From: Loxodes magnus
Lineage: Eukaryota > Ciliophora > Karyorelictea > Loxodida > Loxodidae
Reading direction: 5' to 3'
Assembly (NCBI GenBank): GCA_946699065.1
Contig: CAMPDV010000064.1
Coordinates: 62,001 to 126,000, forward strand
DNA: 64,000 bases
The notes under the pieces are model-generated. The model ran no database searches, had not been told where the DNA came from, and saw nothing but the letters and a program-made list of their open reading frames with translations. Positions 1 to 64,000 of the stretch are shown piece after piece (position 1 is the first letter of the stretch; the number at the start of each line of letters is the position of its first letter). A program made the translations under genes and the position numbers.

Positions 1-98
1 AGTATGAAACATTTCTTTTAAAGAGTTGCGCACCAATGAGAGTGTTATGCGTTCTATAATCAAATTTATTTATTTATTATTTATTTATTTATCAAGTG
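1..98 (+). repeat. 3' end of a retroelement: hairpin plus TTTA tail
   Basis: The window opens inside the 3' end of a plus-strand element. A hairpin at about 20-55 (AGAG...CTCT outer arm, GCGCACC near the loop) is followed by a run of ATTT units. The same end, including the preceding AGTATGAAACATTT, occurs inverted at 32422-32510, and related hairpin-plus-tail ends occur at 33331, 33962, 40064, 46187 and 50500. The body of this copy lies outside the window, so its class is unknown. A LINE or SINE 3' end is the best reading. Confidence 0.6.
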
Positions 99-927
99 TA
101 TCAATTATCAGATTTCCACAATATCTACCTGCAGAGTTATTAGAATAATACCAGTCTTAAAATTTTTACTAAACATATAAGAGACAAAATACAGTAATAT
201 TTCTATAAAGCAGCTACTTAAAAAAATTTTATAAATTTAAAGAAGTTAAAATATAAACGGAGAAATTTGGCAATCTTTAACAATTTCCACAAATTACTTT
301 TACAAAGTTAAACAAATAATATACACGAGAAATTAGCAGTATATATAAACTTAGAAACTATTCCTATAGTTTTTGTAAGATCTTTAAGATCATCAATATC
401 TTATTGATAATACCTATTCTATGTGTAGTATGAGACTTTTGAAGATATTTTAAATTTATATATTATTTTTAATTTATTGGATTGGCAATCGATAAAGATT
501 AGAAATTTTGACCTTAAGGCGTTTTATACTATATTATGCAGAATATATAAACCCACTTTCAAAGTAAATTTTGGAGTATTTAAATTTATAAATTAAAATA
601 TTTAAAATAAGATTTGAAATTAAAGAAATGGAATAGCAAAAAAGGAAAAAGTTAAACATGAGTATAAAATAGGAGTAATTGAAGAAAAATGATAAGATCA
701 AGGCAGAATTAAAAATAATTCAAAAACATTTAATAACGTTTATGATTGAAGGAAACAATTTTTGCAATTAAAGAATTCAAAAAGTTATTTTAGATTTTAT
801 TTAGAGAAATGAAAAATTAATTACAAAGTATTTTATTTATTAATATATCTTATATTTTATATTATAAATATTTTATTTTTATATAATTAGTTTTAATTTA
901 AGTTCATTGTTATGTTTAAAATTGGAG

Positions 928-2640
928 TCAAGTTTGTTTGCTATCTTTTTCACCATCACTATAAATTTTCATTCGTACAAACTTTTATTTAAGTTTATTA
1001 ATTCACTATTCCTTTATGGAAGTTCCTCAAACATTTAAATTTTTAAGATTTCTATAGAAAGCATATTATTTTCCCTCTTAATCAAAAATGGGAAAACTTT
1101 TCTAAGTAACATCCTTTGAATATAATAAATGTAAATTTTTTAATTATTTAAAGTTAGTTACTATTTGTCTTGCATCTTAATTATTTAGTCCATTTCTATA
1201 AAAATTCAATTCTTTTAATCATTTTATTTTAACTATTTCATTCATTCAATTTTCATCTAGAAATATACTATATCCCAAGTCTAAGCTTTCTAGTTATTAA
1301 CATTTTTAATTCATAAATTGTAAAGTTTTATTTCCTAGTTCCATATATTCAAGAGATAATTTAGTTAGTTTTCTACAATTCTCAAGAATATAACGTACAG
1401 TTTCATTAGAAAGTTATCTAACATAGCACATAGATATTTCTTCATAGTTCTATCCATAATCTCCTATTTTCTTCAATGATGTGTTAGTAAGTTAATCTAA
1501 TTAAGTAAAATAAAGGGACTTTAAATTAGGACAGTTCTATAATAGCGATATCAAGTTGCTATCATTAAAGTTGCAATTATAACCAATCTCAATAAATTAT
1601 AATTTAATATGCTACTTTCCAAATAATTCTTATAGTGTCTCTGCTTATAATTATTCTATAATTCTTAAATAGTTAAAGTTAAAGTTTTTTACCTTCAATA
1701 TGAACTAATCAATTTATTTTTATATTCATTAAGAGTCAAGTTTGCTTAAATGGGGGCATAAGTCAATATACTTCTCTATATCACTATTATTGTCAATACG
1801 TATTTCTTCTAAGAAGCTTCCTTTTTAATTCAAATATTGTAATAAAATCTCTTGATTAAATCATCTACTTCATATTTCTAGTTTCTTTAAGCTTAAGCCT
1901 AAGCAGTAGTCTAATAAAAACTTTCCTACTATCTGTTTTTTACCCAATATGATTACTTTTAAGAATTATAAATGAGTCAAATTTTTTAAAAAGCTTAAAT
2001 TTTGTTCTTGTAAAATGCTAACCCTTAAAACTAATTTTCTTAGATTTAAACATTTAGATATATATTCTTGAAAAGTTTTAACTAAATTATTTAGTCCAAT
2101 TAAATGAATTTCTTATACTATTAAGTATCCTTTTTGATTTTAATTTAGTTTAATTTATAATTATCTTTTTATTTCTTTTAAAATTTTACAAGCTTTTTTT
2201 TCTTCATCTCAGTCTTAGGCATTTATATACAAAATTTTAGTATCAGATAGCAATATTTATTAGAAAGTTCAGTTTAGTTTATTTTAAACATAGTCCTTAT
2301 TACTAGAATATTCTTTTATTTCTAACTTTTTAAATTAATACTTAAACTTATTAAGAAATTTATTGACTTATTATAATCTACTGATGTCTCTATTTTTAAG
2401 GAACTAGCAAATATTTTGAAGAATATAGGAATTGGAAATTAAATTTTACTAACTATTTTTAAATATTTTAGTGCTTTATTTTTATTAAGTAAGTTCTTCT
2501 TAGTTTTATTGCTAATGAAATCTCTTAATTGGAAGTTTAAGTTCTTAATCCTTATTTTCTTTTTATATTTTTTAATTTATCAAGTTGATATTTTATCTTT
2601 ATTCTTAAGTTAAATTCTTTTAAATTGGAACTGCTATTAA
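928..2640 (-). pseudogene. F-box/LRR protein 1, N-terminus cut off by a LINE
   Basis: Read on the minus strand with TAA/TAG as Gln and TGA as Trp, one frame runs from 2640 to a TGA at 928-930. It has an F-box-like segment (SYILQNICQFLKNRDISRLQ) and then cysteine-type leucine-rich repeats such as ILENCRKLTKLSLEYMEL and LLQNCPNLKSLYF. Tryptophans in DENWMNEI and NVWGTSIK are TGA. Compared with the full-length copies, about the first 35 codons and the promoter are missing: homology stops at 2640, six bases before the start codon of LINE copy 1. The family role is probably substrate choice for an SCF ubiquitin ligase. It may be non-functional because its start and promoter are gone. Confidence 0.75.
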
Positions 2641-2646
2641 AAAAAT

Positions 2647-5600
2647 ATGGAAGCTAATTAAAAATCGCTAATTTAAACTCTTAGCGACTCCTCTTTATCT
2701 AACAATAAAGAAACTGTGATCTTATAAAAAAAGCATAGGCAGATGTTTATACCTTCATAAATCTAGAATTTGGAAACGCTACAATTGAAGTAAATAAAAT
2801 GAATAGCCAATCTAATAAGATAAATACTAAAACAATGTAGCTAATAGAAAATAAATACTTTTCTTAGGGTTAAACTAAGATAACTTAAATATTCCTTGGA
2901 GCAATGTCACCAGTTGAAGCGCATTTTAAAAGTTGAGAAAAATACTTATCAAAAGAAAATAAATTTTGCCGCCACATTAATAAAAGGTATCAAAAATATC
3001 TTCAGGAAATTTAAATACTAGGGGGAATAATAAGGGTATTTAAGACACAAAAATATTTTAATTAATCAAAATGAAAATAATATCAGAATTATAAAATGAT
3101 CCATATTTACTTAAAATTTAGAGTATAATCATGTATAGCACTAAAATTATAAATTCAACAATATTTTAAACCAAAAGAATTAAGAAAATTAAAATCTAAA
3201 AATTCTAAATAATCTTGAAATCAAAAACATATAACTTTAAGCTTAACTTATTGAAGTAAAGAATCAAATGTAATCCTAAGGGTAAGAGTTTGAAACTAGT
3301 TAAAAATAATTCTTAAATTAGATTAAAGAACTTGAATAATAAATATAAAATCTATAAAATAATCAAATTATTCTTAATGAAAAATTTCTATAAGCTTAAG
3401 AAAATCAAGATCAAACTAATTAATGGATTATAAGTAAGTATGAAGCAGTAATAAAATAGTACAAAATGTATGTAAATAAAACTTTCAAGAAATTAAAGAA
3501 AATTGAAAATTAAAATTAAATACTAAAATCTAAATACTATAAGTAATAACTATAGTTGAAATATAATTAATTAATTTTTGGAAAAAAGCAAAATAAATCT
3601 AAAGAGATAGGAATTTAAACAGATTGTATTTCTCAATGTAATAGTTAAACTGCATAAACTGATAAAATTAATTAAATCTATAAATAGATAAATTTTAAGA
3701 GTAGTTTAGAAGTCATTCAATAGTTCCTTAAAAATCCAATTAATCTTCAATAATCATTTAAAATTCTTCGACATAATCTAGCTCGAATGAATTCTTGTAT
3801 TGTCTTAATCTAGTTTATAGGATGTTTTAGAAGAACTTTAGCTATATAAAAAATAATTATCTAGATTTGATTACATTTAGTAATTATATTACGAAATCTC
3901 TTAGTAAAAGAAGACTATTGGGTTTGAATTTTTGGAAGCTGAAGCCCAAAACCAATAGTTGATAATTTGAAATTAATGACTTATAAATAAAGATTAATAA
4001 CTATAAAAATAGCTAGTAACTTTAAATAATCAACTAAAAGTATAAAATTAGTAGAATTTGAAATAAAACATGGAGTTTCAAGAAGAATTATAATAAAAAG
4101 ATATGGAATTCCAAATATTGATATCTTAAAAGCATAATGAAATTTAACAGTTAAAAAGTTGTAATATATAATAACTATTAACCATAGAAAAATGTAATAT
4201 AGACATATAAAAACAATATTATCTCAAACTTTAATAAACAGCAGAAAATTCTACTTAAACAGAATTACTAAGCTAAAATAAATAAAATTAGACAGATTAA
4301 AACCTTTAAATAAAAGGTAATGTAGAAAATAAAATTATCTAAACAATTAATTTATAATAAGATTAAGAAATTTAAGTTTAATGATAACATTAAGAAGTTG
4401 AAGTTAACACTGAAAAATTGGAATAAAGTTAAAAATTTTGTTAAACAAACTTTATAGATATAAATCACTAAAATCTATAATAAACATATCATTAACTTAA
4501 TATGGAATTTATTTTAAATATCTAGAATAACTTAGAAAACTAGAAGAAATTATATTAAGAAAATAAGAAATTAACATCTAGTACAATAAAAATTGAATAA
4601 TAAAATCAATTTTGCTAGACAAATTTGCTTGATGAGATTATATAAAACTCCAGTAATTCTTTCATTAGCTAAATATGAACTTCATTTGTAACAATTAAAA
4701 GTTTGAGTAAAACTTAAGAAAATAGTAAGAAATTAATGAATAATTAATGAAAGAATTATTGGATCTAAAAACCAAACCTTTATAAAAAGATTAAATGAGC
4801 TAAGCAAACATTAATTATATTGAAAACTAGAATCGCACTGTTATCAAATAATACGGGCCTTTCAAAAGAAAACATGAAGAAGATGGAATTTAATATTCTC
4901 CAGCTAAACGCACTATTAAATGAAAAAATGAAAGAGAAAGTGAAAAGATAATACGATAATAAAATTTTCAATCTCCTCAACTATAAAACTTTATCAGACA
5001 AGGTTCGTGAAGGAGGAACTAATATTAAATGAGCAATATTCAAGGAAGGTATATAACAATTAATAAAGAATTAACACAAGGCACTATAGATAGTACCTAA
5101 AATGTTATTAAAATAGACAATAAACTACTAGAATCTTATTCGATTTAAGTAATTTACATTTTGATCTAATATTTCCACCAACACCCTGAGTATAAAAAAT
5201 AACTAATACATATTTAAAGAGATTCATAAGGGACTTAATATATTTGCATATATTAGGGAGGGCTCCCCAGTGGAGCGCAAGAATCTAAGAAAATAAAAAT
5301 AGGACATGTAAATATAAGCTCAATAGCTAGTAAACAAACGGCATTATAATAATTCATCCTTTATAATGAATTTGACATTTTTTCAATAAACGAAACATGA
5401 ACGTAATAAACATATTGCCCAATTGTTATAGAATAATATCGTATCTATTACTAAAATGCAAATAAACGTGCAGGTGGAGTATGTCTATTAGTAAAAAAGT
5501 GACTTGATTCTTGTTAAAATGAATTAGATTTCTCAAATCTTCCTGGACATTTTATAAGCGTGAGAGTTGGAAATTTAATAATAGCATCATGTTATTTCCC

Positions 5601-8600
5601 TACAAATGAAAAGTCAAATATTTATAAGGACATTGCATATGAATATCTTAATAATATCATAAATAATAGTGATCAGAATCCAACTATCCTTTGTGGCGAC
5701 TTTAATGCCTCAATTCCTAACTACGTCAATATTTCATCTCAAATCAATAATAATAATTAAAGATTACTAGACTTTATAGAAGCAAATGGATTAGTAATTT
5801 TAAATGATAATGAGTCTAATACATTTATTCATAGAGCGAATAATTAATGATATTGTAATGACTACTTCTTGGCAACTTAATATTTAAATTCTGATGATTT
5901 CGTTGACTATATATCCAAGATTCAGGTTTACATACTGATCATTTTCCATTAAGTATTACATTAAATTATAATTTAAAAAGAAGTGAATAAGATTAGCAAT
6001 AACGATTACTCTTTAAAATTTCTAAATTATAGGATCTGAACACGAGAAGCTATTATTAAAATCTATTTTTGGGATAATTTTATCAATTCTAGTAACTTGC
6101 TTAAAACGATGTTGAAAATTAGTACTAATTCATCTGCAATCTTATTAGTTATAATGCTGAGATTGCGCTTGGATCTTAAAATCAAAGGAAAAACTATTAT
6201 CAATTGTCAAGTTACTTAGCTACGTTATTTGTTCAAACAAAAAAGGATAATATTGCATATTAGAACGCATTAACTTTGTATGGACGTCATAATTAAGAAG
6301 TTACCAAACTTTACTAGCTTAAAATTTAATCTTATAAGAATTATCTTCACAAATTTTGGAAATGAAAAAAATAAAAAGCTAATGAAAAACATAAAGATCT
6401 TAACAAAAATGCTTAAATAATGTTTAAACAAGCTAAAAATCTAATAAACCTTAAAATTCTTAATTAGATGAATTTTTACTTTAACTAGCAATAGCAATTT
6501 ATTGAAAATTGGGAAACTAACGTTTTTGATAAACACTCGAAAATAAGTAAGATAGAATTTGACTTCTCAAATAGAAAAATAGAGGGAATATTTAGAAATT
6601 AATCTTTTATCTTAAATTAGAAATTAAGTCATTTATAAAATATGCCTCTTTTCACGTGATTTGAAATTAAAAAAATTATATCTTAGCTTACAAATAATAA
6701 AGCTGCAGGTAATGAGGGTCTAAAAGCTGAACTTATTAAATATGGAGGTTAAGATTTGTATCAAATTATTGCAAGTTTCATTAATAACATACTTAGAACA
6801 TTTAAAATACCTAATGCAATGAAAAAAATAAATATTCTTCCAATTTTCAAAAAGGGAAACAAAATTAATTGATGTAATTGACAACCTATCGCTTTATTGA
6901 ACTGTCTACTTAAAATTTATGATAAAGCACTAACATAACGACTTTATAATTATATTTATGAGCGGAACATTTTACATCCAGCCTAATTTGGATTTATTCG
7001 TAAACGCTCCACTAATTAGCAAATTTGAACTATTTAGTAAATTATAGACTTGTATCGTAGATGGTCCCATAAAAAGTAATTAATTGCTACTTTAATAGAT
7101 ATTGAAAAAATGTTTGATAGCATATCTAGGAAATTACTTTTTGATCATCTTAGAAGACTTAGGCTACCTTTGGACCTCATATGGCACTAGAATCTTTTTA
7201 CGATAATGCTGATGCTAAGTTTATAATTGGTGGATATCTTACAAGAACAATTAAATATAACAATGGAGTATTATAAGGAAGTAGCTATGCATCTGTACTT
7301 GCAATTTTATACTATGATATTGTTATAAGATATTTAGAAAATAATCAGAAGAAATTAGGATTTCAAATATTATCTAAAATTTTCGTAGTATGAGCCTTCG
7401 CTGACGACTTAATCCAATTGTCCTCTTCCTAGAAAAATGCCTAAAGATCATTACAAGCTACATCTACAGTTTTTGATTGAGTAAAACTTATAATTAATGT
7501 AGCCAAATGTGAAGTAATAGAATTCTTGAAAAAATAAATGAAAAGAAATCTAACCTTCTATTACTCTAAAACTCAATGGAATTCCAATTGCTTAAAAAGA
7601 TGAAGTTACCTATTTAGGATATTAGTTAGGAATAAAATAAAATTACAAATTACATTGTACAGCAGTAGCTACCAAATACAGAGTAGCTATTTAAAAAGCT
7701 ACTGCAATACTTTCTAAATATGGATTAGTATCCCCTCTCAGCTTCAAAACTCTTTGTAGAGCTTTTATTTTGCCTAAAGTTGAATATGGAAGTTATATTA
7801 CTCCGTAAGTTACTATTTCTGGAATTAAAGGAATAAAAAGCAATATAATTGAAATTAAAGAGGGTGGAAATGGGACCTGAGATGCACAAGGGACCTTCAG
7901 CAGGTTTAAAGGGACTTGCGATGAAGATGCAATCCCCCGTGCTGAGAAATAAGCCACAGAAAGGCTTAAATACCTTCCCTCAACAACTTGTGCACTCTGT
8001 GGTGCATTCATCCTTGGACTTCCCAACTAAGGGATTCAATTATACCTCCTGCTAACTCAGACCGAGGTGCCGCCTTGGAGTGATCTCTCCACCTCTTAGG
8101 AGCTACCTAGGCAGATCGGCGGTTTCTGCCAGTTGAAGACGGACTGGATGGCGATATTCGCCTATAAAGCCGAGAAATGGGTCCAGGCGAGACGATAGGA
8201 AAGTCCAAAAAGACATAAACAAGAAGAAAAGATTGGTGATGATGTGCACTTAACACACATCAGGTAGGCATCTATTAAGATAACAGTCCCTTCCTTAACA
8301 CTTAATTTAATTTAAATGAATAAAAAGCAAGATAGCAAAGTCGTAAAGGCTTATCTCAAGATAGGCTTTAGATCTTAAGAATTCACATTCAATGATTCAT
8401 GCTTTATTGATCTAAACTGGCTTCCTTTTAAACATAAGGTAACTCAAAAGTTAATGCACTTTTATTAAAAATTGATATAATACAGCAAAGAAAATCCTAA
8501 CTCAGACACTGCTTTTTTATTAGAAAAATGCACTAAATTTAATTTGCCATACTAGAAACATATAAAAAAATGTATCGATTTGTATAATTTTGACATGTTA

Positions 8601-9192
8601 CATGTTTAGAGTAATATGGATTTTTATAAACTCACAGAATAAAAAATAAAAGATAAATTCTTAATGGAATGTCTCTCTAGAAATAAACTTATGCCAACAG
8701 CAAAAATAATTAGAATAAATAGAAAATAATTAAAGTGTATTTCTTGAAATTACTTATACCAAATATAATAAACACTATATTAGAGAGGCTATTTCTATAT
8801 ATAAACTGAGGACTTTTTCTTATAATTTTCAATAAGAACTTAGTAATCGCCATATTAACGTTAGATATATCATTATTTGCTTACGTGGTTAAGATTTTGA
8901 TGAAGCTGATCATATTTTAGATTGCTAATACTTTGCAGACATTATTGAGGAACTTGAAAGTCATAAAGCTTTTAAAGAAAAAGACAAGAAGAAACTAATT
9001 CTTTATGACTAAAACTATATAAACAAACATTTTTCAAAGAATCAAATTCCTAAAATAGACAAATTAATCAAAAATTTTCATTCTAAATTACTAAAAAAGC
9101 GTATTGAAATATATAAACTACAACATGAGCTTTTAGAAGAGTTTCTAGAAGAAAAAAAAAATTTCATCAAGACAATAAATAAAAATATATGA
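2647..9192 (+). mobile_element. Degraded non-LTR retrotransposon (LINE copy 1)
   Basis: This is a diverged relative of the intact LINE at 50.6 kb. It opens with an ATG at 2647; the N-terminal SDSSLSNNKE matches SDSSLSKNKE in copy 2. A coiled-coil-rich first part is followed by an APE-type endonuclease (INETW ending at 5400 with Trp as TGA, CGDFNA near 5694) and a reverse transcriptase (NWCNWQPIALLN near 6868, VWAFADDL near 7388). A C-terminal segment resembles the zinc-binding region of copy 2, followed by a likely TGA-TAG stop at 9190. Frameshifts near 5910 and 7180 and a 440-bp insertion at 7.86-8.3 kb break the ORF. No TTTA tail was found, so the 3' end may be truncated. Confidence 0.85.
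7858..8300. mobile_element. GC-rich insertion inside LINE copy 1
   Basis: About 440 bp of much higher GC content interrupts the reverse transcriptase C-terminal region. In copy 2 the flanking protein segments lie close together (GILNRIEKS and FNESCFVDLNW). The insert begins GGGTGGAAA, a start also seen at 20285 and 33028. I see no coding pattern, no clear tRNA-like promoter boxes and no TTTA tail. AATTAAA-like sequence at both edges might be a poor target duplication. A short non-autonomous element is most likely, of unknown class. Confidence 0.55.
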
Positions 9193-10372
9193 TAGAGAAA
9201 GAAAAAGAAGAAGCTTGATTGGCATTTGCAAACTTTTATCTTTCAACATATTTGTAATATTTATAGTCTAAGCTATATTTATTGCAACTGTATCTCAATA
9301 TTCTTGAATATTGAAACTATTATATTTTAATTAATTAATTAATTAAATTATCTACCTATTCATGGTATTTGATTGCATTTCTAAATGAATCTAACTATTA
9401 TTTATTAAGCTAAAATTAAAAATAGATGATAAGCTAAAATAGTTAAACTAGACATTAAAGCTTTAAGGTAGATTTAAAATGACTTTAAATTAAAATTATA
9501 TAACTATTTTTATAAGAGCAGAGAGATCTAAATCAATGAGTCTTAACATAATTTAGTAGGAATATATTCATTATTTGAGATAATCCTTTAATAAAAACTT
9601 ACATCATTTTAGTTTAATTTTTTCAATCTATGATCTGCTTGTATTTTGCTATATTTTTTTGGAAATCGAAAAACTAATTTATATTTAAGAATTATTTAAT
9701 CTAATAGACTCTCATTTCAACTTGTATCACATTCCTTAAAAATAATGATAACATTTTTCGATTATAATAATGTTCTTCATCACAGATTTACATTAAATAA
9801 CATAATTAATTATTTTTTATAATGTATAGCTATTATTTTCTCTTTTTTAAGTTAAAAATTTAACTTTAAAGACATTGATAAATCTTCAGTATTTGCATAG
9901 CATAAAAATTCCAATATAATGTTTATCATATAATCATTTTAAAATTCTCTTTAGCTGTCTTTTATACCTTAAATGAAATAAACCTTAATAACTAAAATTT
10001 TTGATTAAAATCCCTTGATTTTAAAATCCAATTTTAACTACTTTAAACCATATTTTTAATTACGCTACATAAAGAATATCATTAGATTAATAGCTTCAAT
10101 TTTAAATAGCATTCTATTTGATTAAACAAAATTCTCATAAGCTATAATCTAACTTACTTTAATTATAAGTATCTTTCCAATTATTTTGCAGTAATTGCTT
10201 AGAATAAAATTCTTTTTTTCGTTAATTTAAAATCACTTTAATAAGTGTAAAATTAATACTTTAATAAAGTTTTAATTTCGTTAGTTAGTAATTTATGGGC
10301 TTTTACATTTTTTAAGCAGAGATATATAAAAATAATTTTAGAAATAATTTTAGATTTAGTTTAATAGTTTTC
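9193..10372. other. AT-rich stretch, no gene recognised
   Basis: This lies between the end of LINE copy 1 and the C-terminus of the kinase-MORN gene. It contains a TTAA run near 9331 and otherwise featureless AT-rich DNA. Because stop codons do not delimit ORFs in this genome, a small gene cannot be excluded, but I see no motif. Confidence 0.4.
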
Positions 10373-13300
10373 TCATTGCTTAACTCCATTAACCCATTTT
10401 CCTTTTAATTCAGAACCATCTGGATTTGTTATTGTGAAAATTCCATTCATTAAATTGTTTTTCCATGGGCCTTTCATTTCCGTTTCATCTTGTAATGTTA
10501 ATACTCCTACTCCTTCTCTTTTGTCTTTCTTCCAATTTCCTTTATAGACCTCTTTGTTTATGTACGTCATCTCTCCAAATCCCTACATTTTCTCCTTATC
10601 AAACATTCCATCATATATTTGACCATTTTGCCATATAAATTTCCCTCTTCCGTGAATTAGATCATTTTTAAATTATCCCTCATAATAATCACCATTCTTA
10701 AATTTAAAATAACCTATTCCATCTTTTTTATCTTATCTGAACATTCCATCGTACTTATCTCCATTTTTCAAGCAGAATATACCTTTATCGCCAATTGGTC
10801 TTCCTCCCCTCTTGTCGTTTGACCACATTCCCTCATACCAACTTCCATCAGCCCAAGTATATTTTCCAATTCCTTATCTCATATTTTTAAAAAACTCTCC
10901 AACATACACACCACCATCAGGATAAGTACAGCTTCCTTTTCCATTGAATTATCCATTCTTAAACTATCCATCATATCTACCATAAATAGTTCCATCTTGT
11001 AATGTTAATACTCCTACTCCTTCTCTTTTGTCTTTCTTCCAATTTCCTTTATAGACCTCTTTGTTTATGTACGTCATCTCTCCAAATCCCTACATTTTCT
11101 CCTTATCAAACATTCCATCATATATTTGACCATTTTGCCATATATATTTACCTCTTCCGTGAATTAGATCATTTTTAAATTATCCCTCATAATAATCACC
11201 ATTCTTAAATGTATAGTAACCTATTCCATCTTTTTTATCTTATCTGAACATTCCATCGTACTTATCTCCATTTTTCAAGCAGAATATACCTTTATCGCCA
11301 ATTGGTCTTCCTCCCCTCTTGTCGTTTGACCACATTCCCTCATACCAACTTCCATCAGCCCAAGTATATTTTCCAGTTCCTTATCTCATATTTTGAACAA
11401 ACTCTCCAACATACACATCACCATCAGGATAAGTACAGCTTCCTTTTCCATTGAATTATCCATTCTTAAACTCTCCATCATAGATAGTTCCATCAAGAAA
11501 TACTTTTCTGCCTCTTCCATTAGGTACTTAACCAGGTGCATCTCCTATATAACTTTTCTACAAATCTTATTAAATTTAATTATAATGATAGTCTTTAAGT
11601 TAATACGCTGATAGATAGTTGTCTCCTTGAGTAAGCATAGTAGACCTTATCTATCTGTCTTGAAGAATAGCAACACCTGGATTTTATGGAATTAAATTAA
11701 CATTCATAGAAACTAAAGTTAGAAACTTACCAATTTATGCTTAGCCTTATACAGAAGGAGTGTTTTACTAAATTTAAACTTATATTTGAACATCTTGATT
11801 CTTAATAGGACCTTACAATTCAGGTACAATTTTGCTAGCATTGATTCATTATTTTTGATCAATTACTGAAATGTCCACATATTAAGAGTTTTCTACCTAT
11901 CTTATAGTTTGAGTTCTAAAAGCACTTGGTTTTTAAACTTAGGTTGCTTCCATTAGTGCCTAATTTTAGTTTAATGGCATTTAGTTCTATTAATTATTTT
12001 AGGGTTAAGACTATTAGTAATTTTGAGGATTTCATGGTTGTGATGCAGATTATGCATTTTGATTTTATGGGAGAATATCTTCTTCATCTACCCAATCTAT
12101 TTCTTAAGATTCTACTCTTTTTAGCTAAGACATATCGAGTTAGTTTTACTCTTCAGGAATATTCTATAATTGTTGCTAGGGTTAGTTTTACTAGAAAGGA
12201 TTGTAGTCAAATTCAATATATTCACTTATTTCTTATTTAAGGTTTGAAAGAGATTGCTATTACGAAGAATTTGCAATTACTTTTGAGCCTTACATAGCAG
12301 AAGGTTGTTAGAAAGAGGTATTGGCAGCTTGCATATTTTGCTAAGAAAATTTTAGTTTAAATTCTTCTTCATCGTTCAAAATTTTTTCTAATTTAGCAAA
12401 AATCTCTCTCATTTTTGGCCTTGTTTGAGGATCTTTACGAAGACAATTAGTTATAATGTATTATATATACTAAGGTACATTAGGAGGAATTTCTGGAAGT
12501 ATTTCTTTCATTAGAGAACTTTTGATTTAAATATCAGAAAATGTTGAGTTTGATTTTTCTTCTTCATACTAAAATGGAATTTTACCACTTCATAATTAAA
12601 GAAGAGTACAACCATATGCATAAGTATCTACTGCCTTAGTCAAAGTAGTCTTAGCTTTAAAATATTCAGGCGCCATGAATCTTACCGTCGAGTCTGCCAG
12701 TTTTTTAAACTTTTCTACTTCAATGAAAATAGATTCTTCAGATATCTTTACAATATTTGTTGTATCAGTCTAACTTTGATTAATTTCTTATGCATTTTAA
12801 CCTTTTGATTTAGGAACTAAATTCCTAGCTAGCCAAAAATCACAAACTTTAGCATGATCATTATAATCAAGCAGAACATTTAGACATTTTAAGTCTCGAT
12901 GTACTAAATTATACATTTCATGCATTATGAACATAGCTTCAGCTATTTCGTAGCTTATTTTTAGCAGCAATCTTTCATTGCCTGGTTATAAGAGTCTTGG
13001 TAATGCGTGACAGCAATCTTCTTTGCATAGTTCTTAAATAACTGCTAGTCCTTAGTCATAGGAAATTCCGTAAATGGAGGCAAATCTATGATGTCTAATT
13101 TTGCATTGAGGAATAATATCATTAAAGAAGCTTTCTACATACTATTGTAGATTTTAAATCGACATGTTTTTGAAAATCTTTACTGCAACTGGAATTGATT
13201 TGAATTGTCCCTTCCAAACTTCTCCATATCCGCCTGATCCAAGTTGCATTTACTTATCAATTTCATTCATGGATATAATTTGAATTCCAAACTATTACAT

Positions 13301-13384
13301 ATGTCGCAAATACTTCTTTTCTTTGTCTATAATCAATTATATTGCTTCTACGATTTATTTCCACAAGGCTTCCTTTTCCGACAT
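10373..13384 (-). CDS. Protein kinase-MORN repeat fusion
   Basis: A single 1003-codon frame runs from ATG 13384 to TGA 10373. Residues about 50-330 form a tyrosine-kinase-like Ser/Thr kinase domain: glycine loop GSGGYGEVWKG (about 54), lysine in VAVKIF, catalytic HRDLKCLNVLLD, MAPEYF, DTYAYGC and a closing TRPKMREI. The magnesium-binding DFG reads DFW (residues 182-184, codon TGG), so activity is uncertain. A Gln-rich linker (about 350-600) is followed by many MORN repeats (YEGMWSNDKRGG, YDGMFRQDKKDG types) to the end. TAA and TAG inside are Gln, and at least three internal TGA fit Trp (LWSGKIPF, SQPWNP, QKQWIN). MORN repeats commonly bind membranes or act as scaffolds. The fusion suggests a membrane- or cortex-tethered kinase, which is inference. 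The stop is uncertain because TGA is also a sense codon. Confidence 0.85.
10488..11501 (-). repeat. Two tandem 507-bp copies within the MORN region
   Basis: Bases 10488-10994 and 10995-11501 are nearly identical with an exact 507-bp offset: for example TCTTGTAATGTTA at 10488 and 10995, and CTCTCCAACATACACA at 10895 and 11402. The unit is 169 codons, so the duplication keeps the reading frame and doubles a block of MORN repeats. Few differences are visible, so it is recent or homogenised. A collapsed or expanded assembly repeat is the main alternative. Confidence 0.9.
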
Positions 13385-16300
13385 TTAAATTAAAAATGAA
13401 ACATTCTTTATAAAAGCAAATTACAATATAACTTTTAATTATTTCATCATAATAATTTCCTTACTTTTTACTTTTCCTCCACTTTTATATTTTGTCTTTA
13501 ATTTAAATTAAGCTTGATCACTTAAGAGTAAGTTAGTATCTTATTATTTTAAATTAAGCTTAGGTATTTAAAGTAGACTCGCTATGATTATCACATTCTA
13601 CTTCTTTATTGTTCATTTAGGATTTGTTCTGCTTTATGAGTATAAAAAAGAATGGAGATTAGCTCTATGAAGAATGGTTGATTTATAAATCATCCATAGT
13701 TCTAATTTCTTTGCTATATAATTAAACTTTTCTTTACTTCTTCTTATCTGATATGTGGATTAATAGCTTCTATAAATTTGTCTGATGGCTAATTTTCTAT
13801 GGTGGTAGATAGTCCTAACACTGCTATGTTAAAGAACATATCGTTCATAGGAACATCTAAATAAATAATATATTGAGTTTTGTAGCTAGAACTTCCCATT
13901 AAACATTCTCAGTAGAGTCTTTATTTTTAGAGTATTGACAAATTCTTAGTTAAGCTTGCTTTATCAAGAAATTAAGTCTGAATTAGTTGAAAGTGAAAAA
14001 GTTTTATAGTACCACATATGAATTATTGATGCTGAATATAGCTGAAATAATTTATTTATCTTACATGATAATTATAAACTCCACAAAAGAATCCTCAGTA
14101 CTTCAAATAAAAATAGCCTTGGCTGATAAGAACTAAACTCTAACTAATAAATAAGATAATATAAAGAGCTTATTTGAGTAACTAGTTAATCAGTTATTTA
14201 TTAGGATATTCACTTATATAGGTATATTCTAAGTAATCTAGCTACAGCATATTTTAGAAATATCTTATTTAATAGATTATCTTTTTAATTTTGTGTGATT
14301 GATAGCTTCATAAAATGTAACTATAAATGCTTTATTAGTGAGAAAGAATTCAAAGAGATATAAATTATATAGCTTATCGTACAAGCTTATCTTTAAGTAA
14401 CTTAAATTATATTTAAAACTACCTATTATATAGAATAGCTATATGAAGTAGGGTAACTACACTTCTTTATTTATTAGATCCTAATCCAAAACTTTTGATT
14501 GTTTATCATTTTACTAAGCATTTCTAATTAAGATAACTAGTATATTTCTAATGCTCAAGCTAGATACTTTGTTCTTATCAATTAGACTAATAGCCTTGTA
14601 CTTGAGCTTTCTAAATTTAATTTAAAAGCTAGTTGGATATGAGTTTATTACTTAAAAGGTACTATAGTTAATATTTCCAAAGTTAAGATAGCTCTGATAA
14701 AGCGTAATGATTTAAGCTGATTTGCTCTAGTTAATTTTGATTAGTAACTACAATAGATCATCAATGACCATAATACTTAAATAGCTAAAGTTTTACATTT
14801 TAATATTTAGTAAAAATATAAATATTAAGCTGTCTTAATTAAATAAATAAGAAAGACTTTAATAGCTACTCCAGAAATTAAAGGGCTTTCAACCATCTTT
14901 TAGTTTTTATATACCTTTATTTCAAATTTTATTAAAAGGGATTTATTAAAGTTTTGATCAACTTAAGCTTACTTAGAATATATTTAATAATATTAAAAAG
15001 GCTCTAACTCCATTTATATCACAACTCTAAAATCCATATGGATGACACTCTCTATAATATATTTCTGATTTAAATCTTAAAAGAAATTCTTGATCAAGAG
15101 CTAAAGGATTTAGCTAATATAGATAAGTAAACACTGAAAATAGCTAAATATCAGATAAGTTATTAAGATTTATTCCTAAATCCTATCTAATATTGATAGT
15201 CAAAAAGGAGAAACAGAACTCAGTACCAACCAATTTAGGCAAATCTTAACTTCATTTCATATTAACGTTCTTGAAAGAAAAGCTCAAAGTTAGAAAATTT
15301 AATGTCTATTCAACCTAATGTAAGCTAATAAAAATGCCAACAGCAATACTTTTAGTAAATTAATATGATTAGATAAAAATCTAGCAGCTTATAATCATAA
15401 GCACATAAAAGAATAAGTCTTGAAAGAAGCAAATTGCTTAATCTAAATTATCTAAGATAGTTTAATTAAAACATTATTTTATAACTTTGGGGATTTTTCT
15501 AGAATACCAACATATTTTGTTCAAAGTGTGAGAAATATAAATTATTGTAAGCTTTAGAAAATAAATTTAAATATAAACGATATTTGAATAGCTTGATAAA
15601 CTATTTTCTATCTCTTTTTTATAAAAGAATTTATATCTAAACTAACTTTTTTATATTCCTTTATTGGCGTCAAATTATATATATTACGTTGAATAAAGTA
15701 AATATTTCCAAAATACTTACCAAAAGTTACTCTAAGTAGATAAAGATCCATAAAGCTATCCTTATCCTTCGCTTATAATGCTCAATTCAGAGTATGAATA
15801 TACTTTTTATCTTCTAAAGGGTTAGTAAATTATATTACTCCCTTTTTATCACTTCTTGACGAATAAGGCCTAATTATTTATCTCCTAATGATTTTAATAC
15901 ACTTCTTTTCAACCATGAGAACTCATCTCTTCTTCTTGCAATCAAAAATCGCCTATATTGCAAAATTTACTACTAACATTAAAACCTAATATATCTCATC
16001 TACTTTATACAACCAAAAACTCAATGATAGTTTCTGCCAAGCTATAGATAGATAGTATTATTTTCTAATAGCATCATCTTTTAGCATATTTACTCATTAA
16101 TCATTTGCTTCTAGACTTTAATCTTAATTGACTTTTGGTCTTAAAAATAAAGAATCTTTTAACTGGATTCTAATAGCTTGTGATAGTGTTTTATTTCTCT
16201 GTTTTCCTCTATCAGTTTTATTTTCAAATTTAATCCATTTTAGTGCAAATAGCTCCCTCATTTTTAAGCTAACAAACCAAACCTTTTATATATGAAAAAA

Positions 16301-18100
16301 TGCTTTAAAGATCTAAGGTTAATTATTGCAAAATAAAGTAGTCAAAAAATCACTAAAGTAGCCTCAAAAAAAATAAGGAAGAAAATATTATAATGCTTTT
16401 AGAGACTATAGAGAGACATTTTTAGATTGTATCTTTACAATATCAATAATAATCAAAAGTATCTTTTAGAAAATTTAGAGACCTTTTCAAGCTATTTATA
16501 TTACAGGGAAAGCAAATAGCATGAGGATATTAAAGAATCAACTTAAGATTTAAATTTCCTTCAAACTATTTATTTATAAAAAGGAAAATTAAGTTGATTT
16601 TAAAACTTTAAAATAGTTGATTGCTATAAAAAAGCATTAGATAAATGAACGAATTTATATGAATTAATAAAAAATCTTAAGTGAAAGGAAATTGATTTTG
16701 GAATTTGATTTTAACACTAAAAAATTTTAGAAATCGGTAATTTAGCTTTGATAATGAAACTATAAGAATTTATATCTTCTAAATATAATTCAAGATAAAG
16801 GCTAATCTTAAAAATGTAACTTTAAATGAATATGAAAATATAAGCTGAGTAATTATTTTTTGAGTAATGGTAAAGTGGCTTAAACTTTGTTGAGATTACA
16901 ATATAACCAAGTTTTTTGAAATTTTGGTCATTTTCTCTTGATTATCTTTTCGAATTTCTTTTCTAGAATCTTTTTCGTTTTTTTCTTTTCTACAGTGAAC
17001 CTTCAAATAATTAAGCTATTGATTCGGCTTAATTCCATATAGGCTTTTTCTATAAGTTACAATTACTAAATTTCATATCCTCAAGGTAAGTAAGCCATAT
17101 TTATTAATTTATGGTGAACCACATTTCATCACTTAAGAAAATATTTTTATTAAGCAAAAAATTTATAATATTTAGATAAATCAGCTTAATAAGTATAACA
17201 ATTAGCTTAAAAATAATTATACTTTTTAGACTCAAAAAAAGCTAAGAACATTAAACTATAAAGCATAAAATAATAACTAGAAGCAACTATAATAAGATAG
17301 AAGATATTTACGAAGATTACTTATTGCATATCTACTAATCTATACAAGGGATTTATTATGATTATTAAATCTATTTGGAAAATAAATAAACTTAGTTGAA
17401 ACTATTAATATGGAATAGCCAAAAATTTAAAATAGTAAAGTGGCTTTTGCATTAAATTTTTTACTTTTACTCACTTAACCTTTTATAATATATATACTCA
17501 ATAGAGCTTAAAATCTTTAAATTATCACTCTTGCGACAACACCTTCAAATTTGCAAGCTAAATGCTAAGGAACAACTTCCATATGTTTAAATATATAATA
17601 ATAATACCTCTTTATTTACTAAGAAATTATTAAAAGTTTTCAGTAGAAAATGAATAATAGAGCAGAATAACTAAAGTAGGGGAATTATTTTATAAAGCTT
17701 GGTATTTCAAAACAAATTATTTTAGAAAACTTATTTTTCTTTTCAATTATAACCAACATAAGCCATTTATTTTATAATTTAGCTTTATCAAACACATCAT
17801 ATTCTTCATACTCGTATTTTTTAGAAAATAAAGGTTTTTAAGTTTAGAAACTTACATACTTTTATGATTGTTTAGCTTTTTATACTAAATTTTGAATTTT
17901 TTAATATGATTATATTTCATATAAAATAATAAAACTATGCTGTCTTAATTTTTAGGTTTAATGTTGTTTATCTTGTTTTTAATCTTTTATGCTTATATTT
18001 TTTTAATTATCAGACATATTAAAAGATAGTTATTATTTATCCTTTTTCTACTGGCATATATATTCCCTTTATTTTTCAAAAAATTATCTTAAATAAAAAT
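13385..18100. other. Unresolved region with probable minus-strand coding pieces
   Basis: No family was recognised. On the minus strand, stretches with purine-first codons and Gly/Ala/Glu-containing translations suggest exons. One lies near 17500-17830 (EYEEYDVFDKAKL, then MEVVPQHLACKFEGVVARV). Another lies near 16860-17100 (SLYGIKPNQQLNYL, CRKEKNEKDSRKE), and a third near 13590-14360 (NKAFIVTFYEAINH, VPMNDMFFNIAVLGL). They are not all in one frame, so introns, frameshifts or several genes are possible. Other frames are also open because no codon reliably stops translation, so long ORFs here are weak evidence. The order runs toward the kinase-MORN gene on the same strand. Confidence 0.3.
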
Positions 18101-18149
18101 TATAACTTATTAATAAGATTTTCACTGCTTACCTTGATTTCTTTTTCAG

Positions 18150-19070
18150 TTTTATTTAAAAAATTTAATAATCGCTACTATAATACAACAACTTAATTTA
18201 TACCATCATTTTAGTTTATCGCTCTATTCTACCTTCAGATAGAAATAGTTTCATTAAATCTTGATAATTTTTTAATTAGATCTAAAATTCTATTTTTAGT
18301 GCTTTTTATCTTTTAAAAATAACAGAAAATTTTCATTTAGGTTTTTGGACTTTCTAATTAATTAAAATGATTTAATATGTTTTTTCCATATTTTATATAG
18401 GAAATAAATATATTTATAGAAACTCTCAACTCTATAATCTTGTTTTATTAACCTTTCACAATTTTTTAATCTCTTGCATATCCATCTAATGTTTCCGCTT
18501 AGTGATGAAATTCTTTTCCATGTATTAATCTCCTTATTCTAGTATTTGAATTTTCTTTGAAGTAATTTTGATTGAAACATTATATCCTTAAATATATTTG
18601 CTAAGTTATCTTCGAATAGGGAAATTATGATTTATATGGTTTTAGTTATAGGTTTTGAGTTTAAGTATATCATTATTTATGAAATCTTACAATTCTTGGA
18701 TAAAATAAAGGGTTTCATATGTCTGTATATGTAATAGGCATCAAAGTTCCAGAAATATATATCTTTAAATGGGATAAATCTTTATTTAAATCATACTATA
18801 ATTTATAAGAAATTGTTCTGAGTATAATTAGAGAATAATCTCTAATCATATGATTATTTAGTTTCGTATAAGTTTACATTGGAAATTAAATAGTTTAATT
18901 ATCAACGTCTCTAAAATAAGGACAACCATTTGTCATCTTATTTATCCTACCTAATAATCTTATCTGAATCCTTATTTAATATAATTTTTGCTTCTAATTA
19001 AACAATCTTTCTATCACTAGCTTCCTAAGATTTATTTACAAATTTTAGGGCAGTTTTTCACTAATTTTTA
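18150..19070 (-). pseudogene. Dynein heavy chain tail-like fragment, copy 1
   Basis: The minus-strand frame with the best codon pattern encodes about 300 residues including FWNFDAYYIYRHMKPF, IISLFEDNLANIF and LSGNIRWICKRLKNCERLI. The last resembles the SG-x-I-x-W-x(3)-L motif of the dynein heavy chain N-terminal tail region (DHC_N1). No motor (AAA) domain is nearby, so at most a fragment is present. Both copies of the surrounding repeat carry it with amino-acid changes such as K to Q. It may be a host-gene fragment captured by a mobile element, or a transposon protein that only resembles dynein. The ends are approximate. Confidence 0.4.
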
Positions 19071-19565
19071 AACAGTTAAGGTGATTTTTCAAAAAAGAAT
19101 AATATATAGAATTAGGATATTTTTAAATTTCTAAAACTAATCTTTATGAAGATCAAAGCGTTTAATGATAAGATTCTTTGTGTTTATTCTTATAATTTAT
19201 GAATAATAACTAAAGTTAAAACTAGATAATTCAATAATTATAAAGCAGATTTAGGTTAAATAGCTTCTATTTTTAATTAAAATGTTCTTAATAGAAAAAT
19301 ATAAATAGGAAACAAATATTTAGAACTTAATGCTTTTAGATAGATTTAAATAATATGTCAGGATTTTTTGCGGCTACAAAAAGATAGGAGTTAATGACAT
19401 CCTAGAGAGACTAGGACCAGGAAAAGGGAACCAAAAAGGCCATCAAATCGAATCTCCCACTTCTTAAGAAAAGCCTAGGGAATAGGCTAAAAGTATTATG
19501 CGCTCGGAAGACTCCAATCTCACCTAGATTAGTAAATAAGCTATGATTAGCTGATAAAAATAGAG

Positions 19566-20040
19566 ATGGATCTCCAAAAAAAAGCCAAAAAGCTGAAGAA
19601 AGATAATAAGAGATTGATGGAAAAACTAGAAATTGCAAAGGAAATAGAATCAAGACTCACGACATAAGAAAGAGATCTTAATGGCTCTTAAAATATTTCA
19701 TAAGACCAGAACAATTATTCATAACACTAAAAATAGAAACAGAAAGAATCGTTCAACAAAATAGAAAAAATAGAAGAAAATTGGCAAAAACTACAATGTT
19801 AGACCTACAGGAATAAGGAAATGATCCAATGATGATCGAAGGAGAAAAAAACTCAAGATTTAAACCTAAACGAAAATAAAAAAGATGCTATTATTGTAAC
19901 TCTCGAACACATCTATGTAAAAGATGCCAGAAATTTCAAACTTTAAATAGAATACTGAAACTGCTAGAATAAGTTGGAGAATAAAAAGAGATACAACAAC
20001 AACTAAAAACTAAAAAGAGAAAAAGAAAGATTATATTATA
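19566..20040 (+). pseudogene. Coiled-coil ORF of the long repeat, copy 1 (frameshifted)
   Basis: From ATG 19566 the frame reads as a charged coiled coil (QKKAKKLKKDNKRLMEKLEI and onward) and then KKDAIIVTLEHIYVKDAR. In copy 2 (63509 onward) this continues smoothly into RILKLLEQVGEQKE. Here an extra block after GATGCC puts that stretch in another frame, so copy 1 is broken. An apparent CCHC knuckle in a different frame is not kept in the diverged relative at 37.8-38.3 kb and is therefore rejected. The role is unknown; an ORF1-type retroelement protein (coiled coil plus nucleic-acid binding) is a reasonable guess. Confidence 0.5.
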
Positions 20041-20282
20041 ACAAATTTGGAAAATATACAAGATGAAAGTTACCAATCATTATCTAGGCAAAAGGATACC
20101 TAAGTGACAGTATACATAGCAAGGAATAGCAAGGAGAAGAATTGTAGAGTCATTTAAACTTTTATATTTAACCTCTAGAGCATTAGAGGCTGGCGGGAAA
20201 GAGATTGAAATACCTCCAAGAATGCTAAACGTTTAATTTTGTATTTGCATTAGATAGATTTAAATAATTAAATTTTTTATAT

Positions 20283-21010
20283 ATAAGGGGTGGAAAATTT
20301 CTTGCAAAAAATATCTTCTAAGCGGATTCATCTCAATCAACATAAGATAGCAAAATATACTCTAAAAGCTCAAAGTTATGCAATAGGAGAATTTTAAACT
20401 TTTAAGAAACATATAAGAGCTAGAAGGAAAAATTACATACTTAATGTCTAATACCTAAATACTTAAAAATGAAAATTACCAACCAATCAATCTGAGAATT
20501 GAACAAATAGAATCCAAATTCAATCAACTATTGGAATCGACTGAAAGTTTATTTCTAAAAAATACATTAACAAATGACCCCATGGATATAAAGTTGAATG
20601 TTCAACCAGCAAAAATTCCAATAGTAAAGAACTGAAAGTAATGCTGGTATTGCAGAAAATATGGACACATTTTAAGCTAATGTTGAAAGATCTAATAAAA
20701 ATAAGAACTTGAAAACTTAAAATTATGGAGATCCATAAGTAATCTATACTGCACTCGAGAAGGACTCATATATTGAAAAAAAGATGCTTATCGGGAGTGA
20801 GATATTAATGGATATTTCATTCGCGCAAAAAATAAGAAATCGACAAATACTAGTAATGGAACTTGACTGAAAAGAGATATCGATGATCAAGAACGATGAA
20901 AGTCTTACAACAAGATATGTATTTAAAGAAAATAATCCAAAAGAAGATTGGAAATGGAAGATTTAACAAAATTATTAAACTGTTAAACAGTGATGAGCCT
21001 AAGAAGGTGG
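20283..21010 (+). pseudogene. Gag-like zinc-knuckle protein, frameshifted
   Basis: This is homologous to the intact ORF at 34342-35049. The start is GTGGAAAATTTCTTG where the intact copy has ATGGATAACTTCTTG. It shares a coiled-coil part (LLRNIQELEGKI), TNDPMDI, the knuckle CWYCRKYGHILSQC (C-x2-C-x4-H-x4-C) and a C-terminal block with EDWKWK and QQNYQT. At least two frameshifts separate these blocks (after about 20320 and near 20780). TAA/TAG as Gln and TGA as Trp are needed throughout. It ends just before ATCACTATAATTAATTATTA, also present after the intact copy, and sits immediately 3' of F-box gene 2. Confidence 0.7.
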
Positions 21011-21245
21011 TATCACTATAATTAATTATTATTTTATTTTAGTATCATTTTGAGTGTTTTAAATTTAAAAAGATTATTTGAATTTTTAATTAAGATCCTT
21101 CAATAATCAGACTTATTTAATATAAGATAAATAATCCTCTAAAAACTTTATAAAAACTTTAAATAAGTATGTTTTAGATATTTTGATAAGCAAAATTTTT
21201 AATTTAATAAAGCTGAAATTTTTGTTTATTGTTAATTTAAGTTTT

Positions 21246-23078
21246 TCATTCAAGTTAATTGCTATCTATCCCAACATTACTCCAAATTTTCATCCTTACA
21301 AACCTTTATTTAAGTTAATATATGCACTATTTTTCTATCTGCGTTCCATTAACGTTTAATAATTTAAGATTTCTATAGAAAGGATATTCTTATCCCTGTT
21401 AATTACAGATAGGAAAGCCTTCCTAAGTAACAAACTTTTAATCTGAAAGACTTAAAACTTTAAATATTTGTAGTTAGTTACTATTTGTACAATATCTTAG
21501 TTATTAAGCTTAATTTTAAGAAACTTTAATTCTTTTAATTTATTTATTTTAACTATTTCGTTTATTCAATTTTCGTTCTCGAATTTGCATCATACTAAGT
21601 TTAAGCTTTCTAGTGATTAGCAGTTTTAGTTCATAGACAGTAAAGTCTTGTTTTTTAGTTGTTATGTACTTTCAAGAGAGAATTTAATTAGTTTTCTACA
21701 GTTCTCAAAAATATAGCGTAAAGTTTTATTAGATCATTTTCAAACATAATTAAAAGAAATTTGCTCATATTTTTATCCGTAATCTCCTACTTTCTTCAAA
21801 GAAGTGTTAGTTAGTTAAAACAATAGAGTTAAATTAAGAGATTTTAAATTAGGACAGTTTTACATAATAGTTATCAAATTATTATCACTAAATCTTTAGC
21901 AATAATAAATATCTACATGCTCTAATTCATTATATTACTTAGAAAATAATTCTTATATTACTTCTGCTTATAAATTATTCGATTTCTCTATCTTTAAATG
22001 TCTTAAGCTAAACTTCCTTAACTTCAGTATGAACTAATCTAAAGAATTTTATATTTAGTAAGAGTCAATTTTATTTAAGTTAGGACATAATTCAATATAC
22101 TTATCCATATTCTCATTAAAGTTAATCTTTATTTCTTATATCGAATTTCCTTATTTCAAGTAATGAAAAATAATATCTTTATTAATTCCTTAACTAGATA
22201 CTCTTAGTAATTTTAAATTTAAACCTAAGCAATAATTTAGTAAAAACTTTCTATCTAAGTTTAACTTTAATAGCAGATCTCCAAGGATTTTAAATGAATC
22301 AAGTTTTATAAGAAACTTAAATTTTCTTCTTATTAAATGTTAGTTCTTAAAACCAATTTTTGTAAATTCTAGCATTTTTATATATATTCCTGAATAGTTC
22401 TATTTAAATTAGTTAGTCCAATTAGATGAATTTCTTGAACTAATTTATATCCTTTCTAATTTTAATTTAGTTTAATTTATAATTATTTTTTTATTTCTTG
22501 GAAAACTTTGATTGTCTTATTTTGTTGATCTCAGTCTTAGGTATTTATGTATAAAATTTTAGTATCAGATTGTAAAATTTGTGATAGAATTCAGTTTATT
22601 TTATTTTAAACATAGTCCTAATTACTAGAATGCTTTTATTTCTAACTTTTTAAATTAATACTTAAACTAATTAAGAAATTTATTGACTTATTATAATCTA
22701 CTGATGTCTCTAATTTTAAGGAACTAGCAAATATTTTGAAGAATATAGGAATTGGAAATTAAATTTGATTAGCTATTTTTAAATATTTTAGTGATTTATT
22801 TTTCTTAAGTAAGATCTTCTTAGTTTTATTGTTAATGAAATCTCTTAATTGGAAGTTTAAGTTCTTAATCCTTATATTCTTTTTATATTTTTTAATTTAT
22901 CAAGTTGATTATTTTATCTTTAGTCTTAAGATAAATTCTTTTAAATTGGAACTGTTATTTAAGTTTCTTCAAGAGGAATATTAGATCCTTTTTATCATTA
23001 ATTAGAAGAGGACTATCAAGTTGATTTAAGTAACGCATAATTTTAATTAGTAGTTGATTTATCGCTCCTACTTTACAT
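21246..23078 (-). pseudogene. F-box/LRR protein 2, N-terminal frameshift
   Basis: Start ATG at 23078 is the family start (MQSRSDKS). Against genes 4-9 an extra A near 22910 shifts the frame before the F-box (SYILQNICQFLKIRDIS). The LRR part then runs to a TGA at 21246-21248 at the conserved end column (...NQLE). A downstream ATG at 23038 lies in the post-shift frame and could give a shorter protein with a different beginning, so loss of function is not certain. The upstream 200 bp are almost identical to those of gene 3, pointing to recent duplication or conversion. Confidence 0.7.
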
Positions 23079-23097
23079 TTTATTATAATTAATTATT

Positions 23098-23116
23098 TTA
23101 TCAGACTATTTATACT
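23098..23116 (-). promoter_or_regulatory. TATA-like promoter block of F-box gene 2
   Basis: Read on the minus strand this is GTATAAATAGTCTGATAAAA, about 25-40 bases upstream of the conserved ATG at 23078. The block is repeated upstream of every full-length F-box gene in the window, with a conserved AT-rich spacer ending ATAATAAAATGTAAAG at the start codon. Confidence 0.6.
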
Positions 23117-23459
23117 TTATTTATGTAAAACAGCTATATTTTATAAATAAAGTTTGAAGATTTAAATAAGCATTAGCCTATTTAAATAAATTAAATGATT
23201 AGTTGATTTAAGGATAATTAAGCTAAATATATTTAGTATATACTTAATTGTTTTAGAATAAAAGGAAATAAAAATAGTTTCTATAGCAATTATTAGAATG
23301 AGAGTAATTATTAGAGACTATTTTAATAATTAATTGTTTGCTAGATTTTTAAACTAGCTGTTCTAGTTTATTAAATTAAAATGATTTTACAGAGAAGATA
23401 ATATTATAGTAACTAAGATAATATTATTGATGCTAAGAGTTTTCTTAGATTTTTTAATA

Positions 23460-24900
23460 TAATTTAGAAATAATATAAAATGTAACTTTAAAAAGAGATT
23501 TTTGACACCTTCTCAGAGTAGAAGAGAAAACTAGAAACAACTTCTTTTACCACGTCTTAGCCTTAATTTCCTTAGTCTTCATTATGCCAACAATTTACCT
23601 TCAGAAATGAAACTTAAAAAGTTAAGAAATAGCACCCTCAATAATAAAAATGTAAAACTATTTTCTTCTTGTAACTGGAAAATAGACACTAAGAAAAAAT
23701 TCAGAATAGAGAAGTTAACTCAGCTTTCAACGCCTCACCTGAAAATTGTAAAAGGAATGCAACTCAAAGGAAGCTAAAAATCCAGTAATTATGAAATAAA
23801 GAATAAAAGAAGAAGGCCAAGTACGACAATTTGATAAAGGTTCTAATTAATAAATTTTAGATAATATTGAAATAGAATAAATAGTCTCTTCATAGATAAT
23901 AAAATTACTAAATCGATTCATCAAAAAATAAAAAATTTTGAATTAGACTTAAACGTATAGAAGGAAAAATATTAGAAATAAAAAAGACTTCACAGATCAC
24001 GAAGGAAGATGATGAAGTCCATATGGTAATCCGAAGAGCTAAAGCTGAGTTTATGTACAAATGATAATGTAAGAGAGTGATATTTGACCAATGAGCGAGC
24101 AAAACGAGAAAAACTGAGTATAATTAGATTAAAAACTAAAATAAATAGAAGAAAATTTACAGAAGCTTTCATAAGGAACTCCTATAAAAATAGAAAAACA
24201 AGAAAAGACATTTCCTAGAGCAGGAAAAAGACGTTACATTTGTAAGAATACTTGATTTTCGTGACGGAAATATCAAATAAAAAAAATAAGAAGTAATATA
24301 TGGCGTAATATTAACTTCTAGGAATTGAAAGAAATACTGAATTTCATCCCTCAGGAACTGTAAAACTCTGGAGAAAGAAAAAATCTCGAATACAAAAAAT
24401 AAAATTTCAAATAAATAGAGATTAAATAAAAGATAGAAGAAAATATTAAAGCAAACTATGATATTAACAAATCAGCTTTTGATTCTTAGTCGAAATACGA
24501 GCTATATTAATGATTAACGAAAATAAATAAATAAAAATGAAAATAATTATTATGAAAAATAGAAACAACTAAAAATAAAACATACAATATTTGAGTAGAG
24601 TAATATGAACTTTTTTAAAACCTTTTAGCAAAATAATAATTTCATTAATTTAATTCAATGGTCTGAAACTATGCTTTTATATTTGATAGAAAGGACATCT
24701 TAAGACAACTTTAAGCGCTAAATTTTAGGCCAATGCTGAATTATCTAAGGTGAAAATAGAATAACTTTTCATTCGTACTATAAAGTTATTTGGTTGATAT
24801 TATTTGAGTTAGTAATTCTATATAGATAAATCTAAATTCCTCTCATCATTAATAATAAATTTAAACAGTAATATTACTATTAACACAATACGAGTAATTA
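23460..24900 (+). other. Relic of a coiled-coil retroelement ORF
   Basis: The codon pattern suggests plus-strand coding near 23980-24300: KEDDEVHMVIRRAKAEFMY and EKDVTFVRILDFRDGNIK. The second resembles KKDAIIVTLEYIYVKDAK of the coiled-coil ORF at 63.5 kb. No single frame explains the whole stretch, so it looks decayed. Flanking bases up to 25080 are AT-rich without motifs. Confidence 0.35.
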
Positions 24901-25082
24901 ATTAATTTCACTAATGAATATAATGCAGAAAACTAACTAAAATAAATAAATAAATCTATCTTAATAGTTGAGGTTTAAAAACTTAAAGTAAGCATTATGA
25001 AAATCATACTATTAAAGAAAAGATAATTTATAATTTTCTATTTAATTTAAAATTAATATAAATTAATTAAAAGTTATTTAAG

Positions 25083-25945
25083 CTTTTAAGGGATAGTTAA
25101 AAATGGAAAAAACATAAGAATATAAACCTTAGATTCTAACCTTGCAGATCAAACTTAAGTCTCAGTTAAATAACGAAACCAATAATTCAAGAAAGATAAA
25201 TCTACTCCTTGTAAAGATTAGAAAATACTGAATTTCCTAGCAAACTGAAAAAATTAGAAAGTCCCATGAGCAAGATATTATTTAGCTTTATTTCTTCATT
25301 TAGAAAAAGAATTCAGAAATATAGATCCTGGAGGCGGAAAAATAAAATCTTCTGAAACTTTTATAAGATAAAAAATGAAGATCAAGACTAGGAAAATAAG
25401 TTTTGTTTTAATATGAAGTCTTAACTCCCAAATTTGTACTAATAGAAAAAATCAGGCAACAAATCCGAAGAAAATAAAGAAAAATTTAAATTACCAATTA
25501 AAAAATTAACCTCAAACAGCTAAGATGGAAATAAAACAAAAAATTTAAACACAATAAAAACTTTACTTCAAGGCCTTAATAAAGCGTTATTATTGCGTTA
25601 AAAGACTTTACATTTTCGAGATAATATCTTGAGTGAAAAAGAATACTTGAGCAGCACCAAAAATAATCTGGAACATCGAGGAGGCTATAAAATAATGTCT
25701 ATGGAGTATTTACGGAAAGTAACCGGTATTAGTTGATTCAAGTGTGAACTACTCAAACAGGATCTTGGTAATTAATAGTAGCAAAATGAATAGCTTCAAA
25801 AGGACAACGATGATCTTAGAATTTATTTAAAATAGCTGGAGAAAAATTAAAAGAAGATTGAAGAATAATTCTATGAATTTATTGAAGGGAAAGAAGAACT
25901 AACTCAGTTTGAAATTGATTCAGATTAAGACATGCACAGTTGAGC
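25083..25945 (+). other. Relic ORF with coiled-coil C-terminus
   Basis: From an ATG at 25104 coding-like segments appear in more than one frame: LFLHLEKEFRNIDPGGGKI near 25290, then in a second frame KEYLSSTKNNLEHRGGYK, ISWFKCELLKQDL and a charged end EEQFYEFIEGKEELTQFE, closing at a TGA near 25943. At least one frameshift is implied. It lies between F-box genes 2 and 3 where retroelement ORFs occur elsewhere in the array. The family is not identified. Confidence 0.35.
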
Positions 25946-26393
25946 AATTAATATAAAAATATTTTTTCTTTTTATTTGAGAAAACATTTGATCTAATTTA
26001 AAATGATCCTAATCCTTTTAGTTAAAATTAATAATTAAGAATTTGAAAGATATTTTAAAAGTGGTTTATTTTTTAAAGTTTCTATAGTTTTTAATTCAAG
26101 TATTTTATTAAATAGAATATCATAAGTAGTCAAGAAAGATTTAGTGATTTAAAATTTAAGACATATTTAATAGAATGTAATTTAATTTTATATTTTTTGA
26201 GTTTTATTTTATATGAAGCATACTTTAAAATTTATTTAGCAAAATTAAAAAAAATTAGATGTAAAATGAAAATATACTAAAAATTTAATAAAAGTTGTTT
26301 ATATTGATAAAGTTAGATACTTCAAAGTTTAAATATTATATTTTAAGAAAAATATGATTAATTTAAGTTTATAGCTATTTTTTACTCATTCAT

Positions 26394-28204
26394 TCAAGCT
26401 TATTTACTATTCTTCTCGACATCATGGCTAACTGTTATTCTTTTAAACTTTTATTTTAGTTGATTAGCCCACTATTCTTTTATCTATGTTCCTTGAATAT
26501 TTAATATTTTAAGATTTCTATAGAAAATATATTCTTTTCCCTCTTAATCACAGATTGGAAAAGCTTCCTAAGTAACAAGTTTTTCATCTTATAGACTAAA
26601 GATTTTTAATTATCTACAATTAATTACTATTTTTATTATATCTTTATTGCTTAGTTTACTTCCTTAAAAATTTAATTCTTTTAATTTGTTAATTTTAACT
26701 ATTTCATCAATTCAGTTTTCGTCTAAGAATTAGCAATATGGTAAATCTAAGCTTTATATTAACTAGCAGCTTCAATTAATTGATTGTAAAGTCTTATTTT
26801 TTAGCTTTTACATTCCCTTAAGAGATAATTTAGTTAATTTCCTACAATTCTCGAAAATATAGCATAGAGCTTTATTAGAAAGTTACTTAATTTGATTAAG
26901 AGATAGTTCTTCATAGTTTTATCCATAATCTCCAATCTTCTTCAAAGCATTGCTAGTAAGTTAAGAAAGTTAGGTTAAAATAAGAGACTTTAAATTAGGA
27001 CAGTTTTGCAATAAAGCTATCAAGTTGTTATCATTAAATGACTAGAAATAATTAATCTCTATATATTATAAGTATTGATGCTACTTAGAAAATAATTCCT
27101 ATATTACTTCTGTTTATAAACCTCGCAATTACATTATTTTTAAATGCCTAAGGTTATAGTTTTTCAGCTTCTGCATGAACTAATCTAATGATTATATATT
27201 TTAATAAGAGTCAACTTTGTTTAAATTAGGACATAAATAAATAAATTTATCCATATTATCATTAGAGTTCATACTTATTTCTTCTAATTAACTTCCTTTT
27301 TATTTCAAATATTTTAGTAAAATCTCTTTATTTAGTTTTCATCTAAATAATTTTAGTACCTTTAAATTTAAGCTTAAACAGTAGTCTAGTAAAAACTTTC
27401 CTGTTGCATTATTTTATCTTAATATGGCGATTTATAAAAATTATAAGCTAGTCAAGCTTTATAAAAAACTTAAATTTTCTTCTTGTAAAAAGTTAACTGT
27501 TACAACTAATTTTCTTAGATTTAAACATTTTGATATATATTCTTGAATAGTTTTATCTAAATTTGATAGCCCAAATAAATTAATTTCTTATAGTAGTTAT
27601 TATCCTTTTTAATTTTACTTTAATTTTAGTTATAATCTTTTTTATATTTCTTGAAATACTTAATCTGGCTAATTTTCTTTATCTAATTTGTAAGTATTTA
27701 TATATAAAATTTTAGTATCAGATTGCAATATTTATTGGAAAGTTCAGTTTAGTTTATTTTAAACATAGTCCTTATTACTAGAATATTCTTTTATTTCTAA
27801 CTTTTTAAATTAATACTTAAACTAATTAAGAAACTAACTAACTTATTGTAATCTACTGATATCTCTATTTTTAAGGAACTAGCAAATGTACTGAAGAATA
27901 TAGGAATTGGAAATTAAGTATGACTGACCTTTTTTAAGCATTTTAATATTTTACTTTTCATAAGTAAGTTCTTCTTAGTTAAAGTGCTAATTAAATCTCT
28001 TCATTTAAAGTATTATTTCTTAATTTTATAAACTGATATTTTATCTTTAGTCTTAAGTTAAATTCTTTTAAATTGGAACTTTTATTTAAGTTTCTTCAAG
28101 AGGAGAATTAGATTTTTTTATTATTAATCAGAAGAGGAATAAAAAGTTGATTTAAGTAATGCATAATTTTAGTTAGTAGTTGATTAATCAGTCCTACTTT
28201 ACAT
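26394..28204 (-). pseudogene. F-box/LRR protein 3, N-terminal frameshift
   Basis: Start ATG 28204 (MQSRTDQSTNQ). The total length is 1811 bp, not a multiple of three: one A is missing in an A-run near 28120 relative to genes 6 and 9, which put GAAGAA there. After that point the protein runs in the family frame through KSNSPLEET, the F-box (SYILQYICQFL) and LRRs to TGA 26394-26396. The A-run makes a sequencing error possible. The C-terminal 100 bp differ from genes 4 and 5, whereas the promoter region matches gene 2. Confidence 0.7.
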
Positions 28205-28221
28205 TTTATTATAATTAATTA

Positions 28222-28241
28222 TTTTATCAGACTATTTATAC
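28222..28241 (-). promoter_or_regulatory. TATA-like promoter block of F-box gene 3
   Basis: Minus-strand TATAAATAGTCTGATAAAAT upstream of ATG 28204; the wider upstream region is nearly identical to that of gene 2 for about 200 bp. Confidence 0.6.
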
Positions 28242-28939
28242 TTTATTTATGTAAAACAGCTATATTTTATAAATAAAGTTTGAAGATTTAAATAAGCATT
28301 AGCCTATTTAAATAAATTAAATGATTAGTTGATTTAAGGATAATTAAGCTAAATATATTTAGTATATACTTAATTGTTTTAGAATAAAAGGAAATAAATA
28401 TAAAAGCATATTTAATAGGGATTAGATATAGAGAGAGCAAGTATTTTAATATTATAAAATTTAATTTTATGCTATATGTTTAAATTAAAATTGATAGTTA
28501 ATTAAGCTAGGTGACTATATAGATAGAGAGATTATATTAACTATCATTTTTATTGTTATGTCTAGTATATTTTTAAATGTATTTAAATTAATTTAATTTA
28601 TGTTTTAATGTGAGAAAAGAAAGCATTGTGTTTATTAAATCCTCTAGTAAAAACTTTTTTTAATATAAAGCTTTAAAAGATATAAGTTCAGAATATTTAT
28701 AACTAAATAAATATTTAAGTAACTAGTATTATGTATGATCAATGTGGAAAATAAGAAAATATATTAAGTTATAAAATAATTATATTGATAAAGTACTAAA
28801 ATTATATAATAATAGTAGTTATATCACAGCTATTTTCCTAAAATCTATTAAGAAACTAAGGAATCTATTAATTTTTTTTCTATTGCTATTCTTCTCTATA
28901 AATACTTTTTCTATCTTGCTAGTTAAATCAACCAAATTA

Positions 28940-29334
28940 ATATTTATTGACTCTTTAGCATATAAAATATGCTAGTTTAAGCTTTTATGAAAATTACTTC
29001 TTTTCTTCCTATAATGGAAATGATTATGGATAGACCTAACTAGTTAGATCCCTTTAGCTTCTAAGCTTTATTTTAATATAATATCTAATTCTTCACATAT
29101 ATTCATACAGCGAAGGGTTAAATTACTCATATCTAAATATACTTTAAATTAATTTGGGAAATTTCCATTCATTCCTTTTAAATTAAAATTTCACTTGTAA
29201 TTTATAGCTACTCTAGTTAGAGGAAGAGCAAGATAGAAATAACCCTTATTTTATCTTTTTAAAATTTAATAGCTATATAGTTAAGCTTTTTCCCTAGATT
29301 AAACAAATTTGCTAATCAACTTATTTGTTAGCAT
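28940..29334 (-). other. Possible small protein gene, family unknown
   Basis: From ATG 29334 the minus strand reads KGYFYLALPLTRVAINYKW, NLKGMNGNFPNQFKVYLDM and ICEELDIILKQSLEAKGIQ with a purine-first codon pattern, better than the other frames. The end is not defined because stops are ambiguous. No family is recognised. It may be a fragment. Confidence 0.28.
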
Positions 29335-29339
29335 TTTAT

Positions 29340-30390
29340 AGAGTAAGTAGCATTGCTTTTATTTTTTATTGTTAAAAGTATGAAACAATTTTCAGTTTAT
29401 GCTTCTAAGTAAATTTTAGTTAGCCTTTTTATTTAATTTCTAGAACTCTTGAAATATAAGGAAATATATGAGAACTTAAGATATAACTTTAGTTAAATTA
29501 AATCATTTTCTCTAAAAGAAAACAAGAAAAATATAAGAAAAAATGCTTAAAATATCTTGAAAAGCAGCTTAAATTCTTAAAATACTCTTAAGATATCTAC
29601 AAAAGTAAATAAACTGGTAATAATTAAAATTTTGAGTAAAATCACTAGAATTAATATCTAAAGAAACCTTAAACGCTAAATTTTAAACTGTTTTTAATTT
29701 TTTAATGATAAATATACATATTTTTTACATTTTAATAAATTTTTTGTGATGCTATTTGGCTAAAGCTGCCATATAAATAGATAAAATCTTAGCTTTATTT
29801 AAATAGTAAAATTCTATTATAAAATTAAAAAAAGATGATTACTATTTGAATAATAAGAAAGATTAATTAATAGGATTAAACTTATATAAGAAAAATAACT
29901 AAAATAGCGGGATAGAGTTTGTCTTTAAAATTTAAAGTTTAAAAATTAAAAATAAATATAATGAAATAAAAATAATGAAAGATAATAAAATCTTATTTAT
30001 TTTTCTCTATAAATTTTATGAAATATTATAAATACAATAAAAATTATTATAGAGATATGGAAAGTAATTTAAGATATTTTATATTTTAAAGTAATTTCTA
30101 CTTTTGAATTAAATATTTCTACTAAATACTATAAAATAAGTAGTGAAAATAAATTTTAATTTAATAATTTTAAATACATTTAAAAAATAATAATTTTAAC
30201 TTATTTATATAACTTTAAAAAAGTTTTGTTCTTTAAAAATTAATTTAAAATTAATTTACAAACATGTAAAAAGAGTTTATTAATAAAATATAAAGAATTG
30301 AAACTTAAATAAAGTTTTTTATAGCTATTATAGATATTTTAATTGATTAAATATTATATTTTTTAAAGATTTTTATAATTTAAGTTTATC
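29340..30390. other. AT-rich spacer, nothing recognised
   Basis: Extremely AT-rich DNA between the possible small gene and F-box gene 4. The last 90 bases belong to the 3' flank shared with gene 5. Confidence 0.4.
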
Positions 30391-30391
30391 T

Positions 30392-32221
30392 CTATTTGTA
30401 ATATTTTCTTTCAGGTTATTAACTATCATTCTCAACATTATGGCTAACTATCATTCGTACGAACTTCTATTTAAGTTTATTAGCCCACTTTTCCTTTATC
30501 TGTGTTCCTACAATTTATAAATATTTAAGACTTCTATAAAAAGGATATTTTTGTCCCTCTTAATCATAAAATGGAAAAGCTTCCTAAGTAAGATCTTCAA
30601 TAAAAAGTAGATTTAAAGCTTTTAGTTACTTAAATTTAGTTACTAATTGTATTACATCTTTATTACTTAGTTTACTTCCTTAAAAGTTTAATTCTTTTAG
30701 TTTGCTTATTTTAACTATTTCGTTTGCTCAATTTTCATCTAAGAATTTACAATATCCCAAGTCTAAGCTTTCTAATAATTAGCAGCTTCAATTAATTGAT
30801 TGTAAAGTCTTATATTTTAGCTTTTTCATACCATAAAGAGACAATTTAGTTAATTTCCTACAATTCTCGAAAATATAACATAGAGCTTTATTAGAAAGTT
30901 ACTTAATATGATTAAGAGATAGTTCTTCATAGTTTTATCCATAATCTCCAATCTTCTTCAAAGCATTGCTAGTAAGTTTATACAATAAAGTCAAAATAAG
31001 AGACTTTAAATTAGGACAGTTTTGCAATAAAGCTATCAAGTTGTTATCATTAAAATATAAGCAGCAATCAATATCTACATATTATAATTTATTATGCTAC
31101 TTTTAAAATAATTCTTATATTATATCTGCTTATAAACTTTGAGATTACATTAACTTTAAATGGCTAAGGCTATAGTTTTTTATCTTCAGTATGAACTAAT
31201 CTAAGGATTATTCTATTTAATAATATTTAATTTGTTTTATGTTTGGACATAAATCAATATACTTATCCATATTTTCATTTTAGTTTATATTTATTTCTTC
31301 TATTAAATTTCCATTTTATTTCAAATATTGCAACAAAATATCTTGATTAAGTCATTCACTAAATAAGTTTATTATCTTTAAATTTAAGTTTAAGCAGTTA
31401 TCTAGTAAAAATTTTCCTGTTATCTGATTTTATTTTTGGTATGAGATTTCTATGAATTATAGCCTAGTCAAATATTTTAAAAAGCTTAAATTTTCTTCTT
31501 ATAAAAATTAGATTTCTAAAACTAATTTTCTTAGATTTAAGCATTTTGCTATATATTCTTGAATAGTTCTATCTAAATTTATTAGTCTAGATAAATAAAT
31601 TTCTTATACTAGGCTATATCCTTTTTGGTTTAGGTTTAATTTTAGTTATAAAAAGCTTTTAATGTTTTGGTAGTTTTATTCTTATCAATTTTCTCCTTTT
31701 AAATCAATAGTACTAATTTACAAAATTCTAGTATCAGATTATAAAATTTATTATAGAGTTCAGTTAGTTTTATTTTTTACATAGTCCTAATTACTAGAAT
31801 ACTTCTTTATTTCTAACTTTTTAAATTAATATTTGAACTTATTAAGAAATTTATTAACTTATTGCAATCTACAGATGTCTCTATTTTTAAGGAACTAGCA
31901 AATATACTGAAGAATATAGTAATTGGAAATTAAGTTTGATTAGTTTTACTTTATCAATAGACTTTTTTCTAAAAGATGATCTTCTTAGTGAAAGTAATCA
32001 TTAAGTTCTTTTATTTAAAATGTTATTTCTTAATCTTTTTAACTTTTTAAACAGCTTTCTATCCTCTAGACTTAAGTTAAATCGTTTTGGTTTTGCGCTG
32101 ATACTTAAGTTTTTTGGAGAGTAGTATTAGGTTCTTATAGTAGATCAGAAGAGGGTTAAAAATTCTAGCTTTGGAGTGAATAACTTTAGTTATTAGTTGA
32201 TTAATCAGTCCTACTTTACAT
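30392..32221 (-). CDS. F-box/LRR protein 4
   Basis: A single 1830-bp frame begins at ATG 32221 (MQSRTDQSTNNQ). An F-box-like segment near residues 110-155 (YYILQYICQFLKNRDICRLQ) is followed by cysteine-type LRRs to the C-terminus (FVRMIVSHNVEND). F-box proteins normally join Skp1 through the F-box and bind substrates through LRRs; that role is inferred. At the column where genes 2, 6, 7 and 9 stop, this gene has AGA, so I ended it at the next TAG (30392). A TAA-TAA pair a few codons earlier could also be the stop. Its last 300 bp match gene 5 almost exactly. Confidence 0.75.
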
Positions 32222-32239
32222 TTTATTATAATTAATTAT

Positions 32240-32258
32240 TTCATCAGACTATTTATAC
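32240..32258 (-). promoter_or_regulatory. TATA-like promoter block of F-box gene 4
   Basis: Minus-strand GTATAAATAGTCTGATGAAA about 30 bases upstream of ATG 32221. Confidence 0.6.
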
Positions 32259-32421
32259 TTAATTATTGAAAAACAGCTATCTTTTGCTAAGAAATAAATA
32301 TTTAATATATTTATTTAAATAGTAATAATTATTTAATTTATTATAAAAGATAAGCTAATTTAATATATAGTAATACATTATTTTTATATAACAACCAAAA
32401 AATAATGCTTTGTAATTATTA

Positions 32422-32490
32422 TAAATAAATAAATTTGATTATAGAGCGCGTAGCACTCTAATTGGTGCGCAGCTCTTTAAAAAATGTTTC
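32422..32490 (-). repeat. Inverted retroelement 3' end (hairpin plus tail)
   Basis: On the minus strand: AAAGAGCTGCGCACCAATTA hairpin arm, closing arm GTGCTACGCGCTCT, then TTTATTTATT. It is the same end as at window position 1 and in opposite orientation to the plus-strand copy at 33331, 850 bp away. Confidence 0.65.
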
Positions 32491-32615
32491 ATACTGACAA
32501 GAATGTTTGTTACTGATAAAATTATCAGATACTGATAAACCTTGTTCAATACTGGTATAATTATTCAGTACTGATAAAAATGTTCAATACTGATATAATT
32601 TTAGAATACTCGTAA
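32485..32615. repeat. Degenerate tandem repeat around TACTGATAAA
   Basis: Six or seven imperfect units built on ATACTGATAAA, some with a TTGTTCA spacer (for example TACTGATAAAATTATCAGA, TACTGGTATAATTATTCAG, TACTGATAAAAATGTTCAA), spaced about 20-27 bases. It directly adjoins the inverted hairpin end, so it is probably internal to that element. Confidence 0.6.
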
Positions 32616-32625
32616 TCTTTAATAC

Positions 32626-32935
32626 TTGCTGGAGGTCCAAGGACATGGCAGGATTGTGTCTCATTGCATCACCAAAGCAGAGGACGACATGTGTCAATTA
32701 TGGGTACTTAAATTCCCCACCTCTGATGAAGCTCGCAAAAATAATTTCTTTTTAGTTCCAGAATTAAAAATAAACGAAACCAAGTCAAGCCAACGTCGAA
32801 GGTCTAAGAATCTTATGTCTCGAGGCCAAACCAAAGCAGAGGAAGACATAAAGTCGATTATAGGTACTTAACTTCCCCAACCTCTGATGAAGACGACCTT
32901 GTTGTTCACCTTCGAACAACTATGGCGGCTTTAAA
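32626..32935. repeat. Short GC-rich element with an internal 164-bp repeat
   Basis: ACCAAAGCAGAGGA...CCTCTGATGAAG occurs twice, at about 32667 and 32831. A diverged relative lies inverted at 39005-39300, with ATGGCAGG, AAAGCAGAG and CCAACCTCTGATGAA shared. The three copies of the AAAGCAGAG...CTCTGATGA block contain facing arms (CAGAG and CTCTG) that could form a stem. No protein similarity was recognised in any frame. It may be the body of the minus-strand element ending at 32422. Confidence 0.5.
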
Positions 32936-33024
32936 ATAATATATTAATAATTTTCTTTATTATATTTTATTAAATCTCCTTTATAAAAAATTCACATCTC
33001 ATTATAAAAAAAAAATTTAAATAG

Positions 33025-33387
33025 GGTGGAAAGCCTTTTCCTTCTGGTGCTGTTTGGAGACCCAGCAAGGCAATTAAAAAAGGAGCGCGGACGGAGAATA
33101 AATCGGAGGAAGAGAAACCAATAACAAGAGAAGGAAGACTTAACAGACTGGAGAACTCAGAATGTCAGGAGGAAACTTTCTTCATCATAGGTCAGGGAAA
33201 GATGTACCTGTAATCGCATATTGCATCCTATGCTTTGGAAGGAAAATGTACAGGGACGTACTGCAGGAAGAGAAAAAAAGGATAAAGAGACCCATAACAA
33301 ATTTTTTCGACATTAAATAAAATTAATTTAAAGAGCTGCGCACCAACGAGAGTGCTACGTGCTCTATAATCGAATTTATTTATTTAA
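33025..33387 (+). mobile_element. Short retroelement with hairpin and TTTA tail
   Basis: It begins TAGGGTGGAAAG, is GC-rich compared with its surroundings, and ends in the shared hairpin (33331-33366) plus TTTATTTATTTAA. Before the tail a frame reads AYCILCFGRKMYRDVLQEEK and RPITNFFDIK up to TAA, which could be the last codons of another LINE's ORF. A 5'-truncated LINE copy is the likeliest explanation, with a SINE as the alternative. Confidence 0.5.
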
Positions 33388-33600
33388 CTTATAAAGGCCT
33401 ATATTAAGATTAATAAATTACCATTATTTACATTATAAGTAATTATTTATTTTCTTGAATGAATATATCGTAGGAAATTAATTTGAATAACTAGATAGAA
33501 TTGCTTTTAAAATTTGAAGTTTATAAGATAAAAGTAAACCCCATAAAAATTAAAATATTGGAGCTAAGATAATTTCTGTTATTATAAAATATATAAAATG

Positions 33601-34027
33601 GATGTCGGCCGCTTCAGTCAAACTAGTAGGTAATCTGGTGCAGTGTATACTGCATTGCGAGTAATCTCACACTAGATGCCACCACGGGGAAGGGTGGATA
33701 AGCTCTGTTGAGACGTACCTAACTTACCCCGAGGGTTCTCTTTAGCAGTATGAAAGTTTGACTGACGGGCCTTCTAATTACCAACTTAATAACTATCTCT
33801 TATTTGGACCTTATTCAAGAAGACTGAAGCATTTGACTCAAGATTTTAGAATAATTTTTAATAAGAAGATTCCCCATTTGGAGAAGCTGACATGACTCAT
33901 CGGACCTCTAGAATTTAACAAGAAACATGAGAACATTTTTTAAATATTAAATATTAATATTGAAAGAGTTACGCGCCATCGAGGTGCTACACGCTCTATA
34001 ATCATTTTTATTTATTTATTTATTTAT
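33601..34027 (+). mobile_element. SINE-like element, copy A
   Basis: A 427-bp element with copies at 39711 and 45825. The 5' 180 bp look like a structured RNA: CCACCACGGGGAAGGGTGG forms a hairpin whose CGGGG loop side could pair with CCCCG 50 bases downstream. TCAGTCAAACT near the start can pair with AGTTTGACTGA about 145 bases later. The 3' end carries the LINE-type hairpin (AGAGTTACGCGCC...GGTGCTACACGCTCT) and TTTA repeats. No ORF is evident. It is probably mobilised by a LINE. Confidence 0.7.
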
Positions 34028-34341
34028 ACTATTTTTAGGAAATAATTATAGAAATTGAAAGTCTCTTTAGAGGCATTGAAAGTAACTTTCTAGTTTTTTA
34101 TATTTAATGTCTTCTCTATTTTTGAAATACAAATATTTTAATAAAAAAATATATAAGAAACCAAGAAATATTTGATATTTTAAACTTTAAGATAAATTTA
34201 ATTTATTTTTTCCTTTTTATTTTTGAGATTTTTATTCTTTTGGAAATGCATTTAAAAAGCTTTAGTAAAATTTAATTTAAAATATATAAAACTAAATAAT
34301 TTTAATAAATTTTTTAATACAATTATATTGGAAAAGTAAAA

Positions 34342-35049
34342 ATGGATAACTTCTTGTAAAAAACCTCTTCTCAAAAGGATTCATCTTACGAGCAATAAAA
34401 TATATTTTAAGCACTCCAATTGCTGTAATAAGAAAATTTCAACCTCCTAAGAACAGTTCAAGAACTAGAAAGAAAAATAGAGCACCTGATGTACAATTAA
34501 TAAGAATAAATGAAAAATGAAAATAAATAGACAGGAAGCGACAAGGTAGGAGAGCTAGAGAAAAAATTCGACTAATTCGCAGAACTAACTGAAAGCATAT
34601 TTTTGCAAAATATACAGGGGAATGATCCTATGGATGTGGAGAAACAGCCTGCAATAAAAGATATTCCCTATAGGAAAATACTGTGATGCTGATACTGCAA
34701 GAGACCAGGACACAAAGTTAGAAACTGCTTCTAATTCCAATAAAAACAGAAAGCAGAAAATTTAAAGCTATGAAGAACCATAAGTAAACTATATTGCACT
34801 GCGGAAGGAAGAATTTATAGAAGAAAGATGTACGCAGGGCATGAAATTTTAGAAGACGTGATTATAGCAGGACAAAGAAGAAATGAACAAATGCTTGGAA
34901 TGAAGATTGATTGAAGCAAGATTACGAAAATAAAAAAGGGAGAACACAGCACAGATAGATATGTGCTTCAAGAAGAAGCCCCAGAAGAAGACTGGAAATG
35001 GAAATTGTAACAAAACTATTAAACTTTAAAAAGTGACGAACCTTATTGA
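34342..35049 (+). CDS. Gag-like zinc-knuckle protein, intact
   Basis: From ATG 34342 one frame of 235 codons runs to TGA 35047-35049. The order is a Gln-rich N-terminus, a coiled coil (about residues 35-95, with LLRTVQELERKIEHLM), GNDPMDVEK, a retroviral-type zinc knuckle CWYCKRPGHKVRNC (C-x2-C-x4-H-x4-C, preceded by IL and a TGA-encoded Trp), a basic region, and EEDWKWK near the end. Zinc knuckles of this type bind nucleic acid in Gag and in LINE ORF1 proteins. No reverse transcriptase or integrase follows, so it is either a solo ORF1/Gag or a domesticated protein. It abuts the 3' end of F-box gene 5, as its broken relative abuts gene 2. Confidence 0.75.
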
Positions 35050-35149
35050 TAGGTGGGATCACTATAATTAATTATTAATTATTATTATTGGATATTTTAG
35101 AATATTAAATATTATATTTTTTAAAGATTTTTATAATTTAAGTTTATCT

Positions 35150-37009
35150 TTATTTGTAATATTTTCTTTCAGGTTATTAACTATCATTCTCAACATTATG
35201 GCTAACTGTCATTCGTACGAATTTCTATTTAAGTTTATTAGCCCACTTTTCCTTTATCTGTGTCCCTACAATTTGTAAATATTTAAGACTTCTATAAAAA
35301 GGATATTTTTGTCCCTCTTAATCATAAAATGGAAAAGCTTCCTAAGTAAGATCTTCAATAAAAAGTAGATTTAAAGCTTTTAGTTGCTTAAGATTGTTTA
35401 TTATTTCTATAATGTCTTAGTTACTTATTTGCACTCCTTAAAAATTTAATTCTTTCAATTTGTTTATCTTCACTATTTCTCTTATTCAATATTAATCTAA
35501 GAAATTGCAATATGCAAAATTTAAACTTTTGATTAGTATACAATTTAAATTCATAGACTGTAAAGTTTTATTTTTTAGCTTTTTCATACCTTTAAGAGAC
35601 AATTTAGTTAGTTTTCTACATCTCTCAAAAATATAACGTAGAGTTTTATTAGAAAGTTATCTAATCTAATTAAGAGATAATTCTTCATAGTTTTATCCAT
35701 AATCTCCAATCTTCTTCAAAGCATTATTATTTAGATTAAACAATAAAGTACATGTAAGAGACTTTAAGTTAGGACAGTTTTGCAATAAAGCTATCAAGTT
35801 GTTATCATTAAATTACTAGCAATAATCAATCACTATATGTTATAAATTATTATGCTACTTTTAAAATAATTCTTATATTATATCTGCTTATAAACTTTGA
35901 GATTACATTATTTTTAAATGACTAAGGTTATAGTTTTTTAATTTCAGTATGAACTAGTCTAAAGAATTTTAAATTTTATAAGAGTCAATTCTGTTTAATT
36001 TAGGACAAAAATCAATATATTTATCCATATTCTTATTAGAGTTAATGCTTATTTCTTCTATTTATCTTCCTTTTTATTACAAATATTGTAATAAAAACTC
36101 TAAATTTATTCCTTCATTATATACTTTTAGTAGCTTTAAATTTAAACTTAAGCAATAGTCTATTAAAAATTTTCCTACTATCTAAGTTTAACTTAATATG
36201 ATGATTTCTAAGAATTATAAGTGAATCAAGTTTTATAAAAAGCTTAAATTATCTTCTTATAAGCAGTTAACTACTATAACTAATTTCTAAACATTCTAGC
36301 ATTTTTATATATATTCTTGAAAAGTTCTATCTAAATTAGTTAGTCCAACTAGATGAATTTCTTGGACTAGTTTAAATCCTTTTTAATTTAGATTTAACTT
36401 TACTTATAAATATTTTTTTATTTCTTAGAAAACTTTTTCTGGCTAGTTTTCTTTATCTAAATCCTAAGTGTTAATATATAAAATTTTAGTATCAGATTAT
36501 AAAATTTGTTTTAGAGTTCAGTTTATTTTGGTTTAAACATAGTCATAGTTACTAGAATATTTCTTTATTTCTAACTTTTTAAATTAATATTTAAATTTAT
36601 TAAGAGACTAATTAACTTATTGTAATCTACAGATGTCTCTATTTTTGAGGAACTAGCAAATATACTGAAAAATATAAGAATTGGAAAGCAAGGTCTGCAT
36701 ACTACTTTTAAACTGTTTATTATACTATTTTTCATATGAAATGTGTTCTTAGTTTAAATGTTCATGAAATCTCTTAATTGGAAGTGTAAGTTCTTAATCT
36801 TTATACTCTTCTTTAGATGTTAATGAATTTATTAAATTGTTTTTTTATCTTAATTCTTATGTTAAATTGCTTTGAATTTGAGTTGAGATTAAGTTTTCTT
36901 GGAGAGATTAAGTTGATTCTTTTTATTATAGATCAGAAGTAGCTTATTGGTTTGAATTATGTATTTGTTAAATTTGATTGGTATTTTGTTAATCACTCCT
37001 ACTTTACAT
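35150..37009 (-). CDS. F-box/LRR protein 5
   Basis: An 1860-bp single frame from ATG 37009 (MQSRSDQQNTNQ) with an F-box-like segment (SYIFQYICQFL, about residues 115-160) and the LRR array. I placed the end at TAA 35150-35152, the column where gene 4 has TAG; a TAA-TAA pair slightly earlier is an alternative. The last 300 bp are nearly identical to gene 4, but the front half is more diverged, so the two look partly homogenised by gene conversion. Confidence 0.75.
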
Positions 37010-37028
37010 TTTATTATAATTTAATATA

Positions 37029-37047
37029 TTATCAGACTATTTATACT
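37029..37047 (-). promoter_or_regulatory. TATA-like promoter block of F-box gene 5
   Basis: Minus-strand TATAAATAGTCTGATAATAT upstream of ATG 37009. Confidence 0.6.
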
Positions 37048-37779
37048 TTAGTTATAAAAACGGTTATAATAAACTAACTTTTATGATTTAAATATGCATT
37101 ACCATATAAATTTTAATTAGAATTAATATATTAAACTTTAAATTAAATTAAAATAACTACCAAATAAATTACTTATATTGCTTATCTTATAGCTATTCTT
37201 TTTAATATACTAAATAGCTATTATTATTTATTTGTTGTTAACAGAGGTAACTACGAAAATAATCCTCTAATAAAATTATATTATAGCTAAGTTTTTATTT
37301 TTTGAAAAACAAAATGCTAAGAGAAAATAAGCATTTACATTATATTATTTCCTTTAGGTATTTTAATATGTAAATATAATTATAAAGTTTATATATAATA
37401 TTTTTATTTAAAAATCCTTTAAAGGTAAATATTTCTTGCTAATTTTTTCATAATAGATAGATAAACCTCATTTCCCATACACCATCTCAATTTTCAATCC
37501 AATTTTACTGATTTTTAAAGATATTTAATAATTTATCTTTTAGAATGAAATTTTCAGTTAAATTTAATTATATTCAAGATATTTGCTACTTTCAGTCATG
37601 GAAAAATAAAATAAATGCTATATGTTTTTGCAAGTATTTTATCTTCTTTCCTGCCAATCTCAAGATTGCTTTTGAAGCTAAATAAAAAGCTTATAAATCT
37701 ATAAAATTATTCTCCTTAATATGAATATATTCCTTGAATTATTTTTTCGCTTCTATAATGTTCGGTAACATATTTCTTT

Positions 37780-38290
37780 TGTTTTTTAGGATTTTTTTAA
37801 ATTATAATCTTTCTCTTTTTAGTAGTAGTTGATTTTGTCTCTTCTTTTTGTTCTCCTACTTCTTTTAGTAATTTCAATACTCTTATTTGAAATTGTGAAA
37901 TTTTAGTACCTTATCCATAGATGCATTCGAGAATTACAGAAATAGAATCTTTTTATTTCTCGTTTAGATTTAAATCTTGATTTTTTTCTTTTTTGATTAT
38001 CATTATGTCACTTGTTTTACTCTCTTAATTCCATTTAACGCTCCAATTCATGCTTATTTTCTTCTATTTTTTCTATCCTACTATCCAATCCTTTCTATTT
38101 CTATTAATAATTTTATGAATGATTGTTCTGGTCTTGTGAAATATTTCAGAAGGTATTAAGGTCTCTTTCTTAGGCTATGAGTTCTATTCTTATCCACTGC
38201 TAGCTCAAGTTTTTCCATAAGCTTCCTATTACCTTTCTTCAACTTATTGACCTCTTTCTAGGGGTTAAAACATCACTTTAATCAGATAAA
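37780..38290 (-). pseudogene. Diverged inverted copy of the coiled-coil ORF
   Basis: Minus-strand DNA matches the coiled-coil ORF at 19.6 and 63.5 kb: AAGCTTATGGAAAAACTTGA, then ACAAGACCAGAACAATCATT, then AATTCTCGAATGCATCTATGG. The frame KDSISVILECIYGQGTK running into QIRVLKLLKEVGEQKEE agrees with copy 2 and shows which frame is real. Other indels break the upstream part. The rest of 37.1-39.0 kb is AT-rich with no recognised gene. Confidence 0.5.
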
Positions 38291-39004
38291 ATAAGCCATT
38301 TTACTGCTTATTAATGAAATCAGAGACTTACGAGTTCTTTATATCTTAAGCCTATTATTTAGACTTCTTTTCATATGGGGAAATAATAATTTGATGGGCA
38401 ACATTTTTAGAACCTTTTTTTAGTCCTATTCTCTCTAAGATGATGTTAACATCTGTGTTTTTTTTGTGCCGCTATTAAATCTTGACATTTTTTTATTTAG
38501 CTTCAATTTCTTAAAATCAAATTTTCTTTTATATTTAAGTAGTTAGTAAAAGTATATAGCATATTTCTTATTTAGCTTCCATTTTAAATAACACTATAAA
38601 TGTAATTAATTGTTAAGTATAATATTATCAGTTAAATTAATTTTAGTTGTTTGAAAAAGTGTTATTTAGTTTATTTAAAAAGTTCTTTAATTTTATTTCT
38701 AATTTAATAAAAGTTTAATAAATATCTATAAGATTATTAGTATATTCTGTAGCAATTAAATATGTTAGTAAAGATATTTGAACTGCTATTGATAAAAATA
38801 GTATTTGCTACTTAAAATATGTTTATGCTTTTTAAGAATTAATTAATTACTTCATAATCCATTTTTAATTATACTATTTCATCTTCATATTCCTATTTAG
38901 AAATTCTTAAGAAATTTATTAGTTTAAAATAGTATAGATTTATTTCATTATATTCTCAAATTTTATGATAAAGGTTTACAAGTTTTAGTTTGCTTAAGCG
39001 AGTG

Positions 39005-39300
39005 GAACCTCTATAGGACTTTAAACCATGAATCGAGATTGAAGAAAAGATTAGATTCATCAGAGGTTGGAGAAGTTAAATATCCATAATTGATTATTTC
39101 TTTCTCTGCTTTGACTGATCTTCTGAACCTGGAACAGAGTGATCCTTGGTTTTGGCAATTAATTGTTTTGGAATATGATTTGGACTGATATATGAGCACT
39201 GAATTAATAGTCCAAAAGATGCAACCTGCCATGGCTCCATTTTTCCAGATATATCCTATTTAACAGCATTGAAGAGTTAAAATTGCTGCTAAGCTAAAAA
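39005..39300 (-). repeat. Short GC-rich element, relative of the one at 32.6 kb
   Basis: On the minus strand it begins GGAGCCATGGCAGGTTGCA and contains GTCAAAGCAGAGAAAGAAAT and TCTCCAACCTCTGATGAATC, matching both internal units of 32626-32935. Only one unit is complete here. No hairpin-plus-tail end was seen next to it. The function is unknown. Confidence 0.5.
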
Positions 39301-39710
39301 TGGTGAAGCCACGTTAATTAATTTTTTAATTTATATAAATTAGTTAAAAATAATTTAAATTTAAGTAATTAATTACATAGAAGAATATTTCTATTATGTT
39401 TAGTTAGTTTTTAATTACATTACATTTATTTTCTCTAAGCTATTGCTTCATTAATTCTTAGTTAGGAATTTTTTCCCCTTAACGTTTTTCGCATTTATAG
39501 TTTTAAATCTTAAGTGCAATATCTTATAGACTTTTATTATTAATTAAAATTTACTAAGAAGTAGAAATATTATAAAAAGGTTTAATATTTACTAAGAATA
39601 AACTAAAATTAAAAATTAGAACTAGTGTATTTAAATAACTATTTGGCAATTAAATAGTTAGCAGTTATAAAATAATTATTTAAATTACAGGTTATTATAA
39701 TATAAAATGC

Positions 39711-40102
39711 ATGTCGTCAGAAAAAATAGCTAATCTTGTGCAGTGTATGCTGCATTAAGAGTAATCTCCCATCTACTATCACCACGGGGAAGGATGGATA
39801 AGATCAGTTGAGACATACCTAACTTACCCCGAGGGTTCTCTCTAGCAGTATGAAAGTTTGACTGACGGGCCTTCTAATTAATGACTTAATAACTAATTCT
39901 TATTTGGACCTTATTCAAGAAGACTGAAGCATTTGACTCAAGATTTAAGAATAAATTTTAATAAGAAAATTCCCTTTTGGAGAAGATGAAGTGACTCTTT
40001 GGACGAATAGAATTAAATAAAGCTTTTGAGAACAATTTTTTTAATATTAAATATTAATACTGACAGAGCTGCGCGCTCTATAATAATTTTTATTTATTTA
40101 TT
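39711..40102 (+). mobile_element. SINE-like element, copy B
   Basis: The 5' head differs from copy A in its first 40 bases, but from GTGCAGTGTATGCTGCATTA to the end the match is clear, including CACCACGGGGAAGG, TTACCCCGAGGGTTCTC and AGTTTGACTGACGGGCC. The 3' hairpin is shortened to CAGAGCTGCGCGCTCT by loss of the loop, followed by TTTATTTATTTA. Confidence 0.7.
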
Positions 40103-40104
40103 AG

Positions 40105-42560
40105 AAAGTTTAATTTAAACAGTATTCATCTTCTTACTTAGAGGTATTAAAAAAATGAAATTATAAGCCTTGATAGATAATTTACTTTGATTAGGTATTT
40201 TCTGAGGGATAAAGGAAATAATAATAGAATGGAAATAAATAGAAAATTTATAATATTAAAGTATTTATAAAAGCTTATTTAAAATACTATATCTGTATCA
40301 TATAATAGCACCTAAGAAATAACAGACTTCTTATTCATTATTTACTAACAAATTAAGAACAATAATCTAACTTAATTGAATAATCACCTTAATAAGATAA
40401 GGGACAATAATCTCAGATTCTTTTGCATAATCAGTGCATTAAAGAATGATAAGCTTATAATAAAATAAAAAAAGACAAAAATATAAAGATTAGAATAGAT
40501 ACTAGAGAAAATAGCTGAACAACAAACTTTTAATTTCCATCTTTAGAGAAAGCAAAAAATAATATATAAGTCTAAATAGGATATGAGTTGGAAGAGATTG
40601 ACAAATATTTTTATTAAATTCCTTAAATATTTTAGATTAATTTTCTTATTTCTGTATCAAATAAAAAACGTTAAGAAAAATAAACATTATGATAAGAAGA
40701 GATTTTAAGAATCAATTGATTACAGGAAATTATACCTATGGATATTGAGGTAATTGATTAATAAAAGATATATGAACAAAAATGTGCTGCTATATATGCC
40801 AAATAGCAACATTATAAACTATGTTGACGAAGATTCTAAATTTACGAAAAGAGCAAAAAATAATAAAAAATCTTTTTTAAATATGATCATCTTAATCAGA
40901 TTAAAATATATTAAAGCATTTATAATAGTAAGATTAGAAATTAAAAGAAATAATTTTTAGATGTAACAAGCTTAACTATCAAGTACAAGTTATAAATAAA
41001 AATTGGTGAACTATTAAAGTTGTAAGCCAACTTTTAGTTAAAAGAAAACGTTATCACAATATATGGATATAAAGATCAATTTTTGAAATTATAAATTTCT
41101 TTTAACTAAAATCAATTATAGAAGAGATATTATAATTATCAACTAAAATATAAAGAAATGATTGATTTTCATGGGCTTTTAAACAGTTCCAGCTATCTCT
41201 TATTTATCGAGATTGAATTCCTCAGCCATTTTTTATGTGAATGGTTACCACACCTCCTTCATCTGATTTAGATAGTCTTCTGTCTTCTATCTTTATTTGT
41301 GGGCTCTATTGCTATTTATAAGAAGTTTTGTTGGTTCTCTTCAGGTTCTTTTGTCCTCTTATTTTTAATTATTTTGTTAAAAAGCACTTTTTTATTAGAT
41401 ATAAGGAAGGCTTGCAACAGCAAATATTTTTCTTCTATTTCTATCTTATTTTTGAAGAATAAAACTCGCAAAGTTTTCCAATCTTCTTGGTATCTCAGTT
41501 CTTTTAATTTCTATTTAATAATTTATTTTATTAGTCACGAAATCAGTCTTAGTTTCTTCAGTAATTATAGGAAATTCATCTGTTTAAATTAATTAAGGTA
41601 ACATCAAAGCTTTTTCTTAAAATTTTATTTTGAACAAGTATTATCTTAAATATGTTGTTTCCAGGACAATTTATCAATTGTATCATCAGTTCTAATAATT
41701 TATCTAAAATGATCTTCTCTGCTTAAAGAAAGTTTTCTTCATGTTCAGGATATTCATATGAGGATTCGTTTTTCTATTTGATTATTGAGGTCTTTATAAG
41801 TTACTTAGTAGTTTTTTCCCTTGATTCAATGAAGAAGATTCTGATTTAATTGCTTTTTTGCTATTTATCTGATTATTCTTACAACCCTTCTTTGTTTAAT
41901 TTTGATGATTATTCATTTTCCATTTTCTCAGTTGTTTTTCACTATTATAAGAGCTATAATTTTAATTAAAACAAAATATAACCAAAAAACATTTAATCAT
42001 GTAATAGAACAGTAAATTTTAATTAAAATGCTTATTGAATGATCAGATAAATATCCGAAAAACAATTTTAGAAACATATAAAAAACTTAGAAAGCAACTA
42101 ATTTTAAAGTTTAAAGACGAAGAAAGAAAACTATCATTGATTAACATAAAATTAGATTAAGAATTGTAAGATTACTGAAATTGGAAGAAAAAAAAATTAT
42201 TTATGAAGGACTAGACTATAACAAGATTGTATTTCTATATATTTTAATGTTTTTTCTTTCTTTAAATACAAATGTTTTACTAAATACATTATTATAAGTA
42301 CTAAAAAATGGTGTGATTTTTTATAAGCTTGATAAATTAAATAGATATTAGTTTCTATTTTCTTTTTATATCAATTGAGTTTTTTGCTCTTTATCAAGTG
42401 TATTTGAAAAATTTAAGAACCTTATTTTAATTTAAATAAATATATATAAAAATTACAATAACTTTAATAAGGTTTTTTATAATAATTATTTTAGATATTT
42501 ATATATATTAAAATAGTTATTTTTATTAAGATGTTTTAATTTAGCTTATCATTATTTTAA
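40105..42560. other. AT-rich spacer with possible minus-strand relic ORF
   Basis: Between SINE copy B and F-box gene 6. On the minus strand near 41650-41930 a Gln/Glu-rich start (MENEQSSKLNKEGLQEQSDK) continues to EYPEHEENFLQAEKIILDK, like the front of the coiled-coil retroelement ORFs, but the frame decays downstream. Nothing else was recognised. Confidence 0.3.
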
Positions 42561-42565
42561 GCTCT

Positions 42566-44404
42566 TTACTCTAGTTTTAAAGTTAATTCCTTGACGTCAC
42601 TCAAAATTTTCATTCTATCAAACTTTTGCTTGAGCTCTATAATCCAATCCTCTTTTATCTTCGTTCCTTTTATATTTAAGAATTTAAGATTTCTATAAAA
42701 AGGGTATTATTATCCCTCATAATCATAGAATGGAAAACCTTCCTAAGTAACATCCTTAGTAGATAATAAAGATAATTTTTTTAGATATTTACAATTAGCT
42801 ACTATTTAAACTACATCTTTATTACTTAGTTGCATTCCTTATAAATCCAATTCTTTTAATTTATTTAATTTAGCTATTTCGTTTATTCAATTTTCGTTTA
42901 AGAATTTACAATATGCCAAGTCTAAATTTTCTATTAGTATACAATTTAAATTAATAGACTGTAAAGTTATATTTTTTAGCTTTTTCATACTTTAAATAGA
43001 TAATTTAGTTAGTTTTCTACATCTCTCAAAAATATAACATAGAGTTTTATTAGAAAGTTATCTAATCTAATTAAGAGATAATTCTTCATAGTTTTATCCA
43101 TAATCTCCAATCTTCTTCAAAGCATTATTAGTTAGCTAAAACAATAAAGTACATGTAAGAGATTTTAAGTTATGACAGTTTTACATTAAAGCTATCAAGT
43201 TGTTATCATTAAATTACTAGCAATAATCAATCACTATATGTTATAAATTACAATTCTATTTTTTAAATAATTCTTATATTGTTTCTGCCTATAGACTTTG
43301 TTTAATTCTTAAATGGTTTAGTTTAAAGTTTTTTAGTTTCAGTATGAACTAATCTTATGATTATTCTATTTAATAATAATTTATTTGCTTTATGTTAGGA
43401 CATAAATCAATAAACTTATCCATATTCTTATTAGAGTTTATATTTATCTCTTCTAATAAGTTTCCTTTTTATTTCAAGTATTGTAATAAAATCTCTAAAT
43501 TAATTCCTTCACTATATATTTTTAGTTCCTTTAAATTTAAACCTAAGCAATAGTCTATTAGAAATTTTCCTGTTATATTATTACATTTTAATACTGCTAT
43601 ATTCAAAAATTATAAATGAATCAAGTTTTATAAAAAGCTTAAATTTTCTTCTTATAAAAAGCTAATCTTTAAAACTAATTTTTTTAGATATAAGCATTTT
43701 GATAAATATTCTTGAATTGTTCTATCTTGATTAGTTAGTCCAATTAGATGAATTTCTTGAACTAGTTTATATCCTTTTTGATTCAGATTCAATTTTAGTT
43801 CTAATTAGTTTTTTATTTATTGGAAAATTTTATTTGTCTTATTTTGTTCATCTCAGTCTTAGGTATTTATGTATAAAATTTTATTATCAGATTGTAAAAT
43901 TTGTTTTATAGTTCAGTTAAGTTTATTTTAAACATAATCATGATTACTAGAATATTCTTTTATTTCTAGCTTATTAAATTAATATTTGTACTTGCTAAGA
44001 AATTTATTGGCTTATTATAGTCTACCGATATCTCTATTTTTGAGGAACTAACAAATATACTGAAGGATATAGTAATTGGAAATTAAATTTGATTAGCTAT
44101 TTTTTAATATTTTAGTGATTTACTTTTCTTAAGAAATTTGTTCTTAGTTTAAGTGTTAATGAAGTCTCTTCATTGGAAGTATTATTTCTTAATTATTTTA
44201 CTCTTCCTTTTATATTTTTTAGTTTTATTTGCTATCTTTTTATATTTAGTCTTAAGTTAAATCTTTTTGAACTAGTTTTATAATTTAAGTTTCAAGGAGA
44301 GAAAAATTAGATTCTTCTTATTATTAGATGGAAGAGGACTAATAGTTTGAATCATCTATTTGATATGATTATTTGCTATTTTGCTATCCACTCCTACTTT
44401 ACAT
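42566..44404 (-). CDS. F-box/LRR protein 6
   Basis: A single 1839-bp frame from ATG 44404 (MQSRSGQQNSKQ) to TAA 42566-42568. The F-box-like segment lies at residues about 111-155 (YYILQYICQFL), followed by LRRs of the cysteine type and the conserved end (WIIELKQKF, DRMKIL). The length equals genes 7 and 9 exactly, but the stop here is TAA where they have TGA; in-frame TAA elsewhere in the gene is Gln. Residues 90-330 are almost identical to gene 7, unlike the 3' half, which suggests gene conversion. Confidence 0.8.
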
Positions 44405-44423
44405 TTTATTATAATTTAATATA

Positions 44424-44442
44424 TTATCAGACTATTTATACT
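44424..44442 (-). promoter_or_regulatory. TATA-like promoter block of F-box gene 6
   Basis: Minus-strand GTATAAATAGTCTGATAATA upstream of ATG 44404. Confidence 0.6.
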
Positions 44443-44664
44443 TAAGTTATAAAAACGACTATATTTAACTACCTTTTATGATTTAAATAAGCATTATCAT
44501 ATTTTAATTTAATCTAATATAATTTAAGTTAAGCATTAGAAATAAACTAATTTAAACATGTAAAATATTCTATTACTTTTCTATAGTTACTCCTTACAAT
44601 TTACTTACCTTCAAATCTTATTTATTAATTAATAAGTCATTATTTTTATATTTTTATAATTGAA

Positions 44665-44950
44665 AAGGTGATGGGAGCTGATATTTGCCTTCTTTACTAC
44701 ACTTTCTGGATTTATGGCTAGGAACAAGTTCCTTTTCTGTCGCTGAGAACGTCCCTAGTCAGAGTCATCTTCTGAAGGGAACGCTGTCTTTGAGATTATC
44801 CCCTCTTAGTAGGGGCTTGAAGCCTGGCTGCTCATTGCGATTGAGTTTCTTTAGCAGCTGTGCCTAGAGCACAACAGAATATTCCCGTTATTCCTTAAAA
44901 AGAGAGTGTTTAGCCGTCTAATTGGAAAGGAGTTTACGGTCCCAAAAAAC
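44665..44950. other. GC-rich island upstream of F-box gene 6
   Basis: About 285 bp far richer in GC than its surroundings, with CCCCTCTTAGTAGGGGCTTG (a CCCCT...AGGGG hairpin) and CCCTAGTC. It has no match to the other elements that I can see and no TTTA tail. It may be an unrelated short insertion or a non-coding RNA gene. Bases 44950-45820 are plain AT-rich DNA. Confidence 0.4.
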
Positions 44951-45824
44951 TATTTAAATTGAAATTAATAAATGGTTATATTTTATAAAGAAAATGATGC
45001 TTATTACTTATTTATAGTAATAATTAATTATAAAATGTAAGATGCTTTCAGAGACTAAAAATGATTGTATAATACTATTAATATTTGTATATTGTACTTA
45101 TTTCTAAGATTTTTTACCATATGCAAATAAAATAGTTACTATATGATACTCTCTTTAAAATGGTATTGCAAAGATATTAAAATTAATAAAAGTTTCCAAA
45201 GTAATAAGATAAAGTATTTTTAATATTATATTACTATATTTAAATTTATACTTTTATTAAGGAAAGATTAATATTATCTACTTTCTAATTACAACTTTCA
45301 CTTATAAATATATTTTATGCTGTTCTATTGCATAAATTAATAAACTAAACTTAAACTTTGTATTTGACTATTGAATCTTCGTACTTTTCTTGAAGTAATA
45401 ATTAAAAAGTTGAAAGAAATGAAAATAAATAGTTGTAAGTTATTATCTTAAGCTATTTGATTAGGATTATTTAATAATTAAAATAATATTTATGCATTTT
45501 AATGTTTTATATTGTTTCTAATTATTATTTTATATTAATTTACTTACCTCAAATTACTTTTATTTAAGTATTTAATTCTAGAAATATAAATCTTTCTATT
45601 TAAGAAATTTAAAAAAGAAACTTTCTGGTAAAGATAGTTTAGTAATGGCATTACATAATTTAAATTATATATTTTATATTAACTTTAGAATATATTTTGT
45701 AAGCAATAACTAATTAATTTATTTAAATCAATAAAAGATAAATCAACCATATTGCTTTTAAAAATATTAGATACTTTATACTTATAAAACTAATTACGAA
45801 CATTATTTATTATATATCAAATTT

Positions 45825-46237
45825 ATGTAACCTGCTGTCAGGATAACTAGTAGGTTATCTATCGCACCGTATACTCCATTGCAACTTATTTACCGCTAGA
45901 TATCACCACGGGGAAGGGTGGAAAACCTCGCTAGGGACAAGCCTTACTTGTCTCATGGTTCTCACTAATAATATGAACGTTTGATTGATGGGCCTTCTAG
46001 CTAATTACTTAGCTACTATTATTATTTGGATCTTATTCAATAAAATTAGAAAATTTGGTTCAAGATTAAAGAATAATTTTTATAAGTAGATTCCCCATTT
46101 GGAGAGCTGACGTGACTCATTGGACTACTAGAATTTTAACAAGAAGTAAGAGAACACTTTTTAAATATTAAATATTAATATTGAAAGAGCTGCACACCAA
46201 CGAGGTGCTATGCTCTTTATAATCATATTTATTCATC
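45825..46237 (+). mobile_element. SINE-like element, copy C (diverged)
   Basis: This is the most diverged copy. It keeps CACCACGGGGAAGGGTGG, GATGGGCCTTCTAGC and CCCCATTTGGAGAGCTGAC. The downstream CCCCG partner of the loop is lost, but ACAAG...CTTGT can form its own stem. The 3' hairpin AGAGCTGCACACC...GGTGCTATGCTCT keeps pairing through a different base combination from copy A. A short ATTT tail follows. Confidence 0.65.
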
Positions 46238-46239
46238 AA

Positions 46240-47900
46240 ATCTCAGAGACAGAGATAATATAATAATTTATGTCCTTAAATAAAAGAGAAATTAAAATCA
46301 GTTTTCGTTGTACCCAAAACTAAATACTTTCTGCTTAAATCAAGCAAGCGATTAAAAAGCAGAATGTAATATTCAAGTTTTTAATAAGATAACTACTAAT
46401 AAATTATTGAAATTGCATGAAAATTACTTAAATAAAAAAATTGTACCTATTTAAATAAGATAATACTTAATAAGCATTATTCATCAACAAGACTATAAGA
46501 TTTAATTATATAAAATCTAATAGATTTAAGCACAAGAAATTTCTTGATTTGGGTCAATGATCTCTGTTGTTTAATTGCAAATTATAATAATTCTGGTATT
46601 ATTTATTGATTATTTATAAATTTTTTAGGGTTCTGCTTAAAAAAAATTAATGTAAACTTAATAAAAATTTAAATTTATTTAGTTTACATTTCTTCTTATA
46701 CCTTTATAAATTTCTCTGATAATTAATTTAAAATGGTTTTGAACCTTTTCAGATTCCATAAAGTCTTTATTGATTTAAATTTATTGGATTTTTTTTCTTT
46801 ATTTAGGATAAAATGATTAGATTCCGCTTTTACTTCTTTAATTTACACAATTATCTCTAAAAAATAAATTGCTGTTAGTTTTCTTTTTTAACTAGTATTT
46901 TCTTGTTGAATCTTCACTGCAGTTTATTGTATTATCTTAATTTTTCATTTAATTATATGATTAGCGTTTTAAGGACCAATTTTACAAAAAACCTGCTATG
47001 TCTCCTTTTAATAATTCCTTTTTATGTTGCTTTAATTTCCCTTTTCTATTAAAAAGGTTGATTTTATAATAAATAGTACTTTTGCTGACTTTTATTTTAG
47101 TTATCTTATTCAATCTTAATTAATTTTGAATATAATTAAAATAAATCATAGTATACATTCTTATCTTTAGTATAATTAATAATCTAAATTATTTTAACCT
47201 ATCTAGTTATTTATGTTTCTAATTTTTAGTTTAATTAGAGAAAAGCTTTTATTTAAAACTTCTAAAGATTCTTCTTTCTTAACATCTGGAACAATTTCTA
47301 AATGCTAATTAAATATTTACTCTTACTATAATTCCTAAATTTCTTTATAGTATAATTTTATATTTAAACTTTAGCTATTTTAACCTTTTGTTTTGTAAAG
47401 ATTCTTAATACTTAAATATATAAAATTTTGCTTAAAAAGTAGTTTTCTTTAGTATAATATTTAGGTATTTTTTAGTTGGGAATGATTAATATAGTAAATA
47501 GTTGATTAATTAAGAAATGAAAATAATTAAAAATGTAATTTCTTATTGAATATAATCTTAAGCTAATGTTTAGCAAACTAGATAATATATTATAGTAATT
47601 TATTTATTCTATTTACTAATTTTAATTAATCTTATTTAAAATTCTTATTTTTAAATGATAAAATGTATACATATCTTTATAGTTAATTTTATATTTTTGT
47701 ATATTCTACAGTTATTATTTACTAGTTGTTTCATTTAATCATTTCAAATATTAAAGATAGATATTCTATTACTTTTATACTTTTATTATATAAATTATAA
47801 GTTGCTCTAGAGGAATGGAAAGTTATCTTTTTTAAGTGTTTATATTTTAATTTATTCTAATTAGTAGAAAAGTTTAAGTTTATCTTTGTTTCTAAGCTTT
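46240..47900. other. AT-rich spacer with a possible HTH-like ORF
   Basis: On the minus strand near 46850-47170 a frame reads KVSKSTIYYKINLFNRKGKL and KKELLKGDIAGFLQNW, which loosely resembles the helix-turn-helix start of a Tc1/mariner-type transposase. No catalytic domain could be confirmed. The rest has no recognised feature. Confidence 0.22.
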
Positions 47901-49739
47901 TCATTCAAGTTTCTTTACTTTTTTCTCAACATTATGGCGAACTGTCATTCGTACGAACTTCTACTTAAGTTAATTAGCCCACTATTCTTCTATCTTGGTT
48001 CCTTGAATATTTAAATAATTAAGCTTTCTATAGAAAGGATATTCTTATCCCTCTTAATCATAGATTGGAAAAGCTTCCTATGTAATATTTTCATGGTATA
48101 AAAGGCCTAAAAGTTTTAATTATTTACAATTAGTTACTATTTTTATTATATCTTTATTGCTTAATTACACTTCTTAAAAATATAATCCTTTTAGATTGTT
48201 TAATTTAACTATTTTATCTATTCAATTTTCATTTAACAATTTACAATATGAAAAGTCTAAACTTTCTAATAGTTAGCAGTTTTAAATCATAGACTGTAAA
48301 GTCTTATTTTTTAGTTTTTTAACTCCAGTCAAACTTATTTTTGTTAGTTTACCACAATTCTCAAATATATAACTTAAAGTTTTATTGGAAACTTAGCTTA
48401 CGTATCTTAGAGATATTTCTTCATAATTCTTTCCATAATCTCCAATTTTCTTCAAAGCATTATTAGTAAGTTAAAACAATAAACTCAATTCAAGAGACTT
48501 TAATGAAGGACAGCTTTACATTACAGATATCAAGCTGGTATCATTAAAACTGTAGCAATATTAGATTTGTATTCTTTATAATTTATTATGCTATTTAGAA
48601 AATAATTCTTATATTGTTTCTGCTTATAAAAGCTGTTTAACTTTTAAATTACTTAAGTTAAAGTTTTTTAACTTCAGTATGAACTAATCCAATTCATTTT
48701 CTATTTAATAAGAGTCAATTTTGCTTAAATTTGGACATAAATCAATATATCTATCCATATTCTTATTAGAGTTTATATTTATCTCTTCTAATAAGTTTCC
48801 TTTTTGCTTCAAGTATTGTAATAAAATCTCTTTATTAAGTCCTTCACTTTAAATATTTAGTTCCTTTAAATTTAAACCTAAGCAATAGTCTATTAGAAAT
48901 TTTCCTGTTATCTTATTACATTTTAATGCTGTGATATGCAAAAATTGTAAATGAATCAAGTTTTATAAAAAGCTTAAATTTTCTTCTTATAAAAGGCTAA
49001 TCTTTAAAACTAATTTTTTTAGATATAAGCATTTTGATAAATATTCCTGAATTGTTCTATCTAAATTAGTTAGTCCAATTAGATGAATTTCTTGAACTAG
49101 TTTAAGTCCTTTTTAATTCAAATTTAGCTTTATTTACAATTAGCTTTTTATTTCTTGGATAACTTTGATAGTCTTAGTTTGTTCATCTCAGTCTTAGGTA
49201 TTTATGTATAAAATTTTAGTATCAGATTGTAAAATTTGTTTTATAGTTCAGTTAAGCTTATTTTAAACATAATCATGATTACTAGAATATTCTTTTATTT
49301 CTAGCTTATTAAATTAATATTTGTACTTGCTAAGAAATTTATTGGCTTATTGTAATCTACCGATATCTCTATTTTTGAGGAACTAACAAATATACTGAAG
49401 GATATAGTAATTGGAAATTAAATTTGATTAGCTATTTTTTAATATTTTAGTGATTTACTTTTCTTAAGAAATTTGTTCTTAATTTAAATGTTAATGAAAT
49501 CTTTTCATTGGAAGTATTATTTCTTGATCTTTATTACCTTTTGAAGATATCTTTTAATTTGATAAACTGTCTTTTCATTCTTAGTCTTAAGTTAAATCGT
49601 TTTGTTATAAATTTGTCATTTATTTATTTTAGAAAGGTGTATTAGATCCTAGCTATTATTGATCAGAAGAGAACTGATGATTCGATTTATCTGATGGTTA
49701 ACTTTAGTTACCAGTTGATGAATCACTCCTGCTTTACAT
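47901..49739 (-). CDS. F-box/LRR protein 7
   Basis: A single 1839-bp frame from ATG 49739 (MQSRSDSSTGNQ) to TGA 47901-47903 (end FVRMTVRHNVEKKVKKLE). It contains an F-box-like segment and cysteine LRRs. In-frame TGA inside (for example QDQEWKD near residue 65) must be Trp, so TGA has two meanings within one gene. Residues 90-330 are close to gene 6. It is the nearest array member upstream of the intact LINE. Confidence 0.8.
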
Positions 49740-49757
49740 TTTATTATAAATATTTTT

Positions 49758-49777
49758 TTCATCAGACTATTTATACT
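49758..49777 (-). promoter_or_regulatory. TATA-like promoter block of F-box gene 7
   Basis: Minus-strand GTATAAATAGTCTGATGAAA upstream of ATG 49739. Confidence 0.6.
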
Positions 49778-49954
49778 AATTTATAAAAAACGGCTATATT
49801 TATATATAAATTTAAAGATTTAATTAAGCATTATCATTATTAACTAGCTTTAATTTAATATACTTTACTTTAAAATTAAATATAAAACTAAGCTAAATTA
49901 AAAATTAATATACTTTATTTGTTATCTTATAGCTATTCTCTATTACTTTATAAT

Positions 49955-50260
49955 TCAATATGGCACAGAAGGAGAATGGTACAACGAGCCTATCTTCAAG
50001 TCATTATTTTAGCTATTGTGACTTTTAATCGTTTCGTTTTGTGGCATATCTATTTAATAATTCTCGAGAAGATGAGGTTGGGATAAGAATAATTGTAGTA
50101 TAATCCTTCGCAATATCTTCAATGGATTTCAGAGTCGATGGTAACTTGGTATTGCCGTAGGATTAAATGAAGAAAATCAATCTTCAAACATAACTTTTGC
50201 GAGGATATTGTGGGTTGTACTTATTGAATTCTGGAAGTTCAAAATCCTGAGTTTTTGAAT
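49955..50260. other. GC-rich island between F-box gene 7 and the LINE
   Basis: About 300 bp starting ATGGCACAGAAGGAGAATGG, richer in GC than its flanks. The end with GTTCAAAATCCTGAG and the size resemble the other short elements, but no shared block was found. It may be a non-coding RNA or an element of its own type. Confidence 0.35.
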
Positions 50261-50489
50261 CTTAATTTTCTAATTTTCCGTAAATTAAATTTAAAAATTC
50301 TAAACTATTAGTTAAATATAAATACTAATTTAAATTTGTATTTATAAAGAAGTATTAATTTAATATTTATTTGGAAAATTAAATATTATTATTATTTCTA
50401 ACTTACATTTTGTAAAATATAAATGCTAATAAAATTAACTTTTTTAAATTAAAATATCTATGTTTTAATATTATATTCCTTTCCTTAGG

Positions 50490-50565
50490 TATAAATAAAT
50501 AATTAATAAATGTGATTATAGAACGTGTAAAACCTCAATGGTGCGCATTTCTTTAATAAAGATTT
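50490..50565 (-). repeat. Inverted retroelement 3' end at the LINE 5' border
   Basis: On the minus strand: AAAGAAATGCGCACCATTGA, closing arm ACACGTTCTATAATCAC, then a TTTATT tail. It faces away from the plus-strand LINE that begins within 50 bases. It may be the remains of an older insertion, or a 5' inversion made during LINE integration. Confidence 0.55.
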
Positions 50566-50614
50566 TTAAAGTAAAAAAAATCTTTCTGAAATCTTCCACA
50601 GTAAATTAAAAAAA

Positions 50615-53600
50615 ATGGACATGTACTAAAATTCGCAAAATTTCTTTCTTAGCGACTCTTCTTTATCTAAAAATAAAGAAGCTGCTTTCTAAAACGATGA
50701 GCATAGGCAGATGCTCAACTACTTTTATGAAATAGACATGGAATCGCTGCAACTTAAATCCGTTGATAATATCATGAAATTACTAAGAAATTTGCTAAAG
50801 AGCTGCAGTTAATGCCAAATTAATAGATATCTTCGAATTCCACTAAGACAGCTTGGCAATTCTTTAAAACGGGGACATTAATTGAAGACTAATCTCAAAT
50901 ATAGGAAATATACTTATAGGTAAAAAGACTAGCTTGTTACTTCAACCTCTACGATGGTATCTAAAATATCCAATATACAGTAAGATACTTTAGATACTTA
51001 GGATATTTAAGATATTTCTTTAATTAAAAACTAAAATTAAATTTAAATACAAAATTAATAAGAGACTATAAAAATTCAACAATTCAATACACAAAATAAC
51101 ATAAAAAGTCAATAGCAGATTTCAATAGACATTTAAACTGATTACTAAGAGAAGTTTGATATTACATATTTAACTGATCTTGAGATTTAAAATGCGTAAC
51201 TTTAAGAAAAAATTGCAAAATTAAAATATAAAATTTAAAGCAAGATAGAAGAGGCAAATACTTTTGAAAATTAAAGGATAAATGAAAGCAAAAATCTTAA
51301 ATTTCGAATTTAAAAACTCATAACTAAAAATAATTCTCTGTAAGAAAAGCTAATACATATATATGAGTAACACAATAAAGAAACTTTAAACATTAAATCA
51401 CAATATAAAATACACTTAGAATAATACCAAAATTATTTATTTAAAGCTCAAAAGTAAATTAAGAAAATCTAGAATAAAAATTAAATCTTAAGGTTTGATA
51501 ATTAGTAGAAATAGTTAATGCTTTAGTCCAAATAATTTGTAAATAATGCTACAAATAAATAATAATCAATATAAACGAATACTGATCTTTCTTTAACTTA
51601 AATATAAGAATTGGAAACTTAGAGTTAACTTCTCACTTAGACTTAATAGCAAAGTATAGTAAAACAAGCTATGCTTAGTGAGGAGCTAATGAACATGACA
51701 CTATCATTTAAACTACAAGATGAGGCAATACTTGCTTCCAAGTAAGAAGCCCAAAATATTATAAACAACTTGGTTACTCAAATTTAATTCATTCAAGCTG
51801 AATTGAGTAAATGTAATTTGAGACATAATGAAGTATAATAACATCTTAGGGAGGTAGAAACTCTTAACTAAAATCTCAAAGGTGAAAATTTTCATTTATT
51901 AAGCAAAATAGATCAGATTGACTAAAAGGTACATTCACTCACAGTCAATTGCTAGTAACAACAGGCTTAGTGTTAATTATTACAAAATGAGAATTATTAA
52001 ATATCATAGGAACTGAGCTTTCAAAAAAATAAATATGCCAAATCAGTCAAAAGCATTTTTACATAAACAATCACTCCTCAGGCATAGAATGAATAAACAT
52101 AAATTGAAATTCAATTCAGCAACTAAATTTCTCAAGCAACTATATCGACTTTAGATTTAACTACTGGTACAGACTTATTATTCTTAGATCAATCTACCTA
52201 GTGCGACTTCGTTGAATTGAAGTATACAAAGTTGTAGAATTTATATGATAAATTAAACAAATAATTTATCAATTAAGATATATAGAGTGTCTACTAAAGG
52301 CTTGTCTCGTGTTAATAAAAATAGTTTTGAGAAAAGGAAACATAAACCTGTTTAAAAATTAATAGCAAAGATGCTTGAACATGAACAAAAAAAGGGAAAT
52401 TAATAAGCAATTATAGTTAGACAAGAATCATGGAATTAAAGAATTAGGTTATTTAGACTTAAAATTCTATCAATGCTAAGGATGAAGGAACAATAACAGT
52501 AGTTACCAATCATTAGCTAGTTGCTTCTTAACAAGAACTATAAATCACAAAATAGAATAATGGAAAACTGTAAGAGTAATATAATGAATTAAACGGATTA
52601 TATGTTTAACTCATGCAGGATTATGAGCATCAAGTAGAATTGAAGCTAAATGTCTATGCATAAATTTCAGAAATATAGAGAAAATAATAAGATGTTAAAA
52701 CTCAATCTTACTTGAAAGAAATAAAATGAAACGCTTCAACATAAACATTTTTAAGTGATTAAATTTAAGAAGATTAGCAGATTGAAATTTTAGAAAATTC
52801 AAATATCTAGACATCATATGTGATGAATTGGGATAGCCAAACAAAATTTGGAAAGAGAAGTTGAAGAGATGCCAAATTTAACCAAGACACTTTAAACTTA
52901 AAATAGTCAAAATTTGGGTTTAATGAAATAAATATTGAAGAGATTTTAAATAAATACGAATTTAAAGACGCCTAACTAATTCAATTTATAAGGTCCAATA
53001 AATGATGAAATTAGAATCTTTTCACTTTAGTAGGCAATAGATTTATAACTTTATCTTGCAAACTAAACCATGCTACGTGTGATGGAAATGAAATAGATAT
53101 AAAAATCGATAATAAATTGAGTGAAAAGTACGATTCATTGACATTATTCATTATAATAAGTTACAGGTAATATATCAAAAATTGCCCCAAATTGCTTAAC
53201 ATATAAATTCATCAAAATGAGAAGATTCTCTGTATTTATGAGCCAGGAATAAAAGGAGGAGTTTTGACTTCATCATAAGAAATTCATCGATTTATAAAAA
53301 ACGGAAATTATATAGTTAAAACGCTGCTATAAACTGATTTTAGAATTAACTATATTGTCCTTTAAAAATAACTAAGACTCAAAGGAGGTGTAGAGAACAA
53401 TGTAGAATAACCGTATTAATGCAAACAAGAATTTGAGAATTAAGAAATAAAGATGCCTATCGATAAGCAAAGAGAGATAGGCATAATAAAGCTTGGACAT
53501 ATTAACATAAATGGAATTGGAAGCAAGCAATTAAACGTGGAAGAATTTATACGAAATAATGACTTAGACATTTTCTCAATTAATGAAACGTGATAAAAAT

Positions 53601-56600
53601 AAGACTATCCTCCAATACTTATTAATGGATATAGGACCTATTTCAAGAACTCAGGAAAAGGAGGAGGAGTTTGCTTAATTGTTAGAGATTAACTTAATAG
53701 CACGGAATAGAATAGCATATAACAATTAGCTCAAGAGAGGTTCGTTACAATCAAACTAGATAATATATTCATAACATCTTGTTACATGCCAGATAACAGC
53801 AAGAGTGAAAATATAAAAGACGAAGCATATGAATATATAAATGTATTCCTTAATTCTTTTCCTGACAACTCACATATATTATTAGGAGATTTTAACGCAC
53901 TACTATAAGGCTTTGGGGATAACCCTATTAACAACTATGACAATACAAATAGATTCTAAGAATTCATTCTCTAAAACGATTTAGAAATAATAAACGATGC
54001 AAATATGAACACATGTTTACATAAAGGGAATAAAAATATGTATTGCAACGATTATATTGTCATCAGTAATCACTTGAATATGAATTAATTTAGAAATTTT
54101 CAGGTTCATAATTATAGCTTATTTTCAGATCATATTCCATTCACAGTTGAATTTGTATACCATACTCATCTTCAAACTGAAAAAATAAAAGTGAGAAAGT
54201 ACAAAATAAGTAGACTGTAGGATCCTATTGATAGATTTATCTATTAGAATTCATTCAAAGATTAAGCAGAAGTATTCTTCCTAATTGATAGAGATAACTT
54301 AGAAGATTAATACACTTATATTAGAGACTGCATTTAGAACAATGCAGATTAAGTTTTAGGCTCATTTATCCCAGACCCGAAGTATAATAGACTTCCTAAG
54401 GACCTCACATAAAAATATATCGAAGCAAAGAGAGCAAATTAATTGTACAAAGAAACTTTAGCATATATAGGGAGGAATAACTAAGAAATCATTGATCTTC
54501 ACTAAAGAGCGAACACATTATGAAAAAGCTTTTAGCATCATTTATGAAAATTTAAAAAACAAAAGGCCAAAAACAGATTCCTACTCCTCAATGAAACCAC
54601 AAAAGATATGTTTTCTTAAGCAAAGAAAATACTTAACCCTAGACAAAGAAATTTGATGAACTTTAATAAGGAATTGAAGGACTAATTTGTAGAAGCATGG
54701 GAAAATTAGGTATTTAGCAAGCATTCGAATTTAACTAACCAATAGATTGAACTAAGTAACTAGAAAATAGATGCAATTTATGAAAATAACATAGAAATTC
54801 AAAATTAACCCTTTTCTTACTTATAAAATTTCGATCCTTTTACAATAGAAGAGATTATCTAACTTATAAGTCTAATTCCTAATGGTAAAGCAGCAGGGCC
54901 AGATGGAATAAAAGGAGAACTGCTAAAATATGCAGGATATTATCTAGCGTTGATGCTTCATTCTTTTATAAATAACATGCTTAGAATTGGAAGGATTCCT
55001 GAAGAGCTTAATACTTCTATCATAATCCCCATTTTCAAAAAAGGAAGTAAAGACGATTGAAAAAACTGACGCCCTATTTCCCTTATCAATACTATTTTGA
55101 AATTATATGATAAGGCCCTTACGAAGAGACTCTACTAAATAATTTATGAAAGACAGTTAATCCACTCAAGCTAAATGGGGTTTATGAAGAACAAATAAAC
55201 CACCTAATAAATATGAGTGATCCAATAAATCATAGATCTTTATCGAAAACAAGCGAAAGGAAAAACTAAACTGATTGCAACTTTAATTGACGTAGAGAAA
55301 ATGTTTGATTCTATTGAAAGAAGAATTCTTTTTAAATAACTAAGAAGAGTCAAATTACCACTAGGTCTCATCTTGGCTTTAGAATCATTTTATAATAACT
55401 TAACTACTTCCTTTATTATAGACGGAACAAATTCTAAGAAATTGAAATTTAGCAATGGAGTGATGTAAGGAAGTTCGCATGGACCTGTGCTTGCATTATT
55501 ATACTATGACATTGTCATTAGACATATAGAAAACAAAGGAGAAATATTAGGATTCAGATGTGCTAATTTTAAGAATAGGTTCACTTGTAGAGGTTGAGCT
55601 GACGATTTAATACTATTATCGAACTCATAAAAAAATATGTAGTCACTTATTAATGAAGCAAACTCCATTTTCAATTAGACATTTCTTAAAATAAATGTCT
55701 CCAAATGCGAAACGTTATAGTTTTTAAAAAAGAAAAGCAAAGAAACAAAACTAGACTTAAAAATAGGAGACCAAGCAATAATTTAGAAACAGCAAGTCAC
55801 ATATTTAGGGGTGATCCTTCACCAAAAGAAGAATCTAATTAACCATTGCAAATACGTTGCTGCAAACTATCTTTCAGCAATTAAAAAGGCAGTATTTGCA
55901 TTATCAAGATATAGAAACGTAACACCTTGAAATTTCAAAATGCTTTGTAGACTGTTCACGCTTCCTAAAGCAGAATACGGTGGGGACTTAATACCTTGGA
56001 CTGTGCAGTATGGAATAAATGGAATCTTGAACAGAATTGAAAAGAGCATGAGATTAATAGCCAGAAAAGCCTTCTAATCAGCAGGAAATACGTTTAATGA
56101 ATCATGCTTTGTAGACCTCAATTGGATGCCATTCAAACACATGATGGCTCTTAAGTATTTCAGGTTTTTCTTTAAGATTAGAAATGAAAGCTAAAATCAA
56201 CCTCAATCATCTATTGGAATATTGTTTGAGAATAATTATAAAGAGGGATATCAATATTATGATGAAGTTTAGAAACTGGCCTCATTTTATAAAATAGAAA
56301 TTGATAATAAAGAGCACAATAACAACTTAATTTAATTCAGTAAATATGTGTAGACATAAATATAAAAGACATATTTTGAATTAGCTCTTTCAAGATTCAG
56401 CAGAATGCCTACTGCATAAATATATACAGAACAATTTTAAAACCTAAGATAATTCCCCAAAATAACATACACGAAATTAAACAAAAAATATTTGAAAGAA
56501 ATAATTTGTATCTATAAGATTAGAAGCCAGTCTTACGCATTTCGAAAGACTCTGAAAGATCGAAATTATATTATTGAAAACCCTTTTTGTATATGCGGAG

Positions 56601-57133
56601 AATATGACACTCTCCAACATGTAATGGAATGTATATATTACATTGATATAAGAGAATGATTGGTCTCCAAAATTGGTTAATGTGATATTTTGAAACTAAT
56701 AAGTTACGATTAACTATATATAAACTTTTTTCCTAAGAAAAAAATAGAAATGGTGGATGAATAAATAAAAATATTCATTCAAATGTTTATTAAAAGGAGG
56801 CGAGAAATTCTATAACAAGAGAAAGAAGAAGAGCAATACGAGAAATAATAAAAAGAAGCAAATCTAAGAATAGAAAATTTTAATGAAGAGAATGAAGAAT
56901 AATAAAAACAAGAAAACAAAGAATAAGATGTCCAACAAAATTAGATGTAAAATGATGAGGAAGAAGAAGATTGGAACGAAGAGGAAAACGATAGCGAAGA
57001 TGAAGAAGAAGAAGATTGACAACAGAAAATAGAAAAAAATGAAAGTTAGCTTGAAAATGAACAAGAAAGGAAATACTTAGAAGAAAAAAAAAACCTAAAC
57101 TAGAAAATTAGTTCTGAAGAGCAATAAACTTGA
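50615..57133 (+). CDS. Intact LINE polyprotein: coiled coil, APE endonuclease, RT
   Basis: One unbroken frame of 2172 codons runs from ATG 50615 to TGA 57131-57133, with TAA/TAG as Gln and TGA as Trp. Residues about 100-700 are Gln-rich coiled coil, probably the ORF1 function fused in frame. The endonuclease follows: LGHIN (960), INETW (989-993, Trp is TGA), LGDFNA (1090), SDHIP (1170). The reverse transcriptase follows: NGKAAGPDG (1424), DDWKNWRPISL (both Trp TGA), DVEKMFDS (about 1560), and the catalytic box as WADD (1661-1664) instead of the usual F/Y-ADD. Near 1991 comes a CCHC-type FCICGEYDTLQHVMEC, then an acidic coiled tail. It would copy its RNA into nicked DNA in the nucleus. The undamaged frame suggests recent activity. 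A second TGA at 57193 is another possible stop. Confidence 0.92.
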
Positions 57134-57470
57134 TATACAATAACATTTAAAAACAATATAATACCTTCAATTGGAAGAACATATTCTGAAAATTGAAGGT
57201 ACCACAAATTTTTTTGTTAAATTTAAATTTAAATCTTCCACAGTACGAGCATTCCCTTGTAAATTTGTCTTCTATAGGGCCGGGATAAGAATGCTATCCT
57301 AAGAGACCTTAGTATCTGAAATATTTCGTCATTAATGCTACTTGACGCCTCTTCGATCTTGTCTTCTCTTCTCTTGGCTAGTTCTTCACCTATGAGATAC
57401 TTCCTGGTACCAGAGTTTAAGTTAGTTTCAGTTGGAGTATTGCTCCTCTCTATTTATTTATATTTAATAA
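57134..57470 (+). mobile_element. 3' UTR and tail of the intact LINE
   Basis: It contains AAATCTTCCACAGTA at 57229, the same bases that lie 30 bp before the LINE start codon (50589). A GC-richer stretch follows and ends GGAGTATTGCTCCTCTC plus TATTTATTTATATTT, a shorter relative of the hairpin-plus-TTTA end on the other elements. Either this is the LINE's own 3' UTR, or a short element whose head copies the LINE 5' UTR is attached here. Confidence 0.6.
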
Positions 57471-57720
57471 TAAAATATCTTTATTTATTCCATTACTAAA
57501 TATTATTAGTACTTAGAATTTAATCCTAAGCAGCAATAAAGTAAAATATTTCCTTTTATCTATTTTTAATTTAATCTGATATTGCTAATAATTATAATTT
57601 ATCCAAATTTTATATTAAACTTAAACTTTCATCTTATAAACTCTCAATATTAACGATAATTATTTAATATTTAAGCATTCTGTTATGTGTTAAGTATAAA
57701 TTTATATATACTGCAAAAAG
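57471..57720 (-). pseudogene. F-box/LRR gene 8, internal fragment only
   Basis: About 250 bp match the middle LRR part of the family (compare 27310-27550 in gene 3: order AATCTCTTTATT, TTAGTACCTTTAAATTTAAG, AGCAGTAGTCTAGTAAAA). Both ends are missing; the left end is the LINE tail, so the LINE probably inserted into or beside an already decayed copy. No matching remainder was seen left of the LINE. Confidence 0.55.
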
Positions 57721-57724
57721 AGGC

Positions 57725-58970
57725 ATAGTTATAGAATAATTAAATAGTAAAAAGCTTAAATATAATATATTAAATTGAATAAATACCTTATTAAAGAAAT
57801 TATTTCCCTTTATAAACTAAGAACTTACTCTTATAGATTCTAATATTAATTAAGATAGCATTTCATTTATACCTAAACAAAGTGTTTCTTGTCTATGTGA
57901 CTAAGGATTAATAATTAGAGAATATCTTTAATAGCCTTTAATATAAATTTTCATTTTAGGAATCACCCAATATTAATTACTTATAGGAAAGAATGTTGAA
58001 AATAATTTTAGACTAATTTAATTAGAATTTCTAAGAATCTAACTTACTAAAGTATATAAATTAGTCAAAATCTTATATAAGGAATTATTTAATAGAAGAT
58101 AAGAAATGCTTTAGTTGAAAAACGAAGCATAAATAAATTCCTCAAACAGAAAAGAAATCTTAATTTAAACATAATTTACATATACACAAAGCGTAAATAT
58201 GTAATTATGTTCTAGTCAAATAAGAAACTTTTATTATTATTATTAAATAACTACAAAAGCTTATTTTGTCTTATCTTAAAATAATTACATTTTTTTATAT
58301 TTATTTTAATAAATCTAAAAGCATCATTATTAGATAATTTAAAGTAAAGAGATATACAAATAAATTTGATTAAAATAATGCTTAATAATGTATAAATATA
58401 TAAATTAACTAGGGTAATTAAAAATGTAATATAATCAAAAGTTTATAACTAAAATATATATATTTAGTAAATTAAAAACATTTATTTAAACTTTATTAAA
58501 TTAAACATAAAATACCATTAATTAATAAATTTATCTTATTACACTCTAAATTAATTTAATTAGAGTAAATTTTTAATTTTACAAATGAATTAAATAATGT
58601 CATGTAGTTATCTAGGCTTATAATATAATTCTTTCTTACAATATAAAGCTATTAACTGTAAACAGTAATTAGAAATTAAGCTTTTTAAAATATTTTTCCT
58701 GAATTAAACTAAACTTTACTAAATTAAATATTTTTATATTTCTGTTATAATTTTATTGCAAGCATTACTTATTTATTCCTATTATAGTTTTATTTTATTC
58801 AAATTCAATCAATAAAAGAATGTACAATAAGAATAAATCATATTAGAAATGTAAGCAAAAAATGGTTATAATTAAGCTTAAATGGAATGATACAATTAAC
58901 TATGTTATTTATTATATAGTATTTATTTAATTTGTGTATCTTTAAATAAGTTTACAGTTTTTTCCAAATA
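57725..58970. other. AT-rich spacer, nothing recognised
   Basis: Between the gene 8 fragment and gene 9. No motif, repeat of another element or convincing codon pattern was found. Confidence 0.4.
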
Positions 58971-58974
58971 TCAC

Positions 58975-60813
58975 TCATTCTTTCACTTTATTTTTCTTGC
59001 TTTAAGAAAAAATTAGCATTCTTGCAAATTTTTGACTAGTTTAAGTAGCTCATTATTCACTTATTTATGTTTCTCTAATATTTAATAATTGAAGATTTCT
59101 ATAGAAGGGATATTCCTAACCATTATAATCATAAATTGGAAAAGCTTCTTGAGTAATATTCTCAGCTAAACTTAGGTTTAAAGCTTTTAACTATCTGCAA
59201 TTAGTTATTATTTTTATTATATCTCTGTTGCTTATTTGTGATGCTTAAAAGTGTAATTCTTTTATTTTGCTTAATTTCACTAGTTCGCTTATTCAATCTT
59301 CATTATAAAATTTACAATATCCCAAGTCTAGATTTTCTAATAATTAGCAGCTATAATTCATAGATTGTAAAGTCTTATTCTTTAATTTTTTCATGCCTTA
59401 TAGAGATAATTTAGTTAGTTTACTACAATTATCAAATATATAGCATAAAGTTTTATTAGAAAGCTATGCAACATGATTAAGAGATATTGCTTCATAGTTT
59501 TATCCATAATCTCCAATCTACTTTAAAGAATTATTAGTAAGCCCATAAAATATAGTCAAACTAAGGGACTTTAAATTAGGACAGTTTTACATTATAACTA
59601 TCAAGTTGCTATCATGGAATTATTAGAAGTATCAAAGTTCTATATGTTATAGTTTATTATGCTACTTAGAAAAAAATTCTTATATTGTTTCTACTTTTAA
59701 GCTTTGTGGTTAGAAAACTGTTAAGTGACTTAGGTTAAAATTTGTTAGCTTTATTATAAACTAATCTAATGATTATTCTATTTAATAATATCTAATTTGC
59801 TTTATGTTTGGACATAAATCAATATACTTATCTAAATTATTATTAGAGTTAATCTATATTTCTTCTATTGAGCTTCCTTTTTATTCCAAGTAGTGTAATA
59901 AAATCTCTTGATTAAGTCCTTCACTAAATAGTTTTAGAACCTTTAAATTTAAGTTAAAGCAGTAGTCTAGTAAAAACTTTCCTGTTATCAAGTTTTTATT
60001 TTTACATGAGATTTGAATGAATTACAAATGAGTCAAATTTTATAAAAAACTTAAATTTTCTTCTTATAAAATATCGGATTATATTAATATTAATCTTTAG
60101 AGCTTATAACATTTTGATATATATTCTTAAAAAGTTCTATCTAAATTTGCTAATCCAGAAAAATTAATTTCTTATACTAATTAATATCCTTTTTCATTTA
60201 GATTTAACTTTAGTTGTAAGCATTTTCGTATTTCTTTATAATTTTTATCTGGCTAGTTTTCTCTATCTCAATCATTAGTACTAATAAATAAAATTTTAGT
60301 ATCTGATTGCAAAATTTATTTAAGGGTTCAGTTTATTTTATTTTTTACATAACTGTAATTACTTGAATATTTTTTGATTACCAACTTTTGAAATTAATAC
60401 TTAAACTTATTAAGAAATTGGCTGACTTATTATAATTTACTGATATCTCTTTTTCTAAGGAATTAGCAAATGTATTAAAGAATATAAGAATTAGAACATA
60501 AATTTGATTGACTTCTCTTTCTCAACTTACTACTTACTTAAAAAAAGTGTTCTTATTGAAAGTAATAATTCATTTCTTTTATTTGAAATGTTGTTTCTTA
60601 ATCTTTTTAATCTTCTTCAACTAATATTTTGTTCATTAAGCTGATTTTTTATATTTACTCTTATTTTAAATCTCTTTGAGTCTCAGTTTTTATTTAATTA
60701 ATTTAGAGAGGTTTATTAGATTCTTCTTATTATTGATCGGAAGAGGACTATTAGTTTGATTCGTGTAGTGTATAATTTTAGCTTCTATTCAATTAATCAC
60801 TCCTACTTTACAT
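58975..60813 (-). CDS. F-box/LRR protein 9
   Basis: A single 1839-bp frame from ATG 60813 (MQSRSDQLNRSQ) to TGA 58975-58977 (end NKVKE), the same length and stop column as genes 6 and 7. F-box-like SYILQYICQFL, then LRRs. It is more diverged from the others than they are from each other, so it is probably outside the recent conversion events. The role is inferred to be SCF substrate recognition. Confidence 0.78.
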
Positions 60814-60832
60814 TTTATTATAATTTATTACT

Positions 60833-60851
60833 TTCTCATACTATTTATACT
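60833..60851 (-). promoter_or_regulatory. TATA-like promoter block of F-box gene 9
   Basis: Minus-strand GTATAAATAGTATGAGAAAG, one base changed from the family form, upstream of ATG 60813. Confidence 0.55.
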
Positions 60852-61264
60852 TAATTTATGAAAACGGCTAACTTTTATAAATAACGTATTAGATTTAAAT
60901 AAGCAGTATCATATGCTTAATTAAATTTAAATTAGTCTTTTACTTTTGAATTTAAAATTAAAAGTTTTACTAAATGAAAATACATTAAAATAAATGGCTT
61001 AAGGCATGTGTAAAGGTTTTATTGAAGATTCTAGAGATAGCAAAAGTAGCATTTTAAAATCTCTTGGGATAACGAAAAACCTTCAGTAAGGTTGCATATA
61101 AGTAATCAGAAGAAAAACTTTGAAAATAGGCTAAGAATATCTTGCACCGAGAGATAAATTTTATTATATATAGTAAAATGGCTTCTAAGAAATAAAAGAA
61201 ACTTTGAACAAAACATTTAAACAGGAAAATTCTCTAAAAAATAAAAAAAGGCGAAATAATTACA

Positions 61265-62035
61265 ATGAGTGAAAGTGAGAAATATGATTGATATGACGAA
61301 CATTAACCACTTGGAAATCCAGAACTAAAAAAACTTCCGACACAAACTCAAATAGAAATATTATCTAAGTTATTAAAAGAGTTTATGTTTAAAAATAGAT
61401 ACCTCACTGATAAAGTAGAAAAATTAGAAAAACTAATAATGTCTTTACTTGAGAAACAATATTAATAATCATAAGAAATAGAAAATAAACTGGAATAAAG
61501 AATTCTTTAAATTTAATAATAAATTCAGGTAACGCCATTTTCGTTTTAACAGAATTAATCAGATCCTATGGAAATAGAAAATGAAGCCTCAAATTAAAAT
61601 AAACAGTAAACTTTTATTTAAAATAAGTAGTAAATTTAAATTAAATAAGTGTTACAGGAATAGCAGTTTAGAAGAATAATAAAATGCTACGTGTGCATAA
61701 ATAACATCAAAAAATATACTGTTACTAGCTAAGCGAAATTTAAAGAAAGAATAAATAAGATATTTTTAGAAAACTATTTAGGATATATCCAACATAAAGC
61801 AGAAAAATTTATAGAAAAAAATTCAATAATTCAAATCTTAATCCTTGGATAAATAATTAGTAACGCTGCATGCAAGACTAAAACTATTCAGAATATTAAA
61901 GGATGGTGCACTAATTAAGTGCTATAACGCCTAACTAAGCCTAGTAGGAATTTATGACTAACTAATGGAGATAAGCTGATAGAATAGGTTAGATGGCTGG
62001 CTACCAAGGCTTTAACAAAGCTTTTTAACTTTTAA
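61265..62035 (+). CDS. Gag-like coiled-coil protein with a partial zinc knuckle
   Basis: From ATG 61265 (MSESEKYDWYDEHQPLG, Trp as TGA) one frame of about 256 codons runs to TAA 62033. It has a coiled coil (about residues 35-75), a Gln-rich stretch, SDPMEIENEAS matching NDPMDVE of the gag-like ORF at 34.3 kb, and KCYVC where that protein has WCWYC. The His and last Cys of the knuckle are not visible, so binding may be lost. The long repeat copy 2 starts four bases after the TAA, so the true C-terminus may be cut. The stop choice is uncertain. Confidence 0.5.
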
Positions 62036-62089
62036 CTTTAACTTATTAATAAGATTTTCACTGCTTACCTTGATTTCTTTTTCAGTTTT

Positions 62090-63010
62090 ATTTAAAAAAT
62101 TAATAATCGCTACTATAACATAACAACTTAATTTATTTTAGTTTAGTTTAACGTTCTATTCTGCTTTCAGATGGAAATAATATAATTAAATCTTGATAAC
62201 TTTTTAATTAGATCTAAAATTCTATTTTTAGTGCTTTTTATCTTTTAAAAATAACAGAAAATTTTCCTTTATGTTCTTGGACTTTCTAATTAATTAAAAT
62301 GATTTAATATGTTTTTTCCATATTTTATATAGGAAATAAATATGTTTATAGAAACTCTCAACTCTATAATCTTGTTTTATTAACCTTTCACAATTTTTTA
62401 TTCTCTTGCATATCCATCTAATGTTTCCGCTTAGTGATGTAATTCTTTGCCATGTATTAATCTCCTTATTCTAGTATTTGAATTTTCTTTGAAGTAATTT
62501 TGATTGAAACATTATATCCTTAAATATATTTGCTAAGTTATCTTCGAATAGGGAAATTATGATTTATATGGTTTTAGTTATAGGTTTTGAGTTTAAGTAT
62601 ATCATTATTTATGAAATCTTACAATTCTTAGATAAAATAAAGGGTTTCATATGTCTGTATATGTAATAGGCATCAAAGTTCCAGAAAATATATATCTTTA
62701 AATGGGATAAATCTTTATTTAAATCATACTATAATTTATAAGAAATTGTTCTGAGTATAATTTGAGAATAATCTCTAATCATATGTTTATTTAGTTTCTT
62801 ATAAGTTTACATTGAAAATTAAATAGCTTAATTATCAACGTCTCTAAAATAAGGACAACCATTTGTCATTTTATTTATCCTACCTAATAATCTTATCTGA
62901 ATCCTTATTTAATATAATTTTTGCTTCTAATTAAACAATCTTTCTATCACTAACTTTCTAAGATTTATTTACAAATTTTAGGGCAGTTTTTCACTAATTT
63001 TTAAACAGTT
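62090..63010 (-). pseudogene. Dynein heavy chain tail-like fragment, copy 2
   Basis: Same ORF as at 18150-19070 with a few amino-acid changes (TWQRITSLSGNIRW here, TWKRISSLSGNIRW there). No AAA motor domain is nearby. The changes are not obviously limited to silent sites, so there is no sign of strong selection. Confidence 0.4.
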
Positions 63011-63508
63011 AAGGTGATTTTTCAAAAAAAGAATAATATATAGAATTAGGATATTTTTAAATTTCTAAAACTAAACATTATAAAGATAAAAGCATTTAAT
63101 GATAAGATTCTTTGTGTTTATTCTTATAATTTATGAATAATAACTAAAGTTAAAACTATTTTAAGAGATAATTCAATAATTATAAAACAGATTTAGGTTA
63201 AATAGCTTCTATTTTTAATTAATAATGTTCTTAATAGAAAAATATTAATAGCAAACAAATATTTAGAACTTAATGCTTTTAGATAGATTTAAATAATATG
63301 TCAGGATTTGTTGTGGCTACAAAAAAACAGGAGTTAACGACATCCTAGAGAGACTAGGACCAGAAAAAGGGAACCAAAAAGACCATCAAATCGAATCTCC
63401 CACTTCTTAAGAAAAGCCTAGGAAATAGGCTAAAAGTATTATGCACTCGGAAGACTCCAATCTCACCTAGATTAGTAAATAAGCTATGATTAGCTGATAA
63501 AAATGGAG

Positions 63509-64000
63509 ATGGATCTCCAAAAAAAAGTCAAAAAGCTGAAGAAAGATAATAAGAGATTGATGGAAAAACTAGAAATTGCAGAGGAAATAGAATCGAGACT
63601 CACGACCTAAGAAAGAAATCTTAATGGCTCTTAAAATATTTCATAAGACCAGAACAATTATTCATAACACTAAAAATAGAAACAGAAAGAATCGTTCAAC
63701 AAAATAGAAAAAATAGAAGAAAATTGGCAAAAACTACAGTGTTGGACCTACAAGAATAAGGAAATGATCCAATGATGATTGAAGGAGAAAAAAACTCAAG
63801 ATTTAAACCTAAACGAAAATAAAAAAGATGCTATTATTGTAACTCTCGAATACATCTATGTAAAAGATGCCAAACTTTAAATAAGAATACTGAAACTACT
63901 AGAATAAGTTGGAGAATAAAAAGAGATACAACAACTAAAAACTAAAAAGAGAAAAAGAAAGATTATATTATAACAAATTTGGAAAATATACAAGATGAAA
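63509..64000 (+). CDS. Coiled-coil ORF of the long repeat, copy 2 (partial)
   Basis: From ATG 63509 the frame stays open to the window edge: QKKVKKLKKDNKRLMEKLEI, KIEKIEENWQKLQ, then KKDAIIVTLEYIYVKDAKLQ running straight into RILKLLEQVGEQKE. Unlike copy 1 it is not frameshifted. The layout of coiled coil plus a short mixed alpha/beta-like segment would suit a nucleic-acid-binding ORF1 protein, but no family was recognised. Confidence 0.5.

Follow-up and report, generated by a model that had tools for sequence, protein, structure and literature searches.

Stop codons as sense codons in a 64 kb stretch of Loxodes magnus DNA, with UGA as the usual end and a few apparent ends at TAA

We analysed a 64 kb stretch of DNA from the karyorelict ciliate Loxodes magnus, hereafter the window. 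Its genes are very probably read by NCBI table 27, in which UAA and UAG (UAR) encode Gln and UGA encodes Trp inside coding sequences but stops translation near the mRNA 3′ end. The use of all three codons as sense, the amino acids assigned to them and UGA as the usual end are directly supported here. The karyorelict code was reportedly studied by Seah in 2022. The published L. magnus macronuclear assembly is assigned table 27, with UAR as Gln and UGA as Trp or stop, in the accessible part of its paper (PMC11441545). The code is therefore already published, and the loose end seems to be a few genes that apparently stop at TAA.

The window lacks any standard-code frame of 120 aa, any tRNA detectable by Aragorn and any RNA reaching the Rfam gathering scores. 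Whole-genome searches were made on the assembly of 705,730,643 bp. A heterotrich, a karyorelict and an undescribed lineage had all been considered as the source; the karyorelict fits and the undescribed lineage does not.

The window contains eight paralogs of an F-box/LRR family, all on the minus strand:

42566..44404, minus strand, F-box/LRR gene 6, 1839 bp from ATG to end codon, TAA at the relatives' TGA column, next in-frame TGA 65 codons on, LRR_At5g56370 match at 5.6e-9
47901..49739, minus strand, F-box/LRR gene 7, 1839 bp, TGA end
58975..60813, minus strand, F-box/LRR gene 9, 1839 bp, TGA end with a TAA 9 codons before
35174..37009, minus strand, F-box/LRR gene 5, TAA TAA near the end column, without a TGA over the ~130 codons read beyond
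30416..32221, minus strand, F-box/LRR gene 4, tail resembling that of gene 5 with TAA TAA, no TGA over the ~200 codons read beyond
26394..28103, minus strand, F-box/LRR copy 3, divergent 5′ part, TGA end with a TAA two codons before
928..2655, minus strand, F-box/LRR copy 1, divergent 5′ part, TGA end
21195..23276, minus strand, F-box/LRR copy 2, frameshifted

Their LRR part matches F-box/LRR proteins (F-box/LRR-repeat protein 2, 5.8e-18; LRR_At5g56370 in five of five copies), and the F-box domain itself is weak (F-box-like, 0.046, in one of five). The one open library covered yielded no literature on Loxodes F-box genes. The original prediction that genes 6, 7 and 9 have the same length and a common end column, with TAA in gene 6 and TGA in the other two, was borne out.

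All three stop codons occur in frame in these paralogs, and 19 columns hold a stop codon in at least six copies. Some of these columns are TAA in all eight copies, some TAG and some TGA. The codons are exchanged among the eight copies more often than expected, TAA with CAA 3.7-fold, TAA with TAG 3.3-fold and TGA with TGG 35-fold. Other exchanges are less clear, since TAG with AAG (2.2-fold) is close to TAG with CAA (2.3-fold), and TGA with GGA reaches 2.4-fold. At 42650–44300, the F-box frame has the highest synonymous share of the six frames (29.5%) and the sole positive mean BLOSUM score.

The dN/dS ratio is 0.37–0.49 in 14 of the 19 computed pairs and below 0.5 in 18. The five pairs off the main range are close ones, four at 0.19–0.30 and one at 1.09 on 11 changes. 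Because of the TAA/CAA/TAG and TGA/TGG exchanges and these mostly low ratios, the stop codons of the family are read as sense rather than as decay. Thus the predicted use of internal TAA and TGA as Gln and Trp is upheld by both conserved columns and codon exchanges.

Other frames of the window carry the same codons:

53441..57142, plus strand, LINE endonuclease and reverse transcriptase with TAA, TAG and TGA all internal, RVT_1 at 2.9e-32 and Exo_endo_phos at 2.2e-10
50516..53440, plus strand, coiled-coil-like part upstream, sharing the frame of the LINE, with 73 TAA/TAG ahead of the first TGA at 52328, no Pfam family
5200..7600, plus strand, second LINE, frame-broken, TGA at the same INETW Trp (5386)
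10373..13465, minus strand, gene whose single frame encodes a protein kinase and MORN repeats and holds internal TAA/TAG, the last MORN followed by TGA at 10375–10373, MORN at 1.5e-63 and Pkinase at 1.2e-34
20351..20750, plus strand, zinc-knuckle-like frame, CWYC with Trp as TGG
34402..34780, plus strand, similar zinc-knuckle-like frame, CWYC with Trp as TGA

The first LINE had been described as full of all three codons, with TGA at the Trp of INETW and NWRPI, and both positions (53579 and 55064) agree, as does that in the second LINE. Genome-wide, 3403 RVT_1 candidates were found, of which the best 150 were scored, so the assembly is RVT_1-rich as published, with ~2700 RVT_1 given in the accessible part of the paper (PMC11441545).

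Alternative readings were scored with UAR as Glu, Tyr or Lys (for the kinase also Leu, Ser or Trp) and UGA as Cys, Gly, Arg, Ser or Leu (for the kinase Cys). RVT_1 of the LINE favours Gln and Trp with 111.8 bits, against 105.0 for UAR as Glu, 101.0 as Lys and 92.9 as Tyr, and against 107.7 for TGA as Leu, 106.2 as Cys, 104.6 as Ser, 104.1 as Arg and 103.1 as Gly. Its Exo_endo_phos_2 match speaks slightly against Gln and Trp (37.8 bits), with 39.3 for UAR as Glu and 38.3 and 38.0 for TGA as Cys and Leu. In the kinase-MORN gene, Gln and Glu are nearly equal (207.4 versus 207.1 bits on MORN, 120.4 versus 120.9 on Pkinase), and Lys drops to 188.3 on MORN yet reaches 122.0 on Pkinase. TGA as Cys does as well there as TGA as Trp.

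The eRF1 gene of the assembly, whose examination had been suggested, supports UAR as Gln. It encodes the Gln of GGQ by TAA and ends with TGA. When aligned to a solved eRF1, 9 of its 19 UAR codons fall on Gln, followed by Lys and Ser with 3 each.

Trp tRNA genes found genome-wide by pattern have the CCA anticodon and lie in arrays, while the pattern for tRNA-Trp(UCA) gives no excess genome-wide (1 match versus 6 in the control). The lack of a UCA-decoding Trp tRNA had been proposed as an argument against sense UGA. This argument fails, because a tRNA-Trp(CCA) with a 4-bp anticodon stem is reported for Loxodes, a form shown in other species to read UGA, according to the accessible parts of two papers (PMC13092985, PMC12005148). 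The pattern for tRNA-Gln(UAR), built for a variable loop of 5 bases, is uninformative, with 29 matches against 70 in the control. A tRNA family search of the genome gave 42,786 candidates; scores were computed for 63, and the 30 loci scanned were all Lys(UUU), some with Ala.

Gene ends are strongly biased to one codon. Among 75 placed ends of conserved genes, TGA accounts for 73, TAA for 2 and TAG for none. The 39 distinct F-box tails resemble this in that 35 have TGA and none ends with TAG; the four without TGA are genes 4, 5 and 6 and one relative. Hence the claim that TAA, TAG and TGA all serve as stops at gene ends was mostly wrong, TAA being rare there.

The sense use of these codons also changes toward the end. 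In 23 distinct F-box bodies, the Trp codons TGA and TGG stand at 78:3 in codons 1–570 and at 6:20 in codons 571–606, the latter mostly from one site. This drop in the last 36 codons agrees with UGA acting as a stop close to the gene end. The last ~18 codons hold 7 TAA, 6 TAG and 20 CAR, compared with 1025, 211 and 366 in the bodies, so TAA is rarer near the end, although the p value of this difference is inflated by the relatedness of the sequences. TAA is likewise rarer near the ends of L. magnus transcripts, as given in the accessible part of the genome paper (PMC11441545).

Mechanistically, and with both steps taken from the literature, UGA inside genes would be read by tRNA-Trp(CCA) with the shortened anticodon stem. 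Release would prevail at UGA only near the poly(A) tail, because the 3′ UTRs are short.

The rare TAA ends come from two gene families. Two H3 variants end in HLTDM-TAA, with a pN of 0.038 versus a pS of 0.69 over the 101 codons before TAA and no evident similarity past it. One continues as TAA TAA TAA with no TGA over the next 49 codons; the other has TGA 5 codons on. A sibling H3 variant has LTDV-TGA at the same column. In the F-box family, gene 6 and its relative L044 have TAA in the TGA column, and genes 4 and 5 have TAA TAA. Their dN/dS is typical of the family (0.44 for gene 6 versus L044, 0.39 for gene 4 versus gene 5). The body of L044 resembles L043 and its tail resembles gene 6. Inspection of the sequences alone by eye revealed no TGA-restoring intron in genes 4 to 6 or in the C327 H3 variant.

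It is possible, if short of probable, that L. magnus also terminates at UAA in a minority of genes, with an eRF1 that still recognises UAA close to the poly(A) tail. The constrained H3 variants whose similarity ends at TAA, the F-box genes with TAA or TAA TAA and family-typical dN/dS, and the scarcity of TAA in the last ~18 F-box codons all point this way. They are countered by TGA at nearly all conserved ends, by the nearby TGA of the second H3 variant and by F-box tails that were seemingly exchanged by gene conversion; the few copies in question may just have lost their stop. UGA is moreover the sole stop in NCBI table 27 and in the accessible part of the L. magnus paper (PMC11441545). The literature found in the one open library, as far as accessible, contains no report of UAA termination in Loxodes and, where it addresses the point, assigns UAR to Gln or names UGA as the sole stop.

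The original prediction went further to a Condylostoma-type code with TAA, TAG and TGA all as regular terminators, which now appears very unlikely. Gene 6 with TAA at the column where genes 7 and 9 have TGA, and the rare TAA ends elsewhere, speak for it, but conserved ends and F-box tails nearly all use TGA and never TAG, and TAA precedes the TGA end by just two codons in copy 3 and nine in gene 9. What fits of it is a choice between sense and stop that would depend on context. Still far less credible is that the in-frame stops are those of pseudogenes copied from a broken ancestor. The second LINE and F-box copy 2 are indeed frame-broken, but the codon periodicity, the synonymous exchanges at stop codons and the low dN/dS contradict it, as do the same stop codons inside eRF1, histone and tubulin matches. 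The exchanges and the conserved genes rule it out for the F-box family as a whole; single copies may be broken.

Tentatively, UAA, normally Gln, may thus also end translation in a few L. magnus genes, namely the H3 variant with TAA TAA TAA and F-box genes 4, 5 and 6. The karyorelict code would then not be UGA-only and would preserve a step between table 27 and the three-stop code of Condylostoma. If these ends are true stops, they open a view on the shift between one and three context-dependent stops, and UGA-only gene models of Loxodes misplace the ends of such genes.

Compared with known systems, the window and the genome share with the karyorelict table 27 (L. magnus, Parduczia) UAR as Gln and UGA as Trp internally and stop at ends, and differ in a few ends with TAA where TGA is expected. 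The Condylostoma magnum code, table 28, is alike in that all 64 codons are sense and, probably here too, nearness to the mRNA end sets the stop, but there UAA, UAG and UGA all terminate, whereas here UGA nearly always does and TAG is not seen at ends. Blastocrithidia nonstop, with table 31, likewise uses all three stop codons as sense and reads UGA as Trp via tRNA-Trp(CCA); its UAR is Glu and its stop UAA, whereas in Loxodes UAR is Gln and the usual stop is UGA.

The G000 assembly comprises 705,730,643 bases in 7843 contigs, and the window corresponds to C64:62001-126000 in it. The window has a GC content of 19-31% in 2 kb steps, and under the standard code no reading frame inside it reaches 120 codons. 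Its minus strand carries a 2 kb F-box/LRR gene in eight copies that are 74-84% alike, and the substitution pattern favours one of the six frames, with the slowest change at position 2. At 42650-44300 this frame has 29.5% synonymous changes and the sole positive mean BLOSUM score of the six. Its conserved columns contain all three stop codons.

The LRR half is similar to F-box/LRR proteins whose structures have been solved, with F-box/LRR-repeat protein 2 at 5.8e-18, and the F-box itself gives a weak match only. Among the 19 F-box pairs computed, dN/dS is 0.37-0.49 in 14; the remaining five pairs, all close and separated by few changes, give 0.19-0.30 in four cases and 1.09 (on 11 changes) in one. 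In genes 4, 5, 6, 7 and 9, the five copies with a placed start, a TATAAATAG box lies ~36 bases upstream of the ATG and is followed by a short leader. The coordinates, the 1839-bp length and the end codons of genes 6 (TAA), 7 and 9 (both TGA) were reproduced as originally predicted.

Duplicated sequence elsewhere in the window is as follows.
18103-20068 and 62039-64000: a 2 kb duplication, 95.65% alike
33579-34012, 39727-40076 and 45803-46233: a GC-rich interspersed repeat of SINE-like size, 78-86% alike
10482-10975 and 10989-11482: internally duplicated MORN repeats of the kinase-MORN gene, 97.8%

The original prediction held that TAA, TAG and TGA are all sense inside genes and all stops at gene ends. 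Its sense half, already published for Loxodes magnus, is borne out. Among the eight F-box copies, TGA swaps with TGG 35-fold over expectation and TAA with CAA 3.7-fold and with TAG 3.3-fold, while the partners of TAG are less clean (AAG 2.2-fold, CAA 2.3-fold). Reading UAR as Gln and UGA as Trp gives the LINE reverse transcriptase its best score among the alternatives tried. The small LINE endonuclease profile (Exo_endo_phos_2) slightly prefers Glu for UAR and Cys or Leu for UGA, and the kinase-MORN scores do not separate Gln from Glu. The latter gene has 16 TGG and 4 TGA codons, the TGA count including its end, and the same Trp is TGG in one and TGA in the other of two similar zinc-knuckle frames.

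The genomic eRF1 aligns with a solved eRF1 over residues 9-435 (8.3e-159). Of its UAR codons, 19 are aligned: 9 stand at Gln, including the GGQ Gln, 3 each at Lys and Ser, 2 at Glu and 1 each at Val and Thr. Where the solved protein has TASNIKS, two eRF1 genes encode RAQNIKS and use TAA as its Gln codon, and both have a second in-frame TGA three codons past their TGA stop.
C196:19713-20081: eRF1 gene (L010)
C196:54613-54981: eRF1 gene (L011)

Ends of conserved genes, retrieved as short pieces from the genome.
Histones, 29 of 31 matches: 27 TGA, 2 TAA
Tubulins, 9 of 150 scored matches: 9 TGA
eRF1, 2: 2 TGA
Dynein light chain, 20 of 21 matches, 18 reaching an end: 18 TGA
Skp1, 8 of 11 matches, 5 reaching an end: 5 TGA
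Cyclophilin, 12 of 27 matches: 12 TGA

Pooled over all families, TGA ends 73 of 75 genes, TAA 2 and TAG 0; for Skp1, some tubulins and some histone variants the test is weaker, because the first TGA past the domain was taken as the end. At gene ends the prediction stands for TGA and may rarely apply to TAA; no TAG end was observed. One dynein light chain (L153) has a TAA two codons ahead of its TGA. Separately, 21 tubulin C-domain matches of near-equal score lie on the window's own contig (C64:618455-934632).

Both TAA ends belong to H3 variants, which are alike as far as HLTDM (pN 0.038, pS 0.69 over 101 codons) with no similarity evident past it. The codon directly past HLTDM is TAA in both, at the column where an H3 sibling has TGA. 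One continues with TAA three times in all and then no TGA in the 49 further codons read, the other with four more codons and a TGA.

The F-box tails were taken from 62 of 72 scored relatives of gene 7 (of 2967 candidates genome-wide) and window copies 1, 3, 4 and 9, copy 2 being excluded because it is frameshifted. The set has 67 rows, L043 and L144 being the same locus, and comprises 39 distinct tails. TGA is present in 35 tails, 17 to 19 codons after the common KF motif in 34 and 25 in one. The four without TGA (gene 6; L044; gene 5 with three copies; gene 4) stand for seven loci: the window's contig holds six of them and C7689 the seventh.

In 23 distinct bodies (29 loci, L045 excluded), Trp is TGA at 78 of 81 positions in codons 1-570 and TGG at 20 of 26 in codons 571-606, the test value being inflated because the latter are mostly one aligned site. 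Such a late shift from TGA to TGG would be expected if UGA near the end were competent as a stop, and UGA depletion near gene ends is reported for L. magnus (PMC11441545). TAA also becomes rarer, from 1025 TAA, 211 TAG and 366 CAR in the bodies to 7, 6 and 20 in the last ~18 codons, in agreement with the UAA depletion reported there (PMC11441545).

The TAA ends and the late UAA scarcity fit a model in which eRF1 would recognise UAA weakly, depending on its nearness to the end. That a few copies simply lost their stop fits too.

A genome-wide pattern for Trp tRNAs that allows either anticodon, CCA or UCA, gives 128 matches versus 6 in the control. All 32 listed have CCA, 31 of them in a single tandem array on C67, and two tRNA-Trp(CCA)-like tandem arrays (units of ~187 and ~241 bases) are among the matches listed.
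C67:482323-491201: tRNA-Trp(CCA)-like array
C148:157295-168939: tRNA-Trp(CCA)-like array

Restricted to UCA, the pattern gives 1 match in the genome versus 6 in the control, so UCA genes are no commoner than chance by this test. UGA is nevertheless read as Trp here. Of 42,786 tRNA-like candidates, the top 30 loci were scanned; every one is Lys(UUU), in some cases paired with Ala(UGC), and several are in tandem.

Condylostoma is alike, as UGA is read as Trp and the UCA tRNA is undetected there too, according to PMC4967479. For Loxodes, PMC13092985 and PMC12005148 report a CCA tRNA with a 4-bp stem, and the CCA-only matches listed here, together with UGA read as Trp, appear in line with it.
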